NCBI RefSeq assembly: GCF_009730915.1
Contig: NC_052475.1
Coordinates: 23,931,016 to 23,995,015 of the forward strand
DNA length: 64,000 bases
Source: Dioscorea cayenensis subsp. rotundata
Lineage: Eukaryota; Streptophyta; Magnoliopsida; Dioscoreales; Dioscoreaceae
Direction of reading: 5' to 3'
Each line of letters begins with the position of its first letter. Position 1 is the stretch's first letter. The notes under the pieces were generated by a model. The model did no database searches. It was not told where the DNA came from and worked only from the letters and a program-made list of their open reading frames with translations. Below are positions 1 through 64,000 of this stretch, one piece after another. Both the position numbers and the translations under genes were made by a program.

Positions 1-530
1 TGGTGCGTCTCCAGAAAGTTACTGATAGCAGGCATTCTGATGACTACAACCTAAACAGAGCTCTTCGTGCTCGTCTAAGAGTTTGTCTCTTAACCTTTAT
101 CCAACAATCCATTACTCTGTTTAACTCTACTGTCATAGTCTTAACTATGTCCTTCATACAGGGTCAAAAGAGAAAGGTTGCTGAAGAAGAGGTGGCGTCA
201 AGAAAGTTAGGTCTAGGGATAAGGCTTCTTCCTCCATCAACCGAGGACGGTGCAACTGCTGCCAAAGTGAAGTTCGCCTCTAAGTTTGAGAAGAATATGA
301 AGGACAAGAGAGCAGCAATCAAATCATCCTCCATTTTTGCCTCCTCAATGACCTCTCCAGCTGGGAACAAACTTTCTGAACTTGAATCAAAAAGGAGGAA
401 AATAAAAGCATCTACAGCATCTGCCTTGCTGACAGGGAGGGTCAAGCCTTCATCATGGGTCCAACAAAGCCACACTTCACTGAGTGCTGCTCGTAGTGGG
501 AGAAACTCTGTGGTGTTAACGCGCAAGTAG
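1..530 (+). CDS. CCDC130/YJU2 (CWC16)-family splicing factor, 3' end only
   Basis: C-terminal part of a CWC16-type protein, a nuclear family linked to the spliceosome. The first exon portion ends in DDYNLNRALRARLR at position 80. A GT-AG intron follows at 81-161, and the last exon (162-530) opens GQKRKVAEEEVASRKLGLG and contains VKFASKFEKN, a nuclear-type basic run (SKRRKIKAS) and a stop at 528-530. These blocks match plant CCDC130 homologues as I remember the family; the N-terminal DUF572 zinc-binding part lies left of the window. The intron is 81 nt, in phase 0, and has no in-frame stop, so an unspliced message would keep the reading frame. The family call rests on motif recall, not on a search. 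Confidence 0.8.
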   Translation, partial: VRLQKVTDSRHSDDYNLNRALRARLRVCLLTFIQQSITLFNSTVIVLTMSFIQGQKRKVAEEEVASRKLGLGIRLLPPSTEDGATAAKVKFASKFEKNMKDKRAAIKSSSIFASSMTSPAGNKLSELESKRRKIKASTASALLTGRVKPSSWVQQSHTSLSAARSGRNSVVLTRK

Positions 531-1010
531 TTAGGCATTCACGTTGTTCTGGACACCATCTGCGAAAGTGTGTTTATTGTACTGTCTGTACTCTGTAGAA
601 GATTCTGTTAATTTTGATACAATTAATACAAAGTAATAAGCTTTTTTTGGAAAATCAAGTTGGTGTTATTGAAATGTTTGCCACATTGAATGCAATGCAG
701 AATGTTGCTCAAATAGTAATCTTCATGAGTATATATTATATATATGTGCATATGAACAGGAGCCCCCCACCCATGTATCAAGGCTAAAGTGCCAGCCAGC
801 TTTGTTTTTTAGTTATTGCTAAAATTTAGTAGAAGGGAAGACCTCCCTTTGTTTCTTCAACGTCACGGAAGCATTCATTCATTCATTCATTTGGAACCCT
901 GCTCCCCTCTCCGCATAATAAGGGCCACAAGAAATGGAGTCTTGTTAGTTTCTTCTTATCTTTGGCGTACCTTCTTCAATGCCCTGCCCCATGACTTCTT
1001 TTCCTCTTTC
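531..1010. other. 3' UTR and intergenic spacer before the CLE gene
   Basis: No gene seen. It holds the 3' UTR of the upstream gene and the presumed promoter and leader of the CLE gene. An AT-rich TATATATT/ATATAT stretch lies at about 731-746 and a four-fold CATT repeat at about 883-898. Confidence 0.5.
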
Positions 1011-1313
1011 ATGGCCATGAGAAGGTCCCTTATTTTAGGACTTGTCCTTCTCTTTCTTGTTCTTCATGGTTTGATTTGCCATGCCAGACCACTTGTTACT
1101 ACTACTAGTACTACTATTCTCACTGTTAACATTGGCCGGAAAATGTTGGGTTCCCATGCAAGAAGACATAGTCACCACCATCATCATCATCACCATCATG
1201 TTCATCATCAGCAGCTTCAACCTCCCATTGAAGATGATGGCAATGAGATTGATCCAAGGTATGGTGTGGAGAAGAGACTTGTTCCCTCTGGGCCTAATCC
1301 TTTGCACCATTGA
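1011..1313 (+). CDS. CLE: CLE-family signalling peptide precursor, CLE13-type dodecapeptide
   Basis: Precursor of a small secreted peptide hormone of the CLAVATA3/ESR-related family, which acts outside the cell through leucine-rich-repeat receptor kinases. The 100-residue product starts at the ATG at 1011; a second in-frame ATG lies at 1017. It opens with a signal peptide (MAMRRSLILGLVLLFLVLHG), then a variable region with an unusual histidine run (about residues 54-67), and ends in the CLE motif RLVPSGPNPLHH (1275-1310) directly before the stop, preceded by basic residues EK as is common at the processing site. The dodecapeptide matches, from memory, Arabidopsis CLE13 and is one residue from CLE9/10. 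A single-exon gene fits the family. The longer upstream frame from 816 lacks a signal peptide at its start, so I chose 1011. Confidence 0.9.
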   Translation: MAMRRSLILGLVLLFLVLHGLICHARPLVTTTSTTILTVNIGRKMLGSHARRHSHHHHHHHHHVHHQQLQPPIEDDGNEIDPRYGVEKRLVPSGPNPLHH

Positions 1314-2578
1314 CAGGTCATTTCTCTTTTTCTATTCCTGTTTCCATTATTGAGCTTTTAGACAGAAGGAGAAGGAGAAGAACATGAAGAAGTTGTTGTT
1401 ATTGTTGTTGCAGTTGTTGTTGTTGTTGTTGTTGTTCATTTTCATTCTTTTTTCTGTGGATGAATGGCTAGAAATGTTATCAATAATCTCTGTCCAACTT
1501 GTTCATGTATAGATTATATATCCAATTAAGTTTTCGCATTGCATGCATAATTATATTTGTCATATAAGAGTTTAATGAAAAATTAGGATCATATATATAT
1601 ATATATATATATGAACTATGTTTTTGAGTATATATTGCATGTAAGCCTCTTTGTTCACATTGGAGAGTTATAATAATAATATAAGAAAAGAGTAACTGAG
1701 ACGGCACGAACAGGCACGCATCACAACCTTCTCTAATGTAGTAAGAACGAAGCATGGCACCGTGATTAATAATGCTATTATTTTTATATTGCTATTTTTC
1801 ACTATTTGAACTTCATTCATGGTTGACTTTTTTTTTTTTTCTCTCTCTATCTTTATTATTATATTTTTTGGTTTCAAAAAGTATGTCTTGGAATCTATTT
1901 GATGGATGTGGTTGACTAAACCAATTGGATGGTGGTCTAAAATGGAGGAGATCAAATAGCATCATGCATGGGTTGACTTTGTGAAATAGAGTGTGCTTTA
2001 ATTGTTTATGGTTATGGTGGAAGCCACTTCATGAGTCTTCTTGAATGTTTATAAACCATCATGAGTTTTCATAATGATTTCTAGATGTTCTTTCAATTGT
2101 GAATTGGTGATCTTACATACATTTGAATATTAGAAATTAAAAAGTTATAATTTCGATCCTGCTAGACTTCCTTATTGGAAATAGAGAATCAAATGGACTT
2201 TAGACAAATTTCAGTGCTTCTAGTTGTTGAAGAATATTTCAGAGGAATCTTTAGGGCTTGTCCAATTAATGACTCACAACCTCATTTATCAAACTGTAAA
2301 ACTTCATTTTCATTTTTCTATTTGGAAATTGTTTACCTATATATTAATTAATATAATTTGTCAAATAACACATTATTATTAAACACACTAACATGTTCAT
2401 ATATATATATATATATCCCTTATAATTGAATCAAATTTAACTTATTAATATTAACAATTAATAAATTAACAATAATAAATTAATCCTAATATATAATAAT
2501 AAAACATTATTATTCAATAATAATACTATATATACATCTTCAAACCAAACACTAATTACAAAGCTCCAAATCCTCTCC
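1314..2578. other. CLE 3' region and AT-rich intergenic DNA
   Basis: No gene seen. A GTT-rich run (about 1396-1436) lies just after the CLE stop and is probably in its 3' UTR. TA microsatellites lie at about 1591-1612 and 2399-2416. The rest is low-complexity AT-rich sequence. Confidence 0.5.
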
Positions 2579-2832
2579 ATGATCCCATCAAAGCTCAAGC
2601 ATCTTTCCCTCCGAACCCTTAAAACCCTAACCCTAAAACCTCCATGCAGCTCCTTCTCCAATTAATTAATGGTTTCTATCCCTCACTTCAACTTCCATAT
2701 TAACTACATGACCACCAAACTCGTCCACATAAACCAAGCTCTCAACCTCGCCGTACCCCCACCAAACTCCACGAATCCATGCGCTACTCCCTCCTCGCCG
2801 GCGGCAAGCGCGTTCGCCGGTATGGCAGGTGA
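2579..2832 (+). pseudogene. Geranylgeranyl diphosphate synthase gene fragment (5' end)
   Basis: A short remnant of a type II GGPP synthase, the plastid enzyme that makes the C20 precursor of carotenoids, chlorophyll and gibberellins. An ATG at 2579 opens a Ser/Lys/Leu-rich transit-peptide-like stretch of 28 codons that hits TAA at 2663. The next frame (from 2669) reads FNFHINYMTTKLVHINQAL, like the start of the mature enzyme. Homology then shifts frame at about 2757 and reads TKLHESMRYSLLAGGKRVR (2761-2817), a hallmark GGPPS block, and stops at 2830. Both aspartate-rich motifs needed for catalysis are absent, so this cannot be an active synthase. A TATATATA stretch about 45 bp upstream and a GTGAGT donor-like site right after the fragment suggest it once belonged to a larger gene. 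Confidence 0.75.
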
Positions 2833-3739
2833 GTTGGGTTGTTGTTTCATGTGGTTGATGATGTTCTTACTTAACGTGACTAGCCATTAATTTGTCTGGG
2901 GCCATAATAAGCCAGAAGCTGAGTTCTACAATTTCTATGGCATCCATCTGTACGACCAGAAATTTAAACCAGTGTTTATGGATTTTTTTTTACATAATTT
3001 TGATTCAAGGTTTTTATTTTTAAAAAGTATTTTTATACTAATTGTTGTGTTTGATCTAAATATTATATATATTGATAAATTGATGATAAATACGTTTTTA
3101 TTTTTTACATTGTGCTTAATAGGTTTTGAACTCGAGACCTCTCAAACACAAGTAAAGTAGGAAACAACTGAATATTATATATCATTTGATTATTATGATT
3201 ATGAGTGTTTGATATATTTTTTTTTAAATAAAATGGATAAATCACAAAACTAACTCTATTTTATTAGAGCTATTAAATGTATGAGTTGCCAAATAATAAT
3301 ATATGAAACTAGAATGATTAGTAAAAAAAACAAGAAAGCAAAAAATTCATCCACTTTTAACACTCTTTTATTTTATTTTTATTTTCTTTTTTCTTTATAT
3401 ATATATACATATATCGGGCAAATGCAATTTCTATGATTAGTAGTTTCTACTTTCTAATCAATCATGTGTCATCAAAAAGTTAATTTGACAGCCTTTTGCA
3501 AAATAGGACTTGAAATTATTAGCTCAACTATTTTTAACTTATTAGAATATTTAAATATATTGATATATTAATAAATATAGAAACTGAGACTTACGGGTTT
3601 TATAATGCTTCATCAATCACATAAAGCTAATAATACACTGAGGAATATTATATATATATATATATAAACAACAAGATATGTTTAATTAATTAGAATAGCA
3701 AAACAATGGAAATTAAGTGGCATGAATTAATACAAAAAA
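2833..3739. other. AT-rich intergenic DNA with a retroposon tail
   Basis: No gene seen. It holds a tRNA B-box-like string (GAGGTCTCGAGTTCAAAA on the minus strand near 3124-3141), a short retroposon tail at 3219-3250 and TA repeats at about 3648-3665. Confidence 0.4.
3219..3250 (-). repeat. LINE/SINE 3'-tail motif
   Basis: The minus strand reads TTTTGTGATTTATCCATTTT followed by an A-rich tail. This is the same terminus as the LINE that ends near 34447, so it is probably a short, 5'-truncated retroposon insertion. Confidence 0.5.
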
Positions 3740-4450
3740 AAAAATGTTGATCATGCATGTTTCTCCCGGACCAGTAGCTTCATTCCCCTGCCTGTTTCCA
3801 ACCTCTCAAATCAGTGTACTTGCATTTGTTTTAACAGCCTTACAGAGTTTCGGAATCCATTGATCATCATCATTATCATCTTTAAGACCACCACCACCAC
3901 CACCACCACCATCTTTCTGATGAGTTACATGACACCAAATTATATATAAATCACAAGCAAAACAATTCCCATCAACAATGCAATACAATCGATCACATGC
4001 TAAGAACTAAAACACTGAAATTATATAATAACATTACACTGCAATCATTCATCTTGGTAATTAATTTCTCAACCAGTACTTGAAATGGAAAAACAAACAA
4101 TGAAAAAGAACAATAGTATTACATAGAAAAAGAAGAGGAGAAACAATGAAACACTCATAATTAGTCCATCATCTCAAGAACACCACAAAGTATTACATTA
4201 CATGAAAAAAGAACAAAACTGCAGCTAGCACTTGACAGTGTGTACAAATAGTGAAAAATGTGACATAAGAAAAACATACTGACCTTGTTGTTCTTGTTGT
4301 TGTTCTTGTTCTTGGGAGTTTGAAGAAGAAAGAACATGAAGAGAAAGAGGGAAAGAGAGAAAAAGGTGAGATTGAATGGAGAGAGAAAGAGAGAGATGAG
4401 GGGGTGGTGTTAGCTTTTGGCAGTGTGTGAGGAGGGGCAGAGCACCCCAG
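3740..4450 (-). ncRNA. Putative long non-coding RNA carrying a miR166 target-mimic site
   Basis: Inferred transcript on the minus strand; both ends are approximate. A CT-rich leader like a plant 5' UTR (about 4430-4300) runs into a good donor (AAG/GTCAGT, exon end 4284). An acceptor ending in TCAG at 3917 would give a 367-nt intron. The 3' exon contains a GGT repeat, a short acidic reading frame and then, at 3788-3766, a sequence complementary to nearly all of miR166 with a two-base central bulge. Only short open frames exist; the spliced one would encode about 50 residues with a Gly run and no family I recognise. I therefore favour a non-coding role, but a small peptide gene remains possible. 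Expression is not shown by the sequence. Confidence 0.5.
3766..3788 (-). promoter_or_regulatory. Bulged miR166-complementary site (candidate endogenous target mimic)
   Basis: On the transcript strand the site reads GGGGAATGAAGC, then UA, then CTGGTCCGG. The first block is the exact complement of miR166 positions 10-21. The second pairs with positions 1-9, with one G:U pair at position 1. The two extra bases fall between positions 9 and 10, next to the Argonaute cut site (10/11). A central bulge with otherwise full pairing is the layout of target mimics such as IPS1, which bind a miRNA without being cut. Natural HD-ZIP III targets lack the bulge and pair less well at GGGGAATG. Confidence 0.7.
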
Positions 4451-6832
4451 GCATGCTTTATCCTCTTCACTTGTCTTTTTCTTGTATTTTTCATTGCTTT
4501 GGGTTTGAGAAAGGAGCAGCAGCAGCGCAGCACCAGCAGCAAAGCAGGCGCGAGTTCCCATGCACACACCACCACCACCACCACCATTACTGTTTTTTTT
4601 TTTTCTTTTTTATTTATTTCTTGCCCCCCTGGAATCTATGCTAACTTGGTTTGAACTCACTGCAAGATATTATTATCCTTTTCATTCACTCATTTGAACT
4701 CTTTTCTTCTTTAATTTATTCTTCTTATTTTTTTATTTTTTTATTTTTGCTTGTTTTTACACGTGTGATGTATATTTTGAAACTGTTTATACACGCTCAT
4801 TATAATTTTCATTTGTTTTTTATAATAAAATATATTAAAAAATTTTATGTAAAGTAGAATTTTATCTTTCAATACATCTATAATTGATATTAATAAACTA
4901 AAAAATTAATAGTATTTTTATTTTATATGTAATATTAAATATATATATATATTTTTAACCTTTGAGTTATTTTACTAAATTATTTAATCATATATATATA
5001 TTTTTTTAATTTACTCTTTTTAGATATTTTGAAATTTGTATTTTTAATTTTTTTAAAAAAACTATAAATATATAATTTACAAGGTCCTCTATGTAATTTC
5101 AACCGTTTGGAGGAATTATATTTGCACTTTTCAAGCATATACACACATGCACATGTTAAACATGGTGCTTTTTGGCAAACATAGGATCTGAACCTGGAAT
5201 TTGCAAACTTGTTGGAATGTTTTAAATGATGTGTTCAATGTACTAGAAAAATCAACCTGTTTTTGTATATATACATATATTGGTTGTTTTTTTATAAATA
5301 ACAATAACACATAATAAACATGGTGCATGTTAGCAAACGTATGATGTGAAACTGTGTTTTTAAATGATGTGTCCAATGAAAATATATTTACACACCAACA
5401 ACACATGAGATTATTGGCATCAGCTATTTTGTATATGTAGGTGAAATTTAAAGACTTAATTTCTATAATATTTTTTTTATTTGTTATATTTATCTAATTC
5501 ACACTAATTAAAAAAATTAATTAAAATTAGTTGATCATTTATATTTTATAAAAAATTATATTATTTTTTAAAACTATTACTATTTAAAACTCCACTAGTG
5601 AAGTATATTATAAGTTTATAATTAGTTGAGTATGATTTATTAAAAATTGTACAGGTATAATAAATTTAAAAGTAAATTTATAAAAATATATTTAAAATTG
5701 TACAAATTTTTTAATGTGATAAATAAAAAAAACAAAGAAAAACTTCAAAACATAATAATTAAAAAAGAACAAAGAAGTATAAAATTAAGATGTGTGATAA
5801 TATTAAAAAAAAATTATACATAGTTTTTAACATGTGATTTGTTCCTCTTATTTAAAAATTTAAAAAAAATACACATATAAATCACAAGAGCACATAATAA
5901 ACATGAGTGATGGCAAACACAAAATTTGAACCTGGAATCAGCCAGCATGTTGGAATCTTTTTTCTTATTTATTGGGAAAAAAATGTTGGAATGTTTTTAA
6001 ATGATATGTTCAATGAACTAGAAAAATCAACCAGATTCAAGCCCCTACTAGCAAGTAGAACAACGTAAACCCTGGACAACAACTTGCTTGGCTTTTGATG
6101 CCCTTTCAAAGGTTTCCTTTCTTATGAGCCATGTATATTATTATATTATTGAAAAAAAAGTAAGATTAGCCACCACGTTAAATGACCTTCAACTTCCTTC
6201 TTTCTGCGCCCATTAATTAAGCACAAGAGCCACAACAAATGCAACAAGACATTTAGACAAGACCCAATCCAATCACATCCTCTTTTTTTATATATACTAA
6301 ATAAATAAATAAATAAATAAATAATCACTCCTTAATACTTTTCCATATGGAAACCATAACCAAACAAAACATGAAACACTACACATGACTTTAATATATA
6401 TATATATATATTTATATAATACAATAGGTTTACCAACATACGCAGAAACGATAAAAATAAGAGAGAAAATGAGTGTATGGACGTTTTAGTGAACTTTATA
6501 TATATATATGATATATTTTTTATAATTTTTTATAAATTTAAACAATACACATATTAAAAAATATATATTGAATTTTTAATTTGATTTTTTAATTTTCAGT
6601 TGTGCCTAAAACTGTTATTATTAAAAAATCGTGTCAAAAAATTAGTGCTGATTTGACTTTTTAATTTTCACTCGTGCATAAAAGACCTACAATCAAAAAA
6701 CCGTGTAAAGAGGATGGTGCCAATAGACGAAGACCGCGGTCGGCAGGCAATGGTCTTTCATTCTCCTTCAGATGTTTTCTATCATGATACATTTTTTTTA
6801 TTTAATATCATAAAAAAAAAATAAAGCAAAAT
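4451..6832. other. AT-rich intergenic DNA
   Basis: No gene seen. It contains poly-A/T and TA runs, an AAAT microsatellite at about 6298-6323, and the diverged direct repeat family listed separately (5145-6035). The short frames near 4420-4650 are low-complexity shadows of the CT-rich leader and a CAC repeat. Confidence 0.5.
5145..6035 (+). repeat. Three diverged direct repeats
   Basis: Three copies of one unit lie at about 5145-5262, 5306-5380 and 5884-6035. Shared words include AACATGGTG, GGCAAACA, GAACCTGGAAT, GTTGGAATG, TTTTAAATGATGTGTCCAATG-like strings and ACTAGAAAAATCAACC. Copies one and three are the closest. They do not encode a protein and have no clear terminal structure; origin unknown. 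Confidence 0.6.
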
Positions 6833-6978
6833 TCAAGAAACCATATACACAAAAACACTTGTATTAATCAAATGAGAATAATCAAGACTGCAATCTACAA
6901 TGTTGGAATATTGCTTCACCTCTGTACAATCAACTAAATTACTATTCCTATTCCTAAAAAAACAAGATGAATTCAATG

Positions 6979-7010
<32 letters not shown>

Positions 7011-8089
7011 ACAAGAAGTTGATCACTAATATCTCCACCAGTGCTCCTAACCAACATCCAATCCTCATCATCCCAACTCCAACCCCCACTACTTCCGGCG
7101 AGCTCCTCCACCCGCTCGCCGGCGGCGGTGCTATCACTAAACTCCATCTCCAAAACTCTCACAATCTCCAGTACATCTTCCTGTTCATCATCAACCTCAG
7201 AAACAGAGTCCCAAAACTCATGATGCAAAGTACTCATCGGAGAACTCAACCAATTAGGGTTCATCTTCTTCTCCTGAACCTCGCCGGAACTCACAAACGG
7301 ATGCTGAATGAGCTCCTCGGCGCTCCATCTCTTCCCACACTCCCTAACCAAACACTTGCTCAAAAAATCCTTAGCATCATCGGAAAGCCATGCAGGAATC
7401 TCCGGCAAGTCGGAGGAGAACGCAATCCTATTCAAAACCACCAACGGATCAGAAACCTCCTCCGGCCATGGCCGTCGTCCGGTGGCCATCTCAATCATAG
7501 TACACCCCAAAGCCCACACGTCCGCCGCCGGCCCTTGCTCCTCCCCTCTCGCCACCTCCGGCGCCATGAACATCGGCGTTCCCCGAACCAAACACCGTTT
7601 TCCCTCATCTTCATTACTCTTCTTCGCACACCCTAAGTCGCCGAGCTTCGTCCGGCCATCACCACCGATGAGGATGTTCTCCGGCTTGACGTCGCAGTGA
7701 ACAAATCCGGCAGAGTGGAGATCAACGAGCCCGGATAACATTCCAAAAACATGGTTTTTAATAGAAGTTTCATTAAAAAATCCACCTTTTTTGGTTTTGA
7801 TCTCGTCGGAGAGAGAGCCGCCGGCGGCAAACTCCATGAAAAGGTTATAATAGACCTTGCCATCTGAGATCTCAGTAGTGATATCAAACCCGGAATAGCC
7901 GATGATATTCAAGGAATCAAGGCTTGATAGAATCCTCTGTTCATGAAGCAGAGAACTTGATCCAGAGCTTGAGATTTCCGCCGACTTCACCGCCTGAACA
8001 TGGCCGGAAGACGGGAACGAAGCTAAAGAAACGGTGGAGAAGGAACCATGACCTAGTGTTCGCCCTCTGATCCATGTCTTGGAGTCCAT
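6833..8089 (-). CDS. MAPKKK17/18-like serine/threonine protein kinase
   Basis: Single-exon kinase of 418 residues from the ATG at 8089 to the TGA at 6833-6835. Family members act at the head of an ABA- and stress-responsive MAP kinase cascade. Kinase landmarks: glycine loop GHGSFSTV (13-20), lysine in VKSAE (35), HCDVKPEN catalytic loop (131-138), DLG in place of DFG (150-152), GTPMFMAPE activation segment (169-177), and DVWALGCTMIEMATGRRPWP. A cysteine sits where RD kinases have arginine. The C-terminal regulatory tail is acidic and carries a run of about 10 aspartates from an ATC microsatellite (6979-7013). The open frame extends 60 codons upstream to 8269, but that part includes a Phe run from a GAA-rich 5' UTR and the TATA box, so I chose 8089. 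An intronless gene fits this plant subgroup. Confidence 0.88.
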
Positions 8090-8158
8090 TGCGGAGAAGA
8101 AGAAGAAGAAGAAGAAGAAAAGAATGAGTTTTGAGAGGGCGTTGAGAAGGAGTTGGTG

Positions 8159-8216
8159 TTTATATAGAATTGAGAAGACTTTGGCGGGAGGTTTGACTCG
8201 TTTGGTCACACGTGTC
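8159..8216 (-). promoter_or_regulatory. TATA box and ABRE of the kinase gene
   Basis: The minus strand reads TATATAAA at 8166-8159, about 70 bp upstream of the start codon. About 40 bp further upstream lies GACACGTGT (8216-8208), a palindromic G-box/ABRE core (ACGTGT). This spacing is typical of an ABA-responsive core promoter and fits the known ABA induction of MAPKKK17/18. Confidence 0.6.
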
Positions 8217-8269
8217 AAAATAAGGAAATGGGGTTTTGGCCGCCACCTCTGAAGTCCTAAGTTATACAC

Positions 8270-10148
8270 CGAACACTAACTACTCCTTGATATTTGTATT
8301 TATCTCATTTATTTTAATGTTAATTTTAGTTTTGAGCATGAATAAAATGTGTGTGTTTTGATTGAGTGAGATTAAAGATTTGGATCTGATTAGGAGGTGG
8401 TGGATGCTTTTGCTTGAGAGGATGGAGATACGGATTTGGAAGTTGGTTAATTAATTAATTGATTAGTTGATTATGTGAAGAATAAGATGAAGAAGATGGG
8501 ATTTATATATGTTGGAATAGAATGCAAGTCAAGTGAAGCATAGTGTTTGCTTCAAAGCAGATGACTTCTTTTTTGTTTAGGTGAGGTGGAAGGTGGAACT
8601 TTATATTAGATAGATAGCTTCTAATACCGAAAGGATAATAATAAAAGGTCATGAGTTTCTTACTTTTATAAATCATAATTTATAAGTATAGAGACTCTTA
8701 AATTTTTTTTTTCTTTTTTTTTTTAAACAATTTAACAGCCTGTGGGAATTGTTAAAGCATAAATAAAAGGAGAAAAAGGACATGAAAGAAAGGAAGTATA
8801 TTGGAATTTAGTGTTGGAATAGTGACCTTTTTGATGCTTATAGATATCAAAGAAGATAAAGTTCTCATGTTAGTGAGGAAAGAATTGGTTGTACTCTTTT
8901 ACTTTGCATTGTCTTGCTTACAAGCCAATCCTCTTCTCACTCTATTTTATTTTATTTTTATTTTGCTCTCTCTCTTTCTCTAAAAGGAAAGATTGCTTGG
9001 AAGGTCATACTTAACAAATCACAATTACTTCCTTCAAAGTCACGTTTGTTCATGATTAAATAGAGAAGACTTGGAATCTATACAAAACTATTTAAAAAGA
9101 AGCAATACATGCAAAGACTTCTTTTTTATGATATTTCAATAGAAAGTATATGCACAGTATATTGATGAGAATAAACTTCAATGAATGGGGTCATATGTCT
9201 TTTATTTCGGTGTGAAATATCCGAGCCATCAGAAGTTGGAAGTTGACTCCACCTGTCACTACATTTCTAATTTTATTCATGCTTCTATATAGGATTTTTT
9301 TTAATTGATGAATAAATGTGTATATAATTAAGGGCGTACGCATAAGAGAAAATAATGACCAGCTCATACATCTTTATCAGTCCAATATATGAAATAAATG
9401 ATACCATTACATTTGATGTCTTTCAAACTCAAATAAATATTGAGCATCTCATAAATCAAGTTTTTCATAATGAATCAGTGTTGTTGGACCAGAGATCCTG
9501 TTGACTTTTATATAGAATTTTGAAATAAATTTTTGGGATTATTATTATGATTTCATGTGGTCGTCTAGGAGGACTTTTTCCATTAGGATGCTCCTCATCA
9601 ACCTTGACCTCACACGTGTATGTGTGTACATAGACAAAAAGAACGAGTTGGATTCCCATTCCTCAAACATTTTTAAATCTTTTGGGTTTTGACCTCTTCT
9701 TTTTCGCATTTACATTTGTGAAAAAAGAAGCATGTTGACCAACAAACAGTTAACATGTCAACCTTATCTTTTCATTTTCTAATTACATCTAGTATGTATT
9801 GACCATGACTTGGAATTATCAAACCATGTGTATCAGATTCAATGAATTTGGTGCTCTCTTTCTTCCAGACCAGAATATTTCAATACTCATGTCAAAAAAT
9901 CCTGGCAAGAATTTAATGATCCTAATACCAAAGTACAAACAGAAAATAATACAAGAAGACTTACTCCATTGGAATTATCTAACAAGCCACTATTATTTAC
10001 CTGTAAAGGATAACCAATTAAGTCATATGATGTTTTGCAAGATATGCCACAGTAAAATTTGAGAATCAAAAAGTTACATCTATTTGAAACTGAAGAAGGA
10101 TGATCTGAACAGGTAGAAGATTGGAGGTGTGCATTTCGGAATCGAGTA
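8270..10148. other. Kinase promoter, spacer and 3' UTR of the BAP31 gene
   Basis: No further gene seen. The left part is promoter territory of the kinase gene, the middle is AT-rich spacer, and the part nearest 10149 is probably the 3' UTR of the BAP31-like gene. Short frames here lack motifs. Confidence 0.45.
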
Positions 10149-12476
10149 TTAACTGTTCTTCTTGTTATCACTATGTGACAACATAAGATCGATTGACTGC
10201 AACTGGTTCCGAAGGTTCTGGTTTTCTTCCAGCATCCGGTCATATTCGAGAAGGAAACTCTCAGACTGTCTTTTAAGAGCAAAGGCATTGGCTTCGGCCG
10301 CCTTTGCTTCTTTCAATCTTTCCTCTGAGTCCATTTCTAACTGTTTGATTTTTGCAGTTAAATCTGATACTTCTTTCTCCTTGGCTTTGATATCCTCTGA
10401 ACTTCCATTCTTTGCTTCTTCTAATGCTCGGTTTTGTTTCATCGCAGCCTCCATAGTCTTTCTTGATGTCCGGAGTTCTCTGATGTAATGGTGTAATCGG
10501 TCAATTATAAGAACAAGGAAAAGAGAATATCCTGCAAAACATGGGTGAAACTTGCATCATGTTCATAATGAGTATTTATGCCATCAGTTCCAAGGGTGAG
10601 ATAGTAAAATAAAAGAACAAGAAATAAATCAAAGCCACAGATAATTCAGATAATACCTGCAAATAGAAATAATACTCTAGCAGTTCAAGCCGGCATCTTG
10701 TCATGCCATTGTGCACTGAACCACTAGCTATATGGAAATCATACATCAAATATCTATCCTAGGTAAAAATAATGTATCACAAAAACTATAGGATAATTAC
10801 AATGAAGTTACAGAAGATATGCAATTTGAATCAGCAGGGTAACCTGATATGCAACATTTTAATGCATAAGATAGTTACAATGACTATAATGGAACTGTAA
10901 AAAAGCTCACTTTGAAATATCTTAAAAATTTGACAGAATCATCTGATGCTAACTTTCCTCTGTTGCATTTACCAACTTGACAATGCACACACCCCTTTGA
11001 GTCCTAACGAAAAACTGTTGTGTTTGATTAGAACAGAGATTTTCATATTAACAATGGAGGCAGGGGAAGAGCTCACACATGAAGATACTACTCATGCCAC
11101 ATGGTGGTGGCTTGGCTAAAAAAAAGAAATACCAAACCACAAACTAAGTCAAGATCATTGGAGAGTCTGGATAAAGCAAGTCTTTACACTAAACAGAAAA
11201 TAAACCTCAAGGTTCAGCCCCTTAGTTCAGTTGATTTAATGGTGTGATCCTAACGAGCTACAATTTCTTTTGGCTCAAGTACCATAGGAAGTGTTATCAT
11301 CTTATTTTGTGCTGTTAATCCAGCACTGGTCGGACCTTCTACTTACTTTTCAACTTGGACATGGCCCTTGATATTCAGTTCCACCACAAATGATCCCATG
11401 GCCCTTGGTACCCAACCTGATTCCTTTTGGCTTTTGGAAAAGTAGCTTGGTGCTATCAGATATGGTCATGTCTTACCAAGCACTAAACCTTTCCACTAGG
11501 AGAGATTCTCAATTTTAAAGGTTCAGATAAACCATCAATGTAGGTATCACCATACAATTAACATGTTTGAGTAAACGCATCCATCTCAACTTCTACTTGG
11601 AAGATCATGACATTTATCATTAAGCAAGAGTAAATTCTCACTCAATTGATCACCAACTCCACTATTTTATATAGTTTGAAATGTGAATTTTTCCAATGGA
11701 GTCTCGTGTTCAAGAGAGATCTTTTAACAGTCCAATCCCTACCAAAATTGACTTATCAAGCAACTAAACATAGATTCCACATAACAATTTCCAAAATAAT
11801 AAATATACCGAAAAATTTAAACTAAAGAATCATTCATACACAAACATCTTATAAAGAGAATGATGCATAAATATAAATAACAATTCATGATTGTGAACAC
11901 ACTGCAAAGCAAAATTATCCAATCTAACAACAAAGCACCAAATTGATCAAAATCAACTGCACAGACAACAAATTTTGCGAATGAGCATGAATGAACATTA
12001 ATAGCCAAGAAAATCATAATCATAAACACTTATAAATTCAACAGGTTAGAATTTCATTTTGCTAGTAAATGGAAAAACCAATTAATTCATGGTAGATAAC
12101 AATAAAGATTGCAAATTTTATCAAAATTCAGAGATTTTAATCAATCCAAGCATGGTAAGAGCAGAATTAAGGCGAGAAAGAGAGATTGATTACCCATTAG
12201 AGAGGCCTCGAGGAGGTGGCGGCTCATAAGGACTTGATCGGTGGGGGTGAGGGAGCCGATCTCGGTAGATCGGTTCTGGATCTTGGCCATGCTATAGACG
12301 CTGGATGCAAACACGATGACGACGGTACCAGCCACGGTCTTCACCATGACGGGGCCTCGTCCCCGCTTGAGCCGGTCCAAGGCCATGATCGCAAGCTTCC
12401 GGAGCGGCGTCTTGAAGAGCAGCACCAAAACCAGCGCCACCTCAGCCGCCAGTACCGTGAACAAGAGCTGAATCAT
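10149..12476 (-). CDS. BAP31: BAP31-like endoplasmic-reticulum membrane protein
   Basis: Two coding exons: 12476-12194 (283 nt) and 10531-10149 (383 nt), joined in phase 1 (ATGG/GATATTC) to give 221 residues. BAP31 proteins are ER membrane chaperone or sorting factors for other membrane proteins. The N-terminus has three hydrophobic segments: IQLLFTVLAAEVALVLVLLF, VKTVAGTVVIVFASSVYSM and LLEASLMG joined to YSLFLVLIIDRLHHYIREL. The second half is a coiled coil (KTMEAAMKQNRALEEAKN... to LLEYDRMLEENQNLRNQL). The protein ends in KKNS, a dilysine KKXX signal for return to the ER. The splice junction restores the family block LMGYSLFLVLIIDRLHHYI, which supports it strongly. The intron is long (1,662 nt) and holds no coding sequence I can support. 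Confidence 0.9.
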
Positions 12477-12971
12477 CCTGGGACTCTCGGAAAAGATGGA
12501 AGAGATGGAAAGGAGAAGCGGAGAAGAGGGATCTCGTAGTGGAGCACAAGGTGTTCGATGATTTGCCGAGAAGAAGAGTTGGTATGGAGGAAATGGAGAT
12601 AAATTTCAAGGGAGCGCGAGTTGTGATCTCGAGACACGGCTCCGATGGCCGGAATAGCCAACACGTTCCACTGCCCTTTTGTTTTGCTTCTTTTTTTTTA
12701 TTATTATTATTTGTTAATTATTTAAAACTTATTTAGGCAATAATGGCTTAATTTTGTTTTGTTATAATTTTTTTAAAAAAAATGTTAAATGATGCATGAT
12801 TTTTTTTTATGAATTTTTTTAAACAATATTGAATAAACCTAAATAAATAAAAATAGATTAAATTGGAGAACTTGGTTAGCACAGTCAACATTGGGGTTAT
12901 GCTAATTTTCTGGTGCCCTTTTTGTCAATGCCAATAAAAAAAGACTTTGCCTGATCCTCTCCTTGATGATC

Positions 12972-13000
12972 ACTTTTTAATGTGGATAAACCATAATTTG
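12972..13000 (-). repeat. LINE/SINE 3'-tail motif
   Basis: The minus strand reads AAATTATGGTTTATCCACAT followed by TAAAAA. It matches the terminus of the LINE near 34447, which also has GGTTTATCCAC. Confidence 0.45.
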
Positions 13001-13496
13001 TTCTTTAGAGTTGTGTCTGTTATTAATTTTTTATGAGTCTTTCAAACACTTAAATTGTTATTGCTCACCTCTCCTATAGTCCTATGCATCCTTGTATTTT
13101 TTTAATATTTTTCTCTATTTTTTTAATGTTTTCTTTTAATATATATATGATTTATTTATTTATTTTTAAAATAAATAAATAAATAAAGTTAAATTGGGTT
13201 AATAACAAAGATCTTGAAAAAAAAAATTAAAGCAAACAAAAACGCAAATCAATAGAGTACCCCAAAAACAAAAAAGTAAAATAAAAAAAATAAATCCTTG
13301 GGCGAGAGCCAATGGATACTAGGCATTTAAACAGAGTGCATATAGAAAGCTCCCTTTTTTCCGTATTTTTAAACTTTTTATTAAATATTGAACTTAAAAA
13401 TAATTCAATAATCCAGTTCCTTTTTTAAAAAATAAAAATAAAAAATAATCCAGTTCCTCATAAAAAATAAAATTACAATAAATACAGTAACTTCAT

Positions 13497-13630
13497 TTTT
13501 CTGATCTCCAGGTGATAGATTCCTATCACCGACTTGTATTTTTTGTACTTCAGTGTTGTATTTCAGGGTTTTATTCACAGCTAGTGGATATTTTATAATC
13601 GTTTCAGCGTGATTTATCCATTTTTTAAAA
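13497..13630 (+). repeat. Short retroposon with LINE-type 3' tail
   Basis: A GC-richer block (TGATCTCCAGGTGATAGATT onward) ends in GCGTGATTTATCCATTTTTT and an A-rich tail. Probably a 5'-truncated LINE or a SINE sharing its end. Confidence 0.45.
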
Positions 13631-14074
13631 AAATAAAAAAATAAATAAAAAAAAAAATAAACACTGTAACAGAATGCATTACATTAAAGAAGAAAGTCAG
13701 ATCCAAATATCATTATCTCATACATAATAAGCGCTCCACATCTACCTGCCCTTCAACAAAAGAAAGCCTCTTCCCAACTGTCCAAACAACTCCTCCAACA
13801 CCTTTTAAATCTGATTAATATAATTCATCAAAATGCACACACTAATCCCAAAGCATCTTTAAAAAGAAAGAACATAAAAAAGTACTTACTGATTCTTTGC
13901 CAAAAGTTTAGTAATGAAGCCAATAACAAAGTTATATAAGTATCTTCTTTTCTTAAATTTGAGGTTATCCCTTCAAGGCTAGGCTACTCAAGAAAGGAAC
14001 AAAACCTTCTTCACTAATCTCTATATAAACACACACACACACATACCCCTCACTCACCGTTCATTTTTGCAACA

Positions 14075-14859
14075 ATGGCCAATGAGCAACTCAAACACAT
14101 TGCTGCCCTTCTCCTCTTTCTCAACCTCTGTATGTACATCATTCTTGCAGCCATTGGAGGATGGGCTCTTAATATTGCCCTTGATAGAGCTTTCATTATA
14201 GGTCTGTTTTCCTACTTGACTATTAATATCACTTACATCATATCATTTTAATTAATTAACTAAATGTTGGTGTGAATTATATATATATATATATATATAA
14301 CTTGTGAAATACATACAGGTGAAGATCTAAAGCTTCCTGCTTATTTCACACCGATATTCTTCCCGATCGGCAATGCTGCCACTGGATTTTTCGTATTGTT
14401 TTCATTGATCGCTGCCGTTGTCGGTGCTGCCTCGATGCTCACCGGAATCAACCATATTAGTAGTTGGAACAATAACAGTTTAGCATCTGCTGCATCTTCA
14501 GCTATTACTGCATGGAGTCTCACACTACTTGCAATGGGGTAAACTAAAATCTATAAATTTATTAAAAATATCAACAAATTAAGTTCATGTTAATATTATT
14601 ATATATCTTTATTATATTGAATTATTGATGTGAGTGCAGACTGGCTTGCAAGGAGATTGCCATAGAGAGGAGAAATGCACGTTTGGTGAGTTTGTAAAAG
14701 TTTTAGTTTGATATATAATTACTTGGTTTATATTTGGAGTTTTAAGTGAAAATCTTTTTTGATTTTGAATAGAGGACAATGGAGGCTTTCACTATCATTC
14801 TTTCAGCTACTCAACTCTTCTACATTCTTGCCATACATGGGGCATCAGCAAAGGTTTAA
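14075..14859 (+). CDS. PM19L: AWPM-19/PM19-like plasma-membrane protein
   Basis: Four exons: 14075-14201, 14319-14538, 14640-14685 and 14773-14859, with GT-AG introns in phases 1, 2 and 0, giving 159 residues. AWPM-19 proteins are small four-helix plasma-membrane proteins induced by ABA, abundant in seeds, and linked to dormancy and freezing or dehydration tolerance in cereals. The sequence starts MANEQLKHIAALLLFLNLCM, carries the conserved PIFFPIGNAATGFFVLFSLI and GAASMLTGINHI blocks, then LACKEIAIERRNARLRTMEAF and a last hydrophobic segment ILSATQLFYILAIHG. All exon joins restore family blocks in frame. Length and exon phases look normal and nothing is broken. Confidence 0.93.
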
Positions 14860-15074
14860 TTAAAACAAGATTATTAATTGAGTGCGTTGATTGGCGTTTG
14901 CTCTAGTTGTTTAGACTTTAGTTGTGATTTAATTAAGTTACTATGTATGTATGTGATTTGTTTTGTGAATCTGAATAAATTGTTAAGAGTTAAAATTTGA
15001 AAGCAGATCATCTTTGTAATAAAAGGAAAGATGGTTAGTGTCTTCCTTTTAGAGTGAGAGATTAAGAGATCAAT

Positions 15075-15320
15075 TTTTTTTTATATATAAATATGGATGA
15101 ATCACAGCTTTATTGAAATAAAAAAACAAAAAAACATGACAAACGCTGAAAAAAAATAAAAATGAAACAACTGAAAAGAGACAAAAATCTCACCAAGGAT
15201 AAGGGAACAATAAAGAATATACAGAAAAAACTAAGTAGAGAGGAAACATGACGGGCTAAGTCATCCTCCTGGAGACACAGATCTGCCCAAGCAGGGAAGG
15301 CTAACTTTCTCTCATAACAG
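15075..15320 (-). repeat. 5'-truncated LINE-like insertion (minus strand)
   Basis: Read on the minus strand, a moderately GC-rich stretch ends in TCAATAAAGCTGTGATTCAT then CCATAT and an A/T tail at about 15071. The TGTGATT-ATCCA end matches the LINE family tail; the left (5') limit is approximate. Confidence 0.45.
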
Positions 15321-15886
15321 TTTAACTTAATTCTTTATCAACAGTAATAATATTTCAACTGATTTATCAACAGTAATAATATATACATATAGACACATCC
15401 AATTCTATCAATACATAAGTGTACAAATGTGAGTTTAATTAACAACAGTGAGAACGTGAAAATTTTGAAATGTTCTCCAAAATAAGTTACAAAGTTGATA
15501 CACTCTCCAAATTTATTATTTATTTTTCGAGAATAAATTTTTTTTTTCAAAGAGGACTCTGGTGGTCCTTGCCAAACCAAAATGAAAGAGAAACAAAGAT
15601 TTTTCTTATTGCATGGAAGTCACGCCACTAACCTAACATAATTAGCAATTAATTCATGCACCCCCACTTAACAACTGGCATATATATATATATATATATA
15701 TTAAAAATAAATAAATAATTAATTGATTAATAATAGAAGACGGAAGAACAGGGAATTAAAAGTTTAAAATACAAATAAAAAAAACACAAGCTTTGATTAC
15801 AAGGACAAGCAGAAAGGCCCTACACGTTCCTATTTTTTGAGATAACATTATCACTATCACTGTTTAACCCGGGATAATTTATTATG

Positions 15887-15935
15887 ATGTTTTAATGAAT
15901 GTGATTTATCCACTTTTTCCAAAAAAAAAAAAAAT
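15887..15935 (+). repeat. LINE/SINE 3'-tail motif
   Basis: Reads AATGTGATTTATCCACTTTT followed by CC and a run of A. Same terminus as the other family tails. Confidence 0.5.
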
Positions 15936-16229
15936 TTAATTATGATGATTTTGTTGAATATTTTTTTCTTTATCTTAAGAGATTTAATCAGATGATTATA
16001 TATATTATGTTTTAAAAAATTAAAATTTTTTAATCTTGAACCGCATCGACTGCATCACTTGTTACCAGAGAGCAACACCAAATACAAAAACAAAAACTAA
16101 CGTTTGAATCCCCTTGACTCAAGGATCTTGGCGCCAGATGTTGTATTCAGTTTCTCAGGGCTTTCCACGCAGGAGTAGTGTAACCTTGATGATAGTTTTG
16201 ATAATATAATTAACTAATTTCCCTTAATT

Positions 16230-16480
16230 TGTTTATTTGAGGTCCATCTTATGGCTGTTGTCGGACTTCTTTAGTTGTGTCCGTCTTGGGTTTTCTTGCT
16301 GCTTGCTCCGTCGGCTTTTACTTCTAGTGATGTTTTGTTTTGTCTTTCTCTTTGTTCCACTCCTGAAAGACTTCTCGGTCATTTGTAGTTTTTTAGGTCG
16401 CTTTTGTTGTTGTTTTTTCTGTTTTCATACAAGCTCTTTTTATTAATGCATTGTGATTTATCTATTTTATTAAAAAAAAT
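16230..16480 (+). repeat. 5'-truncated LINE-like insertion
   Basis: A T/G-rich stretch like the 3' UTR of the LINE near 34200-34440 ends in ATTAATGCATTGTGATTTAT, then CTATTTTATT and an A-rich tail. The open frame inside it has no protein features. Confidence 0.4.
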
Positions 16481-16553
16481 AAAATAAAATAAATATTTTT
16501 TATTTTCTCAACACATGCTCCTCAAAAATTAATTGTGAAATCCTAGACCTACT

Positions 16554-17072
16554 TAGGGATGGCAACGGGTCGGGTCGGGTCGGGTCCGTGTTTTACCATA
16601 TCCGAACCCGACAGATTTTAAAAACCCCAACCCACACCAGCACCCGACAGGTAATTGGGTACCCGCGGGTATACCCGCCCCCGCCCTGCCCCGCCCCCAT
16701 ATTAAAAAAATTAATATAAAATATATTATTTTTTATAAAAAAAACAACTTAAAAGTGGTTATAATTTTTTTATAAAATAAAATAATTATAAAATTACAAG
16801 ACTAAACAAAGAGGACAAATAAAAAACCTTAAATTGTTAAGGTGTAGAAAATATTAGTATATATATTTTATATAAATATTTTAATAATTTTAATTTTGGG
16901 TCGGGTACAGGTTTGGGTACGGGTCAGGTATTAAAATTCTCATACCCTGCACTCATTTCATACAAAATCAGGTTTTACCCAAATTCAATCCGAAACCGAT
17001 CCAAATCTGATTTTATCTGTCAAGGCCGGATCGGATCGCGTCAGGTCACATTTAGGTATTATTGCGATCCTA
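16554..17072. mobile_element. hAT-type MITE with 8-bp target duplication
   Basis: A 519-bp element flanked by the direct repeat GACCTACT (16546-16553 and 17073-17080). The left end starts TAGGGATGGCAACGGG; the right end, read inward on the minus strand, starts TAGGATCGCAATAATACC. Both begin TAGG, as hAT termini do. Both outer parts are full of GGGTCGGGT/ACCCGACCC words, and the core is AT-rich without a transposase. It is therefore non-autonomous. Confidence 0.8.
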
Positions 17073-17252
17073 GACCTACTTCCAAAACAAACATGGAATG
17101 ACAACGCCACGTGAATACTTAATATGCCACGTTGGCATTCTAGGCCCTGATTTGCTGGTATCCATTCCTTTCAAACACGTGCCATATATGATGGTATATC
17201 TCACTGTACTTTTCTTTTATAATTTTTTTTCATCATCTTCTTCTTCTAGCTC

Positions 17253-17253
<1 letters not shown>

Positions 17254-17285
<32 letters not shown>
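17254..17285. repeat. (GT)n microsatellite just upstream of the SWEET start codon
   Basis: About 16 GT units ending roughly 24 bp before the ATG at 17309, hence in the probable 5' UTR or core promoter. Confidence 0.85.
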
Positions 17286-17287
<2 letters not shown>

Positions 17288-17308
17288 TGTGAGAGAAGGG
17301 GGAGAAGA

Positions 17309-19106
17309 ATGGGGGATTCTAGCTTGTCATTGTATGAGACCTTGACATATGCTGTTGGAGTAGCTGGTAATCTCTTTTCTCTATCTCTTATCACTGGTTT
17401 TTAGAAATTTTTGCTGGAAGTGAGCACACTAGCTGGTTTTTCATACTTCATGCTAAGTAAAGTTACTGATTTCTGATGCAAAAGAGGGATCTTTATTGAT
17501 CTGGGAGTGTCTATGAGCACCATGATGGTTGAAATGGTATTGTTGTTTGTGTATGCAGGCAGCCTGTTTGATTTTGTGATCTTTTCATTGGACCAGAATT
17601 ATGCGCTGGTTTTTAAATTTTAGCTGGAATTAAGTACATTAAGTGGTTTTTCATACTTCATACTAACTAGAATTGTTTTTCTGATGTTAAACATTGATAT
17701 CTAGTGATTTTTGAGTGCCCTATACATGTTGTGATGGTTGTGTGGTCTTGCTTTCTCTGTATGTACGGGAGACCTATTTGATTATTAGCTGTTTTTCTGA
17801 CCATTGTGTGTAAAACATTTTGATTTGTACATTAGATTCTTTGGTTCTTGCTGGATTTAATCATTTTGGTTCATACCATATATAGTTACAAGAGCACTAT
17901 GATGGTAATTAGCTACTGTTTTCTTTGAGTATGAAGATAAACTGTTTGATTTGTCCTCTGTATTTTTGTATGTTTTAAAACATTCTGATTTGTGCATTAG
18001 TTTCTTGAATCCTTGTTGAAACTAACCACATCAGCTTCTTCATGGTTGTACAAGAAGGATCCACGCTGATTTTATAATATGATGTGGCTTTTTCTTTTTG
18101 TGCAGGTAATTTGTTTGCGTTTGTGCTCTTTGTCTCGCCATTGTGCGTAAAACATTCCCATATCCCTCATGTTTGTTTCTCTTTCACTGCAATGTAGCTT
18201 GTGACTCTTGTGTCTGCTTTCTCTTAGGCCAACTTTTTCGAAGAATTTGTCAGAACAAATCAACTGAGCAATTTTCAGGGCTGCCGTATGTGTATTCTCT
18301 CTTGAATTGCCTCATTGTGTTATGGTATGGACTTCCTTGGGTATCACAAGGTGTTATCTTGGTTGTGACAGTTAATTCAGTCGGGGCTTTATTTCACTTA
18401 TCCTATTCGACAACCTTCATTGTGTTTTCAGAGAATTCAAAGAGGGTGTGCACATGTATAATTCAAGTTCTTTGTTTTGGATAACTCATATCATCATTGT
18501 CTTATTTCTTGTGATTTTGTTTTCAGTTCAAGATGGTTGGGTTGCTGTTAGCAGTTTTCTGCATCTTTGCACTGATCATTTATGTCAGTCTTGAGTTTTT
18601 CCGTGGACCTGAAAGGCAGAACTTTGTTGGATATCTGAGTATTGCTTCTCTGATCTCCATGTGTGCTTCCCCGTTATTCATAATTGTAAGTGCCTAGTTT
18701 AATCTCTGTTCGGCTTTCAATACAACAAGTGACAACCATTTGATTTTAACATAACATAAATTACCTTTCTACATCAGAAATTGGTTATTCGGACGAAAAG
18801 TGTGGAGTTCATGCCTTTTTATTTATCACTTGCAACCTTCTTGATGAGCATTTCATTCTTTACATATGGGATGCTCCTACACGACTTCTTCATATATGTA
18901 AGTGCTTTCATCCCTGTATTCTTGCTTCAACTTGGGAAACTGGATGACTCATTGTCATGAAATTGATTAAAGCTTCATCTGAATGTGAATTTTAGTTGCC
19001 AAATGGCGTTGGAGCAGTGCTCGGTCTGGTGCAATTGTTGCTATATGCCTACTACAGCCGGAGATCAAGTGACATTTCTAGACTTCCACTGCTAGTTTCC
19101 AATTGA
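17309..19106 (+). CDS. SWEET2: SWEET2-like sugar transporter with an apparent +1 shift in exon 3
   Basis: Six exons: 17309-17366, 18106-18142, 18228-18445, 18527-18685, 18778-18897 and 18996-19106. SWEETs are seven-helix sugar uniporters; the SWEET2 type sits in the vacuole membrane. Exon 2 has the canonical 37 nt (GNLFAFVLFVSP). Later exons read ICQNKSTEQFSGLPYVYSLL, WYGLPWVS, FKMVGLLLAVF, FVGYLSIASLISM, KLVIRTKSVEFMPFYLSLAT and PNGVGAVLGLVQLLLYAYYS, ending LPLLVSN. With canonical splicing exon 3 opens CCA ACT then five T instead of the four needed for PTFRRI, which shifts the frame; all downstream exons agree with each other. Use of a GC donor at exon 2 (TTGT/GCGTAA) would keep the frame and give SPLCQLFRRI, but that donor is weak. 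So this is either a recent pseudogene, an unusual splice or an assembly error in a homopolymer. Confidence 0.85.
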
Positions 19107-19575
19107 TGATGTTGACAATGAAAAGGTCATTTATTTATGTTCCTGTTGTTTATCTGTTTTCTTGGTGAGTGAAAACATCTTTGTGAAATTGTGCTCGGCT
19201 GATTCATTGATCTTGTTGATATCATGTAAGTTATCACGTTTGTAGGCAAAATGCTTCTTATCAAATATCCTTGCTTAAACTGAATTTCTTCTATCTTAAT
19301 GCTCATTTTATCGACATTCCATGACTCTTATATGAGCTTAATGTGATAAACTGATCTAAATGTCATGATTTCTGTATGCATATAAAGTAAACCAGAAAAG
19401 AACAGTGTATTACTTTATCAAAGATTACAATCAAAGCCATATGATTGATATTAGAAAATCTCAAATTCAGACATCCAGATTAAAACTGCAGTGATATTGG
19501 TCTCTCATTCCTTGTCATATGCTTCAAAATTATGTGCATTCCCGGTTCTGTTTTTCTTTTCTGGATTACTGAAAA
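19107..19575. other. Convergent 3' region
   Basis: Lies between the stop of the SWEET gene and that of the minus-strand membrane-protein gene. It holds both 3' UTRs; nothing else seen. Confidence 0.5.
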
Positions 19576-20185
19576 CTAGAGCAGGTCCTTGAGTGTAGTC
19601 AGGACCTTCACAGGTTCATCCTGCAAATAGCAAACATGAAACAATTAGAAGCCAATAGAATACTCAAAGATCAACTGTCTTACTAACCCGATAATAACTA
19701 TGCTGATCAATCTCTTCCCGGGGACTGTCACGCAGGGGAAATCCATGCTCATCATATAGAATTACACCACTAAACCTCGGTAACTCACACTTTTCCCCCA
19801 TCAGTATCCTTCTTTTCCACAAAGGTGATGCCATTGCATTTCTATGTTCATCTCTTCTACTATTGCATCTCATCTCTGCCATTGCTGCCCATTCATTCTG
19901 CCACCTTGTAGCTTCACTCCACCTTAGTGTCCTTGCCAACATCTTCCTGGTCCTCTCCCAACCTGAACCTTCTTCTTCTTCTTCTTCTTCTTCTTCATCA
20001 TCATCATCATCTTCTTCTTCTTCTTCATTGTCATTGTTAACTAAGGTTGAGTTCTTCATGTTCTTTTTTCTAAGTAATGCTGTGACACAGAGACCAGTGA
20101 AAACTACCACAAAGAAGAAGATGAAGAAGAAGAGTAACAGTGAGTTCTCATCTGCTTGTAGACTCCAGTTGGCTTTGGAAGTCAT
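19576..20185 (-). CDS. Small single-pass membrane protein with acidic linker, function unknown
   Basis: Two exons: 20185-19688 (166 codons) and 19620-19576 (14 codons plus stop), joined in phase 0 across a GT-AG intron (CGG/GTTAGT to TTGCAG/GAT), giving 180 residues. It starts MTSKANWSLQADENS, followed by one strong membrane segment (LLLFFFIFFFVVVFTGLCVT, about residues 16-35). A Glu/Asp run encoded by a GAA/GAT repeat follows (about 52-72). The C-terminal region has several tryptophans and the block WKRRILMGEKCELPRFSG followed by VILYDEHGFPL, which I recall as conserved in an uncharacterised land-plant family. The second exon reads DEPVKVLTTLKDLL. Without that splice the frame ends in VSKTVDL. 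I do not assign a function. Confidence 0.75.
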
Positions 20186-21447
20186 GCTTGATGAACTTGA
20201 AAACTATAGAGTTACAATATGAAGGAGAAATACAATACAGAGTTATGGATAGATATATTGGTGGAATGAGGCATGCATGATGATGTGTTCCTTTAGTTTA
20301 TTCTTGTTTTCAAGCATAAGTAACACTACAAATGGATGCATATTAGTTACACATCTACTACATTCATTTGTATATGGACTTCCCGTGAAATCGCCGCCAT
20401 CTTACTGCGGTGACACCGATTTGCTGACATTGCATTTGATGCCAAAAATTAAATATTTTTATACTTTTAAAAACAAACAAAATAATAACCAAAAATTTAA
20501 GGGCTACCCATTTTAACTTATATATCTCTTTATGTAGTTTATAGGCTTTTATTAACATAAATAAATAAATAAAAATGTTTTCTATAAGCTTTAATGATTG
20601 TTAATTGAGTGTAAATATAATTTTGTGTGTGTATATATATATATATATGTAATCTGTTAAGGGTGATTAACTTTGAGGACTCTACATTAGCCGGTTCAGT
20701 TTTTCTCCTTTGTTTGTTTGGTTGTGAGTGCGTGTGGTTTATTTATTTATTTTTTTTTAAAAAAAAAACTTTGAAGACTCTAATTAATGTTAATATGTAA
20801 ACTCTCCAATTAGTCTTTTTTATTTTGTCTACAAATTGCATATTTAAGGCATGATGAACATTGACCCCGTCATGGAGTCCAAGTCATTAGTCTTATCCTC
20901 CCCCATTTGATTCTTCAAGTTCAGCCTCTTTTCAAAATCACAGGAGTCTATTCACCAATAAATTGCTATAATTTCTCCCATCAATTCATGATATTAAATG
21001 CCATGGCAATTGCCAGTCATATATTTCCAAGGTCTCTTTATGCCAATTTGTTGGATAATTAACATCAGTCTTTCATCATCAAACTTCATTAACAAATCAA
21101 CAACCACAAAGAAGACCAACAATCTCATCAGACAATATGGGATTATGATCAACAACTATATATATTATATATATATATATATATTTATTAATTTTACATA
21201 AAGGATAAGTCAAATAAAGAAGGACCCAAAAAAAAAAAATCTGGTTTGATGCCATAAAAGTCATCACTTGCAAGGACAGACAAATTGTACCTTTCTTCTT
21301 CTTCTTCACATATGCATGGACGTTTTCCTTGGCTCTCATTTACAGTGCTTACAAATTACAACATCAAATAAAATCAATCTCGTAATTCCCTCATGTATTA
21401 TTCATATTCATCTAGAAATTAAAAGAGTTTACATACCAAAATAATAG

Positions 21448-21478
<31 letters not shown>

Positions 21479-21564
21479 GTCTTGACACATGATTAATTAA
21501 TTCTTCTCATTTGAACAAAAATGAATAATGAGACTAGAAATCAAAGTTGAGAGCGAATAAAATT
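20186..21564. other. Intergenic region between two minus-strand genes
   Basis: No gene seen. TA runs occur at about 20632-20648, 21163-21183 and 21457-21478. A degenerate retroposon-tail-like string (TGTGGTTTATTTATTT) lies near 20737-20752. Confidence 0.4.
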
Positions 21565-23218
21565 TCAACTACTGGTAGCGTTGGTTGTTGGATGAGAACC
21601 ACCAAGGATGGAGGTGATGGCGGCGGCGAGGGCGGCGCTGAAGTTGGGATCAGCGGTAATAGCAGCAGTGGCAGCACTTACAGTGTCAGTCAATGTGGAC
21701 GGCCGATGAGTCTCCGGCGACATCTGAAGCCCTGTAAATTTTGATTGATTGTGTACTACTGGTTGCCCGAATATGTTCGGTAAAGACGACGGTGCAGTTG
21801 CCGGAGATCTGTTAAGCTGCAACTGATTGGAGGAAGAGGAATGAGTGAGGTCTAATGTAACAGTAGGAAACGGAGCTGAAGCTGAAATGGTAGCCATGCT
21901 TGAGGTGGAGGGGAGTATAGTTCTTGCTAAGAAGTTAGCATTCATTAATCCATCAGTGCTTGACATCGAGCCGGAAAGAAGCATCGACGCTGCAGCAGAG
22001 GTCGTCGATGCCATCGCCGCGGCTGCCGGTGGCAGTGGATGGTTGTGTGTTCCTTCATATGTTGTTATCAAGATGCTCCGATCATCAGCACATCTTTGAA
22101 CCTATATATATTATATATATATATGATCATTGAAATTAATTTATAAAAATTAAGAATCTATATGTTTTTATTTATATGCATTACATACTTGTTTGCGAAC
22201 TGGACAACCAGTTGCCATGGTACATCTATAGTATGCACGAGGACATGGGTTTCCTTTTGCCATCTTCTGTCCATATTTTCTCCATTGGCATCCATCTGTG
22301 ATCTAAAAATAAATGTATATTTATTAATTAACATACTAGTGTTCTTGTTATTAAGTTTGAATATATATGTATATATATATATATATATGTACCATTGGAG
22401 CTTCTGATCTAGCCCTAACTGAAACACGAGCTTTCCTCATTGTGGCCTCTTGAGAAGCTTGGTCATTGTTCTTATTGGGAGATAGCTTCTCTTTCTCTTC
22501 AGTACCAAGAGAGCCTACTTCAATGTTGTTAGATGGTGATGTGGATATCTCTTGGCTTCCCCCGGCTGTCGAAGAATGCGAAGGCTCATCGGTATCGACC
22601 ACCACCGTGTTCACTGTCGGACCGAGATCTATGAATTGCCTTTGCACAACCTCATGGCCACTTTGATCTCTCTGTTTCATCACTGCAAGAAGATGAGCTT
22701 GGAGAGTGTTATAATTGTTTGTCACTTGACTCAACAACACCCTCAATCTCTTGTTCTCTTCATCCATCCTTCCAAGCTCTGCTTGCATGGCTTCCAACTG
22801 AAACAAAAATAGAACACATGAAAAACAAGAACACACATCGTATATACAATTAATTTAATAATTTTTTTAAAAAAAGAGAAAAAAAAAAGAAACAAACCTC
22901 ATGTGATCTATCCTCATTATCCACTGTAGAATGATCATTCATTTTGATATTCATCAGTTGAAATCCAGTCTAAAAACAAACAGTAACAGTACTACTACAG
23001 CATCAATACATAAAACATCTTCAAAATAAACAAATTAATAATATATAATATATAATAATGATAATGATACATACACTCATGGTGAGATCTTCTTTCTTGA
23101 TGCCAAGCCATGGAGTTGTTTTGAGATCCAATTCTTCATTTCTCATGCCCTTGTTGTTCTTCTTGTCTTCAGAGAAGAAGTCCATCTCTTGGTGGCCATT
23201 AATGGAGTTCATGTTCAT
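21565..23218 (-). CDS. WRKY transcription factor, group IIb (WRKY6/31/42-like)
   Basis: Five exons: 23218-23075, 22969-22898, 22797-22393, 22302-22189 and 22101-21565, all joined in phase 0, giving 423 residues. Group IIb WRKYs are nuclear factors that bind W-boxes (TTGACC/T) and act in pathogen, senescence and phosphate responses. Exon 3 has a leucine-zipper-like coiled coil ([20 protein letters not shown], then [16 protein letters not shown]) and a basic [15 protein letters not shown] block. The WRKY domain spans exons 4-5: [22 protein letters not shown]5-C, and HNH in [10 protein letters not shown]. The intron splits the domain exactly between RKQ and VQR, the V-type position typical of groups IIa/IIb. 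The C-terminus is Ala/Ser/Thr-rich ([21 protein letters not shown]). The start is the first ATG in frame. Nothing looks broken. Confidence 0.93.
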
Positions 23219-23323
23219 CTTCTTTTTAAGTCTCTGGAGTTCTTTTTTTTTCCAACGAGAGACGTTGAGGGGGGAATAAGAAGACTCAGAGAAGGAGTGA
23301 CGCCATTCAGTGCGTCATGTGGA

Positions 23324-23486
23324 CACGTGGAGGTCTGTTATTGGATGGAGTTCCGTAGGGTTTCGGGCGAGGGCGATGGAGTCAAACAGTGATCACCGGC
23401 TCCGATTGAGCCGCCGGGTTGCGCGAGAGAGAACTCCGTCGACGGCGTTGACTGGACCCACAAGTGGGGCACGAGTGAGTTTGACC
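23324..23486. promoter_or_regulatory. G-box and W-box cluster upstream of the WRKY gene
   Basis: CACGTG lies at 23324-23329. W-box cores lie at 23385-23380 (TTGACT, minus strand), 23448-23453 (TTGACT) and 23481-23486 (TTGACC). All are within about 270 bp upstream of the WRKY start codon, in a GC-rich stretch of otherwise AT-rich DNA. W-boxes in WRKY promoters are known to support auto- or cross-regulation. Confidence 0.5.
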
Positions 23487-24303
23487 GAATGTGACATCGA
23501 ATCACGTGCTGCCACGTCCAGTCGGCTGACTTCTTCCAGGTGGGACCGGGGAAAGTTGATCAGGTTACTCGAGAAGCCCGGGAATGGTGACAAGTCTCGC
23601 GTAGAGGAAGGAGTTCTAATTTAATTTAATTTTTTAATTTTTGTGAGATTTTTTTAATATAAAAGTACAATGACCTTTTTCATGAGTATTCATGTTTAAA
23701 TTAATTATTTTTTTTTCATGAGACAAAAAAGAAAGAAATATGAAGAGATATATATTTATAACTGATATATATTTATAACTGATATTTTAAGAACATCTCT
23801 AAATTTGAAGTCTAAAAATATCCACAATAACCTCTGAATATTAATTTGAAAACTGTGATCATTATAAACAGTGCAAAACATGTTCTATAATATTGTATAG
23901 TAATCATGAATAGTAAAAAATATACAATATTTATGTAAATAAATAGCCATTTGATAATAATCTAACCGCTATAAGTAAAACGACATCCCTAGATTACTAT
24001 TTTCCATATATATATATATATATATATCGAGAGAGAATTTGTTAACTGCAAAAGTTCCTAGAGAATGAAAAAGACAAACACAAACATGTATATAAATAGT
24101 GTTTGAAACCATATCTTACATTTGAAACAAGTAGTTATGATGCACACAGTGGGAGACCCACAACCCAAAAAGACTGGTTTGATAGGGTGAGGTTGCCCCC
24201 CACATATATGCCCATGGACTCTCTTAATTAGGTGTCCTTCGATCAGACTTGATATCCTTTATCAGGTCTTAAACCAGGTTTGCAACAAGTTAGGTGGTTT
24301 TTG

Positions 24304-24338
<35 letters not shown>

Positions 24339-25305
24339 AAGAGGGGTTGCGGTTGTGATTGGCTAAGTGTTGCTATTAAAGAGACAGTTTAATAGTAATG
24401 TTTAAGTTATTATTATATTCACTGTTTTCATTGATGGATGATTTACTGCTGTTGAATTAGATTATGTATAAGATGTAATGAAGATGCTTAATTTTCTTGG
24501 AGAACGTGGTCAATCTTGGAGTCTCCTTTGACCAAAATGACCCAAGTCAATTAAGTTATAAATGCAGGCAAAGTTTCAGTGAAATTGAATGGAATTGACG
24601 TGCAACATTTTCCAATTTGTTGGAAAGACTTGACCCAAAACATCAAACACATATAACAAATTAATCCTATGAACGACATTTTGGATTCCATGATTAGTTG
24701 GACTATAAGAGAATGTGATTCATAACGTACAATATCAAATCAAACCACATTATAAAATTCCCCAACAATTAATAATTCAAGACAGGTGTTGTAAGAGACC
24801 AAAACTTAGTTTGCAGTTTTTCCAAGGCATGCTTGCTTGCCTGCACACACCAATCCATTGACAAGCTTACACATATAATGAAAGACTAGTTCTTCCAGAA
24901 GGTCCACTACGGCAGACTTCCAACCAAAACTGATGAAAAGTCTTCTTCATTTGTAATTATAAACTAGTTCAGAAGAGAAAAGGAAAGCTTACTGGTACAT
25001 TGAGTATGAGATGTACTCTTTGAAATTAAACATACTAGAAAATACACGTGGAAGAGAGACCACTAATAAAACACATGAATTTAAAATTGAGCAAAGAGAA
25101 TATCTGTTGGGGAAGGCAATTAAACATGGTAGAATGAGTTTGTTGAGTGTTAGGCAGAACTGAGAAGGTTGGTTTCACTACTTACCCACATCCTAAATCT
25201 CTTTTAATTTCTTAATAACATTTCATGCACTCCTAGCTAGTTCATCCCTACTTATAAAAATAAACACATGGATTCACTCAATTACTCCAACCCTGAAACA
25301 CATGA
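23487..25305. other. Divergent intergenic region between the WRKY and AHL genes
   Basis: Shared upstream region of two divergently transcribed regulator genes. It contains TA microsatellites (about 24006-24027 and 24306-24335) and a duplicated GATATATATTTATAACT word at about 23746-23781. No coding sequence seen. Confidence 0.5.
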
Positions 25306-26132
25306 ATGGCAGGTCCTGATCTCCCCGGAGAAAAACCAGCCACCACCAACTGCAACGACGACCATGAACATCAACCGGACTGCACTGATGACACTAAATC
25401 ATCAATGTTAGTACTTCCTATGATACCCACACCTGTTCGCCGTCCTAGAGGCCGGCCAGCAGGGTCCAAGAACAAGCCTAAGCCGCCGATAATCATCACT
25501 CGCGACAGCCCCAACGTCCTACGTGCTCATGCCATGGAGGTAAAACTATTGATAATAAATTAACTCAATCAACATTGATCAACACTTACGTACTAACAAT
25601 GCTTAACACATAGGTGAGTCCTGGCTGTGACATCACTGACTGCATTGCCGGGTTTGCGAGAAGACGTCAACGTGGAGTGTGTGTTCTCCGGGGAAGTGGA
25701 TGCGTGATGAACGTGACACTGAGACAGCCAGGGCCGGCTCCGGGAGCCACCATCACACTGCATGGGCGTTTTGAGATCTTATCATTGCTAGGATCCTTTT
25801 TTCCTCCACCGGCACCGACGTCTGGCACAGGGTTGACGGTTTTCTTGGGTGGTTCTCAGGGGCAGGTGTTTGGTGGCAGCGTAGTAGGACCACTGGTTGC
25901 GGCGAGCCCAACGGTGGTCATGGCGGCATCTTTCATGACTACTGGATTTGATCGTCTTCCATTGGAGGAGCATGAGAGTACTATTGCTGGAAGTGGCATG
26001 CATCATCATCATCATCATCATCACCACCGCATTGAGATGCCTAACTTGTATGGAGTTGGTGTGCCTTCTGCCATGGCTCCTGAGCTGTATGCATGGGCTC
26101 ATGGTGGTCAAGTGACTGAGTTGAAGAAGTGA
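25306..26132 (+). CDS. AHL: AT-hook motif nuclear-localised (AHL) protein, unit 1
   Basis: Two exons: 25306-25539 and 25614-26132, phase 0 (GAG/GTAAAA ... ATAG/GTGAGT), giving 250 residues. AHL proteins bind AT-rich DNA through the AT-hook and multimerise through the PPC/DUF296 domain to control growth genes. The AT-hook reads [17 protein letters not shown] (residues 45-61). The PPC domain starts [18 protein letters not shown], continues [20 protein letters not shown] and VCVLRGSG, then [26 protein letters not shown] and TVVMAASF. A nine-histidine run from a CAT repeat precedes the C-terminus. The hook type is that of clade A proteins, which are intronless in Arabidopsis, so the intron at HAMEV/SPG is noteworthy. 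This copy reads intact and is the likely parent type of the AHL fragments at 39838 and 46428. Confidence 0.9.
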
Positions 26133-26295
26133 TTATTGTAATAATAATAATTATTATTATTAGTGGAGGAAGGTGGATATGGTTGAGTTTGAAGGAATAA
26201 GTTATATATTATGCACCATGTATTATGACAATGAAGTGGTTTGATTAGATATAATTAAATATTTTGAAAATTTTCTTCAAGGAGAAATATAAGTA
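26133..26295 (+). repeat. AHL 3' UTR segment, copy 1 of 3
   Basis: Follows the AHL stop. The words GGATATGGTTGAGTTTGAAG, GAATAAGTTATATATTATGC and GATTAGATATAATTAAATAT recur nearly unchanged at 39838-39995 and 54128-54310. This marks the tandem AHL-GHR-X8 blocks. Confidence 0.85.
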
Positions 26296-26459
26296 TATAT
26301 ATAAAAAAAAGAACAGATAAAATGAGTATTTTTTTTTTTATGCAGAAGATCATAAATTCAATTTTTTTAAATACAATTGAATTTTTTTAAGTGAATAAAT
26401 CATAATAAATTAAAATAAAAAGAATATGATACAATAAAAAATTAACGAAAAAATAAGAA
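26296..26459. other. AT-rich junction before the LINE
   Basis: Contains a minus-strand retroposon tail (AATTTATTATGATTTATTCA on the minus strand near 26390-26410). The exact 5' end of the LINE could not be fixed; no clear target duplication was found. Confidence 0.35.
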
Positions 26460-26523
26460 ACGAGAAAGGATGGGCAATCTCTTGAGGGACCTGTGGAGCG
26501 GCGCCGGTGATGGATGAGGGGAG

Positions 26524-28150
26524 GTGGAGAAAGGTAAGGTTTCTGTCGAGAAGGTCAGTGAGAGGTCTGGGACGCAACGACATCCAAGGGAGACGAAGGG
26601 AGAGGAAACTCGTGCACAGGAAAGGTTGTATGCCCACGCGGTGAGCTCCCTTTCATCGGAGGATTCGAAGGCAAAGAGCAATAGGAGCGTGATGGGGGCT
26701 TCTTCGGAGGGTAAGAAGGGTAGTGGATCGCTAGCGGGTTCTAAACGGCCTCGCTTGCCGACGGAGGCTACATGCGGACGGTGCTTCAGAGCCTCCCATA
26801 AGACGGCGGATTGTCGACATCAAGTCGTCTGCCTGCGCTATGCGTGTGTAGGCCACATGGCAGCTAGATGCCCGATGATTCCTCGGCGTAGCCTGCACAA
26901 GAAACAGATCCACGTTCGATCTAAAATCTCGGAGGTGCAAGTCAAGGAGATTGCTCGAGCTGTGGAGCGACCCAGCAACAACCAGAACAACATTGCTTCT
27001 CAGCCGTTTGTGGTCACCCAGCGGAGTCATAAGGCTTCAATCTCCCTCTCTCTTTCTCCGGAGATTGAGTAAGTTCGTGATGACTTAGCTAAATTGGCTG
27101 TGTTATCCGTGGTGGAGGGGTTTGTCAATGAGTCTAGTGTGTTAGAGATTGCACCGTTGGTCCTTAATTGCAAATTGGTCGGCCCCGATCATGCCGATGA
27201 ATGAATGCACTTTCCTAGTTCTGTTGGCGAAAAGGGAAGAGGTGAAGGAGATCTATAAGATGAGTACGTTCAAGGTGGATACCAAAGACGGACCTTGCTC
27301 TCTCAAGGTCGCACCGTGGTCGGCGGAGCTGGGGGCTGATGGACGTGCGGCCGGGGATGGTCATTGGGTTATGATCTGGAATTTACCTTTACATGCATGG
27401 TGCTGGGAGGTGATTGTGGAGGTCCTAAGGCCGGTAGGAGAGCTCGTTATTCTTTCCCAGGCGACGGTCCCTCATAAGAAGTTTATTACTGCATTGATCC
27501 GGCGCCCGAGGAGAGCTATGTTACCTATGGAGGTGGACTTCAGCCTGGGTATGAGGAAGTACCAGGTTCTCATCACGACGGACAAAGGTGCTTTCCCAAA
27601 GTTTCGCAGGGACTTGGGACGTTACGTCTTACCTATTGTGGACGAGGTGGCTGAGTTGCAGAGGTCGTCGGGAGGCCGGTATACTCACTCTATCACGTTA
27701 GATGAGAAGGGCAAACATAAGGCTAAGGGTGATGTACCAAGGATCGGGCGTAATGATAACAAGGGAGATAACTGTAACTCGGAGGTTGAGCGTTACTCCC
27801 CCGAAGTGGGGATGAGTTTTTGCGCGGTTGATCCTGTTACGGTGGTTGAGCGATGCTCCCCCGACCGACGACCTCCTTGGACCGATGGTCATCCAGAGAT
27901 TAGGAAGAGAACTGCGGGATCTTTGGAGTCTCGGTCTTCCGAGCAAGGTCGCCATCAGGGTATGGTCACTCGGACGACGCACGGCTCTAGATGGCAACGT
28001 GTCGAGCGGAGGACTGCTTCTTCACCGGGGTTGAAGATTTTGACACGTGGCGCGATGACAGTGGTGGAAATGCTGACATCCGAGGTTGTCGGGAGAGTGG
28101 GAGCTGATACCCACGTGGTCGTGACTGCGGGTAATCCGGAAGCAAATTGA
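26524..28150 (+). pseudogene. LINE ORF1 (CCHC and RNA-binding-like domain)
   Basis: Two consecutive frames. 26524-27072 contains CGRCFRASHKTADC, a good C-X2-C-X4-H-X4-C knuckle, and a second copy CLRYACVGHMAARC in which one cysteine is replaced by tyrosine. After a stop near 27071 the related sequence continues at 27149-28150 with GDGHWVMIWNLPLHAWCWEV and RKYQVLITTDKGAFPKF, a DUF4283/RRM-like region of plant LINE ORF1 proteins. The product would bind RNA in the retrotransposition particle. It is broken by at least one stop and a shift. A further open stretch (28161-28655) is probably the ORF1 tail. Confidence 0.7.
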
Positions 28151-29067
28151 GGATGTTCCATTGGTGATTGATTCATCCAAGGTTCCGTTGATTAAGTTGG
28201 CGGCTAATCTCGGGACATTTGTAGACCCTTTGGTCTCGCATAATGGGGTGGGCTCGGATTTGAGCCTGGGTAAGTTGGGTTCGGTACACCCTGATAACCA
28301 GTTTGATCCGGTCTTGGACTGTGAGGTGGGCTGTTTTGGGCTTAGGGCAATCGGGCCGAGGGCTGAGCCCATAGTCAAGATGGATGATGTTGTGTGTCTG
28401 GGGCCCGATCCTGTTGAACCCAAGAAGGAGAATTTGGCTCTTTCAACTGATATTTATCTCAACAAGAATTCTCTGCCGCCCTTGAAGCCTCCTATTGGTT
28501 TCAAATGGCAATTTTTGGGGGGTACCTGGGCTATGATTCCAGATAGTGTTCCATTATCTGCTGACGGAGACAATCTTTCAGAAGGGGGCAGGAGTCCCGA
28601 CAGTCCAGGTGAACATTCCTTGGTCAAGGATTCTCAGGAGATTGATGTGGAATAGGTTGATTCGTTCTCGGAGTTCGAAAGGAACCTCAGGGTTCTGCTG
28701 CCAAGTTTACATTCGGATCAAGAGGGGGGACCTATAGAAAATTTGCAAGGCACCAGGAAGGGCAAGAGGCATAAGAAACCTTCTTCTAGGTTCAATGAGG
28801 AGGCGGGTTATGTGGCCAAGCTACCACTTCGACTAAAAAGAAGGGAACAGGCGGGGAGAGCTCGAAGGTACACATGTTAAACCCCTGCTAATTTCCGATT
28901 GGTCTGATGCACAAATTATTCAGTATTGCAATGCTTGTGGTATTGATTTCTCTGGTAATGTGAATGATTGTATCATGCATATTCGTTCCTTAGAAAATAC
29001 CCGTGCCACCCTTTCTAAGGACGTTGTAGCGGCCTCTTCTGAGGTCAGGAAGAACTAATGTTTTTTC

Positions 29068-29814
29068 ATGAATATCATTACTTGGAATGTTGGGGGCCTT
29101 GGGAAACAGTCTAAGCATTTTCTAGTCAAGGACTTTCTTAATCTGCATTATGTTGATGTATGCTATCTTCAAGAGTCCAAATTAGATTGTGTTATCCAAG
29201 CGTTATGGTGGGAGATAGGCGGGAGTCTCTTGGATCATTTTGCTTTAGTTCCTGCTCTGGGAACAGCTAGGGGTATTATTGTGGGATGGAATAGTTCGAT
29301 CATGGACGGTAAAGTGCTAAAGGTGGGGGATCACAGCTTGACGATTGAGTTTTTTTCTAAGCAGTATCTAATGATTTGGATTTGCATCGCGGTGTATGGT
29401 CCAGTGGTGAGGGCCCGTAAAAGTGCTTTTTGGGAGGAATTGCGGGCGAGTGTGGGACCGCCCCCAGATGTCCCTTTAATTGTTTGTGGGGATTTTAATG
29501 CAATTTTTGCATTTAATGATAAAGTCTCTGGTACGCCTAATGTAGATGACATTTGTAGTGCAAATTCCTTCATGGTGGATCAGGGTTTCTGGGAACCGTC
29601 CTCATTGGGGAGAAGGTTCACTTGGACTAATGGTCAAGCTGTCCCGATTTCAGTAAAATTGGATCGTTTCCTTGTGAACAATGCTTGGGTTGTGTGGTTC
29701 CCTAAGCTTGTTCAGAAGAGTCTTCCTAGATTGAGATCGGATCATGTTCCAATTGGTCTTGAGGGGAGGGGTGCGAGCACTAGTCTACCCCGCGTCCATT
29801 TAGATTTGAATTGA
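29068..29814 (+). pseudogene. LINE ORF2, AP-endonuclease domain
   Basis: Reads MNIITWNVGGLGKQ at its start (the WN metal site), then CYLQESKLD (catalytic Glu), YGPVVRARKSAFWEEL, VCGDFNAI (catalytic Asp/Asn), SLGRRFTWTNGQ, LDRFLVN and LRSDHVPIGL (Ser-Asp-His motif). All the usual endonuclease motifs are present over 248 residues. The frame ends before the reverse transcriptase, with which it would normally be fused in ORF2. Confidence 0.85.
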
Positions 29815-29848
29815 TTTGGACCACGTCCGAGGAGTTCCATAATCTTGT

Positions 29849-31532
29849 TTGTCATGGTGGTCGGCTTTTTCTCCTTCCGGATGTGGGGCCTTCATCATTA
29901 GTAAAAAGCTTTCCTTGCTTAGGGGAAAATTGAGGGAGTGTGCAAAATTTAGTTTTGGTTCGATTAAGCTTCGTAAGCTGGCCTTGTTGAATGAGCTGGA
30001 TGAAGTGGACATTATCAAAGAATCTAAGGGATTGTCTCCCTCTGAGTTGAATCAGGAACACACTATCCTTGAGAACCTTGCTGTAATCAGAAATCAGGAG
30101 GAAATCTATTGGAAGCATCGTTCTCGATTGCAATGGCTTAAGGAGGGTGATGAAAACTCAAAGTTCTTTCATGCGGTGGCTAATGGGTCGTAAGAACATG
30201 AATTTTATTCCCTCCTTACAGGTCGATGGTTCCCTTTTGGATAAGCCTCGGGATTTAGGCAAGGCTTTTGCAGCTCACTTTAATAAGATTTTTGGTAGCA
30301 AGAGATCGACTAGTTTTCAGGTGGATCTTAGGAGATTATTTGCCTTCAAACCCCCTGTGGACCTCTCTCATCTTGAGAGCTCGTTTACAATGGAAAATCT
30401 GAAATTGGCAGTGTTTGAATTAGGGCGTGATAAGGCGTCGGGTCCGGATGGTTTTCCCCTGTTCTTTTTTAGAGAATTCTGGGACTTGACCAAGGATGAT
30501 TTGTGGAAACTGTGTGAGGACTTCTTTGATGGGAAGGCTAATTTTGAAAGAATTAACTGGGCAAGTTTAACCCTCTTTCCTAAGGTGGACACTCCGGAGA
30601 CTCTAGTGGATTTCCGTCCTATCAGCCTAATCAATTCAACCCTGAAAATTATTTCTAAAATGCTGGCCTCCCGTCTCGCTAAAGTCCTGAATCGGTTAGT
30701 TGAAAGTGAGCAATCCGCTTTCATGAAGGGTAGATGTATCCTTGATAATATTTCCACTGCGGAGGAATTGATTTTTAGTATGCACAAACGCCGTGCTGCT
30801 GGGCACATCCTAAAGGTCAACTTCGCCAAAGCGTTTGATACTGTGGATTGGGAGTTTCTGTGGGACTTGCTTCTGACAAGGGGGTTTGACAGTAGATGGG
30901 TAGGGTGGATCTAATATTTACTTACCTCGTCGAAGGCTTCGATTCTTATCAATGGATCCCCCAATGGTTACATTAGGTGCCAAAGGGGTCTGCGTCAAGG
31001 TGACCCGCTGTCCCCTTTGCTCTTTACCCTGGTGATGGATGTGCTCAACTCCATGTTTGTCCATGCCCTTAGCACCAAAGTGCTTGTGGGGGGTTCCTAG
31101 CTCTTGGAGAATTTGGTAGTAGGTGTAATCTTCATTATGCTGATGATCTGCTTGTTCTGACCATGGGGAGTCTTGAAGACCTTAGGGTGATTAAGCTGAT
31201 GCTTTATTTTTTTGAGGGCTTAACTGGGTTGGAGACTAATTTTGATAAACCATGTCTGTTCTAGAGCAATTTGGGTGATCTTTCGGATAATGCTGCAGCT
31301 CGTACTCTTAATTGTGAGGTGAGGATGCTTCCCGTCACTTACCCAGGTATCCCCATTTTTGGGCGTAGACCGTGCAAGCTGGACTGGGAAGGGCTTATTC
31401 TTAAGATGATAAGACGTCTGTCGACTTGGAAGGCAAGCTACCTCTCTTTGGGGGGTAGACTTTCGCTAGTCAACTCTATGCTTATGGCTCTACCTACCTA
31501 TTGGATGTCGTTGTTCAGATTGCCGTGTTGGG
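29849..31532 (+). pseudogene. LINE ORF2, reverse-transcriptase domain (left of the hAT)
   Basis: Visible in pieces: DKASGPDGFPLFFFREFW, NWASLTLFPKVDTPETLVDF, RPISLINSTLKIISKMLASR, SEQSAFMKGRCILDNI, then KVNFAKAFDTVDWEFLW (30147-30914), in which the first catalytic Asp of motif A is Asn. Further on come RQGDPLSPLLFTLVMDV (about 30990), YADDLLVLTMG (about 31139) and SLGGRLSLVNSMLMALPTYW (to about 31505). In-frame stops and shifts separate these blocks. The domain is cut at 31532 by the hAT element. Confidence 0.85.
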
Positions 31533-33056
31533 TAGACATGGGCACGGGTCGGTCTTTGGCCGACCAGTAACCGGCCCGGCCAACCCGTCGTGTCACGGGT
31601 CACCGGAGGGTGGCCCGGACACAGCCCGGGTACAGTGCCAAACCGGCGGGCCGGGCCAGAACCCGCCGGTTCACGGGCCGGCATGCCAGGTTTTTTATAA
31701 AAATTTAATATTTTAAATAAATTTATAAATTTATAAAGTTATTAATATAATTTTAAATATAAAACAAAATATCCAAAACAAATAATAACATACAAGTTGT
31801 TATGTGACTGATTTTATAGGCAGTTGTTATGCAATTTGTTTGAAATTAGTCGATGTGGGACTAAATTACAATAGTAAAAGACTTGTTTATTGATTCTAGT
31901 TTTTAGTATAGCATTTTTGTCAAAACAAAATTTACTGGTAGATTGGTTAGAGTAGTATATGATTGGTTTTAATAGTTTATGAAGTCTTGAGTTCAAATCA
32001 TTGTGACCACAATTGTTGTTTTTTATTTGTTTTAAATCAAATCTAAATTTTAAAAACTATTTAGGATAATTTCAAATAAATCACAAAAATTAAAAACTTT
32101 TAGTATTAATTTATTTTTTTTAAATGCTTATTATTGAATATTTTGATAATGTTTTGAAAGATGATACTTGTTAGTATAGGATTAAATTTAAATATTTTCA
32201 AGAATCATAGATTTGATTAAAAGGGAACATGAGACGATGGAAATTGAAAAAAAACTTATTATATACGAAATTTAATTTTCTATAAAAAACAATTAAATAT
32301 ATAATTGAGAAATTAAAATAATAATGTTTATTTTTTTACCGTTATTTAACATTATGTTATGATAAATATTTTTTAACATAATTTAGTTTTCTTACATTAA
32401 AATATATTATTAACAAAATTTTATTAGTTATTTATTCATCAGGATTTTGGTGAATATTATAATTTTAAGTTAATAATATATCTAGAAATACATAAAATTT
32501 TAGAATTTTCACCCAAAAATATACAAAAATATGTATGAAAGATTATAGTTTTAAATTAACAATAAGGTTATACTATTACACATCAATGACATTATGTTTG
32601 TTTTTATATTTATTTTAAATAATATTAATAACGGAGATAAGTAATACATATAAAAACAATGGATTATAATGTTGAGTAACTCAAAAAAGGGTGAGTAATA
32701 CCCTTTTTTTTATAATGGTTGCTACTAACAATTAAAGTAAATAATTTGACACAAAATGCAAAAATAATGGAATCTAAAAGGGTATATATAATTAAACAGA
32801 AAGTGAAAAACTAATTTTTTATTCTTTTTAAAGTATGTTTATATATTTTTCCTTTCTTTAATTAAACAAGGAAAAAGTTTGGGTTGGTGGATAAGGTGTT
32901 TGAGGGATGAAAAAGGTCATGGGTTCAAATTTTTGGTGCTTTGAATTTAAGTTTTTTTTAAAATAAAAAAAAGGACTCAACCCGCCGGGTTGCCGGGTTG
33001 GGACAGCCCCAACCCATAACCAGGCCGGGCCAAAAGACGGCCCGTGCCCCCCTCTA
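31533..33056. mobile_element. hAT-type non-autonomous element inside the LINE
   Basis: 1,524 bp flanked by the perfect 8-bp repeat GTGTTGGG (31525-31532 and 33057-33064). The left end is TAGACATGGGCACGGG and the right end, inverted, is TAGAGGGGGGCACGGG. About 150 bp at the left end and 90 bp at the right are GC-rich GGCCCGG/CCGGGCC words; the core is AT-rich with no transposase. Joining the LINE across it leaves FRLPCW/VIKHIDRIRRDF in frame, so the insertion is clean. Two inner strings (near 31935-32005 and 32880-32945) resemble tRNA A/B boxes, ending CTTGAGTTCAAATC and CATGGGTTCAAAT. Confidence 0.9.
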
Positions 33057-33064
33057 GTGTTGGG

Positions 33065-34199
33065 TGATCAAGCATATTGATAGAATAAGGAGGGATTTTC
33101 TCTGGTCAGGACCTGATATTGACATCCGGGCTGCAGGCTTGTCTGCTGGGGTAACTTGTGTCACCCCCGGGATCAAGAGGGGGTGGGGTATCCTTGATCT
33201 GGACAAATTCAATCAGGCCCTATCGGGAAGTGGTGGTGGAAATTCATGTTGACGCCTGACCGGTGTGGTACTGCCGTCATCCAGTTTAATTATGGTTGGT
33301 CTCGGTGGAACATGTTTCCTTAACACAATGGTCGCGTCTCGTATTTCTGGAATGGTGTTCTGAACTGTCTTCCAGCTTTCAGAGGTTGTATTCAGCACAG
33401 CGTCGAGACAGGGGGTGAAACTCTTTTTTGGAAGGATAACTGGCTGGATGGAAGCACTCCTAGGTATTTGTGGCCAGCTGATTTTGCGACCTGTCTTCAC
33501 CTTGATGGGACTATCAGAGAGCTTGCTTATTTACTGGAGAGACCTCCCTTTAGTGATAATCTGATTCTGCGACATATAAGGGACTCAATAAGGGGTGCTA
33601 ATGCTTCTCGTTTTGATCAGAAACGTTGGTGTCTTACTGCTAATGGGATCTTCTCAGTTAAATCCTTCTACAGCTTCATTATCGATGGTGGTTTGAGATG
33701 CCCGATTGCTAAGTTCTATTGGAGTAGTTGGTGTCCAAAGAAAATTAATCTTTTTAATTGGCTGGCGTGGAAGGATAAAATTCTCTCACAAGTTAACCTT
33801 GCTAAGCGTCGCTGCAACCGTTTGCCTACGGCAACATGTGTGTTATGCTATTCAGACTTGGAGTCTACCAATCACTTGTTTCTACAATGCACATTTGCTA
33901 GACAGTTGTGGGCCTTCTTTGGGAGATTGCTGGAGTTGCCTGGCCCTCCGGTGTCTTTGGCTTCGGTCTAGAGTAGTTGGAGACTTTCTTTAGTGCCTTC
34001 GCGTAGAGTTATGGGTGACCTAGTTGTTAAGGCAGTTGTGTGGAATATTTGGCTTGCGCGCAATGATTGCATTTTTAATGCTTCTAAGATTCATGTGCAC
34101 TCTCTTTGTGTGAAGATTATTCATATGCTCTTATCCTGGTTCTCTGCAGCACTTGACAGTGTTAAGGAGAAGATAGAGGGATCTATGTCGATTGTGTGA
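33065..34199 (+). pseudogene. LINE ORF2 C-terminus with zf-RVT domain
   Basis: Continues from the split site as IKHIDRIRRDFLWSGPD and KRGWGILDLDKFNQAL, then, in another frame from about 33440, FDQKRWCLTANGIFSVKSFY, WCPKKINLFNWLAWKDK and CVLCYSDLESTNHLFLQC, the zinc-binding RVT domain. A last piece, VVWNIWLARNDCIFNA, lies at 33993-34199. At least two stops or shifts separate these pieces. No RNase H domain is seen. Confidence 0.8.
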
Positions 34200-34447
34200 C
34201 GAAGCTTGGAGTTTCCTGTTGCTATTGCAGGAGAGACTTGGGAGGAGCCTTCCTCCGAGGCGTTTGTGGATCACAGTTCTAGCTAGTGGGCTTCTGTTGT
34301 GGTCTTAGTGGCCTTGTGGAGATGGTTTGTCTCCATTTTATTATTTTGTATCTTGTTTCTGGTGTTCCATAACTAGTGGGCTCTTTGTTGTATTTTATTG
34401 GGTTGTCTTTTTTTTTTAATAAATGTGGTTTATCCACTTAAAAAAAC

Positions 34448-35869
34448 AAGAAAAGTGAAACAATAACAAATGACTGAGATTGCATGTTGAGAATATAATT
34501 GAGAATTTAATATGTTCGTGTGGTAATTAAGAGGGTATTGCGGCTATTGCCTTTTTTTTAATTGCGTTTATTTACCTTTAAAAAAATACTGTTAAAAAAT
34601 CATTTTACAATAATCCATATTTTGGGATGATGGCTACTGTGGGATGACAGCTAATATAACTATACAAAATGGTGGCGGCTACTTTGATGAGGCATCTCAT
34701 TCGACCACCTAACATCTGGTTTTTTTTTTTTTTTTGGTTTATATTTTTTTATGTTATTAAAAATAAAAATAAAATAAAATACGAAATAGTTGTTAAAATG
34801 ATGAATAAACTAAATTTTAACTAAATAATTTTTAATTGTCACACCAATCTCCATCATAGTTGGAGTGATCCTGGCCAGGAGAAAGAGAAGTCAAAAATAT
34901 TCTAAGAATGGAAACCCAAAATCCTCTTTATATTCTATAAAAATTATAAAAGTTATATAGATTAAAAAAAATATTATGTTATCTTCAATAAATTCCTTAA
35001 ATGATAAGGATAATAGTTAAAAAGTAAACTTAATTATTTGTAATAAAAATTTAAATAAAATAATAAAATAATTTAAAATAAAACACATATTGATTATCTA
35101 AATATCATTTGGTTGTTTGATTTTTGCTATAAAATTTAACAAAAATCTAATAGTTGTTTAAATACATATTTTATTATTTTATATTTATTTTTTAATTTTT
35201 ATTAGTAATTGAAAACATGTAATTTTTTATTTGCATTATTAAAACATATTTTTTATTCATAAATTATTAATAGGTGTAAGAGATCAACTATTGATTCAAA
35301 CTACTGAAGGCAATCATCATGCATCTCTAAGTTTAAACTATTTTCCTTAAATTTGAAATTTTATCATCTAATTTAGTTTGATTCAGTTTTAAATGATTTC
35401 AATATTATGAGAGAGAGTAAAGCGTAACTTCAATTAATTAAATTAATTTGTGTAAAAATTAAATATTACATTTTTTTTATTTAATCCTCTAAAAATATTT
35501 GGTGATTTCACCCCTAGTCAGCCGGGTGAGTTGAGTAGGCGTGACCAATTGTGTTAAGAAAACTTGCGTGTAACCAAGTGTATTGAGTAGGCATGACTGA
35601 AAGCACAGAAAAAAACTTTTGTTACTTATGAGTGGGCTAGGCGAGCGTGACCAAGATCTTTGGCTAGCAATCTTTTAATCATCGATCGAAGGGAGATGAT
35701 AATTGATTAAGCATGATCATAAAAGTCGAAGTTTTGGGATTGTCTATCTTTGTGTGTGTTGTTTTATTCGCCGGCACTTGACCTTAGTGACATTTGTGAC
35801 AAAGTAAGGCTTGGCTAGCTACGGGTAAAAGCTGGCGTTACACCATTATAGTCTTTGGGGAGAAAATAA
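34448..35869. other. Spacer of unit 1, partly shared with unit 3
   Basis: No gene seen. 34585-34860 is homologous to 54405-54790 (see repeat entry). From about 35690 the sequence resembles the region upstream of GHR copy B (about 40775-40925), for example GCATGATCATAAAAGTCGAA and CACCATTATAGTCTT. Confidence 0.55.
34585..34860 (+). repeat. Unit spacer repeat, copy in unit 1
   Basis: Shares CATATTTTGGGATGATGGCT, AAAATGGTGGCGGCTAC and GTCACACCAATCTCCATCAT with 54405-54790. In both places it lies downstream of AHL-derived DNA and upstream of a GHR gene. Confidence 0.8.
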
Positions 35870-37900
35870 ATACTATGTCATTGGTGACGGTAGCCTCCCA
35901 TCGGTATGACTATGACATTAGGCATCATGGCTTCAAAGGAATAGGAAAGGGACTTATCAATAAAGTTATTTGCAAAACTAATATTTATCAGGGGTCCATC
36001 AGTAAAATTCAAGTACAAAATTCAACTGGCATGGCAGTGCTCCTGCATGTATATTCATAATTCATAAATAAAACTTTGGCAAAGCGAAGAGCTTGCAAAG
36101 CTCGGTTGCATGATCTTATCTCCATTGCCATAGGACCTTCGTCTTCCAAAGAACCTATCTCTTTCCACAAGGTTTTCCTCTTAGCCCACCCCCCTTTCTC
36201 AGATTTTTTTTTTCTTCATTTGATTTTGATGTCGATATGTCTAATTTATGAAAGAATTGGTTGTATGTTGCCTTGATGCATCAAGGGACTATAGTTTTTG
36301 CTTGGTTTACTACACTTGCTTTCTAAGATTAAGCGACATGTTTTTGTGAACGTGCACAAACCACCCCATCAAAAGGTAGTACTGGTATTTCATTTATTCT
36401 CCAATTGATTGGAGAGTTCTATCTGGGCTTGTCTACGTTCCTCAATATATATATATATATATATATATGCACAAGATCCTGTTTTGGTTAGTGATTGTTT
36501 GACTAAATAAAAAAAAACCAGTGTTCTGAATTTTGTTACAAGATGTGTTTCTCTGTTTTCTTTGTTTCCATTTAGGATGTTTCTGCAAAACAGTGTCTTT
36601 TTGAATCTTTGAAGGCTTTGGTATAGACTTCATGATGGATGTGCTAGCTAGGCATGGATAGGAAAATGGAGATGTAAAAAGATGTCATTTTGGTGATCAG
36701 TTTAAATTTAATTCATAGCCAACAGTGCAGGGATCCATGGTTGAAGATGTGCGCCAATTAAAATTTTTGAGTTAGATTGATACACTCATCACTATTTCTT
36801 TTCTTTAGAAAATGGAGAAGTGTTTCTCTGTTTTACTCTTTTATTCTCAAAATAGGATTGTGGAGAATATGAATGGTAGAATGTGTTCCCAAAAGCTCAA
36901 AATTGGGATTAGATGTGTGATTGCGATGCCTTAAGAGGGCTTTAGCTTTTCTAAGTTTGTATGTTCATTATAAGAGAAGCAGAGGATGTAATTCAGATTT
37001 GTTGGTAGGGATTAATGTTTGTTTATTCTTCTTCTTTCTAGCTGTTTGCTTGTACTTGTCTTCTTATCCTTCTTCTGGTTTTCATCCTAGAGTTCTGAGC
37101 AATTCCCTTCAAAACCAAGTTGTTATGGGTTCAATTGATCACTTTGGTTGAGCTTGGATTGATTAGTTTTGGAGATTGAGATCTATAGGACTTGTAGTTG
37201 TGAAAAAGATAATTCCTGATCCAAAAAATGCCATGTTAAAGTCATGGTTCATCTTAAAAAAATAGTCATGGTTGGCTGATGGAGATGGAGACGGAGATGG
37301 TGAGAAGTAGGAGAAGAGAAGTAGATGGTTAAGGCAAAGAAGAGAATGTATTGGACTAGAACAGATTATATCTGTAGTTTTTAGGCTAATTTTGGAGATA
37401 TTTGTTTTCTAGGTCAACTTTGCAATATTTATTTCAATATCAAATTGTGTTAGGCATTTCTATTTCATTTCAAAGCAACAAATGAAATAAAGTAAAATTC
37501 TCTGTGAATTCTATCTCACTATTAGAAATTTATATTTGGTTAGGCTCTGTTTTATTTACCATTACATATTACTTTTCAATAGGAAGTAGAAACATATTTG
37601 TTTTTTAGAATAATGAATGGACTTCTTTCAAATTTGAGTTTAGCTCCCAATGCATTTCTTGTTCTGCTGTTGTAAGTTGTATAAAAATAGGATGTCATGT
37701 TCTAAAATTGTTCAAGGCTAAGTATTCATGATTAATCATTCAACATCCTATACTTCAAATGATGCAAATATGGGTAATGGTTTTGTTACAAGGTTTCTTG
37801 AAGGTTTATCTTTTATGTGTGTTGCTATTATGTTATCAAGGTGATAAATTGTCTTTTAACTGAAACTCTTAAATACTATAAAATCCAGCGTTCAGTTCAC
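35870..37900 (+). repeat. GHR 5' flank, copy A
   Basis: About 2 kb highly similar to the flanks of copies B (about 40930-42895) and C (54835-58205, interrupted). Landmarks are GGCAAAGCGAAGAGCTTGCA, GTGCTAGCTAGGCATGGATA, GCTTGGATTGATTAGTTTTG and TCTGTAGTTTTTAGGCTAA. It probably contains the promoter and any non-coding first exon; its open frames are not conserved as proteins. Confidence 0.85.
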
Positions 37901-39605
37901 ATGGCTCAATCAGCGTTGGAAGAGACTTCCGAGACTGGTGCATTTAATCGCACACCATCAACTTTTCGGAGTTTAATTTCAAGGGATAAGACATCTCCTT
38001 TTCCTGCAGAATCTGGTAGGTACCATCTATTTGTATCATATGCATGCCCGTGGGCATCCAGGTGTTTGGCATACTTAAAGCTCAAAGGGCTGGACAATGT
38101 AATCAGTTACACAGTGAGTCTCCTAAATGACTTTTGAAAGTTTTGAATTACTTCTCCTTTTTTAAACATATTCTGATGGTTATCTAACCTGTTTATAGGT
38201 TGTAAAACCAAAATGGGAAAGGATCAACGAAACTGATGAGCATTATGGATGGGTTTTTCCTGCTTTTAGCATGGAAGAACCAGGAGCCAAACCTGATAAG
38301 CTAAATGGAGTTACAAGTATCAGAGCACTTTATGAGTTTGCAAGCCCTAATTATACTGGAAAATATACTGTTCCAGTAAGTGTCAAAAGCATCCTATTAT
38401 TCTGTCGCATGTCGTTTCAGTTTGTTTGGACATATTTGTGATACTTATTAATCAAATGCAATGGCAGGTTCTTTGGGATAAAAAGCTTAAAACGATTGTC
38501 AACAATGAAAGCTCGGAAATAACACGCATGATGAACACTGAGTTTAATGATATGGCAGAGATTGCTGATTTGGACTTATACCCTTCTCATTTGCAGCCTC
38601 TTATTGATGAAGTCAATGAATGGGTATATGATGGGATTAACAACGGTGTTTACAGGTGTGGATTTGCTAGTAAACAAGAGCCTTACGATGAGGTTGTGTT
38701 TGTTGCTATTGCAGTTCATCTTTAATAAACTATAAATTTACTCGTGCTATATGCTTTCATCTCATTTGCTAAAATAGGCAGTCACAAAATTATATGAAGC
38801 CTTGGACAAGTGTGAAGAGATACTTAGCAAGCAGCGGTACATTTGTGGGAATGTGTTGACTGAAGCTGATGTGCGCTTGTTTGTCACTCTTATAAGATTT
38901 GATGAGGTACGGTTCATTTCTTAAGTGAAGAATATATTCTTTTTGGTCCTGATGACTTTAATCACGTTTTGTAATGGTATTTTGAGCCCTTGTAACAATA
39001 TGTAGTTTTTGTAATTGGAAGCAAAAACTTATTCAAATCTAAAAGTAGATGCAATTTCTGGTATTCAAATTAGAAGTGCCTTACTAATTGTAGTTTTACA
39101 TTAAGCAAGTATATCCTAGAAATTAGTATTCAAATCAAATGTATCATATTTGATGCACTGCTTTTCCTTTGTTTAATTGCTGACAAAATAAAGCACAGCT
39201 GAAGTCAGAATTTGATAATAATTTTTCAGTCAATTTCCAGAATTGGCATTCAGAATTACTCCTCTTAACTATTTTGCTTTGACAGAACTCAATTTGCTGA
39301 GCCATTTTCCCTGCATAATTTTGTTAACAATGCATTAGTTGCTAACTCACCTCATTCTTTCATATTTCATGCAGGTTTATGTTGTTCATTTCAAATGCAA
39401 CAAGAAGCTGATACGTGAGTATCCAAATCTGTTCAACTACACCAAAGACATATACCAAACCAATGGCATGAGCAGCACCGTTAACATGGAACACATTAAG
39501 AAGGGCTACGGAAGCCACCCATCCATCAATCCATTAGGCATTGTTCCAATTGGTCCCAACATTGATTTCTCTGCTGCTCATGACAGAGCTCGCTTTGCCC
39601 CTTAA
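37901..39605 (+). CDS. Glutathionyl-hydroquinone reductase (ECM4/Xi-class GST), copy A
   Basis: Five exons: 37901-38113, 38199-38375, 38468-38692, 38778-38906 and 39375-39605, all phase 0, giving 324 residues. The enzyme uses glutathione to reduce S-glutathionyl-hydroquinones, releasing the hydroquinone and GSSG. The catalytic cysteine is in YACPWASR (Cys49). Family blocks: [105 protein letters not shown] and [20 protein letters not shown]. Compared with copy C and the family block HYYGSHPS, this copy has lost one codon there (GYGSHPS). No plastid transit peptide is evident, so a cytosolic enzyme is likely. The reading frame is whole. Confidence 0.92.
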
Positions 39606-39837
39606 AAAAACACCCAATGAGTGTTCATGCCCACCTTTCCATATTTTTATCAACTTATGAATGTGTTTTCTTTCCTATGTGCTCAATTGTCTCATGTGGA
39701 GAAGAACAACATCAGCTGTTTTTGAATGCTTGCTTCTGTATGCTAAACTAAAACATGTTTGTACCCCATCTTGAGAAGCATAATTTGGACCCAATATTTA
39801 TTCTCCATATTAAGGACTGAAAGAACATTCTTGGCCT

Positions 39838-39995
39838 AGTTAATATTATTATTATTGGTGGAGGATGGTGGAGATGATGGTTGAGTTTGAAGGAATAAGT
39901 TATATATTATGCACCATGTATTATGACAATGAAGTGGTTTGATTAGATATAATTAAATATTTTGAAATTTTTCTTCAAGGAGAAATATAATTATA
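39838..39995 (+). repeat. AHL 3' UTR fragment, copy 2 of 3
   Basis: Starts near TAATATTATTATTATTGGTG and runs through GGTTGAGTTTGAAGGAATAA and GAAGTGGTTTGATTAGATAT, nearly identical to the AHL 3' UTR at 26150-26290. No AHL coding sequence remains here. It sits about 230 bp after GHR copy A and marks the boundary between units 1 and 2. Confidence 0.85.
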
Positions 39996-40045
39996 AAAAA
40001 AACAATGAGAAAATGAGAAGGATCATTCACAGAAAATGATATGGT

Positions 40046-40266
40046 GAATGATCCTCATGGGCTCTAACTCTGTCTCGACGATGACTGACACGGCTTTCGA
40101 TTTCGCTTTTTCACTTTCTTTTTACAGCTCCTCTATTTTTACTCATCTGCTAGGGATAACCTGTTACTTTTTCCCTCTATTTGTTCTAGCTTTGTTATTT
40201 TTCACTCGACTTTATTTTCCCGCTTTCTTTCTTCATTAATAAATTGTCGTTTATCCACTTTTATTC
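40046..40266 (+). mobile_element. Short retroposon with 10-bp target duplication
   Basis: A 221-bp insertion flanked by ATGATATGGT (40036-40045 and 40267-40276). It ends TTAATAAATTGTCGTTTATC then CACTTTTATTC, the family tail also seen at the end of the LINE. It is either a strongly 5'-truncated LINE or a SINE using the same 3' end. No coding. Confidence 0.75.
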
Positions 40267-40276
40267 ATGATATGGT

Positions 40277-40929
40277 AGTGCCACTATTTTTTTCATTTGC
40301 TCGCATGACACTCTGCATCCCCTCCACCCCCTCCACCCCCTCATCGATCTCCTCACAACACAACATCATCATCTCCATCACTAACACATACATTAACTCA
40401 ATAAATCATTCTTTTTGGCCAAATAAAATAAATAAAAGCTTTCAAACAAGACCTACTAACCATGGAAAACTCAATAGACTTTGATCACCTATCTCCACGG
40501 AACTAATTGATCATCACCAACACTCAGGCAAGGCTCCAACCCTCCCCTGATCATTATCATCTCAGTCTCCAGTCTTCATCATGGTGGGTCTTCAGAACCC
40601 TACCTGTCATTTTATAAAGGGTTTGTGATTGGGAGTGGTAAACCAACCGTGTAAATTAAGTCATAACATTAAGATTATCATTTCATTAAAAATCCAAAGA
40701 GATAGTTAATTTTTCACATTTGAGCATTAACACTTACCAAAACAGAAAGAAGCATTGTATTGTTTGAGAAATGAGAATTGATCAAGTGTGATCATAAAAG
40801 TCTAAGTTTTGGGCCTACCTATCTTTGTATGTGTGATCATAAAAGTCTAAGTTGACATTTGTGATAAGGTGAGGCTTGGCTAGTAACGGGTAAAGACTGG
40901 CGTTGCACCATTATAGTCTTCCGGGGAAA
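40277..40929. other. Unit 2 spacer
   Basis: The first 350 bp (CCCCTCCACCCCCTCCACC repeats and CATCATC runs) are unlike other parts of the window and hold no gene. From about 40775 the sequence matches the region upstream of copy A. Confidence 0.4.
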
Positions 40930-42895
40930 AAATTAACTTAGTCATTGGTGACAGTAACCTCCCATCGGTATGACTCTGACATTAGTGATCATGGTTCCTA
41001 AGGAAAGGGACTTATCAATAAAGTTATTTGCAAAATTGGTATTTGTCAGGGGCCCATCAATAAAATTCCAAGTACAAAATTCAGACGGCATGACGCTGCT
41101 TCCTGTATGCAAATTCATAATTCATAAATAAAGCTTTGGCAAAGCGAAGAGCTTGCAAAGCTCGGTTGCATGATCAAATCGCCATCATTCTCCTTTCTCC
41201 ATTGCCATAGGACCTTTGTCTTCCAAAGATCCTTCTATTTCCACAAGGTTTCCTCTTATTCCCCCTTTCTCAGGATTTTATTTTATTTTTTTTTTTTTTT
41301 GATGCCGATATATCTAATTTATGAAAGAATTGTTTGTATGTTGGCTTGATGCATCAAGGAACTATAGTTTTTGCTTGGTTTACTACACTTGCTTTTTAAG
41401 ATTAAGCGACATGTTTTTGTGAACATGCACAAGCCACACCATCAACAGGAGTACTGGTATTTCATTTATTCTCCAATTGGTTGGAGAGTTCTATCTGGGC
41501 TTGTCTACATTTCTCATTATATATATGCACAAGATCCACTTTTGGTTAGTGATTGGTTTGGCATAAAAAAAAAACCAGTGTTCTGAATTTTGTTACAAGA
41601 TGTATTTCTCTGTTTCCTTTTAGGATGTTTCCGCAAAGCTGTGTCTTTGTTAATCTTTGAAGGCTTTGGTACTAGATTCCATTATGGAGGTACTAGCTAG
41701 GCATGGATAGGAAAATGGAGATGTAAAAAGATGTCATTTTGGTGATCAGTTTAAATTTAATTCATAGCCAACAGTGCAGGGATCCATGGTTGAGGATGTG
41801 CGCCAATTAAAATTTTTGAGTTAGATTGATACACTCATCACTATTTCTTTTCTTTTGAAAATGGAGAAGTGTTTCTCTGTTTTACCCTTTTATTCTCAAA
41901 ATAGGATTGTGAAGAATATGAATGGCAGAATGTGTTCCCAAAAGCTCAAAATTGGGATTAGATGTGTGATTGCGATGGTTTAAGTGGGCTTTAGCTTTTC
42001 TAAGTTTGTATGTTCATTATAAGAGAATCAGAGGATGTAATTCAGATTTGTTGTTAGGGATTAATGTTTACTTGTCTTCTTATCCTTCTTCTGGTTTTCA
42101 TCCTAGAGTTCTGAGCAATTGCCTTCAAAACCAAGTTGTTATGGGCTCAATTGATCACTTTGGTTGAGCTTGGATTGATTAGTTTTGGAGATTGAGATCT
42201 ATAGGACTTGTAGTTGTGAAAAAGATAATTCCTGATCCAAAAAATGTCATGTTAAAGTCATGGTTCATCTTTAAAAAATAGTCATGGTTGGCTGATGGAG
42301 ATGGAGACGGAGATGGTGAGAAGTAGGAGAAGAGAAGTAAAAGGTTGAGTTGAAGAAGAGAATGTATTGGACTAGAATAGATTATATCTGTAGTTTTTAG
42401 GCTAACCTTGGATATATTTGTTTTCTAGGTCAACTTTGCAATATTTATTTCAATATCAGATTGTGTTAGGCATTTCAAAGAAACTAATGAAATAAAGAAA
42501 AATTCTGTGAATGCTATCTCACTATTAGAAATTTATATTTGGTTGGGCTCTGTTTTATCTACCATGACATATTACTTTTCAATAGGAACATATTCGTTTT
42601 TTAGAATAATGAAAGGGCTTCTTTCAAATTTGGGTGTAGCTCCCAATGCATTTCTTGTTCTGCTGTTGTAAGTCGTATAAAAATAGGATGTCGTGTTCTA
42701 AAATTGTTCAAGGCGAAGTATTCATGATTAATCATTCAACATGCTATACTTCAAATGATGCAAATATGGGTAATGGTTTTGTTACAATGTTTCTTGAAGC
42801 TTTTTCTTTTATGTGTGTTGCTATTATGTAATCAAGGTGATAAATTGTTTTTAACTGAAACTCTTAAATACTATAAAATCCAGCGTTCAGTTCAC
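40930..42895 (+). repeat. GHR 5' flank, copy B
   Basis: Second copy of the about 2 kb GHR upstream region, colinear with 35870-37900 with small indels (for example it lacks TTATTCTTCTTCTTTCTAGC between GTTT and CTTGTCTTC). Confidence 0.85.
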
Positions 42896-44602
42896 ATGGC
42901 TCAATCAGCATTGGAAGAGACTTCCGAGTCTGGTTCATTCAAACGCACACCATCAACTTTTCGGAGTTTAATTTCAAAGGATAGGACATCTCCTTTTCCT
43001 GCAGAATCTGGTAGGTATCATCTATATGTATCATACGCATGCCCGTGGGCATCCAGGTGTTTGGCATACTTAAAGCTCAAAGGGCTGGACAATGTAATCA
43101 GTTACACAGTGAGTCTCCTAACAGACTTTCGAACGTTTTGAATTACTTCTCCTTTTTTAAACATATTCTCATGATTATCCAATCTGTTTATAGGCTGTAA
43201 AACCAAAATGGGGAAGGACCAAGGAAACTGATGAGCATTATGGATGGGTTTTTCCTGCTTCTAGCATGGAAGAACCAGGAGCCGAACCTGATAAGCTAAA
43301 TGGAGTTACAAGTATCAGAGCACTTTATGAGTTTGCAAGCCCTAATTATTCTGGAAAATATACTGTTCCAGTAAGTGTCAAAAGCATCCTATTATTCTAT
43401 CGCTTGTCCTTTCAGTTTGTTTGGACATATTTGAGACCTTTTAATCAAATGCAATGGCAGGTTCTGTGGGATAAAAAGCTTAAAACAATTGTCAACAATG
43501 AAAGCTCGGATATAATACGCATGATGAATACCGAGTTTAATGATATGGCAGAGAATGCTGATTTGGATTTATACCCTACTCATTTGCAGCCTCTTATTGA
43601 TGAGGTCAATGAATGGGTATATGATTGGATTAACAATGGTGTTTACAGGTGTGGATTCACTAAGAAACAAGAGCCTTACGATGAGGTCGTGTTTGTTGCT
43701 ATTGCTGTTCATCTTTAATAAACTATAAATTTTCTCATGCTATAATTATTTGGTTGCTTTCATCTCATCGGTTAAAACAGGCAGTCACAAAGTTATTTGA
43801 AGCCCTTGACAAGTGTGAAGAGATACTTAGCAAGCAGCGGTACATTTGTGGGAATGTGTTGACTGAAGCTGATGTGCGCTTGTTCGTCACTCTCATAAGG
43901 TTTGATGAGGTAATCATTTCTTAAGTGAAGAATATATTCTTTTTGGTCCTGATGACTTTAATCACGTTTTGTAATGGTATTTTGATCCCTTGTAACAATA
44001 TTTAGTTTTTGTAACTGGAAGCAAAAACTTATTCAAATCTAAAAGCTGATGCAATTTCTAGCATTCAAATTAGAAGAGCCTTATTAATTGTAGTTTTACA
44101 TTAAGCAAGTATATCCTTGAAATTAGTATTCAAATCAAATGTAGCTTATTTGATGCTCTGCTTTTTCTTTGTTTAATTGCCGACAATAAAGCACGGCCGA
44201 AGTCAAAATTTGATAATAACCTTCAGGCAATTTCCGGAATTGGCATTCAAAATTAATCCTCTTGACTATTTTGCTTTGATAGAACTCAATGTACTTAGCC
44301 AGTTTCCCTGCATAATTTTGTTAACAATGCTTTAGTTGCTAACTCACCGCATTCTTTCATATTTCATGCAGGTTTATTTTGTTCATTTCAAGTGCAACAA
44401 GAAGCTGATACAAGAGTATCCAAATCTGTTCAACTACACCAAAGACATATACCAAATCAATGGTATGAGCAGCACTGTTAACAAGGAACACATTAAGAAG
44501 AGCTACTACAGCCAGCTATTCATCAATCCATTCGGCATTGTTCCAATTGGTCCCAACATTGATTTCTCTGCTGCTCATGACAGAGCTCGCTTTGGCCCTT
44601 AA
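42896..44602 (+). CDS. Glutathionyl-hydroquinone reductase (ECM4/Xi-class GST), copy B
   Basis: Five exons: 42896-43108, 43194-43370, 43461-43685, 43781-43909 and 44372-44602, phase 0 throughout, giving 324 residues. Same catalytic YACPWASR (Cys49) and same exon plan as copies A and C. It is the most diverged copy at conserved places: [17 protein letters not shown] has Trp where the others have Gly, and the C-terminal block reads [16 protein letters not shown] instead of [17 protein letters not shown]. The tail ends ARFGP. These changes keep the frame open but replace residues that are nearly invariant in the family as I know it, so relaxed selection or changed substrate handling is possible. 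Confidence 0.9.
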
Positions 44603-45831
44603 AAAAAACACCCAATGAGTGCTCCTGCCCACCTTCCCATATTTTTATCAACTTATGAATGTGTTTTCTTTCCAATGTGCTCAATTGTCTCATGTGGAGA
44701 AGAACAGCATCCTCTGTTGAATGCTTGCTTCTGTATACTAAACTAAACATGTTTGTCCCCCATCTTCTCTCTCTCTCTCTCTCTTCTATTATTATTATTT
44801 TTTTTTTTGTTAAAAGTTGATAAATCACGTGCATTAGAAACTCTCTCTAATTATATTTATAAAATAATTATGTGAGTTTGTATCCAGATTCAAGACTTCA
44901 TTGAAAACATTTTTATTCCTGTAATGGTATGCAAATGTGACTGATGAAGTGAGGGTGAGACCGCCATTACATGAAATTACATGGTTTTGTCTGTTTGATT
45001 TAAACCTTTAACATGAAAAGGAAACTGGAGAGACCCAGAATTCCCACCGACACTACTTTAAGATTGTTGGAAAACAATCGATTATAGCTATGTGGGATAT
45101 TAATAATTAGAAAATTATAAATAAAACAAAAGTTTATATTAAAAGTGAGAGGACTTAATTTAAAAGATGAGAGACAAAATTGAGGCATGTGTATTACACA
45201 GATTTGCTCGGGTTAAAACTAGCGTCTACTTTATAAGATACAACGGTCTTCAGTTGCAAGGTAGCACCACTTTATAACTTTGACGAACTGAATTATGTAA
45301 GTTTTATCACATGGAATTTAGAGATTAGCTATTCTGCGAGAGCGATGGTAAAAAGAAAAAAGTGTGTTGTCCTTCCAAAAATTTGTGGAAAGAAGCATGT
45401 ACATAACTTTTGAGACTAATCCTCAAAATTACAAACTTAATGTGACTAACTATTAAACTTCCAAACATAAATTTTGGAGTTTCAATAGTTATAAAACTTA
45501 TGATTTTAGAATTCAAAAGGTTTGAAATTTTTTAATTATAGAATTAAATTCTATGAAAGTTGAAAAATTATTCAAATTCCAAAATTAATTGGAATTTAAA
45601 AACCAAAGTCTTTTCAACTTCTACACACCTATTCTTAAAAACAAAAACAACCGTTCATAGTCCATCTATTGTCTACTATACCATCTATGCCAACATGCTC
45701 ATCTACACCCACACCCTGGCCAACCAAACGACAAACTGGTAAAATATAAACTCTGGTTCTCTACCACACTATCTTACATCCAAATCTAATTATCTCCATT
45801 GTTTTTGTTTCAACAAATAAGGGAGAAAGGA
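44603..45831. other. GHR B 3' UTR and X8 promoter, with inserted DNA
   Basis: Compared with the same interval in unit 3 (59921-60436), it carries two extra pieces: a minus-strand retroposon tail in a CT repeat (about 44785-44836) and about 650 bp of AT-rich DNA (roughly 44990-45650) of unknown type. No gene seen. Confidence 0.55.
44785..44836 (-). repeat. LINE/SINE 3'-tail inserted in a CT microsatellite
   Basis: The minus strand reads CTAATGCACGTGATTTATCA then ACTTTTAAC and an A-rich tail. The flanks on both sides are CTCTCTCT; the matching place in unit 3 has an uninterrupted CT run. Confidence 0.5.
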
Positions 45832-46427
45832 ATGGCAAGAAGAGCTGAAGCACTCTTTTCTTTCCCAGTTGTCTTTGTTGCGCTGATGTTGCTGGCTTCC
45901 ACTTTGGGTAAAACATATCAACCTCACTCCTTCCTCTTGAGCATGCTCTTTGTTTATTGGAGTACTTTTTTAGTCACTGTTACTCAATGATTTCCTTCTG
46001 GCTTAGTTTATCAGCTTCACATTTGAACTCAATGCTCCTAATTTTGAATTGGAAACTGTCAGCTCTACATATTAGTTTACATTTTCTCTGTTGTCACTTG
46101 TCCTGGTTCAAGCTTGAGCTTCATTTGTGCTCATTTGACACAACTACAATGAATTTGATTTTGCTTTCTTCTCATTCCTGATGATTGTGATTATTCCACA
46201 GGAGGGATTATAAAGTTGGCGCAGGGTCAAGTAAGTTTTAAGCCCCTTATTATTCCTGAAAATTTTGAAGCATTAAGAAACATCAAAATTCCTCATACAT
46301 GAAGTATGTCCATGTTCTTTTATTTTTGCAGAAAATTAACATGATGTGTTGCAAAAGCTTCACTAGATGAAGCAACTTTGTTGCTAAGTATCAACTATGC
46401 CTGCTCTCAACTGTTCTGCTCTCAATG
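45832..46427 (+). pseudogene. X8-domain (CBM43) secreted protein gene, truncated, unit 2
   Basis: Exon 1 (45832-45907) encodes a signal peptide MARRAEALFSFPVVFVALML and exon 2 (46202-46230) GGIIKLAQGQ, both closely matching the unit 3 gene at 60437. Exon 3 begins near 46332 but is disturbed at once by an extra stretch (AAAATTAACATGATGTGTTG instead of AAAACATGGTGTGTTG). After TATGCCTGCTCTCA it loses homology and runs into AHL-derived DNA at about 46428. The six cysteines that define X8 are therefore not encoded. Not functional as an X8 protein. Confidence 0.85.
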
Positions 46428-47245
46428 TTCACGACCATGAACATCAACCGGACTGCACTGATGACACAAAATCATCAATGTTAGTACTTCCAATGGTCCC
46501 CATATCAGCTCTCCGTCTCAGAGTCTGGTTAGCAAGCTCCAAGAACAAGCCTAAGCCGCCGATAATCATCACCTGTGATAATCCCAACGTCCTACGTGCT
46601 CATGCCATGGAGGTAAAACTATTGATAATAAACTTGATCAACATCGATCAACACTTACATATTAACTATGCTACACATAGGTGAGTCCTGCATGGTTGTG
46701 ACATCATTGACTACATTGTCGGGTTTGCAAGAAGATGGCAATGTGGAGTGTGTTCTCCGAAGAAGTGGATGCGTGATGAACATGACGCTAAGACAGGGAG
46801 CCACCATCACACTGCAGGGCCGTTTTGAGTTATAAAACTGTGAAGGTTTTGATTTTTTCTCTTCCTTTTTTATTATAAATTTTAGGGTTTTTTTATATAA
46901 TTTTAACGAAATTTCGTTGCGATTTTCGGTGAATTTTTTTAGTGAGGTAAGCGAAAAATCTCTTCAACCAGCGATGTGTTTTTCTTGGGTTGTATAAGAG
47001 GAGCAAACCAATATAGCTGTTTCTCCTTAGCTAAGTATAAGATTTGTTAGAGAGAGAACAAAGAAGTGTGGAAGGAGATGAAGATTTGTTAGATATTTTG
47101 TTGTTAAATGGTAACATTTATTATAAGGTAGTGTTCAAAATATACTAATAAGTTAGAAAGAATAAATACTATTCAAAATAAATTTATAATTAAAAAGTTA
47201 ATAATTAATAAATATTTAATGAATAAGTTCTTTTGTTGTTAAATG

Positions 47246-47280
<35 letters not shown>

Positions 47281-50200
47281 TAAGACGTATGGTTCAAATA
47301 TAATAATAACTTCTAATGAAATTATACTAAACTTAATCATTAATAAATCATTAATAAATACAATATCATAACAAATTAATATATAATAAAATATGGGGGT
47401 AATCTTACCATGAGTAATCATCACCCAAAATTTATCAAACCAAACATGTGTTTTCCAATTCCAGTTTTACAAATTCTTCCAAACAAACAGAAAAATCTTA
47501 TAATACAGTAATTCTAGTTACATCCAACCAAACAGAAAATTTGAATGCACTGTATTTTGAAATCCAAGTATTTTAAGTTACATTGTAATTGAAAATACAC
47601 TGCATTTAGAATTACATCCAACTAAGCGCCACCTTAGTCAACTTCCCTTAGCTTCTGTGCAACCACCACTAGGTTCTAAATACTTGCTTCAACATCCTTC
47701 CCTTACTCAGAACTTCTTCTTCACACCTAGAGCCTCACGAAAGTAGGCATATATATGATTCGGTAATGCCTTAGTGAAAACGTTAGCGAGCTGCTCACCA
47801 TGAGTGTTACAATACTGAATGTCAATGGTTCCATTACTCATAAGGCCACAAATGAAATGGAATCGAGTGTCAATATGCTGCGTTCGTCCGTGCATGCTAG
47901 GAAATAAGTTGTCTGTGATTTGACCATTCTTCAGCAGCACATCTCTAGAATCCAACGACTGTTAGTTGCCCACTTATTCACCATTTGAGTCTTCTTCCAT
48001 GTCAGCATTCGACATGAAGTTTTTAGCATCCGAGTCATCCGATTTCAACCAATCCCACCCTTTATTCTTGAAAAAGTGCATATCTCTGTTGACTTGTACC
48101 TTTTTCGTATATAGATCAAAGACCTTATAGGTTTTTGAGTTCTCGCAATACCCAATGAAAATCATCCTCTGTGATTTGGAGTCAACCTGTTTTCTCATTT
48201 GCGAGTCAATAATTGCAACTACGAGGCAACCGAACACCCAAAGATGGCCCACCTTTGGTTTTGACCTGGTTAGCGCTTTATAAGGCGTTGACTGGTCAAG
48301 CGCTCTCGTCGGCGATCTATAAAGTATGTAAAAGGTGGTGGCTACTATGTCCACCCAGAAATCCGTCTGTGTGTTTAGTTCCTTTAGCATAGTCCTCGTC
48401 ATCTCTATCATCGTTCGGTTTTTTCATTCTACAACACTGTTTTGTTGAGGCGAGTGAGGTACCGTGACATGTTGCCGGATTCTAGTGCGCTCGCAAAACG
48501 TTTTGAAGTCACTTGACTTGAACTCCCCACCACGATCAATCCAGAGTGTCTTCATTGGCAATGAAAATTGTTTCTCAACCAGAAGCTTGAATGCCTTAAA
48601 CTTCTGCAAAGCTTCTGTTTTTCTCTAAAGGAAATATACCCAGCTGTGCCTGGTGAACTTGTCAGTTAACAAGAATAAGTATAAATTGCCTTCAAGTGAT
48701 GGTGTCTGCATCAACCCAACTAAGTCGTCATGAACTAGCTCCAATATTGTTGTTGCTTGCTATGCCTATCCTTTAGGAAACAATTACCTTGTTTGCTTCC
48801 CAAGAGAACAAGCTTCACATGGCTGCAGTGTTGAGATGGATGGAAGTTCTTGCACCAGTTGATTTTGAGATAAACTTTACAAGCTTCTCAGGTGTAGGTG
48901 CCCCTAGCGTCTATGCTAGAGCTTTGACATCTCTTCTTCTCCTTGCACAACATGAGCACTCACGAAGTCATTTGCCAACAAAGTATTGAATTGATTATCT
49001 TTAATTGTACAATCTCCATCCGCGAACTCCACTCTATAACCAGATGACATGATTTGTCCCTACACTTAGTAAATTGTGAGCTAAGTTAGGTACAAATTGA
49101 ACGTTAGTTAGTACATTAATTTGCCATGAGTTTGTTTTCAGTGTAACCATTCCAATGCCCACAACTTCCAGTGTATTCCCATCTTCAAGTCTAATGACTT
49201 AGGGTGGAACTTTTTCTATGCTTTCAAATAGTCTTCTATCACCCACCATGTGGTTGGAACAACCACTGTCCACGAGCCATGCACCTTCATCTTTATGCTT
49301 TAGTCCATTACTTTCCATGAAGAGTAACCCTTGAACATCTCCTTGCTTTGGTTCCTTAGCTGCCACAATCGCCACATTTTGCTCCTTGGTTTTGTACCAA
49401 TATTGGGTCTTAACATGCCCAAACTTTCTACACACAAAGCACTGAACTCCATTTTGCTGTTTGGTAGCTTCATTAGGTTGATAAGCTTCCATGCTTCTCC
49501 CTAGTTTGTGACCACGTCCATGGCCTCTGAAAAAACCATGGTCTCATCCTCTTCCTCTATGAGTGCTCGGATCATTAATTTGTAGAGTTTTGATTTACAA
49601 AGCTAGCTCTTTCTCCTGTCCAAGAGCCATATCAAGGATTGATTCATGGCGCTTTAATGAGCCACTCAATTCCTCAACTGTGAGTGTGCTCATGTTCTAA
49701 GCAAAATCCTGAATTTTCTCACCTTGTTTCATCTTCGTAGTATCTAGTTCAGGGTGCAAAGCATGCAACTTGACTGTGATGATGTTTTGGTTTCCTTGGA
49801 ACTTTGTCCTCAAAGTCTCCCAAACTTCTTTAGCTGCTTTAGCTTCAAATATCCTGATGAGCACCCTTTCATCAAGAGCCTGTTGTATTAAATATAAAGC
49901 CTTCACGTCTTTCTTTAAGCTCTCTTTGAGCCTATTTTCATCTCCCTTTTCACTAAAGCCTTTCTCCAAGAGGCTCCAAAGATCCTTCAACCGAAACATC
50001 ATCTTCATATTCAAGCTCCACAAATTGTAATTCTCTCCCTCGAAGAACGGCACATTTGCCTCCCTTGATGATGAGCAGCAGCAACTAGCCATGAAGTCTC
50101 TGTTCTCTAATACCACTGATAAAACTGTGAAGGTTTTGAGATGTAGCACAAAACTTACACAATGCTCAAATGTTTACAAGTAGTTGCACTGAAGTTTAAT

Positions 50201-50404
50201 ATTCATTAGCTAGCTTGAGTTTAAAAGATACAAAACATACTGAATATAAAGACAAGAGATAAAGTGCATACCAACATGGCAACAAACAAATAGTTACACA
50301 AAGGAAAAAGTAAACATCCAAGTAAGTGGCTCCACATGTACCAATCCATCCAATTGGATGCATAAATCTCCATGCTAAGTACTTTGTACATTAGCCCAAT
50401 CTAA

Positions 50405-53400
50405 GAGCATCTATAATCAATGGCGAACCCAGAAATTTAGTTAAGCCCGGGCTTAGATAAAAGTCAATGTTTTCATATTCGTCACCCTTTAATTTTTCGG
50501 CGTTCTTAGCCCAACTATGGCCTCTCCTCAGTCCAACCATGACTAGTGGCAGAACCATAACTCATCGGTAAGGGGGTTGAAATCAACTACTATCATTGTG
50601 AGGGATATTTTGAATAATTTCTCAAATTTTATCAAACCTTAAAATTTTAGTAAGTTTTAAATAAGAAAAAAATTTCATTACTAAATTTTTTGCATTTAGT
50701 CATGCCACATTATCAATTTAATTTTTTCTTAATTATTAAAAAATTATAAAGTTTAGAACATTGTTTTTTTATAATTTTCAAAATTTCCACATTTTTTTTG
50801 AAAAAAAAATTGTTTTTAATTACTAAAAATTATTAAAAACTTAACATTGTAAACTCTTGGATTTGAACCATGGTGGGCTCCTGTTATCCAACTCCCGCAA
50901 ACCACTCAAGCACATGCCCATTATATATTGGCTAAATACAAAAATAATATTATTAAACATTAATATTCATATAAAATTTCTTAGGCTTAACCTTCATTGG
51001 ACACGGTTCTTCTAAGGTTTTTCGGCCGGCCAGCCCAGACTTCAGCCCGGGCTGCCACCCATGTGGGTCTGCCCCTGTCTATAATGGCATTTGCGCCTGT
51101 GCTCAATAAGCATTTAATGTAAAGTTGCCCCATTATTAGCGCTCAGCCACTGAGCGCTCAACCTGTGGAACCCATGTCCATTTTTTTATTAAAAAAATAT
51201 TTTTTTAATTTAATTAAACCGTGGGGCTTATAATTTATTTTTTCAAACCTTTAAAATTCAAATGTTGGGCAATGGCTCTCTTGTTAATTTTTTAAAATTT
51301 TTAAATTTTCATTTTACCTCTATAAATACATTCTCAAACAAAACTTACATTCTTCTACATTTCTTCATCTTCAAATTTTCAACTATATTATGCATAAAAA
51401 TACTCCTCCATCCTCCCAAGCTTCGAATTTTCAAAATTTCCCATATTATTTCTTCCCACATAATATGGAAAATTTTCAAAATTATCCTACTTCACAAATG
51501 TTTTTCATTTTTATCCAAATGTCCAAAATCAACCAAATTTTCATATGATTATCCTATGTTTTCTGGACCAGGTTTCTTCAATCCAAACATAGGTATGGCA
51601 AGTCAACAAACCAATGTAGAAACAAGTGGCTTTCAGATTCCATCAAGCGATCCCGAAAATTTAGATAAAAATTCTCGTGCCGATCAACAGAATACAACAG
51701 AAATATGTTCATTTTCTGATTCTCAATTTCCCCCTTATTCCACACAATCAGGGATTGAAAATATCGTTCTGAATGAAGACCAACATGTAAATCAAGTTTA
51801 CAAGTGGCAGGCGTGGAGTATGAAAAATGATAAAATGCTCGTGAGTGCATGACTTACAATTTCAACTGATAGTGTTATAGGCATTGCCCAAAAAAATATG
51901 ACGTTTTGGAAATGAGTGGCCAAGTATTTCAATGAAATCGGTGATCTAATCCAAGAAAAAAAACAACTAGTTGTAAGCAACATTGGTTTTGGATGCTTCC
52001 ACTTATTAATGAATTTAACCAATTATAATAGATTATTAAAGGAGCGTTATAGTGGATGGAATGATAATCAATTGAAGGAAGGTGCTCGTACTCTATATTA
52101 TCAAAATCATATAAAACATTTCATCCATGAGCATATTTGGGTTATGTTGAAAGATGATCCAAAATGGAAAGCAAATACTCCTCTTGGTAGGTCTTTAAAA
52201 AAATTAAAGATCAATGAAAACGGTGCTTATACATCATCGTCCAATGCAAATACAAGTATTGTTATAGATAACAGTGAGGTCAAGGTCTGTTCGATTGGTC
52301 AAAAAAGCAACAACAGCAAAAGCAAAGGTGAAAAGAAAATGGAAGTCAAATGTGGTAAAAAAAACCAAACATAGATGAAGAAATTGAAGCAAGATGGGCT
52401 GAATTGTTGAATGCACTGCAATTGAATGCATGTTTAAATTTTGTCGATGCGTTATTGAAATTTTTGTAGCAAGATGATGTTGGACGTTTACTTCATCTAC
52501 ATTCAGAGAGTTACGGCTTTCCCGGTATGCTTGGTAGCATAGATTGCATACATTGGCATTGAAATAATTGCACAGTCACATGGAAAGGCCAATTTACTTG
52601 AGGATATCAAGAGGTTCCAACAATTATGTTAGAAGCGGTTGCTTCAGCCGACCTATGGATTTGGCATGCATTCTTCGAAGTTGTTGTCTCTAATAATGAT
52701 ATAAATGTGCTCAACCAATCTCCTTTGTTCAATGATGTATTATATGGATACGCTCCAGAAATTTAGTTCAATGTTAATGATACAACATACATAAAAGGAT
52801 ATTATATTGCTAATGGAATTTATCTAGATTGGGTAACATTTGTTAAAAGTTTCTCATATCCAGAAGACCAAAGAGAATCAAGTCCAAATGAAATGCAATT
52901 GGGTGGAAGAAAAGACGTTGAGAATGCATTTGTCTTACTTGAATCTCGATTGGCAATTATACGTGGCCCTGCCCATTTTTGGCACAGGGAAAATTGAGAG
53001 ATATAATGTACATATGCATAATATTGCATAACATGATTGTTGAAGATGAAGGAGATGCAATCACAAATTGGGATAACAAAGAAAGTGATTTCTCATTCCT
53101 TGTAAGTCGAGGATGCAGTCAAAATTTTCAACAATACTTAATAAGAGATGCAGAATTACATTATCAAGAAGTACACCATCAACTTTGTTCATACTTGATT
53201 AAGCATATTTGACACCACTTTAGAGTGAATGAAAACGAAAATTAGTGTTTTATATCTTTTCCTAAGAGTTTAATTATGTAATTTTTTTAGTATTTTTTAA
53301 TTTATAGAAATTATTTCTTTATTTGTTCATATTTGATAAATTATTTTTTATTTTTTATCATTAACAAATTAATTAATTTTTCAAATTAATATAGTAATTT

Positions 53401-53702
53401 ATTATTATTCATATATTTTTTTATTATTATAAATATTTATTTTGAAATTTAATTTTGTAAATACATTTATATAATTATTTTATTAAATAAATATGTTTAA
53501 TAAAATATATAAATATAAATAGTTAATAAAATGAATAAAATAATTGTGGGTCATTTTTATAGTATAATTATTATGAGAAATAATTTAATGGGTAAGAGTT
53601 AATGGATTGAATGTGAGTCCTATGTTATAGTATAATTATTATAAAAAATAATTTAATAAATAAAAATTTAATGACTTGATCAAAATGGATATTAGAATAG
53701 TC
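50405..53702 (+). mobile_element. PIF/Harbinger DNA transposon, degenerate, inside a copia LTR
   Basis: Flanked by TAA (50402-50404 and 53703-53705). The left end is GAGCATCTATAATGGCATTTG-like once the inner MITE is removed; the right end, inverted, is GACTATTCTAATATCCATTT. ORF1-like sequence (51262-52374) reads NMTFWK, EGARTLYYQNHIKHFIHEH, MLKDDPKWKANTPLGRSLKK, the NAM/Myb-like partner protein. The transposase (about 52477-53212) reads FPGMLGSIDCIHWH, PTIMLEAVASADLWIWHAFF, SNNDINVLNQSPLFNDV, GYYIANGIYLDWVTFVK, RKDVENAFVLLESRLAIIRG and IILHNMIVEDEGDAI, covering the DDE motif. At least three in-frame stops and a shift make it inactive. Confidence 0.85.
50418..51077. mobile_element. hAT-type MITE nested in the Harbinger element
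   Basis: 660 bp flanked by the 8-bp repeat TCTATAAT (50410-50417 and 51078-51085). The left end starts CAATGGCGAACCCAG and the right end, inverted, CAGGGGCAGACCCAC; both then contain AGCCCGGGCT. The core is AT-rich with no transposase. A B-box-like ACCATGGTTCAAATCCAAGA (minus strand) lies near 50861-50880. Confidence 0.85.
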
Positions 53703-54140
53703 TAACAATTAAAAGAGCCTTGAGACCCAGTCAACTTCCTTTGCCTTCTGTGCAGCCACCGGTAGGTTCTGAGTATTTGCTTCAACATTGAGATCCTATC
53801 ATTGCTAGGATCCTTTGTTCCTCCACCAGCACTGGCGGCCGGCACAGGGTTGACTGTTTTCTTGGGTGGTTCTCAGGGCCGGCAGGTGTTTGGTGGCAGC
53901 ATAGTAGGACCATTGGTTGCGGCGAGCCCAACGGTGGTCATGGCGGCGTCTTTCATGACGGCTGGATTTGATCATCTTCCATTGGAGAAACATGAGAGTA
54001 CTATTACTGGAAGTGGCATGCTTCATCATCATCATCATCATCACTACCGCATTGAGATGCCTGACTTATATGGAGTTGGTGTGCCTTCTGCCATGGCTCC
54101 TCAGCTGTTTGCATGGGCTCATGGTTGAGTTGAAGAAGTG

Positions 54141-54183
<43 letters not shown>

Positions 54184-54310
54184 GATGGTGGTGGATATGG
54201 TTGAGTTTGAAGGAATAAGTTATATATAAGTATCGTGTATTATCACTAATGAACTGGTTTGATTAGATATAATTAAATATTTGAAAATTTTCTTCTAGAA
54301 GAAATATAAT

Positions 54311-54834
54311 TAAAAAAATATTAGGATAATAACCGTATAATAGTAGGAGATCAAGGGTTGAATTTTCTTCTACAATATAACAAGTTTATATGGTGATTGA
54401 GACTGTTAAAAAATCATTTTTATAATAATTCATATTTTGGGATGATGGCTATTGTGGGATGAGGGTCAATATAACTATATAAAATGGTGGCGGCTACATT
54501 GATGAGGGATCTCATCCGATTAAAATAGATTTCTCTCTCATATGAACTATCTACCTTCTAATTTTATTATTATTTATTTTATTTTATTGAAAAGTAATTC
54601 ATTTCAATAAAACTGTGATTTATCCACATTTATTTAAAAAAAAAAAAATAATTCATTCTTTTTTCTCAAAAGACCGAAAAATAAAATACGAAATAGTTGT
54701 TAAAATGATGAATAAACTAATTTTTTTTATAAATAGTTTTTTAATTGTCACACCAATCTCCATCATATTTTACAATTGGATCATTTAAAATTGTCCTTTT
54801 TAAAAAAATTCTTTTGACTCCCTGAGGTTAGGGC
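54311..54834. other. Unit 3 spacer
   Basis: Contains the spacer repeat (54405-54790), interrupted by a retroposon tail at 54607-54650 (AATAAAACTGTGATTTATCC then ACATTT and poly-A). No gene. Confidence 0.5.
54405..54790 (+). repeat. Unit spacer repeat, copy in unit 3
   Basis: Homologous to 34585-34860, with about 100 bp of extra sequence from a retroposon insertion in the middle. Confidence 0.8.
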
Positions 54835-57800
54835 TGCATCATTGCTTCAAAGGAAAGGGCCTTATCAATAGAGTTATTTGCAAAATTGATATTAATCAGG
54901 GGTCCATCAGTAAAATTCAAGTACAAAATTCAGCTGGCATGGCATGCTCCTGTATGTATATTCATTATTCATAAATAAAGCTTTGGCAAAGCGAAGAGCT
55001 TGCAAAGCTCGGTCGCATCTCGCATGATCTTGTCGCCATCACCATCCTTTCTCCATTGCCATAGGACCTTCGTCTTCCAAAGAACCTTCTCTTTCCGCAA
55101 GGTTTTCTTCTTAGCCTCCCTTTTTCAGATTTTTTTTTTCTTTTATTGTCTTTATTTGATTTTGATGCCGATATGTCTAATTTATGAAAGAATTGTTTGT
55201 ATGTTGCCTTGATGCATCAAGGGATTATAGTTTTTGCTTGGTTTACTACACTTTCTTTCTAAGATTAAGGTGCTGTTTGGAGTTACATGTAACTCCAAAT
55301 GCACCACTTTTTATGTTCATCTGTTTGTTTTGAAGGGTTTAGTTTTCCTTTGACCAGCCAAATACTTTTGACTGGCCCAAAATCCTTAATTTGGTTCTAC
55401 GGCCGATTTGGCCATAAAACCAAATCATGGGATTTTGAGAAACCTCATATGGGAAAACTAAATCATCCCTGATCCAAACCTTTCAGAAAACCTCTTTCCT
55501 TCACCTTCATTTCACCGGCAGTCTCTCGTTGATGATCTATACATAGTTATGAGGTTTTCTTAAATTCTATTCACTGTTAATTTTTTCAAAACTCATTCAT
55601 CACAAATCTCATTCTCTCTTTTTTCTTTGCAGTCTTCACTGTTTCTCTGCGGTTCTTCTAATCTAGCACTCTCTGGTGTCTCTTTGGGTGGCATCATCTA
55701 CTTCTTTGAGGTTAGAGCTCATTTTATTGTATGTATTTTGTTTATGTGAATCTAACTGTGGTTTGATGATTTTGTTTGTTTGGGATGTTGTGGGTTTTTC
55801 TCTGATTGTTTATGCAAAAGCTGGATTTTTTTGGTTTTTCTCTGATTTTTTATGCAAAAGTTGGATTTTTTATTGTGGGATCTTGGTTTGATTTGACTAT
55901 TTTGAGTGCTAGATCTAGTTGGTAATACTTGGTAATTCGCTTCTTATGGTCTTCAAGTGGTTTGATTTGGCTGTTTTGAGTGCTAGATCAAGTGATGAAA
56001 ATATAGGTTTTTGAATTTCAAAAGTGGATCTTGTTGACAATCACTCATATGAAGGGAAATTTTAATTTTTGCTGAGATCTTTTGGTCGGCGTTTGGAATT
56101 GTTTGGATGATTATTTTTGTGTTTTCATAAGAGGAAATTTTTAGCATTGTACTTCAAGTGTATGATATGAATGAGATATTGAAAAGTTTATCTTTTTTTG
56201 TAATATTAATTTGATGCTGCAATTTGTGAGAAGAACAACAAGTGTTCTTACTCTTCAGTTAGTTCTTCTGTTTGCATTGGTTTTCCTTCATCTATGTGCT
56301 TCTTCTGATTTTGGTTTCATATTCATTTATGCAGCTTTTTCTGAATGATGGATAAGCTGTTGTTTGATTTAATATTAGCTATGATTTTCCAATGTTTTTG
56401 AATTTAGGCAAATAAAGTTTTCTTCTCTCTTAAACTTAATAATTTAGGCAAATGAAGTCTTCAGAGGTAATATCATCTACAAATCTTTCATATATATTTA
56501 TAACATCAAATAGACATATCAGCCATAGAAATATCATTAGATTTCCGAAAAGTTCAGCACTGAAGAAAAATACGGTAATGTGTAGTTTACCATAATTCAC
56601 TAACAGATGTTCCACCTGTTGCATAGGTGTTGGAGGAATTAACAACATCCATATAGAATGTTCATGCATGGTCTCTAAGTGACATGTTTTGTGAACATGC
56701 ACAAGCCACACCATCAACAGGAGTACTGGTATTTCATTTATTCTCCAATTGATTGGAGAGTTCGATCTGGGCTTGTCTACGTTTTTCAATATATATATAT
56801 GCACAAGATCCTGTTTTGGTTAGTGATTGTTTGACTAAAAAAAAAATTGTGTTCTGAATTTTGTTACAAGATGTGTTTCTCTGTTTCCTTTTAGGATGTT
56901 TCTGCAAAACAGTGTTTTTTTTTAATAGGCTTTGGTAATAGATTCCATGATGGAGGTGCTAGCTAGGCATGGATAGGAAAATGGAGATGTGAAAAGATGT
57001 CATTTTGGTAATTAGTTTTGATTTAATTCATAACCAATAGTGCAAGGATCCATGGTTGATGTTGTGCGCCAATTAAAATTTTTGAATTGGATTATTCCAC
57101 TCATCGCTATTTCTTTTCTTTTGAAAATGGAAATGTGTTTCTCTGTTTTACTCTTATTCTCAAAGTGGGATTGTGGAGAATAAGAATGGTAGAATGTGTT
57201 CCCAAAAGCTCAAAATTGGGATTGGAAGTGTGATTGCAATGGGTTAAGAGGGCTTTAGCTTTTCTAAGTTTGTATGGTAATTATAATAGAAGCAGAGGAT
57301 GTAATTCAGATTTGTTGTTAGGGATTAATGTTTGTTTATTCTTCTTCTTTCTAGCTGTTTGCTTGTACTTGTCTTTTATGATTATTCTGGTTTTCATCCT
57401 AGAGTTCCGAGCAATTGCCTTCAAAACCAAGTTGTTATGGGTTCAATTGATCAATTTGGTTGAGCTTGGATTGATTAGTTTTGGAGATTGAGATCTATAG
57501 GACTTGTAGTTGTGGAAAAGATAATTCCTGATCCAAAGAATGCCATATTAAGGTCATGGTTCATCTTAAAAAATTATTCACGGTTGGCTGATGGAGATGA
57601 AGACGGTGAGAAGTAGGAGAAGAGAAGTAAAAGGTTAAGGTGAAGAAGAGAATATATTGGACTAGAATAGATTATATCTGTAGTTTTTAGGCTAACCTTG
57701 GATATATTTGTTTTCTAGGTCAACTTTGCAATATTTATTTCAATATCAAATTGTGTTAGGCGTTTTTATTTCATTTTCAAAGAAACAAATGAAATAAAGA

Positions 57801-58205
57801 AAAATCCTCTGTAAATTCTATCTCACTATTAGAAATTTATATTTGGTTGGTCTCTGTTTTATTTACCATTACATATTACTTTTCAATAGGAAGTAGAAAC
57901 ATATTTGTTTTTTAGAATAATGAATGGACTTCTTTCAAATTTGAGTTTAGCTCCCAATGCATTTCTTGTTCTGCTGTTGTAAGTTGTATAAACAGAGGAT
58001 GTCATGTTCTAAAATTGTTCGAGGCAAGTATTCATGATTAATCATTCAACGTCCTATACTTCAAACGATGCAAATTTGAGTAATGGTTTTGTTACAAGGT
58101 TTCTTGAAGGTTTTTCTTTTATTTGTGTTGCTATTATGTTATCAAGGTGATAAATTGTTTTTAACTGAAACTCTTAAATACTATAAAATCCAGCATTCGG
58201 TTCAC
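54835..58205 (+). repeat. GHR 5' flank, copy C, interrupted
   Basis: 54835-55269 and 56680-58205 are colinear with the flanks of copies A and B. The 1,410 bp between (55270-56679) are absent from A and B. Confidence 0.85.
55270..56679. mobile_element. Unit 3-specific 1.4 kb insertion, type uncertain
   Basis: Flanked by TAAG on both sides (55266-55269 and 56676-56679). The left end is GTGCTGTTTGGAGTTACATG followed by the inverted words TAACTCCAAATGCACC, a short hairpin. The right end does not show the matching inverted repeat. The inside looks like an untranslated leader and intron rather than a transposase. TAA-type duplication and a GGTGCTGTTTGG-like end would fit a Harbinger-related element, but this is not shown. 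Confidence 0.5.
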
Positions 58206-59920
58206 ATGGCTCGATCAGCATTGGAAGAGACTTCCGAGTCTGGTGCATTCAATCGCACACCATCAACTTTTCGGAGTTTAATTTCAAGAGATAAGACATC
58301 TCCTTTTCCTGCAGAATCTGGTAGGTATCATCTATATGTATCATACGCATGTCCGTGGGCATCCAGGTGTTTAGCATACTTAAAGCTCAAAGGGCTGGAC
58401 AATGTAATCAGCTACTCGGTGAGTCTCATAACAGACTTTCGAACGTTTTGAATAGCTTCTCCTGTTCTAAACATATTCTGATGATTATCCAATCTGTTTA
58501 TAGTCTGTAAAACCAAAATGGGAAAGGACCAAGGAAACTGATGAGCATTATGGATGGGTTTTTCCTGCTTCTAGCATGGAAGAACCAGGAGCTGAACCTG
58601 ATAAGCTAAATGGAGTTACAAGTATCAGAGCTCTTTATGAGTTTGCAAGCCCTAATTATTCTGGAAAATATACTGTTCCAGTAAGTGTCAAAAGCATCCT
58701 ATTATTCTATTGCATATCCTTTCAGTTTGTTTGGACATATCTGCTATGCTTCTTAATCAAATGCAATGGCAGGTTCTTTGGGATAAAAAGCTTAAAACAG
58801 TTGTCAACAATGAAAGCTCGGATATAATACGTATGATGAACACTGAGTTTAATGATATGGCAGAGAATGTGGATTTGGATTTATACCCTACTCATTTGCA
58901 GCCTCTTATTGATGAGGTCAATGAATGGGTATATGATGGAATTAACAATGGTGTTTACAGGTGTGGATTTGCTAAGAAACAAGAGCCTTACGATGAGGTC
59001 ATGTTTGTTGCTATTGCAGTTCATCTTTAATGAACTATAAATTTTCTCGTGCTATAATTAGTTGTTGCTTTCATCTCATTTGCCAAAATAGGCAGTCACA
59101 AAGTTATATGAAGCCTTGGACAAGTGTGAAGAGATACTAAGCAAGCAGCGGTACATTTGTGGGAATGTGTTGACTGAAGCTGATGTGCGCTTGTTTGTCA
59201 CTCTCATAAGATTTGATGAGGTATAGTTCATCTCTTAAGTGAAGAATATTTCTTTTTGGTCCTGATGACTTTAATCACATTTCGTAATGGTATTTTCAGC
59301 CCTCGTACAATATTTAGTTTTTGTAACTGGAAGCAAAAACTTATTCAAATCCAAAAGCAGATGCAATTTCTAGTATTCAAATTAGAAGTGTCTTATTTAT
59401 GGTAGTTTTACATTAAGCAAGTATATCCAAGACATTAGTATTCAAATCAAATGTAGCATATTTGATGCCTTGCTTTTCCTTTGTTTAGTTGCTGACAAAA
59501 TAAAGCACAGCTGAAGTCAGAATTTGATAATAATTTTTCAGTCAATTTCCAGAATTGGCATTCAGAATTACTCATCTTAACTATTTTTCTTTGACAGAAC
59601 TCAATTTACTGAGTCAGTTTCCCTGCATAACTTTGTTAACAATGTTTTAGTTGCTAACTCACCTCATTCTTTCATATTTCATGCAGGTTTATGTTGTTCA
59701 TTTCAAGTGCAACAAGAAGCTGATACGAGAGTATCCAAATCTGTTCAACTACACCAAAGACATATACCAAACCAATGGCATGAGCAGCACCGTTAACATG
59801 GAACACATCAAGAAGCACTACTACGGAAGCCACCCATCCATCAATCCATTCGGTATTGTTCCAATTGGTTCCAACATCGATTTCTCTGCTCCTCATGACA
59901 GAGCTCGCTTTGCCCCTTAA
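58206..59920 (+). CDS. Glutathionyl-hydroquinone reductase (ECM4/Xi-class GST), copy C
   Basis: Five exons: 58206-58418, 58504-58680, 58773-58997, 59092-59220 and 59687-59920, phase 0 throughout, giving 325 residues. Catalytic Cys49 lies in YACPWASR. This copy keeps the canonical C-terminal block [17 protein letters not shown] and [17 protein letters not shown], so it is the best candidate for the ancestral activity, reduction of glutathionyl-hydroquinones. Small differences from A and B include MARSALEE at the start and SVKPKW at the exon 2 start. Exon and intron lengths are almost the same as in copies A and B, which points to recent duplication. Confidence 0.93.
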
Positions 59921-60436
59921 AAAACTCCCAATGAGTGTTCGTGCCCACCTTTCCATATATTTATCAACTTATGAATGTGTTTTCTTTCCTATGTGCTCAA
60001 TTGTCTCATGTGGAGAAGAACAACATCCTCTGTTTTTGAATGCTTGCTTCTGTATGCTAAACTAAAGCATGTTTGTCCCCCATCTTCACTCTTTCTCTCT
60101 CTCTCTATTTATATTTCTAAAATAATTATGTGAGTTTGTATCTAGATTCCAGACTTCATTGAAAACTATTTTATTACTGTAATGGTATGCAAAGGTGACT
60201 GGTGAAGTGAGGGTGAGACAGGCATCACATGAAACCACATGGTTTTGTCTTGTGAGTACTCTTTTATGGTCCATTTACTGTCTGCTTTAGAATCTATGCC
60301 AACAGGGTCATCTACACCCGCACCCTGGCCAACCAAACGACAAACTGGTAAAATATAAACTCTGGTTCTCTATCACATTGTCTTACATCCAAGTCCTATC
60401 TCCATTGTTTTTGTTTCAACAAATAAGGAGAAAGGA

Positions 60437-61297
60437 ATGGCAAGAAGAGCTGAAGCACTCTCTTCTTTCCCAGTTCTCTCTGTTGCGCTGATGCTGCTGG
60501 CTTTCACTTTGGGTAAAACTTATCAACTTCACTCCTTCCTTTTGAACATGCTCTTTGTTTAGTAGAGTATGGTTTTTAGTCACTGTTACTCAATGATTTC
60601 CTTCTGCCTTAGTTTATCAGCTTCACATCTGAACTCAATGTTGTAATTTTAAATTGGAAACTGTCAGATCTGCAGATTAGATTACATTTTCTCTTTTGTC
60701 ACTTGTCATAGTTCAAGCTTGAACTTCATTTGTGCTCATTTGACACAACAACAATGAATTTGAGTTTGCTTTTGTCTCATTCCTGTTAATTTAATTGTGA
60801 TTATTCCACAGGAGGGACTGTGAAGTTGGTGCAGGGTCAGGTAAGTTTCAAGCTCCTCATTATTCCTGAATATTTTGAAGCAATAAGAAACATCAAAATT
60901 CCTCATCTATGATGAAGTATGCTCATGTTCATATTTTTTCCTTGCAGAAAACATGGTGTGTTGCAAAACCTTCACTGGATGAAGCAACTTTGCTGCTAAA
61001 TATCAACTATGCCTGCTCTCAGGTGGACTGCAGTGTATTGAGAAAAGGCAGTCCTTGCTTCAACCCAGACAATCTCATTTCTCATGCATCTGTGTCCATG
61101 AATCTCTATTACCAATCAAAAGGGCCGAAATTCCTGGAATTGCAACTTCAAGAACACCGCACTCATTGTCATGACTGACCCAAGTAAGAACAACTCATCA
61201 ATCCAATTCATTATTAGATCTCAATGAAATTACAGAAATGAGAACACTCATTCTTCTTGTTGTTTCTGCAGGTTTTGGTAGCTGTGCTTATGCGTGA
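60437..61297 (+). CDS. X8-domain (CBM43) secreted protein, unit 3, with a one-base shift
   Basis: Four exons: 60437-60512, 60812-60840, 60948-61183 and 61272-61297. X8/CBM43 proteins bind beta-1,3-glucan (callose) in the cell wall. Exon 1 is a signal peptide (MARRAEALSSFPVLSVALML). Exon 3 starts KTWCVAKPSLDEATLLLNIN, then YACSQVDCSVLRKGSPCF and NLISHASVSMNLYYQSKG, the X8 core. At 61121-61127 (AGGGCCG) there is one C more than the family frame needs: as written the frame turns to PKFLELQ and stops at 61178, while the other frame continues RNSWNCNFKNTALIVMTDP and, across the intron, SFGSCAYA with a stop at 61295. Either the gene is newly broken and loses its last two cysteines, or this is a base error in the assembly. 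Confidence 0.85.
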
Positions 61298-62860
61298 CAG
61301 GCATCCAAGTAGAATTATTTGTTGCATTTATTTGCTTGTTGAGAACCATATCTAGACCTTAGTCATGAATGCCATTCATGTTGTTGATGTATCTTAACCT
61401 TTTAATTTTTCAATGATTAAAAAAACAAAAGATGGCCCATTTTATTTCCGTAACTATTATGCCTTGCCTTGCTTGTACTTCATATGAATAGCTTTCTGGA
61501 ATGTGGTTGCCACCATGAATGCAGAGATTCCTTCCTGCCTGTCACACTGAAAAAGAGTCTGCAGACCTGGGAATGTGTTATTGTTATAAAAGAATGGCTG
61601 ATAATTCTCATTTCCTGAACAAAATGTCTTGTTTTATTGCAAGCAGAGAAACTAAGAAATAAATGGAAGAAAAAAGACACCTGACTCCCTTGCTCTAAAT
61701 CAAGAAACAGTTCTTACAGCTTGAAGGGATTCAGGGGTGGCTTCACCTCTTAAACTTGAAGGAAATTACATGAAGTTAAAAACACTAGGGTTAGTAATTT
61801 CTGTTGCAGAATCTAGTTTGGAGAATACAATGACTTGTAATATCATGTGATGGTACAGTGATTTATCACAATAGGCATATCTTTCTCTAGTGTACTCAAA
61901 ATGTTAGCACCATCTTCTTCTTTGCCTTGAAGGAAATAAAGAAGCAACAACCAGCAAAAATTTCCATTTCTCCAATGCAATTTCCTCAGCGTGATTGATG
62001 GTCAGTCAGACTTCAGAGACTTTCTGTTAATGATTGCGAAAGATGTTTTTTTCCTCGCTATCGTCTACAATGACAATTAGTAGAAAGAAGCACATCAGAA
62101 AATTCACAAAATTTCGACATTTAATCAACCAGACACTTGACTAATAGTAATTCAGGACAGAAGCTTATATGGTTGCCCTGACCGCATAGACTCTATACCT
62201 GCAAGGATAAACAGATACTGGGCATCAACTGCATAACCACAATATAATACCCCATTCAGAGACAAATTTCAGCTGAGAAAATACGCAGCATTTAATGCAT
62301 CATGAATCACAGAAAACAACCTAAAGTCGAGATTTTCTAAAACCAGAACAACTTAACAAAATAGTCCCACAGAAAACAATATATGAAAACTTGCAAGCAT
62401 AATCCCAGTGAAATAATCCTTGAATATATATAGACAGTATGCTTCCTGGAACAGCAAGATAAATATGATCAAGTGCAAGAACATAGTGACAACCAGAAAA
62501 TGAGGATTACTTCCGCAAAAGAAAACAACTATTGTATCTATCATCGTTTCAAAATCAATGGCTCCAACTTTCAAGAGGTTATGGTGTTATACCATCTAGT
62601 GGACAATGAAAAGTTGGTGCTTTATCAACATGCCCTTTTATAGTAGCATGAGTGCTAGTTAATGGATAAAAATTTAATTCCATGCACCTCTTAGATTTCT
62701 CATGAATGACTAACTGAAACTAAACAGGTAAAAACATGAGAATAAAGACCTTAGCTACAGAGCTATGAATTCTATTATGAGAGGAAAAAAGGATTATTAT
62801 GGTAGAATGGGAGGAGTTACCTTTACACTAGAAGAAAAAAATGAGAAGGGATTCTCGAGA
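61298..62860. other. Convergent intergenic region at the right end of the array
   Basis: Holds the X8 3' UTR and the 3' UTR of the minus-strand gene at 62861. I see no coding sequence and no recognisable repeat. Confidence 0.45.
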
Positions 62861-64000
62861 TTAAGAGAAGCTCTCCTTCCATTGATCAGGCAAGGAAGTT
62901 TTAAACACTTGAAGGAGCACTGATTTCTGCTTCTTGGTCAACTTGTATGTCTCATACCCTTTCGAGATTCCAAGCTTAAGGGTTTTATGCCCATACTCAA
63001 CAGCATTCTTCCTAGTAGAGCACAACAAGGTTGATGGCTTTGGCTCAGTTTTAATCTCAGCACATTCCACATCATTATCCTCTTTACCATCTATTTTAGC
63101 AAGGCTAGAAGTTTCGTTTGATGAGTCACATGCTTCTTGTTTCTCCACATTTTCACCCATAGGCACTCCTTTTGAGCTCTTTTCACTGCTCTCCTTGTTG
63201 CCACTTCCCCACCACTTAACTGTCACAGTTGATAAGCCGTTCACTGGAAATCCAAACTTAAACTCATCCATATAGGAAGGGATGTGTCTCGTGCTACTTT
63301 GGAATGTATTGGCCCATCCATCTTGTGAAAACCTCGCTACTTGAGGTTGTGCAGTGCTACCTACCATCGGAATCCCTCGCTGCAATTTAGATGGGTCCTG
63401 AGTAAGGCCTGCTGTCTTATTTGGAACTTGACTGCCACTGTGACCAATATCAAAGTAAATCAGAAGAAGCAAAAACTAATGCACGATCATCTAATCTGAA
63501 CAACGCGAAGAAGAGAAATGCCAGCTAAACTCATATAGGGTACAAAACATGTGTACTATGAAGAAAAAACAGTAGAGCTTCACCCACAAAGTTAATGATG
63601 ATGAAACTGAAGTTGGTAGAAGCATTTTGGAAACATCAATCTTTTGTTTTGCCATATTTGATGGATCCACAAACTCATTGGCTCCTTCCCCACCAGAATC
63701 CTTTTTAATATCATCAGCAGTTTTCCCAGCAATAAACTGAAAACAAAACATCATACAACATAGGCCAGATTATAGGCTGTTTGCAAATACACACATGATG
63801 TCTTAACCAAATCATCATATTTGATGAAAACCAGTTATGTTGATTCAACCTCCCAAATAAACACTAATCAAACATAGATGAATTGCAAAACAATTTAATG
63901 AAAAGTTGGAAAGGACCAGAGTTTCACTATCACTAATCAGAATTGTACGAGTACATGATAAGGGCCATGTATGTCCAAATGTCAATCAACTGAGGTTCAC
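62861..64000 (-). CDS. Unrecognised plant gene, last exons only
   Basis: Minus-strand gene whose 5' part lies beyond the window. The last exon (about 63437 to 62861) reads QVPNKTAGLTQDPSKLQRG, IPMVGSTAQPQVARFSQDGW, HIPSYMDEFKFGFPVNGLST, a Ser/Glu-rich low-complexity middle, and GYETYKLTKKQKSVLLQVFK then TSLPDQWKESFS before the stop. An upstream exon (about 63735 to 63590) reads FIAGKTADDIKKDSGGEGAN and KQKIDVSKMLLPTSVSSSL. No membrane segment or known catalytic motif is visible. The exon junction could not be fixed: the best donors (TTT/GTGGGT or TGG/GTGAAG) and the TCACAG or GGCAG acceptors disagree in phase. I do not name the family. Confidence 0.6.

Follow-up and report, generated by a model that had tools for sequence, protein, structure and literature searches.

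We asked what function should be attributed to a short sequence on the minus strand of a 64,000-nucleotide stretch of Dioscorea cayenensis subsp. rotundata DNA (the window), which is complementary to miR166 apart from two extra bases near its center. The miRNA sets the dosage of the HD-ZIP III genes in leaf polarity and in meristems. The best explanation, to which we give a probability of about 75%, is that this locus is a minus-strand, probably spliced and largely non-coding RNA gene (∼4440 to 3600) that acts as a non-cleavable mimic of a miR166 target, and that it is one member of a duplicate pair. The sequence at the heart of this proposal is the following.

3766..3788, minus strand: predicted miR166 mimic site, GGGGAATGAAGC-TA-CTGGTCCGG, with 21/21 miRNA positions paired

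With TCGGACCAGGCTTCATTCCCC as the miR166 reference, positions 1-9 and 10-21 of the miRNA are all paired, the only departure from Watson-Crick geometry being a G:U at position 1, and the unpaired UA forms a 2-nt bulge between positions 9 and 10. For this pairing the RNAduplex energy is -38.1 kcal/mol, compared with -45.1 kcal/mol for a perfect unbulged site, and miRNA positions 2-8 are perfectly paired both here and in the duplicate copy described below. Both the bulged pairing and the strand, as put forward in an earlier note on this DNA, are therefore borne out by the sequence and by the computed duplex. Measured against the usual criteria for endogenous target mimics (eTMs), the bulge lies within the range of positions 9-12 and there is a single mismatch or G:U outside it, where up to three are allowed, but the bulge has 2 nt where the prediction rule of Wu et al. 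(2013) has 3 nt. The nearest neighbors, as judged from open frames and a sequence motif, are a kinase frame ∼3 kb from the site and a fragment resembling geranylgeranyl diphosphate synthase (GGPPS) at ∼0.9 kb, both further away than the >200 nt of the eTM criterion. No MIR166 hairpin was found at the site on either strand, and no Rfam family matched anywhere in the window at the gathering score. A DNA search with a 961-bp stretch found no second copy, the other three matches being pieces of 52-63 bases that do not cover the site, and an origin of the site in a repeat or transposon was discarded on this result. Scans for bacterial-type promoters and for repeats returned nothing useful.

Searches of the genome (584 Mb) indicate how rare such a sequence is. 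The pattern GAATGAAGCN{1,6}CTGGTCCG has one match in the whole genome, the window site, and its reversed control has none. When GGGGAATGAAGCNNCTGGTCCGR was searched with up to three mismatches, 20 matches were obtained against five for the reversed control; one of the 20 is exact (again the window site), none has one mismatch, two have two and 17 have three. By a hand estimate that assumes 20 fixed letters plus R, both strands and an even base composition, ∼5e-4 exact matches are expected by chance per genome, and with a sole exact match in 584 Mb the earlier judgment that chance occurrence is very low holds. When the window was scanned with 24 conserved plant miRNAs and their reversed controls, with bulges of 1-4 nt allowed, the miR166 site had a penalty of 0.5 and the next independent site, itself a reversed control, one of 2.5. 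Searches for a 3-nt bulge with up to three mismatches gave six matches against four on the control when the bulge was placed at 9/10; with the bulge at 10/11 there were six matches, each with three mismatches, and six on the control. One match with a 3-nt bulge at 9/10 and two mismatches (L051) was considered as a further family member and rejected, because the 1.2 kb inspected by eye has a different anatomy. Of the two two-mismatch matches to GGGGAATGAAGCNNCTGGTCCGR, one (L015) was likewise rejected, its flanks being unlike; five of the three-mismatch matches (L018, L021, L027, L028 and L030) each lie one base from it, and we therefore take it to belong to a repeat family.

The remaining two-mismatch match (L014) is on C17, at C17:3454360-3454382, and reads GTGGAATGAAGC-CA-TTGGTCCGG. 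In the C17 locus the site is preceded, in this order, by a CT-rich leader, the donor GAAGAAG|GTCAGTAAG and what may be an acceptor, TTTGATAG|GTGTC; the order in the window is identical. Two stretches of the window are of interest in this comparison.

3764..3789, minus strand: 26-nt block common to the window and C17, 23/26 identical
4413..4426, minus strand: possible shared upstream element ACACTGCCAAAAGC (ACASTGCCAAAAGC), 13/14 with C17:3453833-3453846; E 0.72, not significant alone

With low-complexity sequence excluded, no ungapped 26-mer matches better between the two 1.1-kb loci than the mimic site itself, at 23/26, and once the site is masked the best is 18/26; among 60 Markov-shuffled pairs the best 26-mer reached 17 in three, 18 in 26, 19 in 25 and 20 in six. 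Taken alone, the figure of 23/26 is biased because L014 was found through a search for the site. A global alignment of the loci fails to bring the two sites together, and in local alignment the site ranks first (E 1e-4), followed by a TA-repeat stretch with its 3' side (E 0.005). The donor AAG|GTCAGTA is present in both copies (AAGGTCAGTA), with an E of 0.72 that is again not significant alone. Hence, in this one within-genome duplicate pair of one genome, the site is conserved and the flanks are almost unalignable.

Within the block the copies differ at three places, namely at the bulge's first base and at the bases facing miRNA positions 9 and 20. Each copy retains a central bulge of 2 nt. 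In the C17 copy the base at position 9 either makes a G:U, which keeps the bulge at 9/10, or moves the bulge to 8/9, just outside the eTM range of 9-12, and position 20 is unpaired; mismatches and G:U together come to three in the 9/10 register and to two in the 8/9 register, the eTM limit being three. The best computed duplex (-32.8 kcal/mol) is the one with the bulge at 8/9, and because of this and of the unpaired position 20 the C17 copy may be the weaker of the two.

The genomic place of the C17 match is evidence that does not depend on the search. Open frames of 120 kb of C17 were compared with those of the window plus 60 kb beside it, and three collinear genes, SWEET-like, BAP31-like and kinase, were found with their relative strands kept.

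6836..8275, minus strand: protein kinase open frame (Pkinase E 3.4e-51), anchor C17:3449585-3451207 (+), 46-50% identity, dS 1.9
9890..12605, minus strand: BAP31-like gene (exons), anchor C17:3434812-3437793 (+), with weak Bap31-family matches below the Pfam cut-offs
18110..19103, plus strand: SWEET-like sugar transporter (MtN3_slv) exons, anchor C17:3400635-3399733 (-)

The kinase, which we take to be MAPKKK-like, precedes the site on the same strand in both places, with the site 3.05 kb downstream of its frame in the window and 3.15 kb downstream on C17, so that L014 falls at the matching spot and on the matching strand of an ohnologous block. By a hand estimate, the probability is ∼2e-4 that at least one of the 19 other matches would land <5 kb from that spot on the right strand. 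Two exons of the BAP31-like gene are 68-78% identical, with dS of 1.4 and 2.5. The dS values, which cover the kinase and BAP31-like frames, are rough because stop-to-stop frames include some untranslated sequence; at 1.4-2.5 they nevertheless point to an old duplication, probably a whole-genome duplication. Beyond the site, on the side away from these genes, the compared stretches yielded no collinear gene. The synteny count omits transposon-like matches and also a protein match that lies 41 kb upstream, the latter because its dS of 0.12 does not fit. The expectation that the site should be present at a related locus is thus confirmed in its within-genome version, the ohnologous C17 locus keeping the bulged site in place and orientation while the flanks have diverged. 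That a bulged site has been kept in so ancient a duplicate suggests that it matters to the plant.

The RNA that would carry the site is predicted as follows, with splice signals judged by eye and exon ends that are our own prediction.

4284..4440, minus strand: predicted exon 1, the CT-rich leader, from sequence; its 5' end is approximate and the C17 leader is alike
3917..4283, minus strand: predicted GT-AG intron, AAG|GTCAGTATG ... CATCAG|AAAG
3600..3916, minus strand: predicted exon 2, containing the mimic site; its 3' end is arbitrary
3806..4337, minus strand: short 54-aa ORF of the predicted spliced RNA, from the ATG at 4337 to the stop at 3808-3806, split by the predicted intron

The donor reads AACAACAAG|GTCAGTATG, with the intron running from 4283, and the acceptor CATCAG|AAAG, with the intron ending at 3917. 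A CT-rich leader and a GT-AG intron had been proposed before, and both look plausible by eye, with a like leader and donor in the C17 copy. It had also been said that there is no convincing protein, and this stands only in part: Pfam gives no match and the ORFs of the two copies are unlike, but the predicted spliced RNA does contain the 54-aa ORF, with 17 nt from the end of its stop codon down to the site, and the predicted spliced RNA of C17 contains one of 45 aa, for which this distance is 13 nt. In the unspliced RNAs the window ORF is of 33 aa and ends 22 nt short of the site, and the C17 ORF is of 20 aa and ends 13 nt short of it. The placement of the ORFs was noticed post hoc and depends on the predicted exon ends. 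We treat both genes as non-coding on their sequence, despite these short ORFs.

Four other readings of the site have to be weighed against a mimic. One is that the RNA is itself a target of miR166, being sliced despite the bulge, repressed in translation or used as a start for phased siRNAs. The strength of the pairing (-38.1 kcal/mol) and the perfect match over positions 10-21 favor such a role, but the 2-nt bulge adjoins the scissile bond, and decoys with bulges of 1-4 nt are the best inhibitors of miRNAs among those described in the available text of PMC3121747. The bulge is moreover present in both copies, and because a functional target is not expected to keep a bulge twice we regard this role as unlikely. 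Quite unlikely, in our view, is a gene for a short peptide with a miR166 site that is incidental, or regulatory, in its 3' UTR. An ORF of the same length or longer that ends ≤25 nt upstream of the site arises in 59/2000 Markov shuffles for the window and in 45/2000 for C17, which speaks for a peptide; against it, the 54-aa and 45-aa peptides show no likeness to each other (297/300 shuffles score as high), neither matches Pfam at E 0.01 and the window peptide is of low complexity. A site in a 3' UTR could in any case act as a mimic.

A match by chance, without function, gains some plausibility from the 10,410 bulged sites that were predicted for 144 conserved soybean miRNAs under rules allowing three mismatches or G:U, as given in the part of PMC4274897 available. 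The present match, however, is near-exact, at ∼5e-4 expected per genome as estimated above, and is kept at an ohnologous locus whose neighboring genes have dS over 1.3, so that we consider chance very improbable. Finally, the sequence on the plus strand is that of miR166 with two nucleotides inserted, as would be expected of a decayed MIR166 gene whose mature sequence had gained two bases. However, at most 13-14/23 bases pair with either flank, compared with 15-19/21 at the MIR166-like loci of this genome, the plus-strand fold has a z-score of 0.41, Rfam gives no match and the C17 copy pairs over only 8-10/23, which makes this origin extremely improbable.

We therefore return to the target mimic. 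In the mechanism that we propose, the predicted minus-strand RNA would present one miR166 site in its last exon, with which Argonaute-loaded miR166 would pair over its whole length; the 2-nt bulge beside the scissile position (miRNA nt 10/11) would block slicing while binding persists, and the RNA would hold or destabilize miR166, so that HD-ZIP III mRNAs would rise in the cells that express it. An old block or genome duplication would have copied the locus, after which the bulged sites were kept and the rest drifted. On the evidence of published decoys, of ath-eTM166-1 and of lncRNA39896, the most likely role would be a local relief of HD-ZIP III genes from miR166.

What is reported of decoys bears on this mechanism in several ways. 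Decoys with 1-4 nt inserted at 10-11 gave the most effective miRNA inactivation, also from non-coding or UTR positions, according to the available text of PMC3121747. The bulges of the window and C17 sites are at 9/10 (8/9 in the best C17 duplex), and this difference from the 10-11 of those decoys counts against the mimic reading. The same source describes lower efficiency for a decoy beside a stop codon than for a decoy placed after a 75-bp spacer, and the short ORFs that stop 17 nt (window) and 13 nt (C17) before the present sites count against their action as decoys when set beside this stop-codon effect. A variant in which the sponge is gated by translation, ribosomes at the stop 13-17 nt upstream displacing miR166-Argonaute, seems to us very unlikely; if it were true, miR166 would be caught only when the RNA is poorly translated, and the switch would have been kept since the duplication. 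Splicing alone would not be the gate, because the unspliced RNAs also have ORFs before the site.

The bulge length needs to be seen against the rules used for prediction. The eTM rule of Wu et al. (2013), as quoted in PMC4274897, is a three-nucleotide bulge, and another mimic rule, in the available part of PMC3441763, is 3-5 bulged bases. We take the 3-nt bulge as a convention of prediction and not as something that the mechanism requires, since insertions of 1-4 nt worked best in the decoys and the accessible text of PMC11891480 lists a 2-nt case. That case, pear MSTRG.10113.1, is like the window site in its 2-nt bulge at 9/10, but it concerns miR482d, is itself a prediction and apparently is not the mimic tested in that paper. 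The 2-nt bulge of the present pair would be missed by the 3-nt and 3-5-nt rules alike, and similar mimics may have been missed for the same reason.

Mimics of miR166 are a known class, as the earlier note had said, and are reported for Arabidopsis, rice and tomato. Overexpression of ath-eTM166-1 is reported, in the portions of PMC4683531 and PMC8005961 available, to raise miR166 targets and alter leaf shape. Like the window RNA, ath-eTM166-1 and osa-eTM166-2 are described as intergenic or non-coding RNAs with a bulged miR166 site; compared by description only, they differ in the 3-nt bulge of the Wu rule, against 2 nt here. In tomato, mutation of the miRNA site of lncRNA39896 led to more targeting of two HD-ZIP III mRNAs by miR166b, as excerpted from PMC10226578. 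Further miR166 mimics are described or predicted in tomato (slylnc0195 and the same lncRNA39896) and citrus (csi-eTM166) (PMC4683531, PMC10226578, PMC8215657) and predicted in maize (eTMs of miR166j/k/n-3p; PMC6162444). By their descriptions these tomato, citrus and maize mimics differ from the window RNA in belonging to other species, and the available portions of the sources mention no duplicate pair. With rice (PMC8005961) and the maize predictions (PMC6162444), miR166 mimics are known, to the extent that these sources are accessible, in monocots. A lncRNA study of grape found no bulged mimics, according to its available text (PMC6488645). Sequestration of miR166 through AGO10 is known from the accessible part of PMC9032736, and a tissue-specific decoy, if the present one is real, would add to it.

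The IPS1/At4 family resembles the window pair in having a short conserved bulged site in non-coding RNAs, as described in the part of PMC3441763 seen. It differs in its miRNA (miR399), in a 3-nt bulge opposite nt 10-11 and in its role in phosphate regulation. STTM165/166 is an engineered construct with two bulged sites and a spacer. Together with artificial decoys, it resembles the window site in using a bulged site for binding without slicing, the decoy rules being those in the available text of PMC3121747. In soybean and maize, mimic sites are described as conserved and their flanks as mostly unconserved (PMC4274897 and PMC4608266, in the portions available), a pattern that the window and C17 copies fit. 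Although thousands of plant mimics have been predicted, we judge the evidence for their evolutionary preservation to be thin beyond the miR399 family; with a bulged site kept while its surroundings drifted, function becomes testable by comparison alone. In the literature covered, with Wu et al. (2013) outside it, the site sequence was not found and we recognized no description of the locus or of a duplicated miR166 mimic.

Both partners that the proposed mechanism would involve are represented in the genome. The 19-nt core of miR166 has seven exact places, and at all seven the mature miR166 pairs upstream (on its 5' side) over 15-19/21 bases. Its 3' end is CCCC at 4/7, the form used as the reference, and CCTC at 3/7. 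Two folds were examined; L001 gives a clean hairpin, L002 does not, and because of the latter "MIR166-like" is the safer word for these loci. The presence of HD-ZIP III genes is shown by the MEKHLA domain, which was found at four places in seven pieces, one of them with an internal stop. A search for an unbroken HD-ZIP III target site gave eight matches, namely the seven MIR166-like places and a near-match on C13, and none of the eight is near the four MEKHLA places. In HD-ZIP III genes the miR166 target sites span an exon junction. The C13 sequence (G000:C13:6780647-6780665) differs from the miR166 complement by a single change (GGAACGAAGCCTGGTCCGA). Of another miRNA, the monocot-specific miR528, the genome has three exact sequences, which suggest a monocot if that lineage limit is correct.

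Several other features of the window were seen in passing. At ∼2770-2830 it reads HESMRYSLLAGGKRVRRY, perhaps part of a gene fragment, a motif that we presume to resemble the beginning of a geranylgeranyl diphosphate synthase. One gene occurs in three similar copies, all in the same orientation, at 37802-39602, 42728-44599 and 58080-59917; their peptides recall, in our reading, a glutathionyl-hydroquinone reductase, and one ORF per copy gave no Pfam match at E 0.001. An AT-hook-like gene at 25306-26129 has apparent partial copies at 46388-46681 and 53766-54125, among the repeated gene copies, and a PCC domain was found in both of the sequences searched (25306-26129 and 53766-54125). Finally, a LINE-like element with endonuclease and reverse transcriptase domains occupies 29059-30911, and a fragment of a retroelement polymerase with an SH3-like domain lies at 47977-48423.
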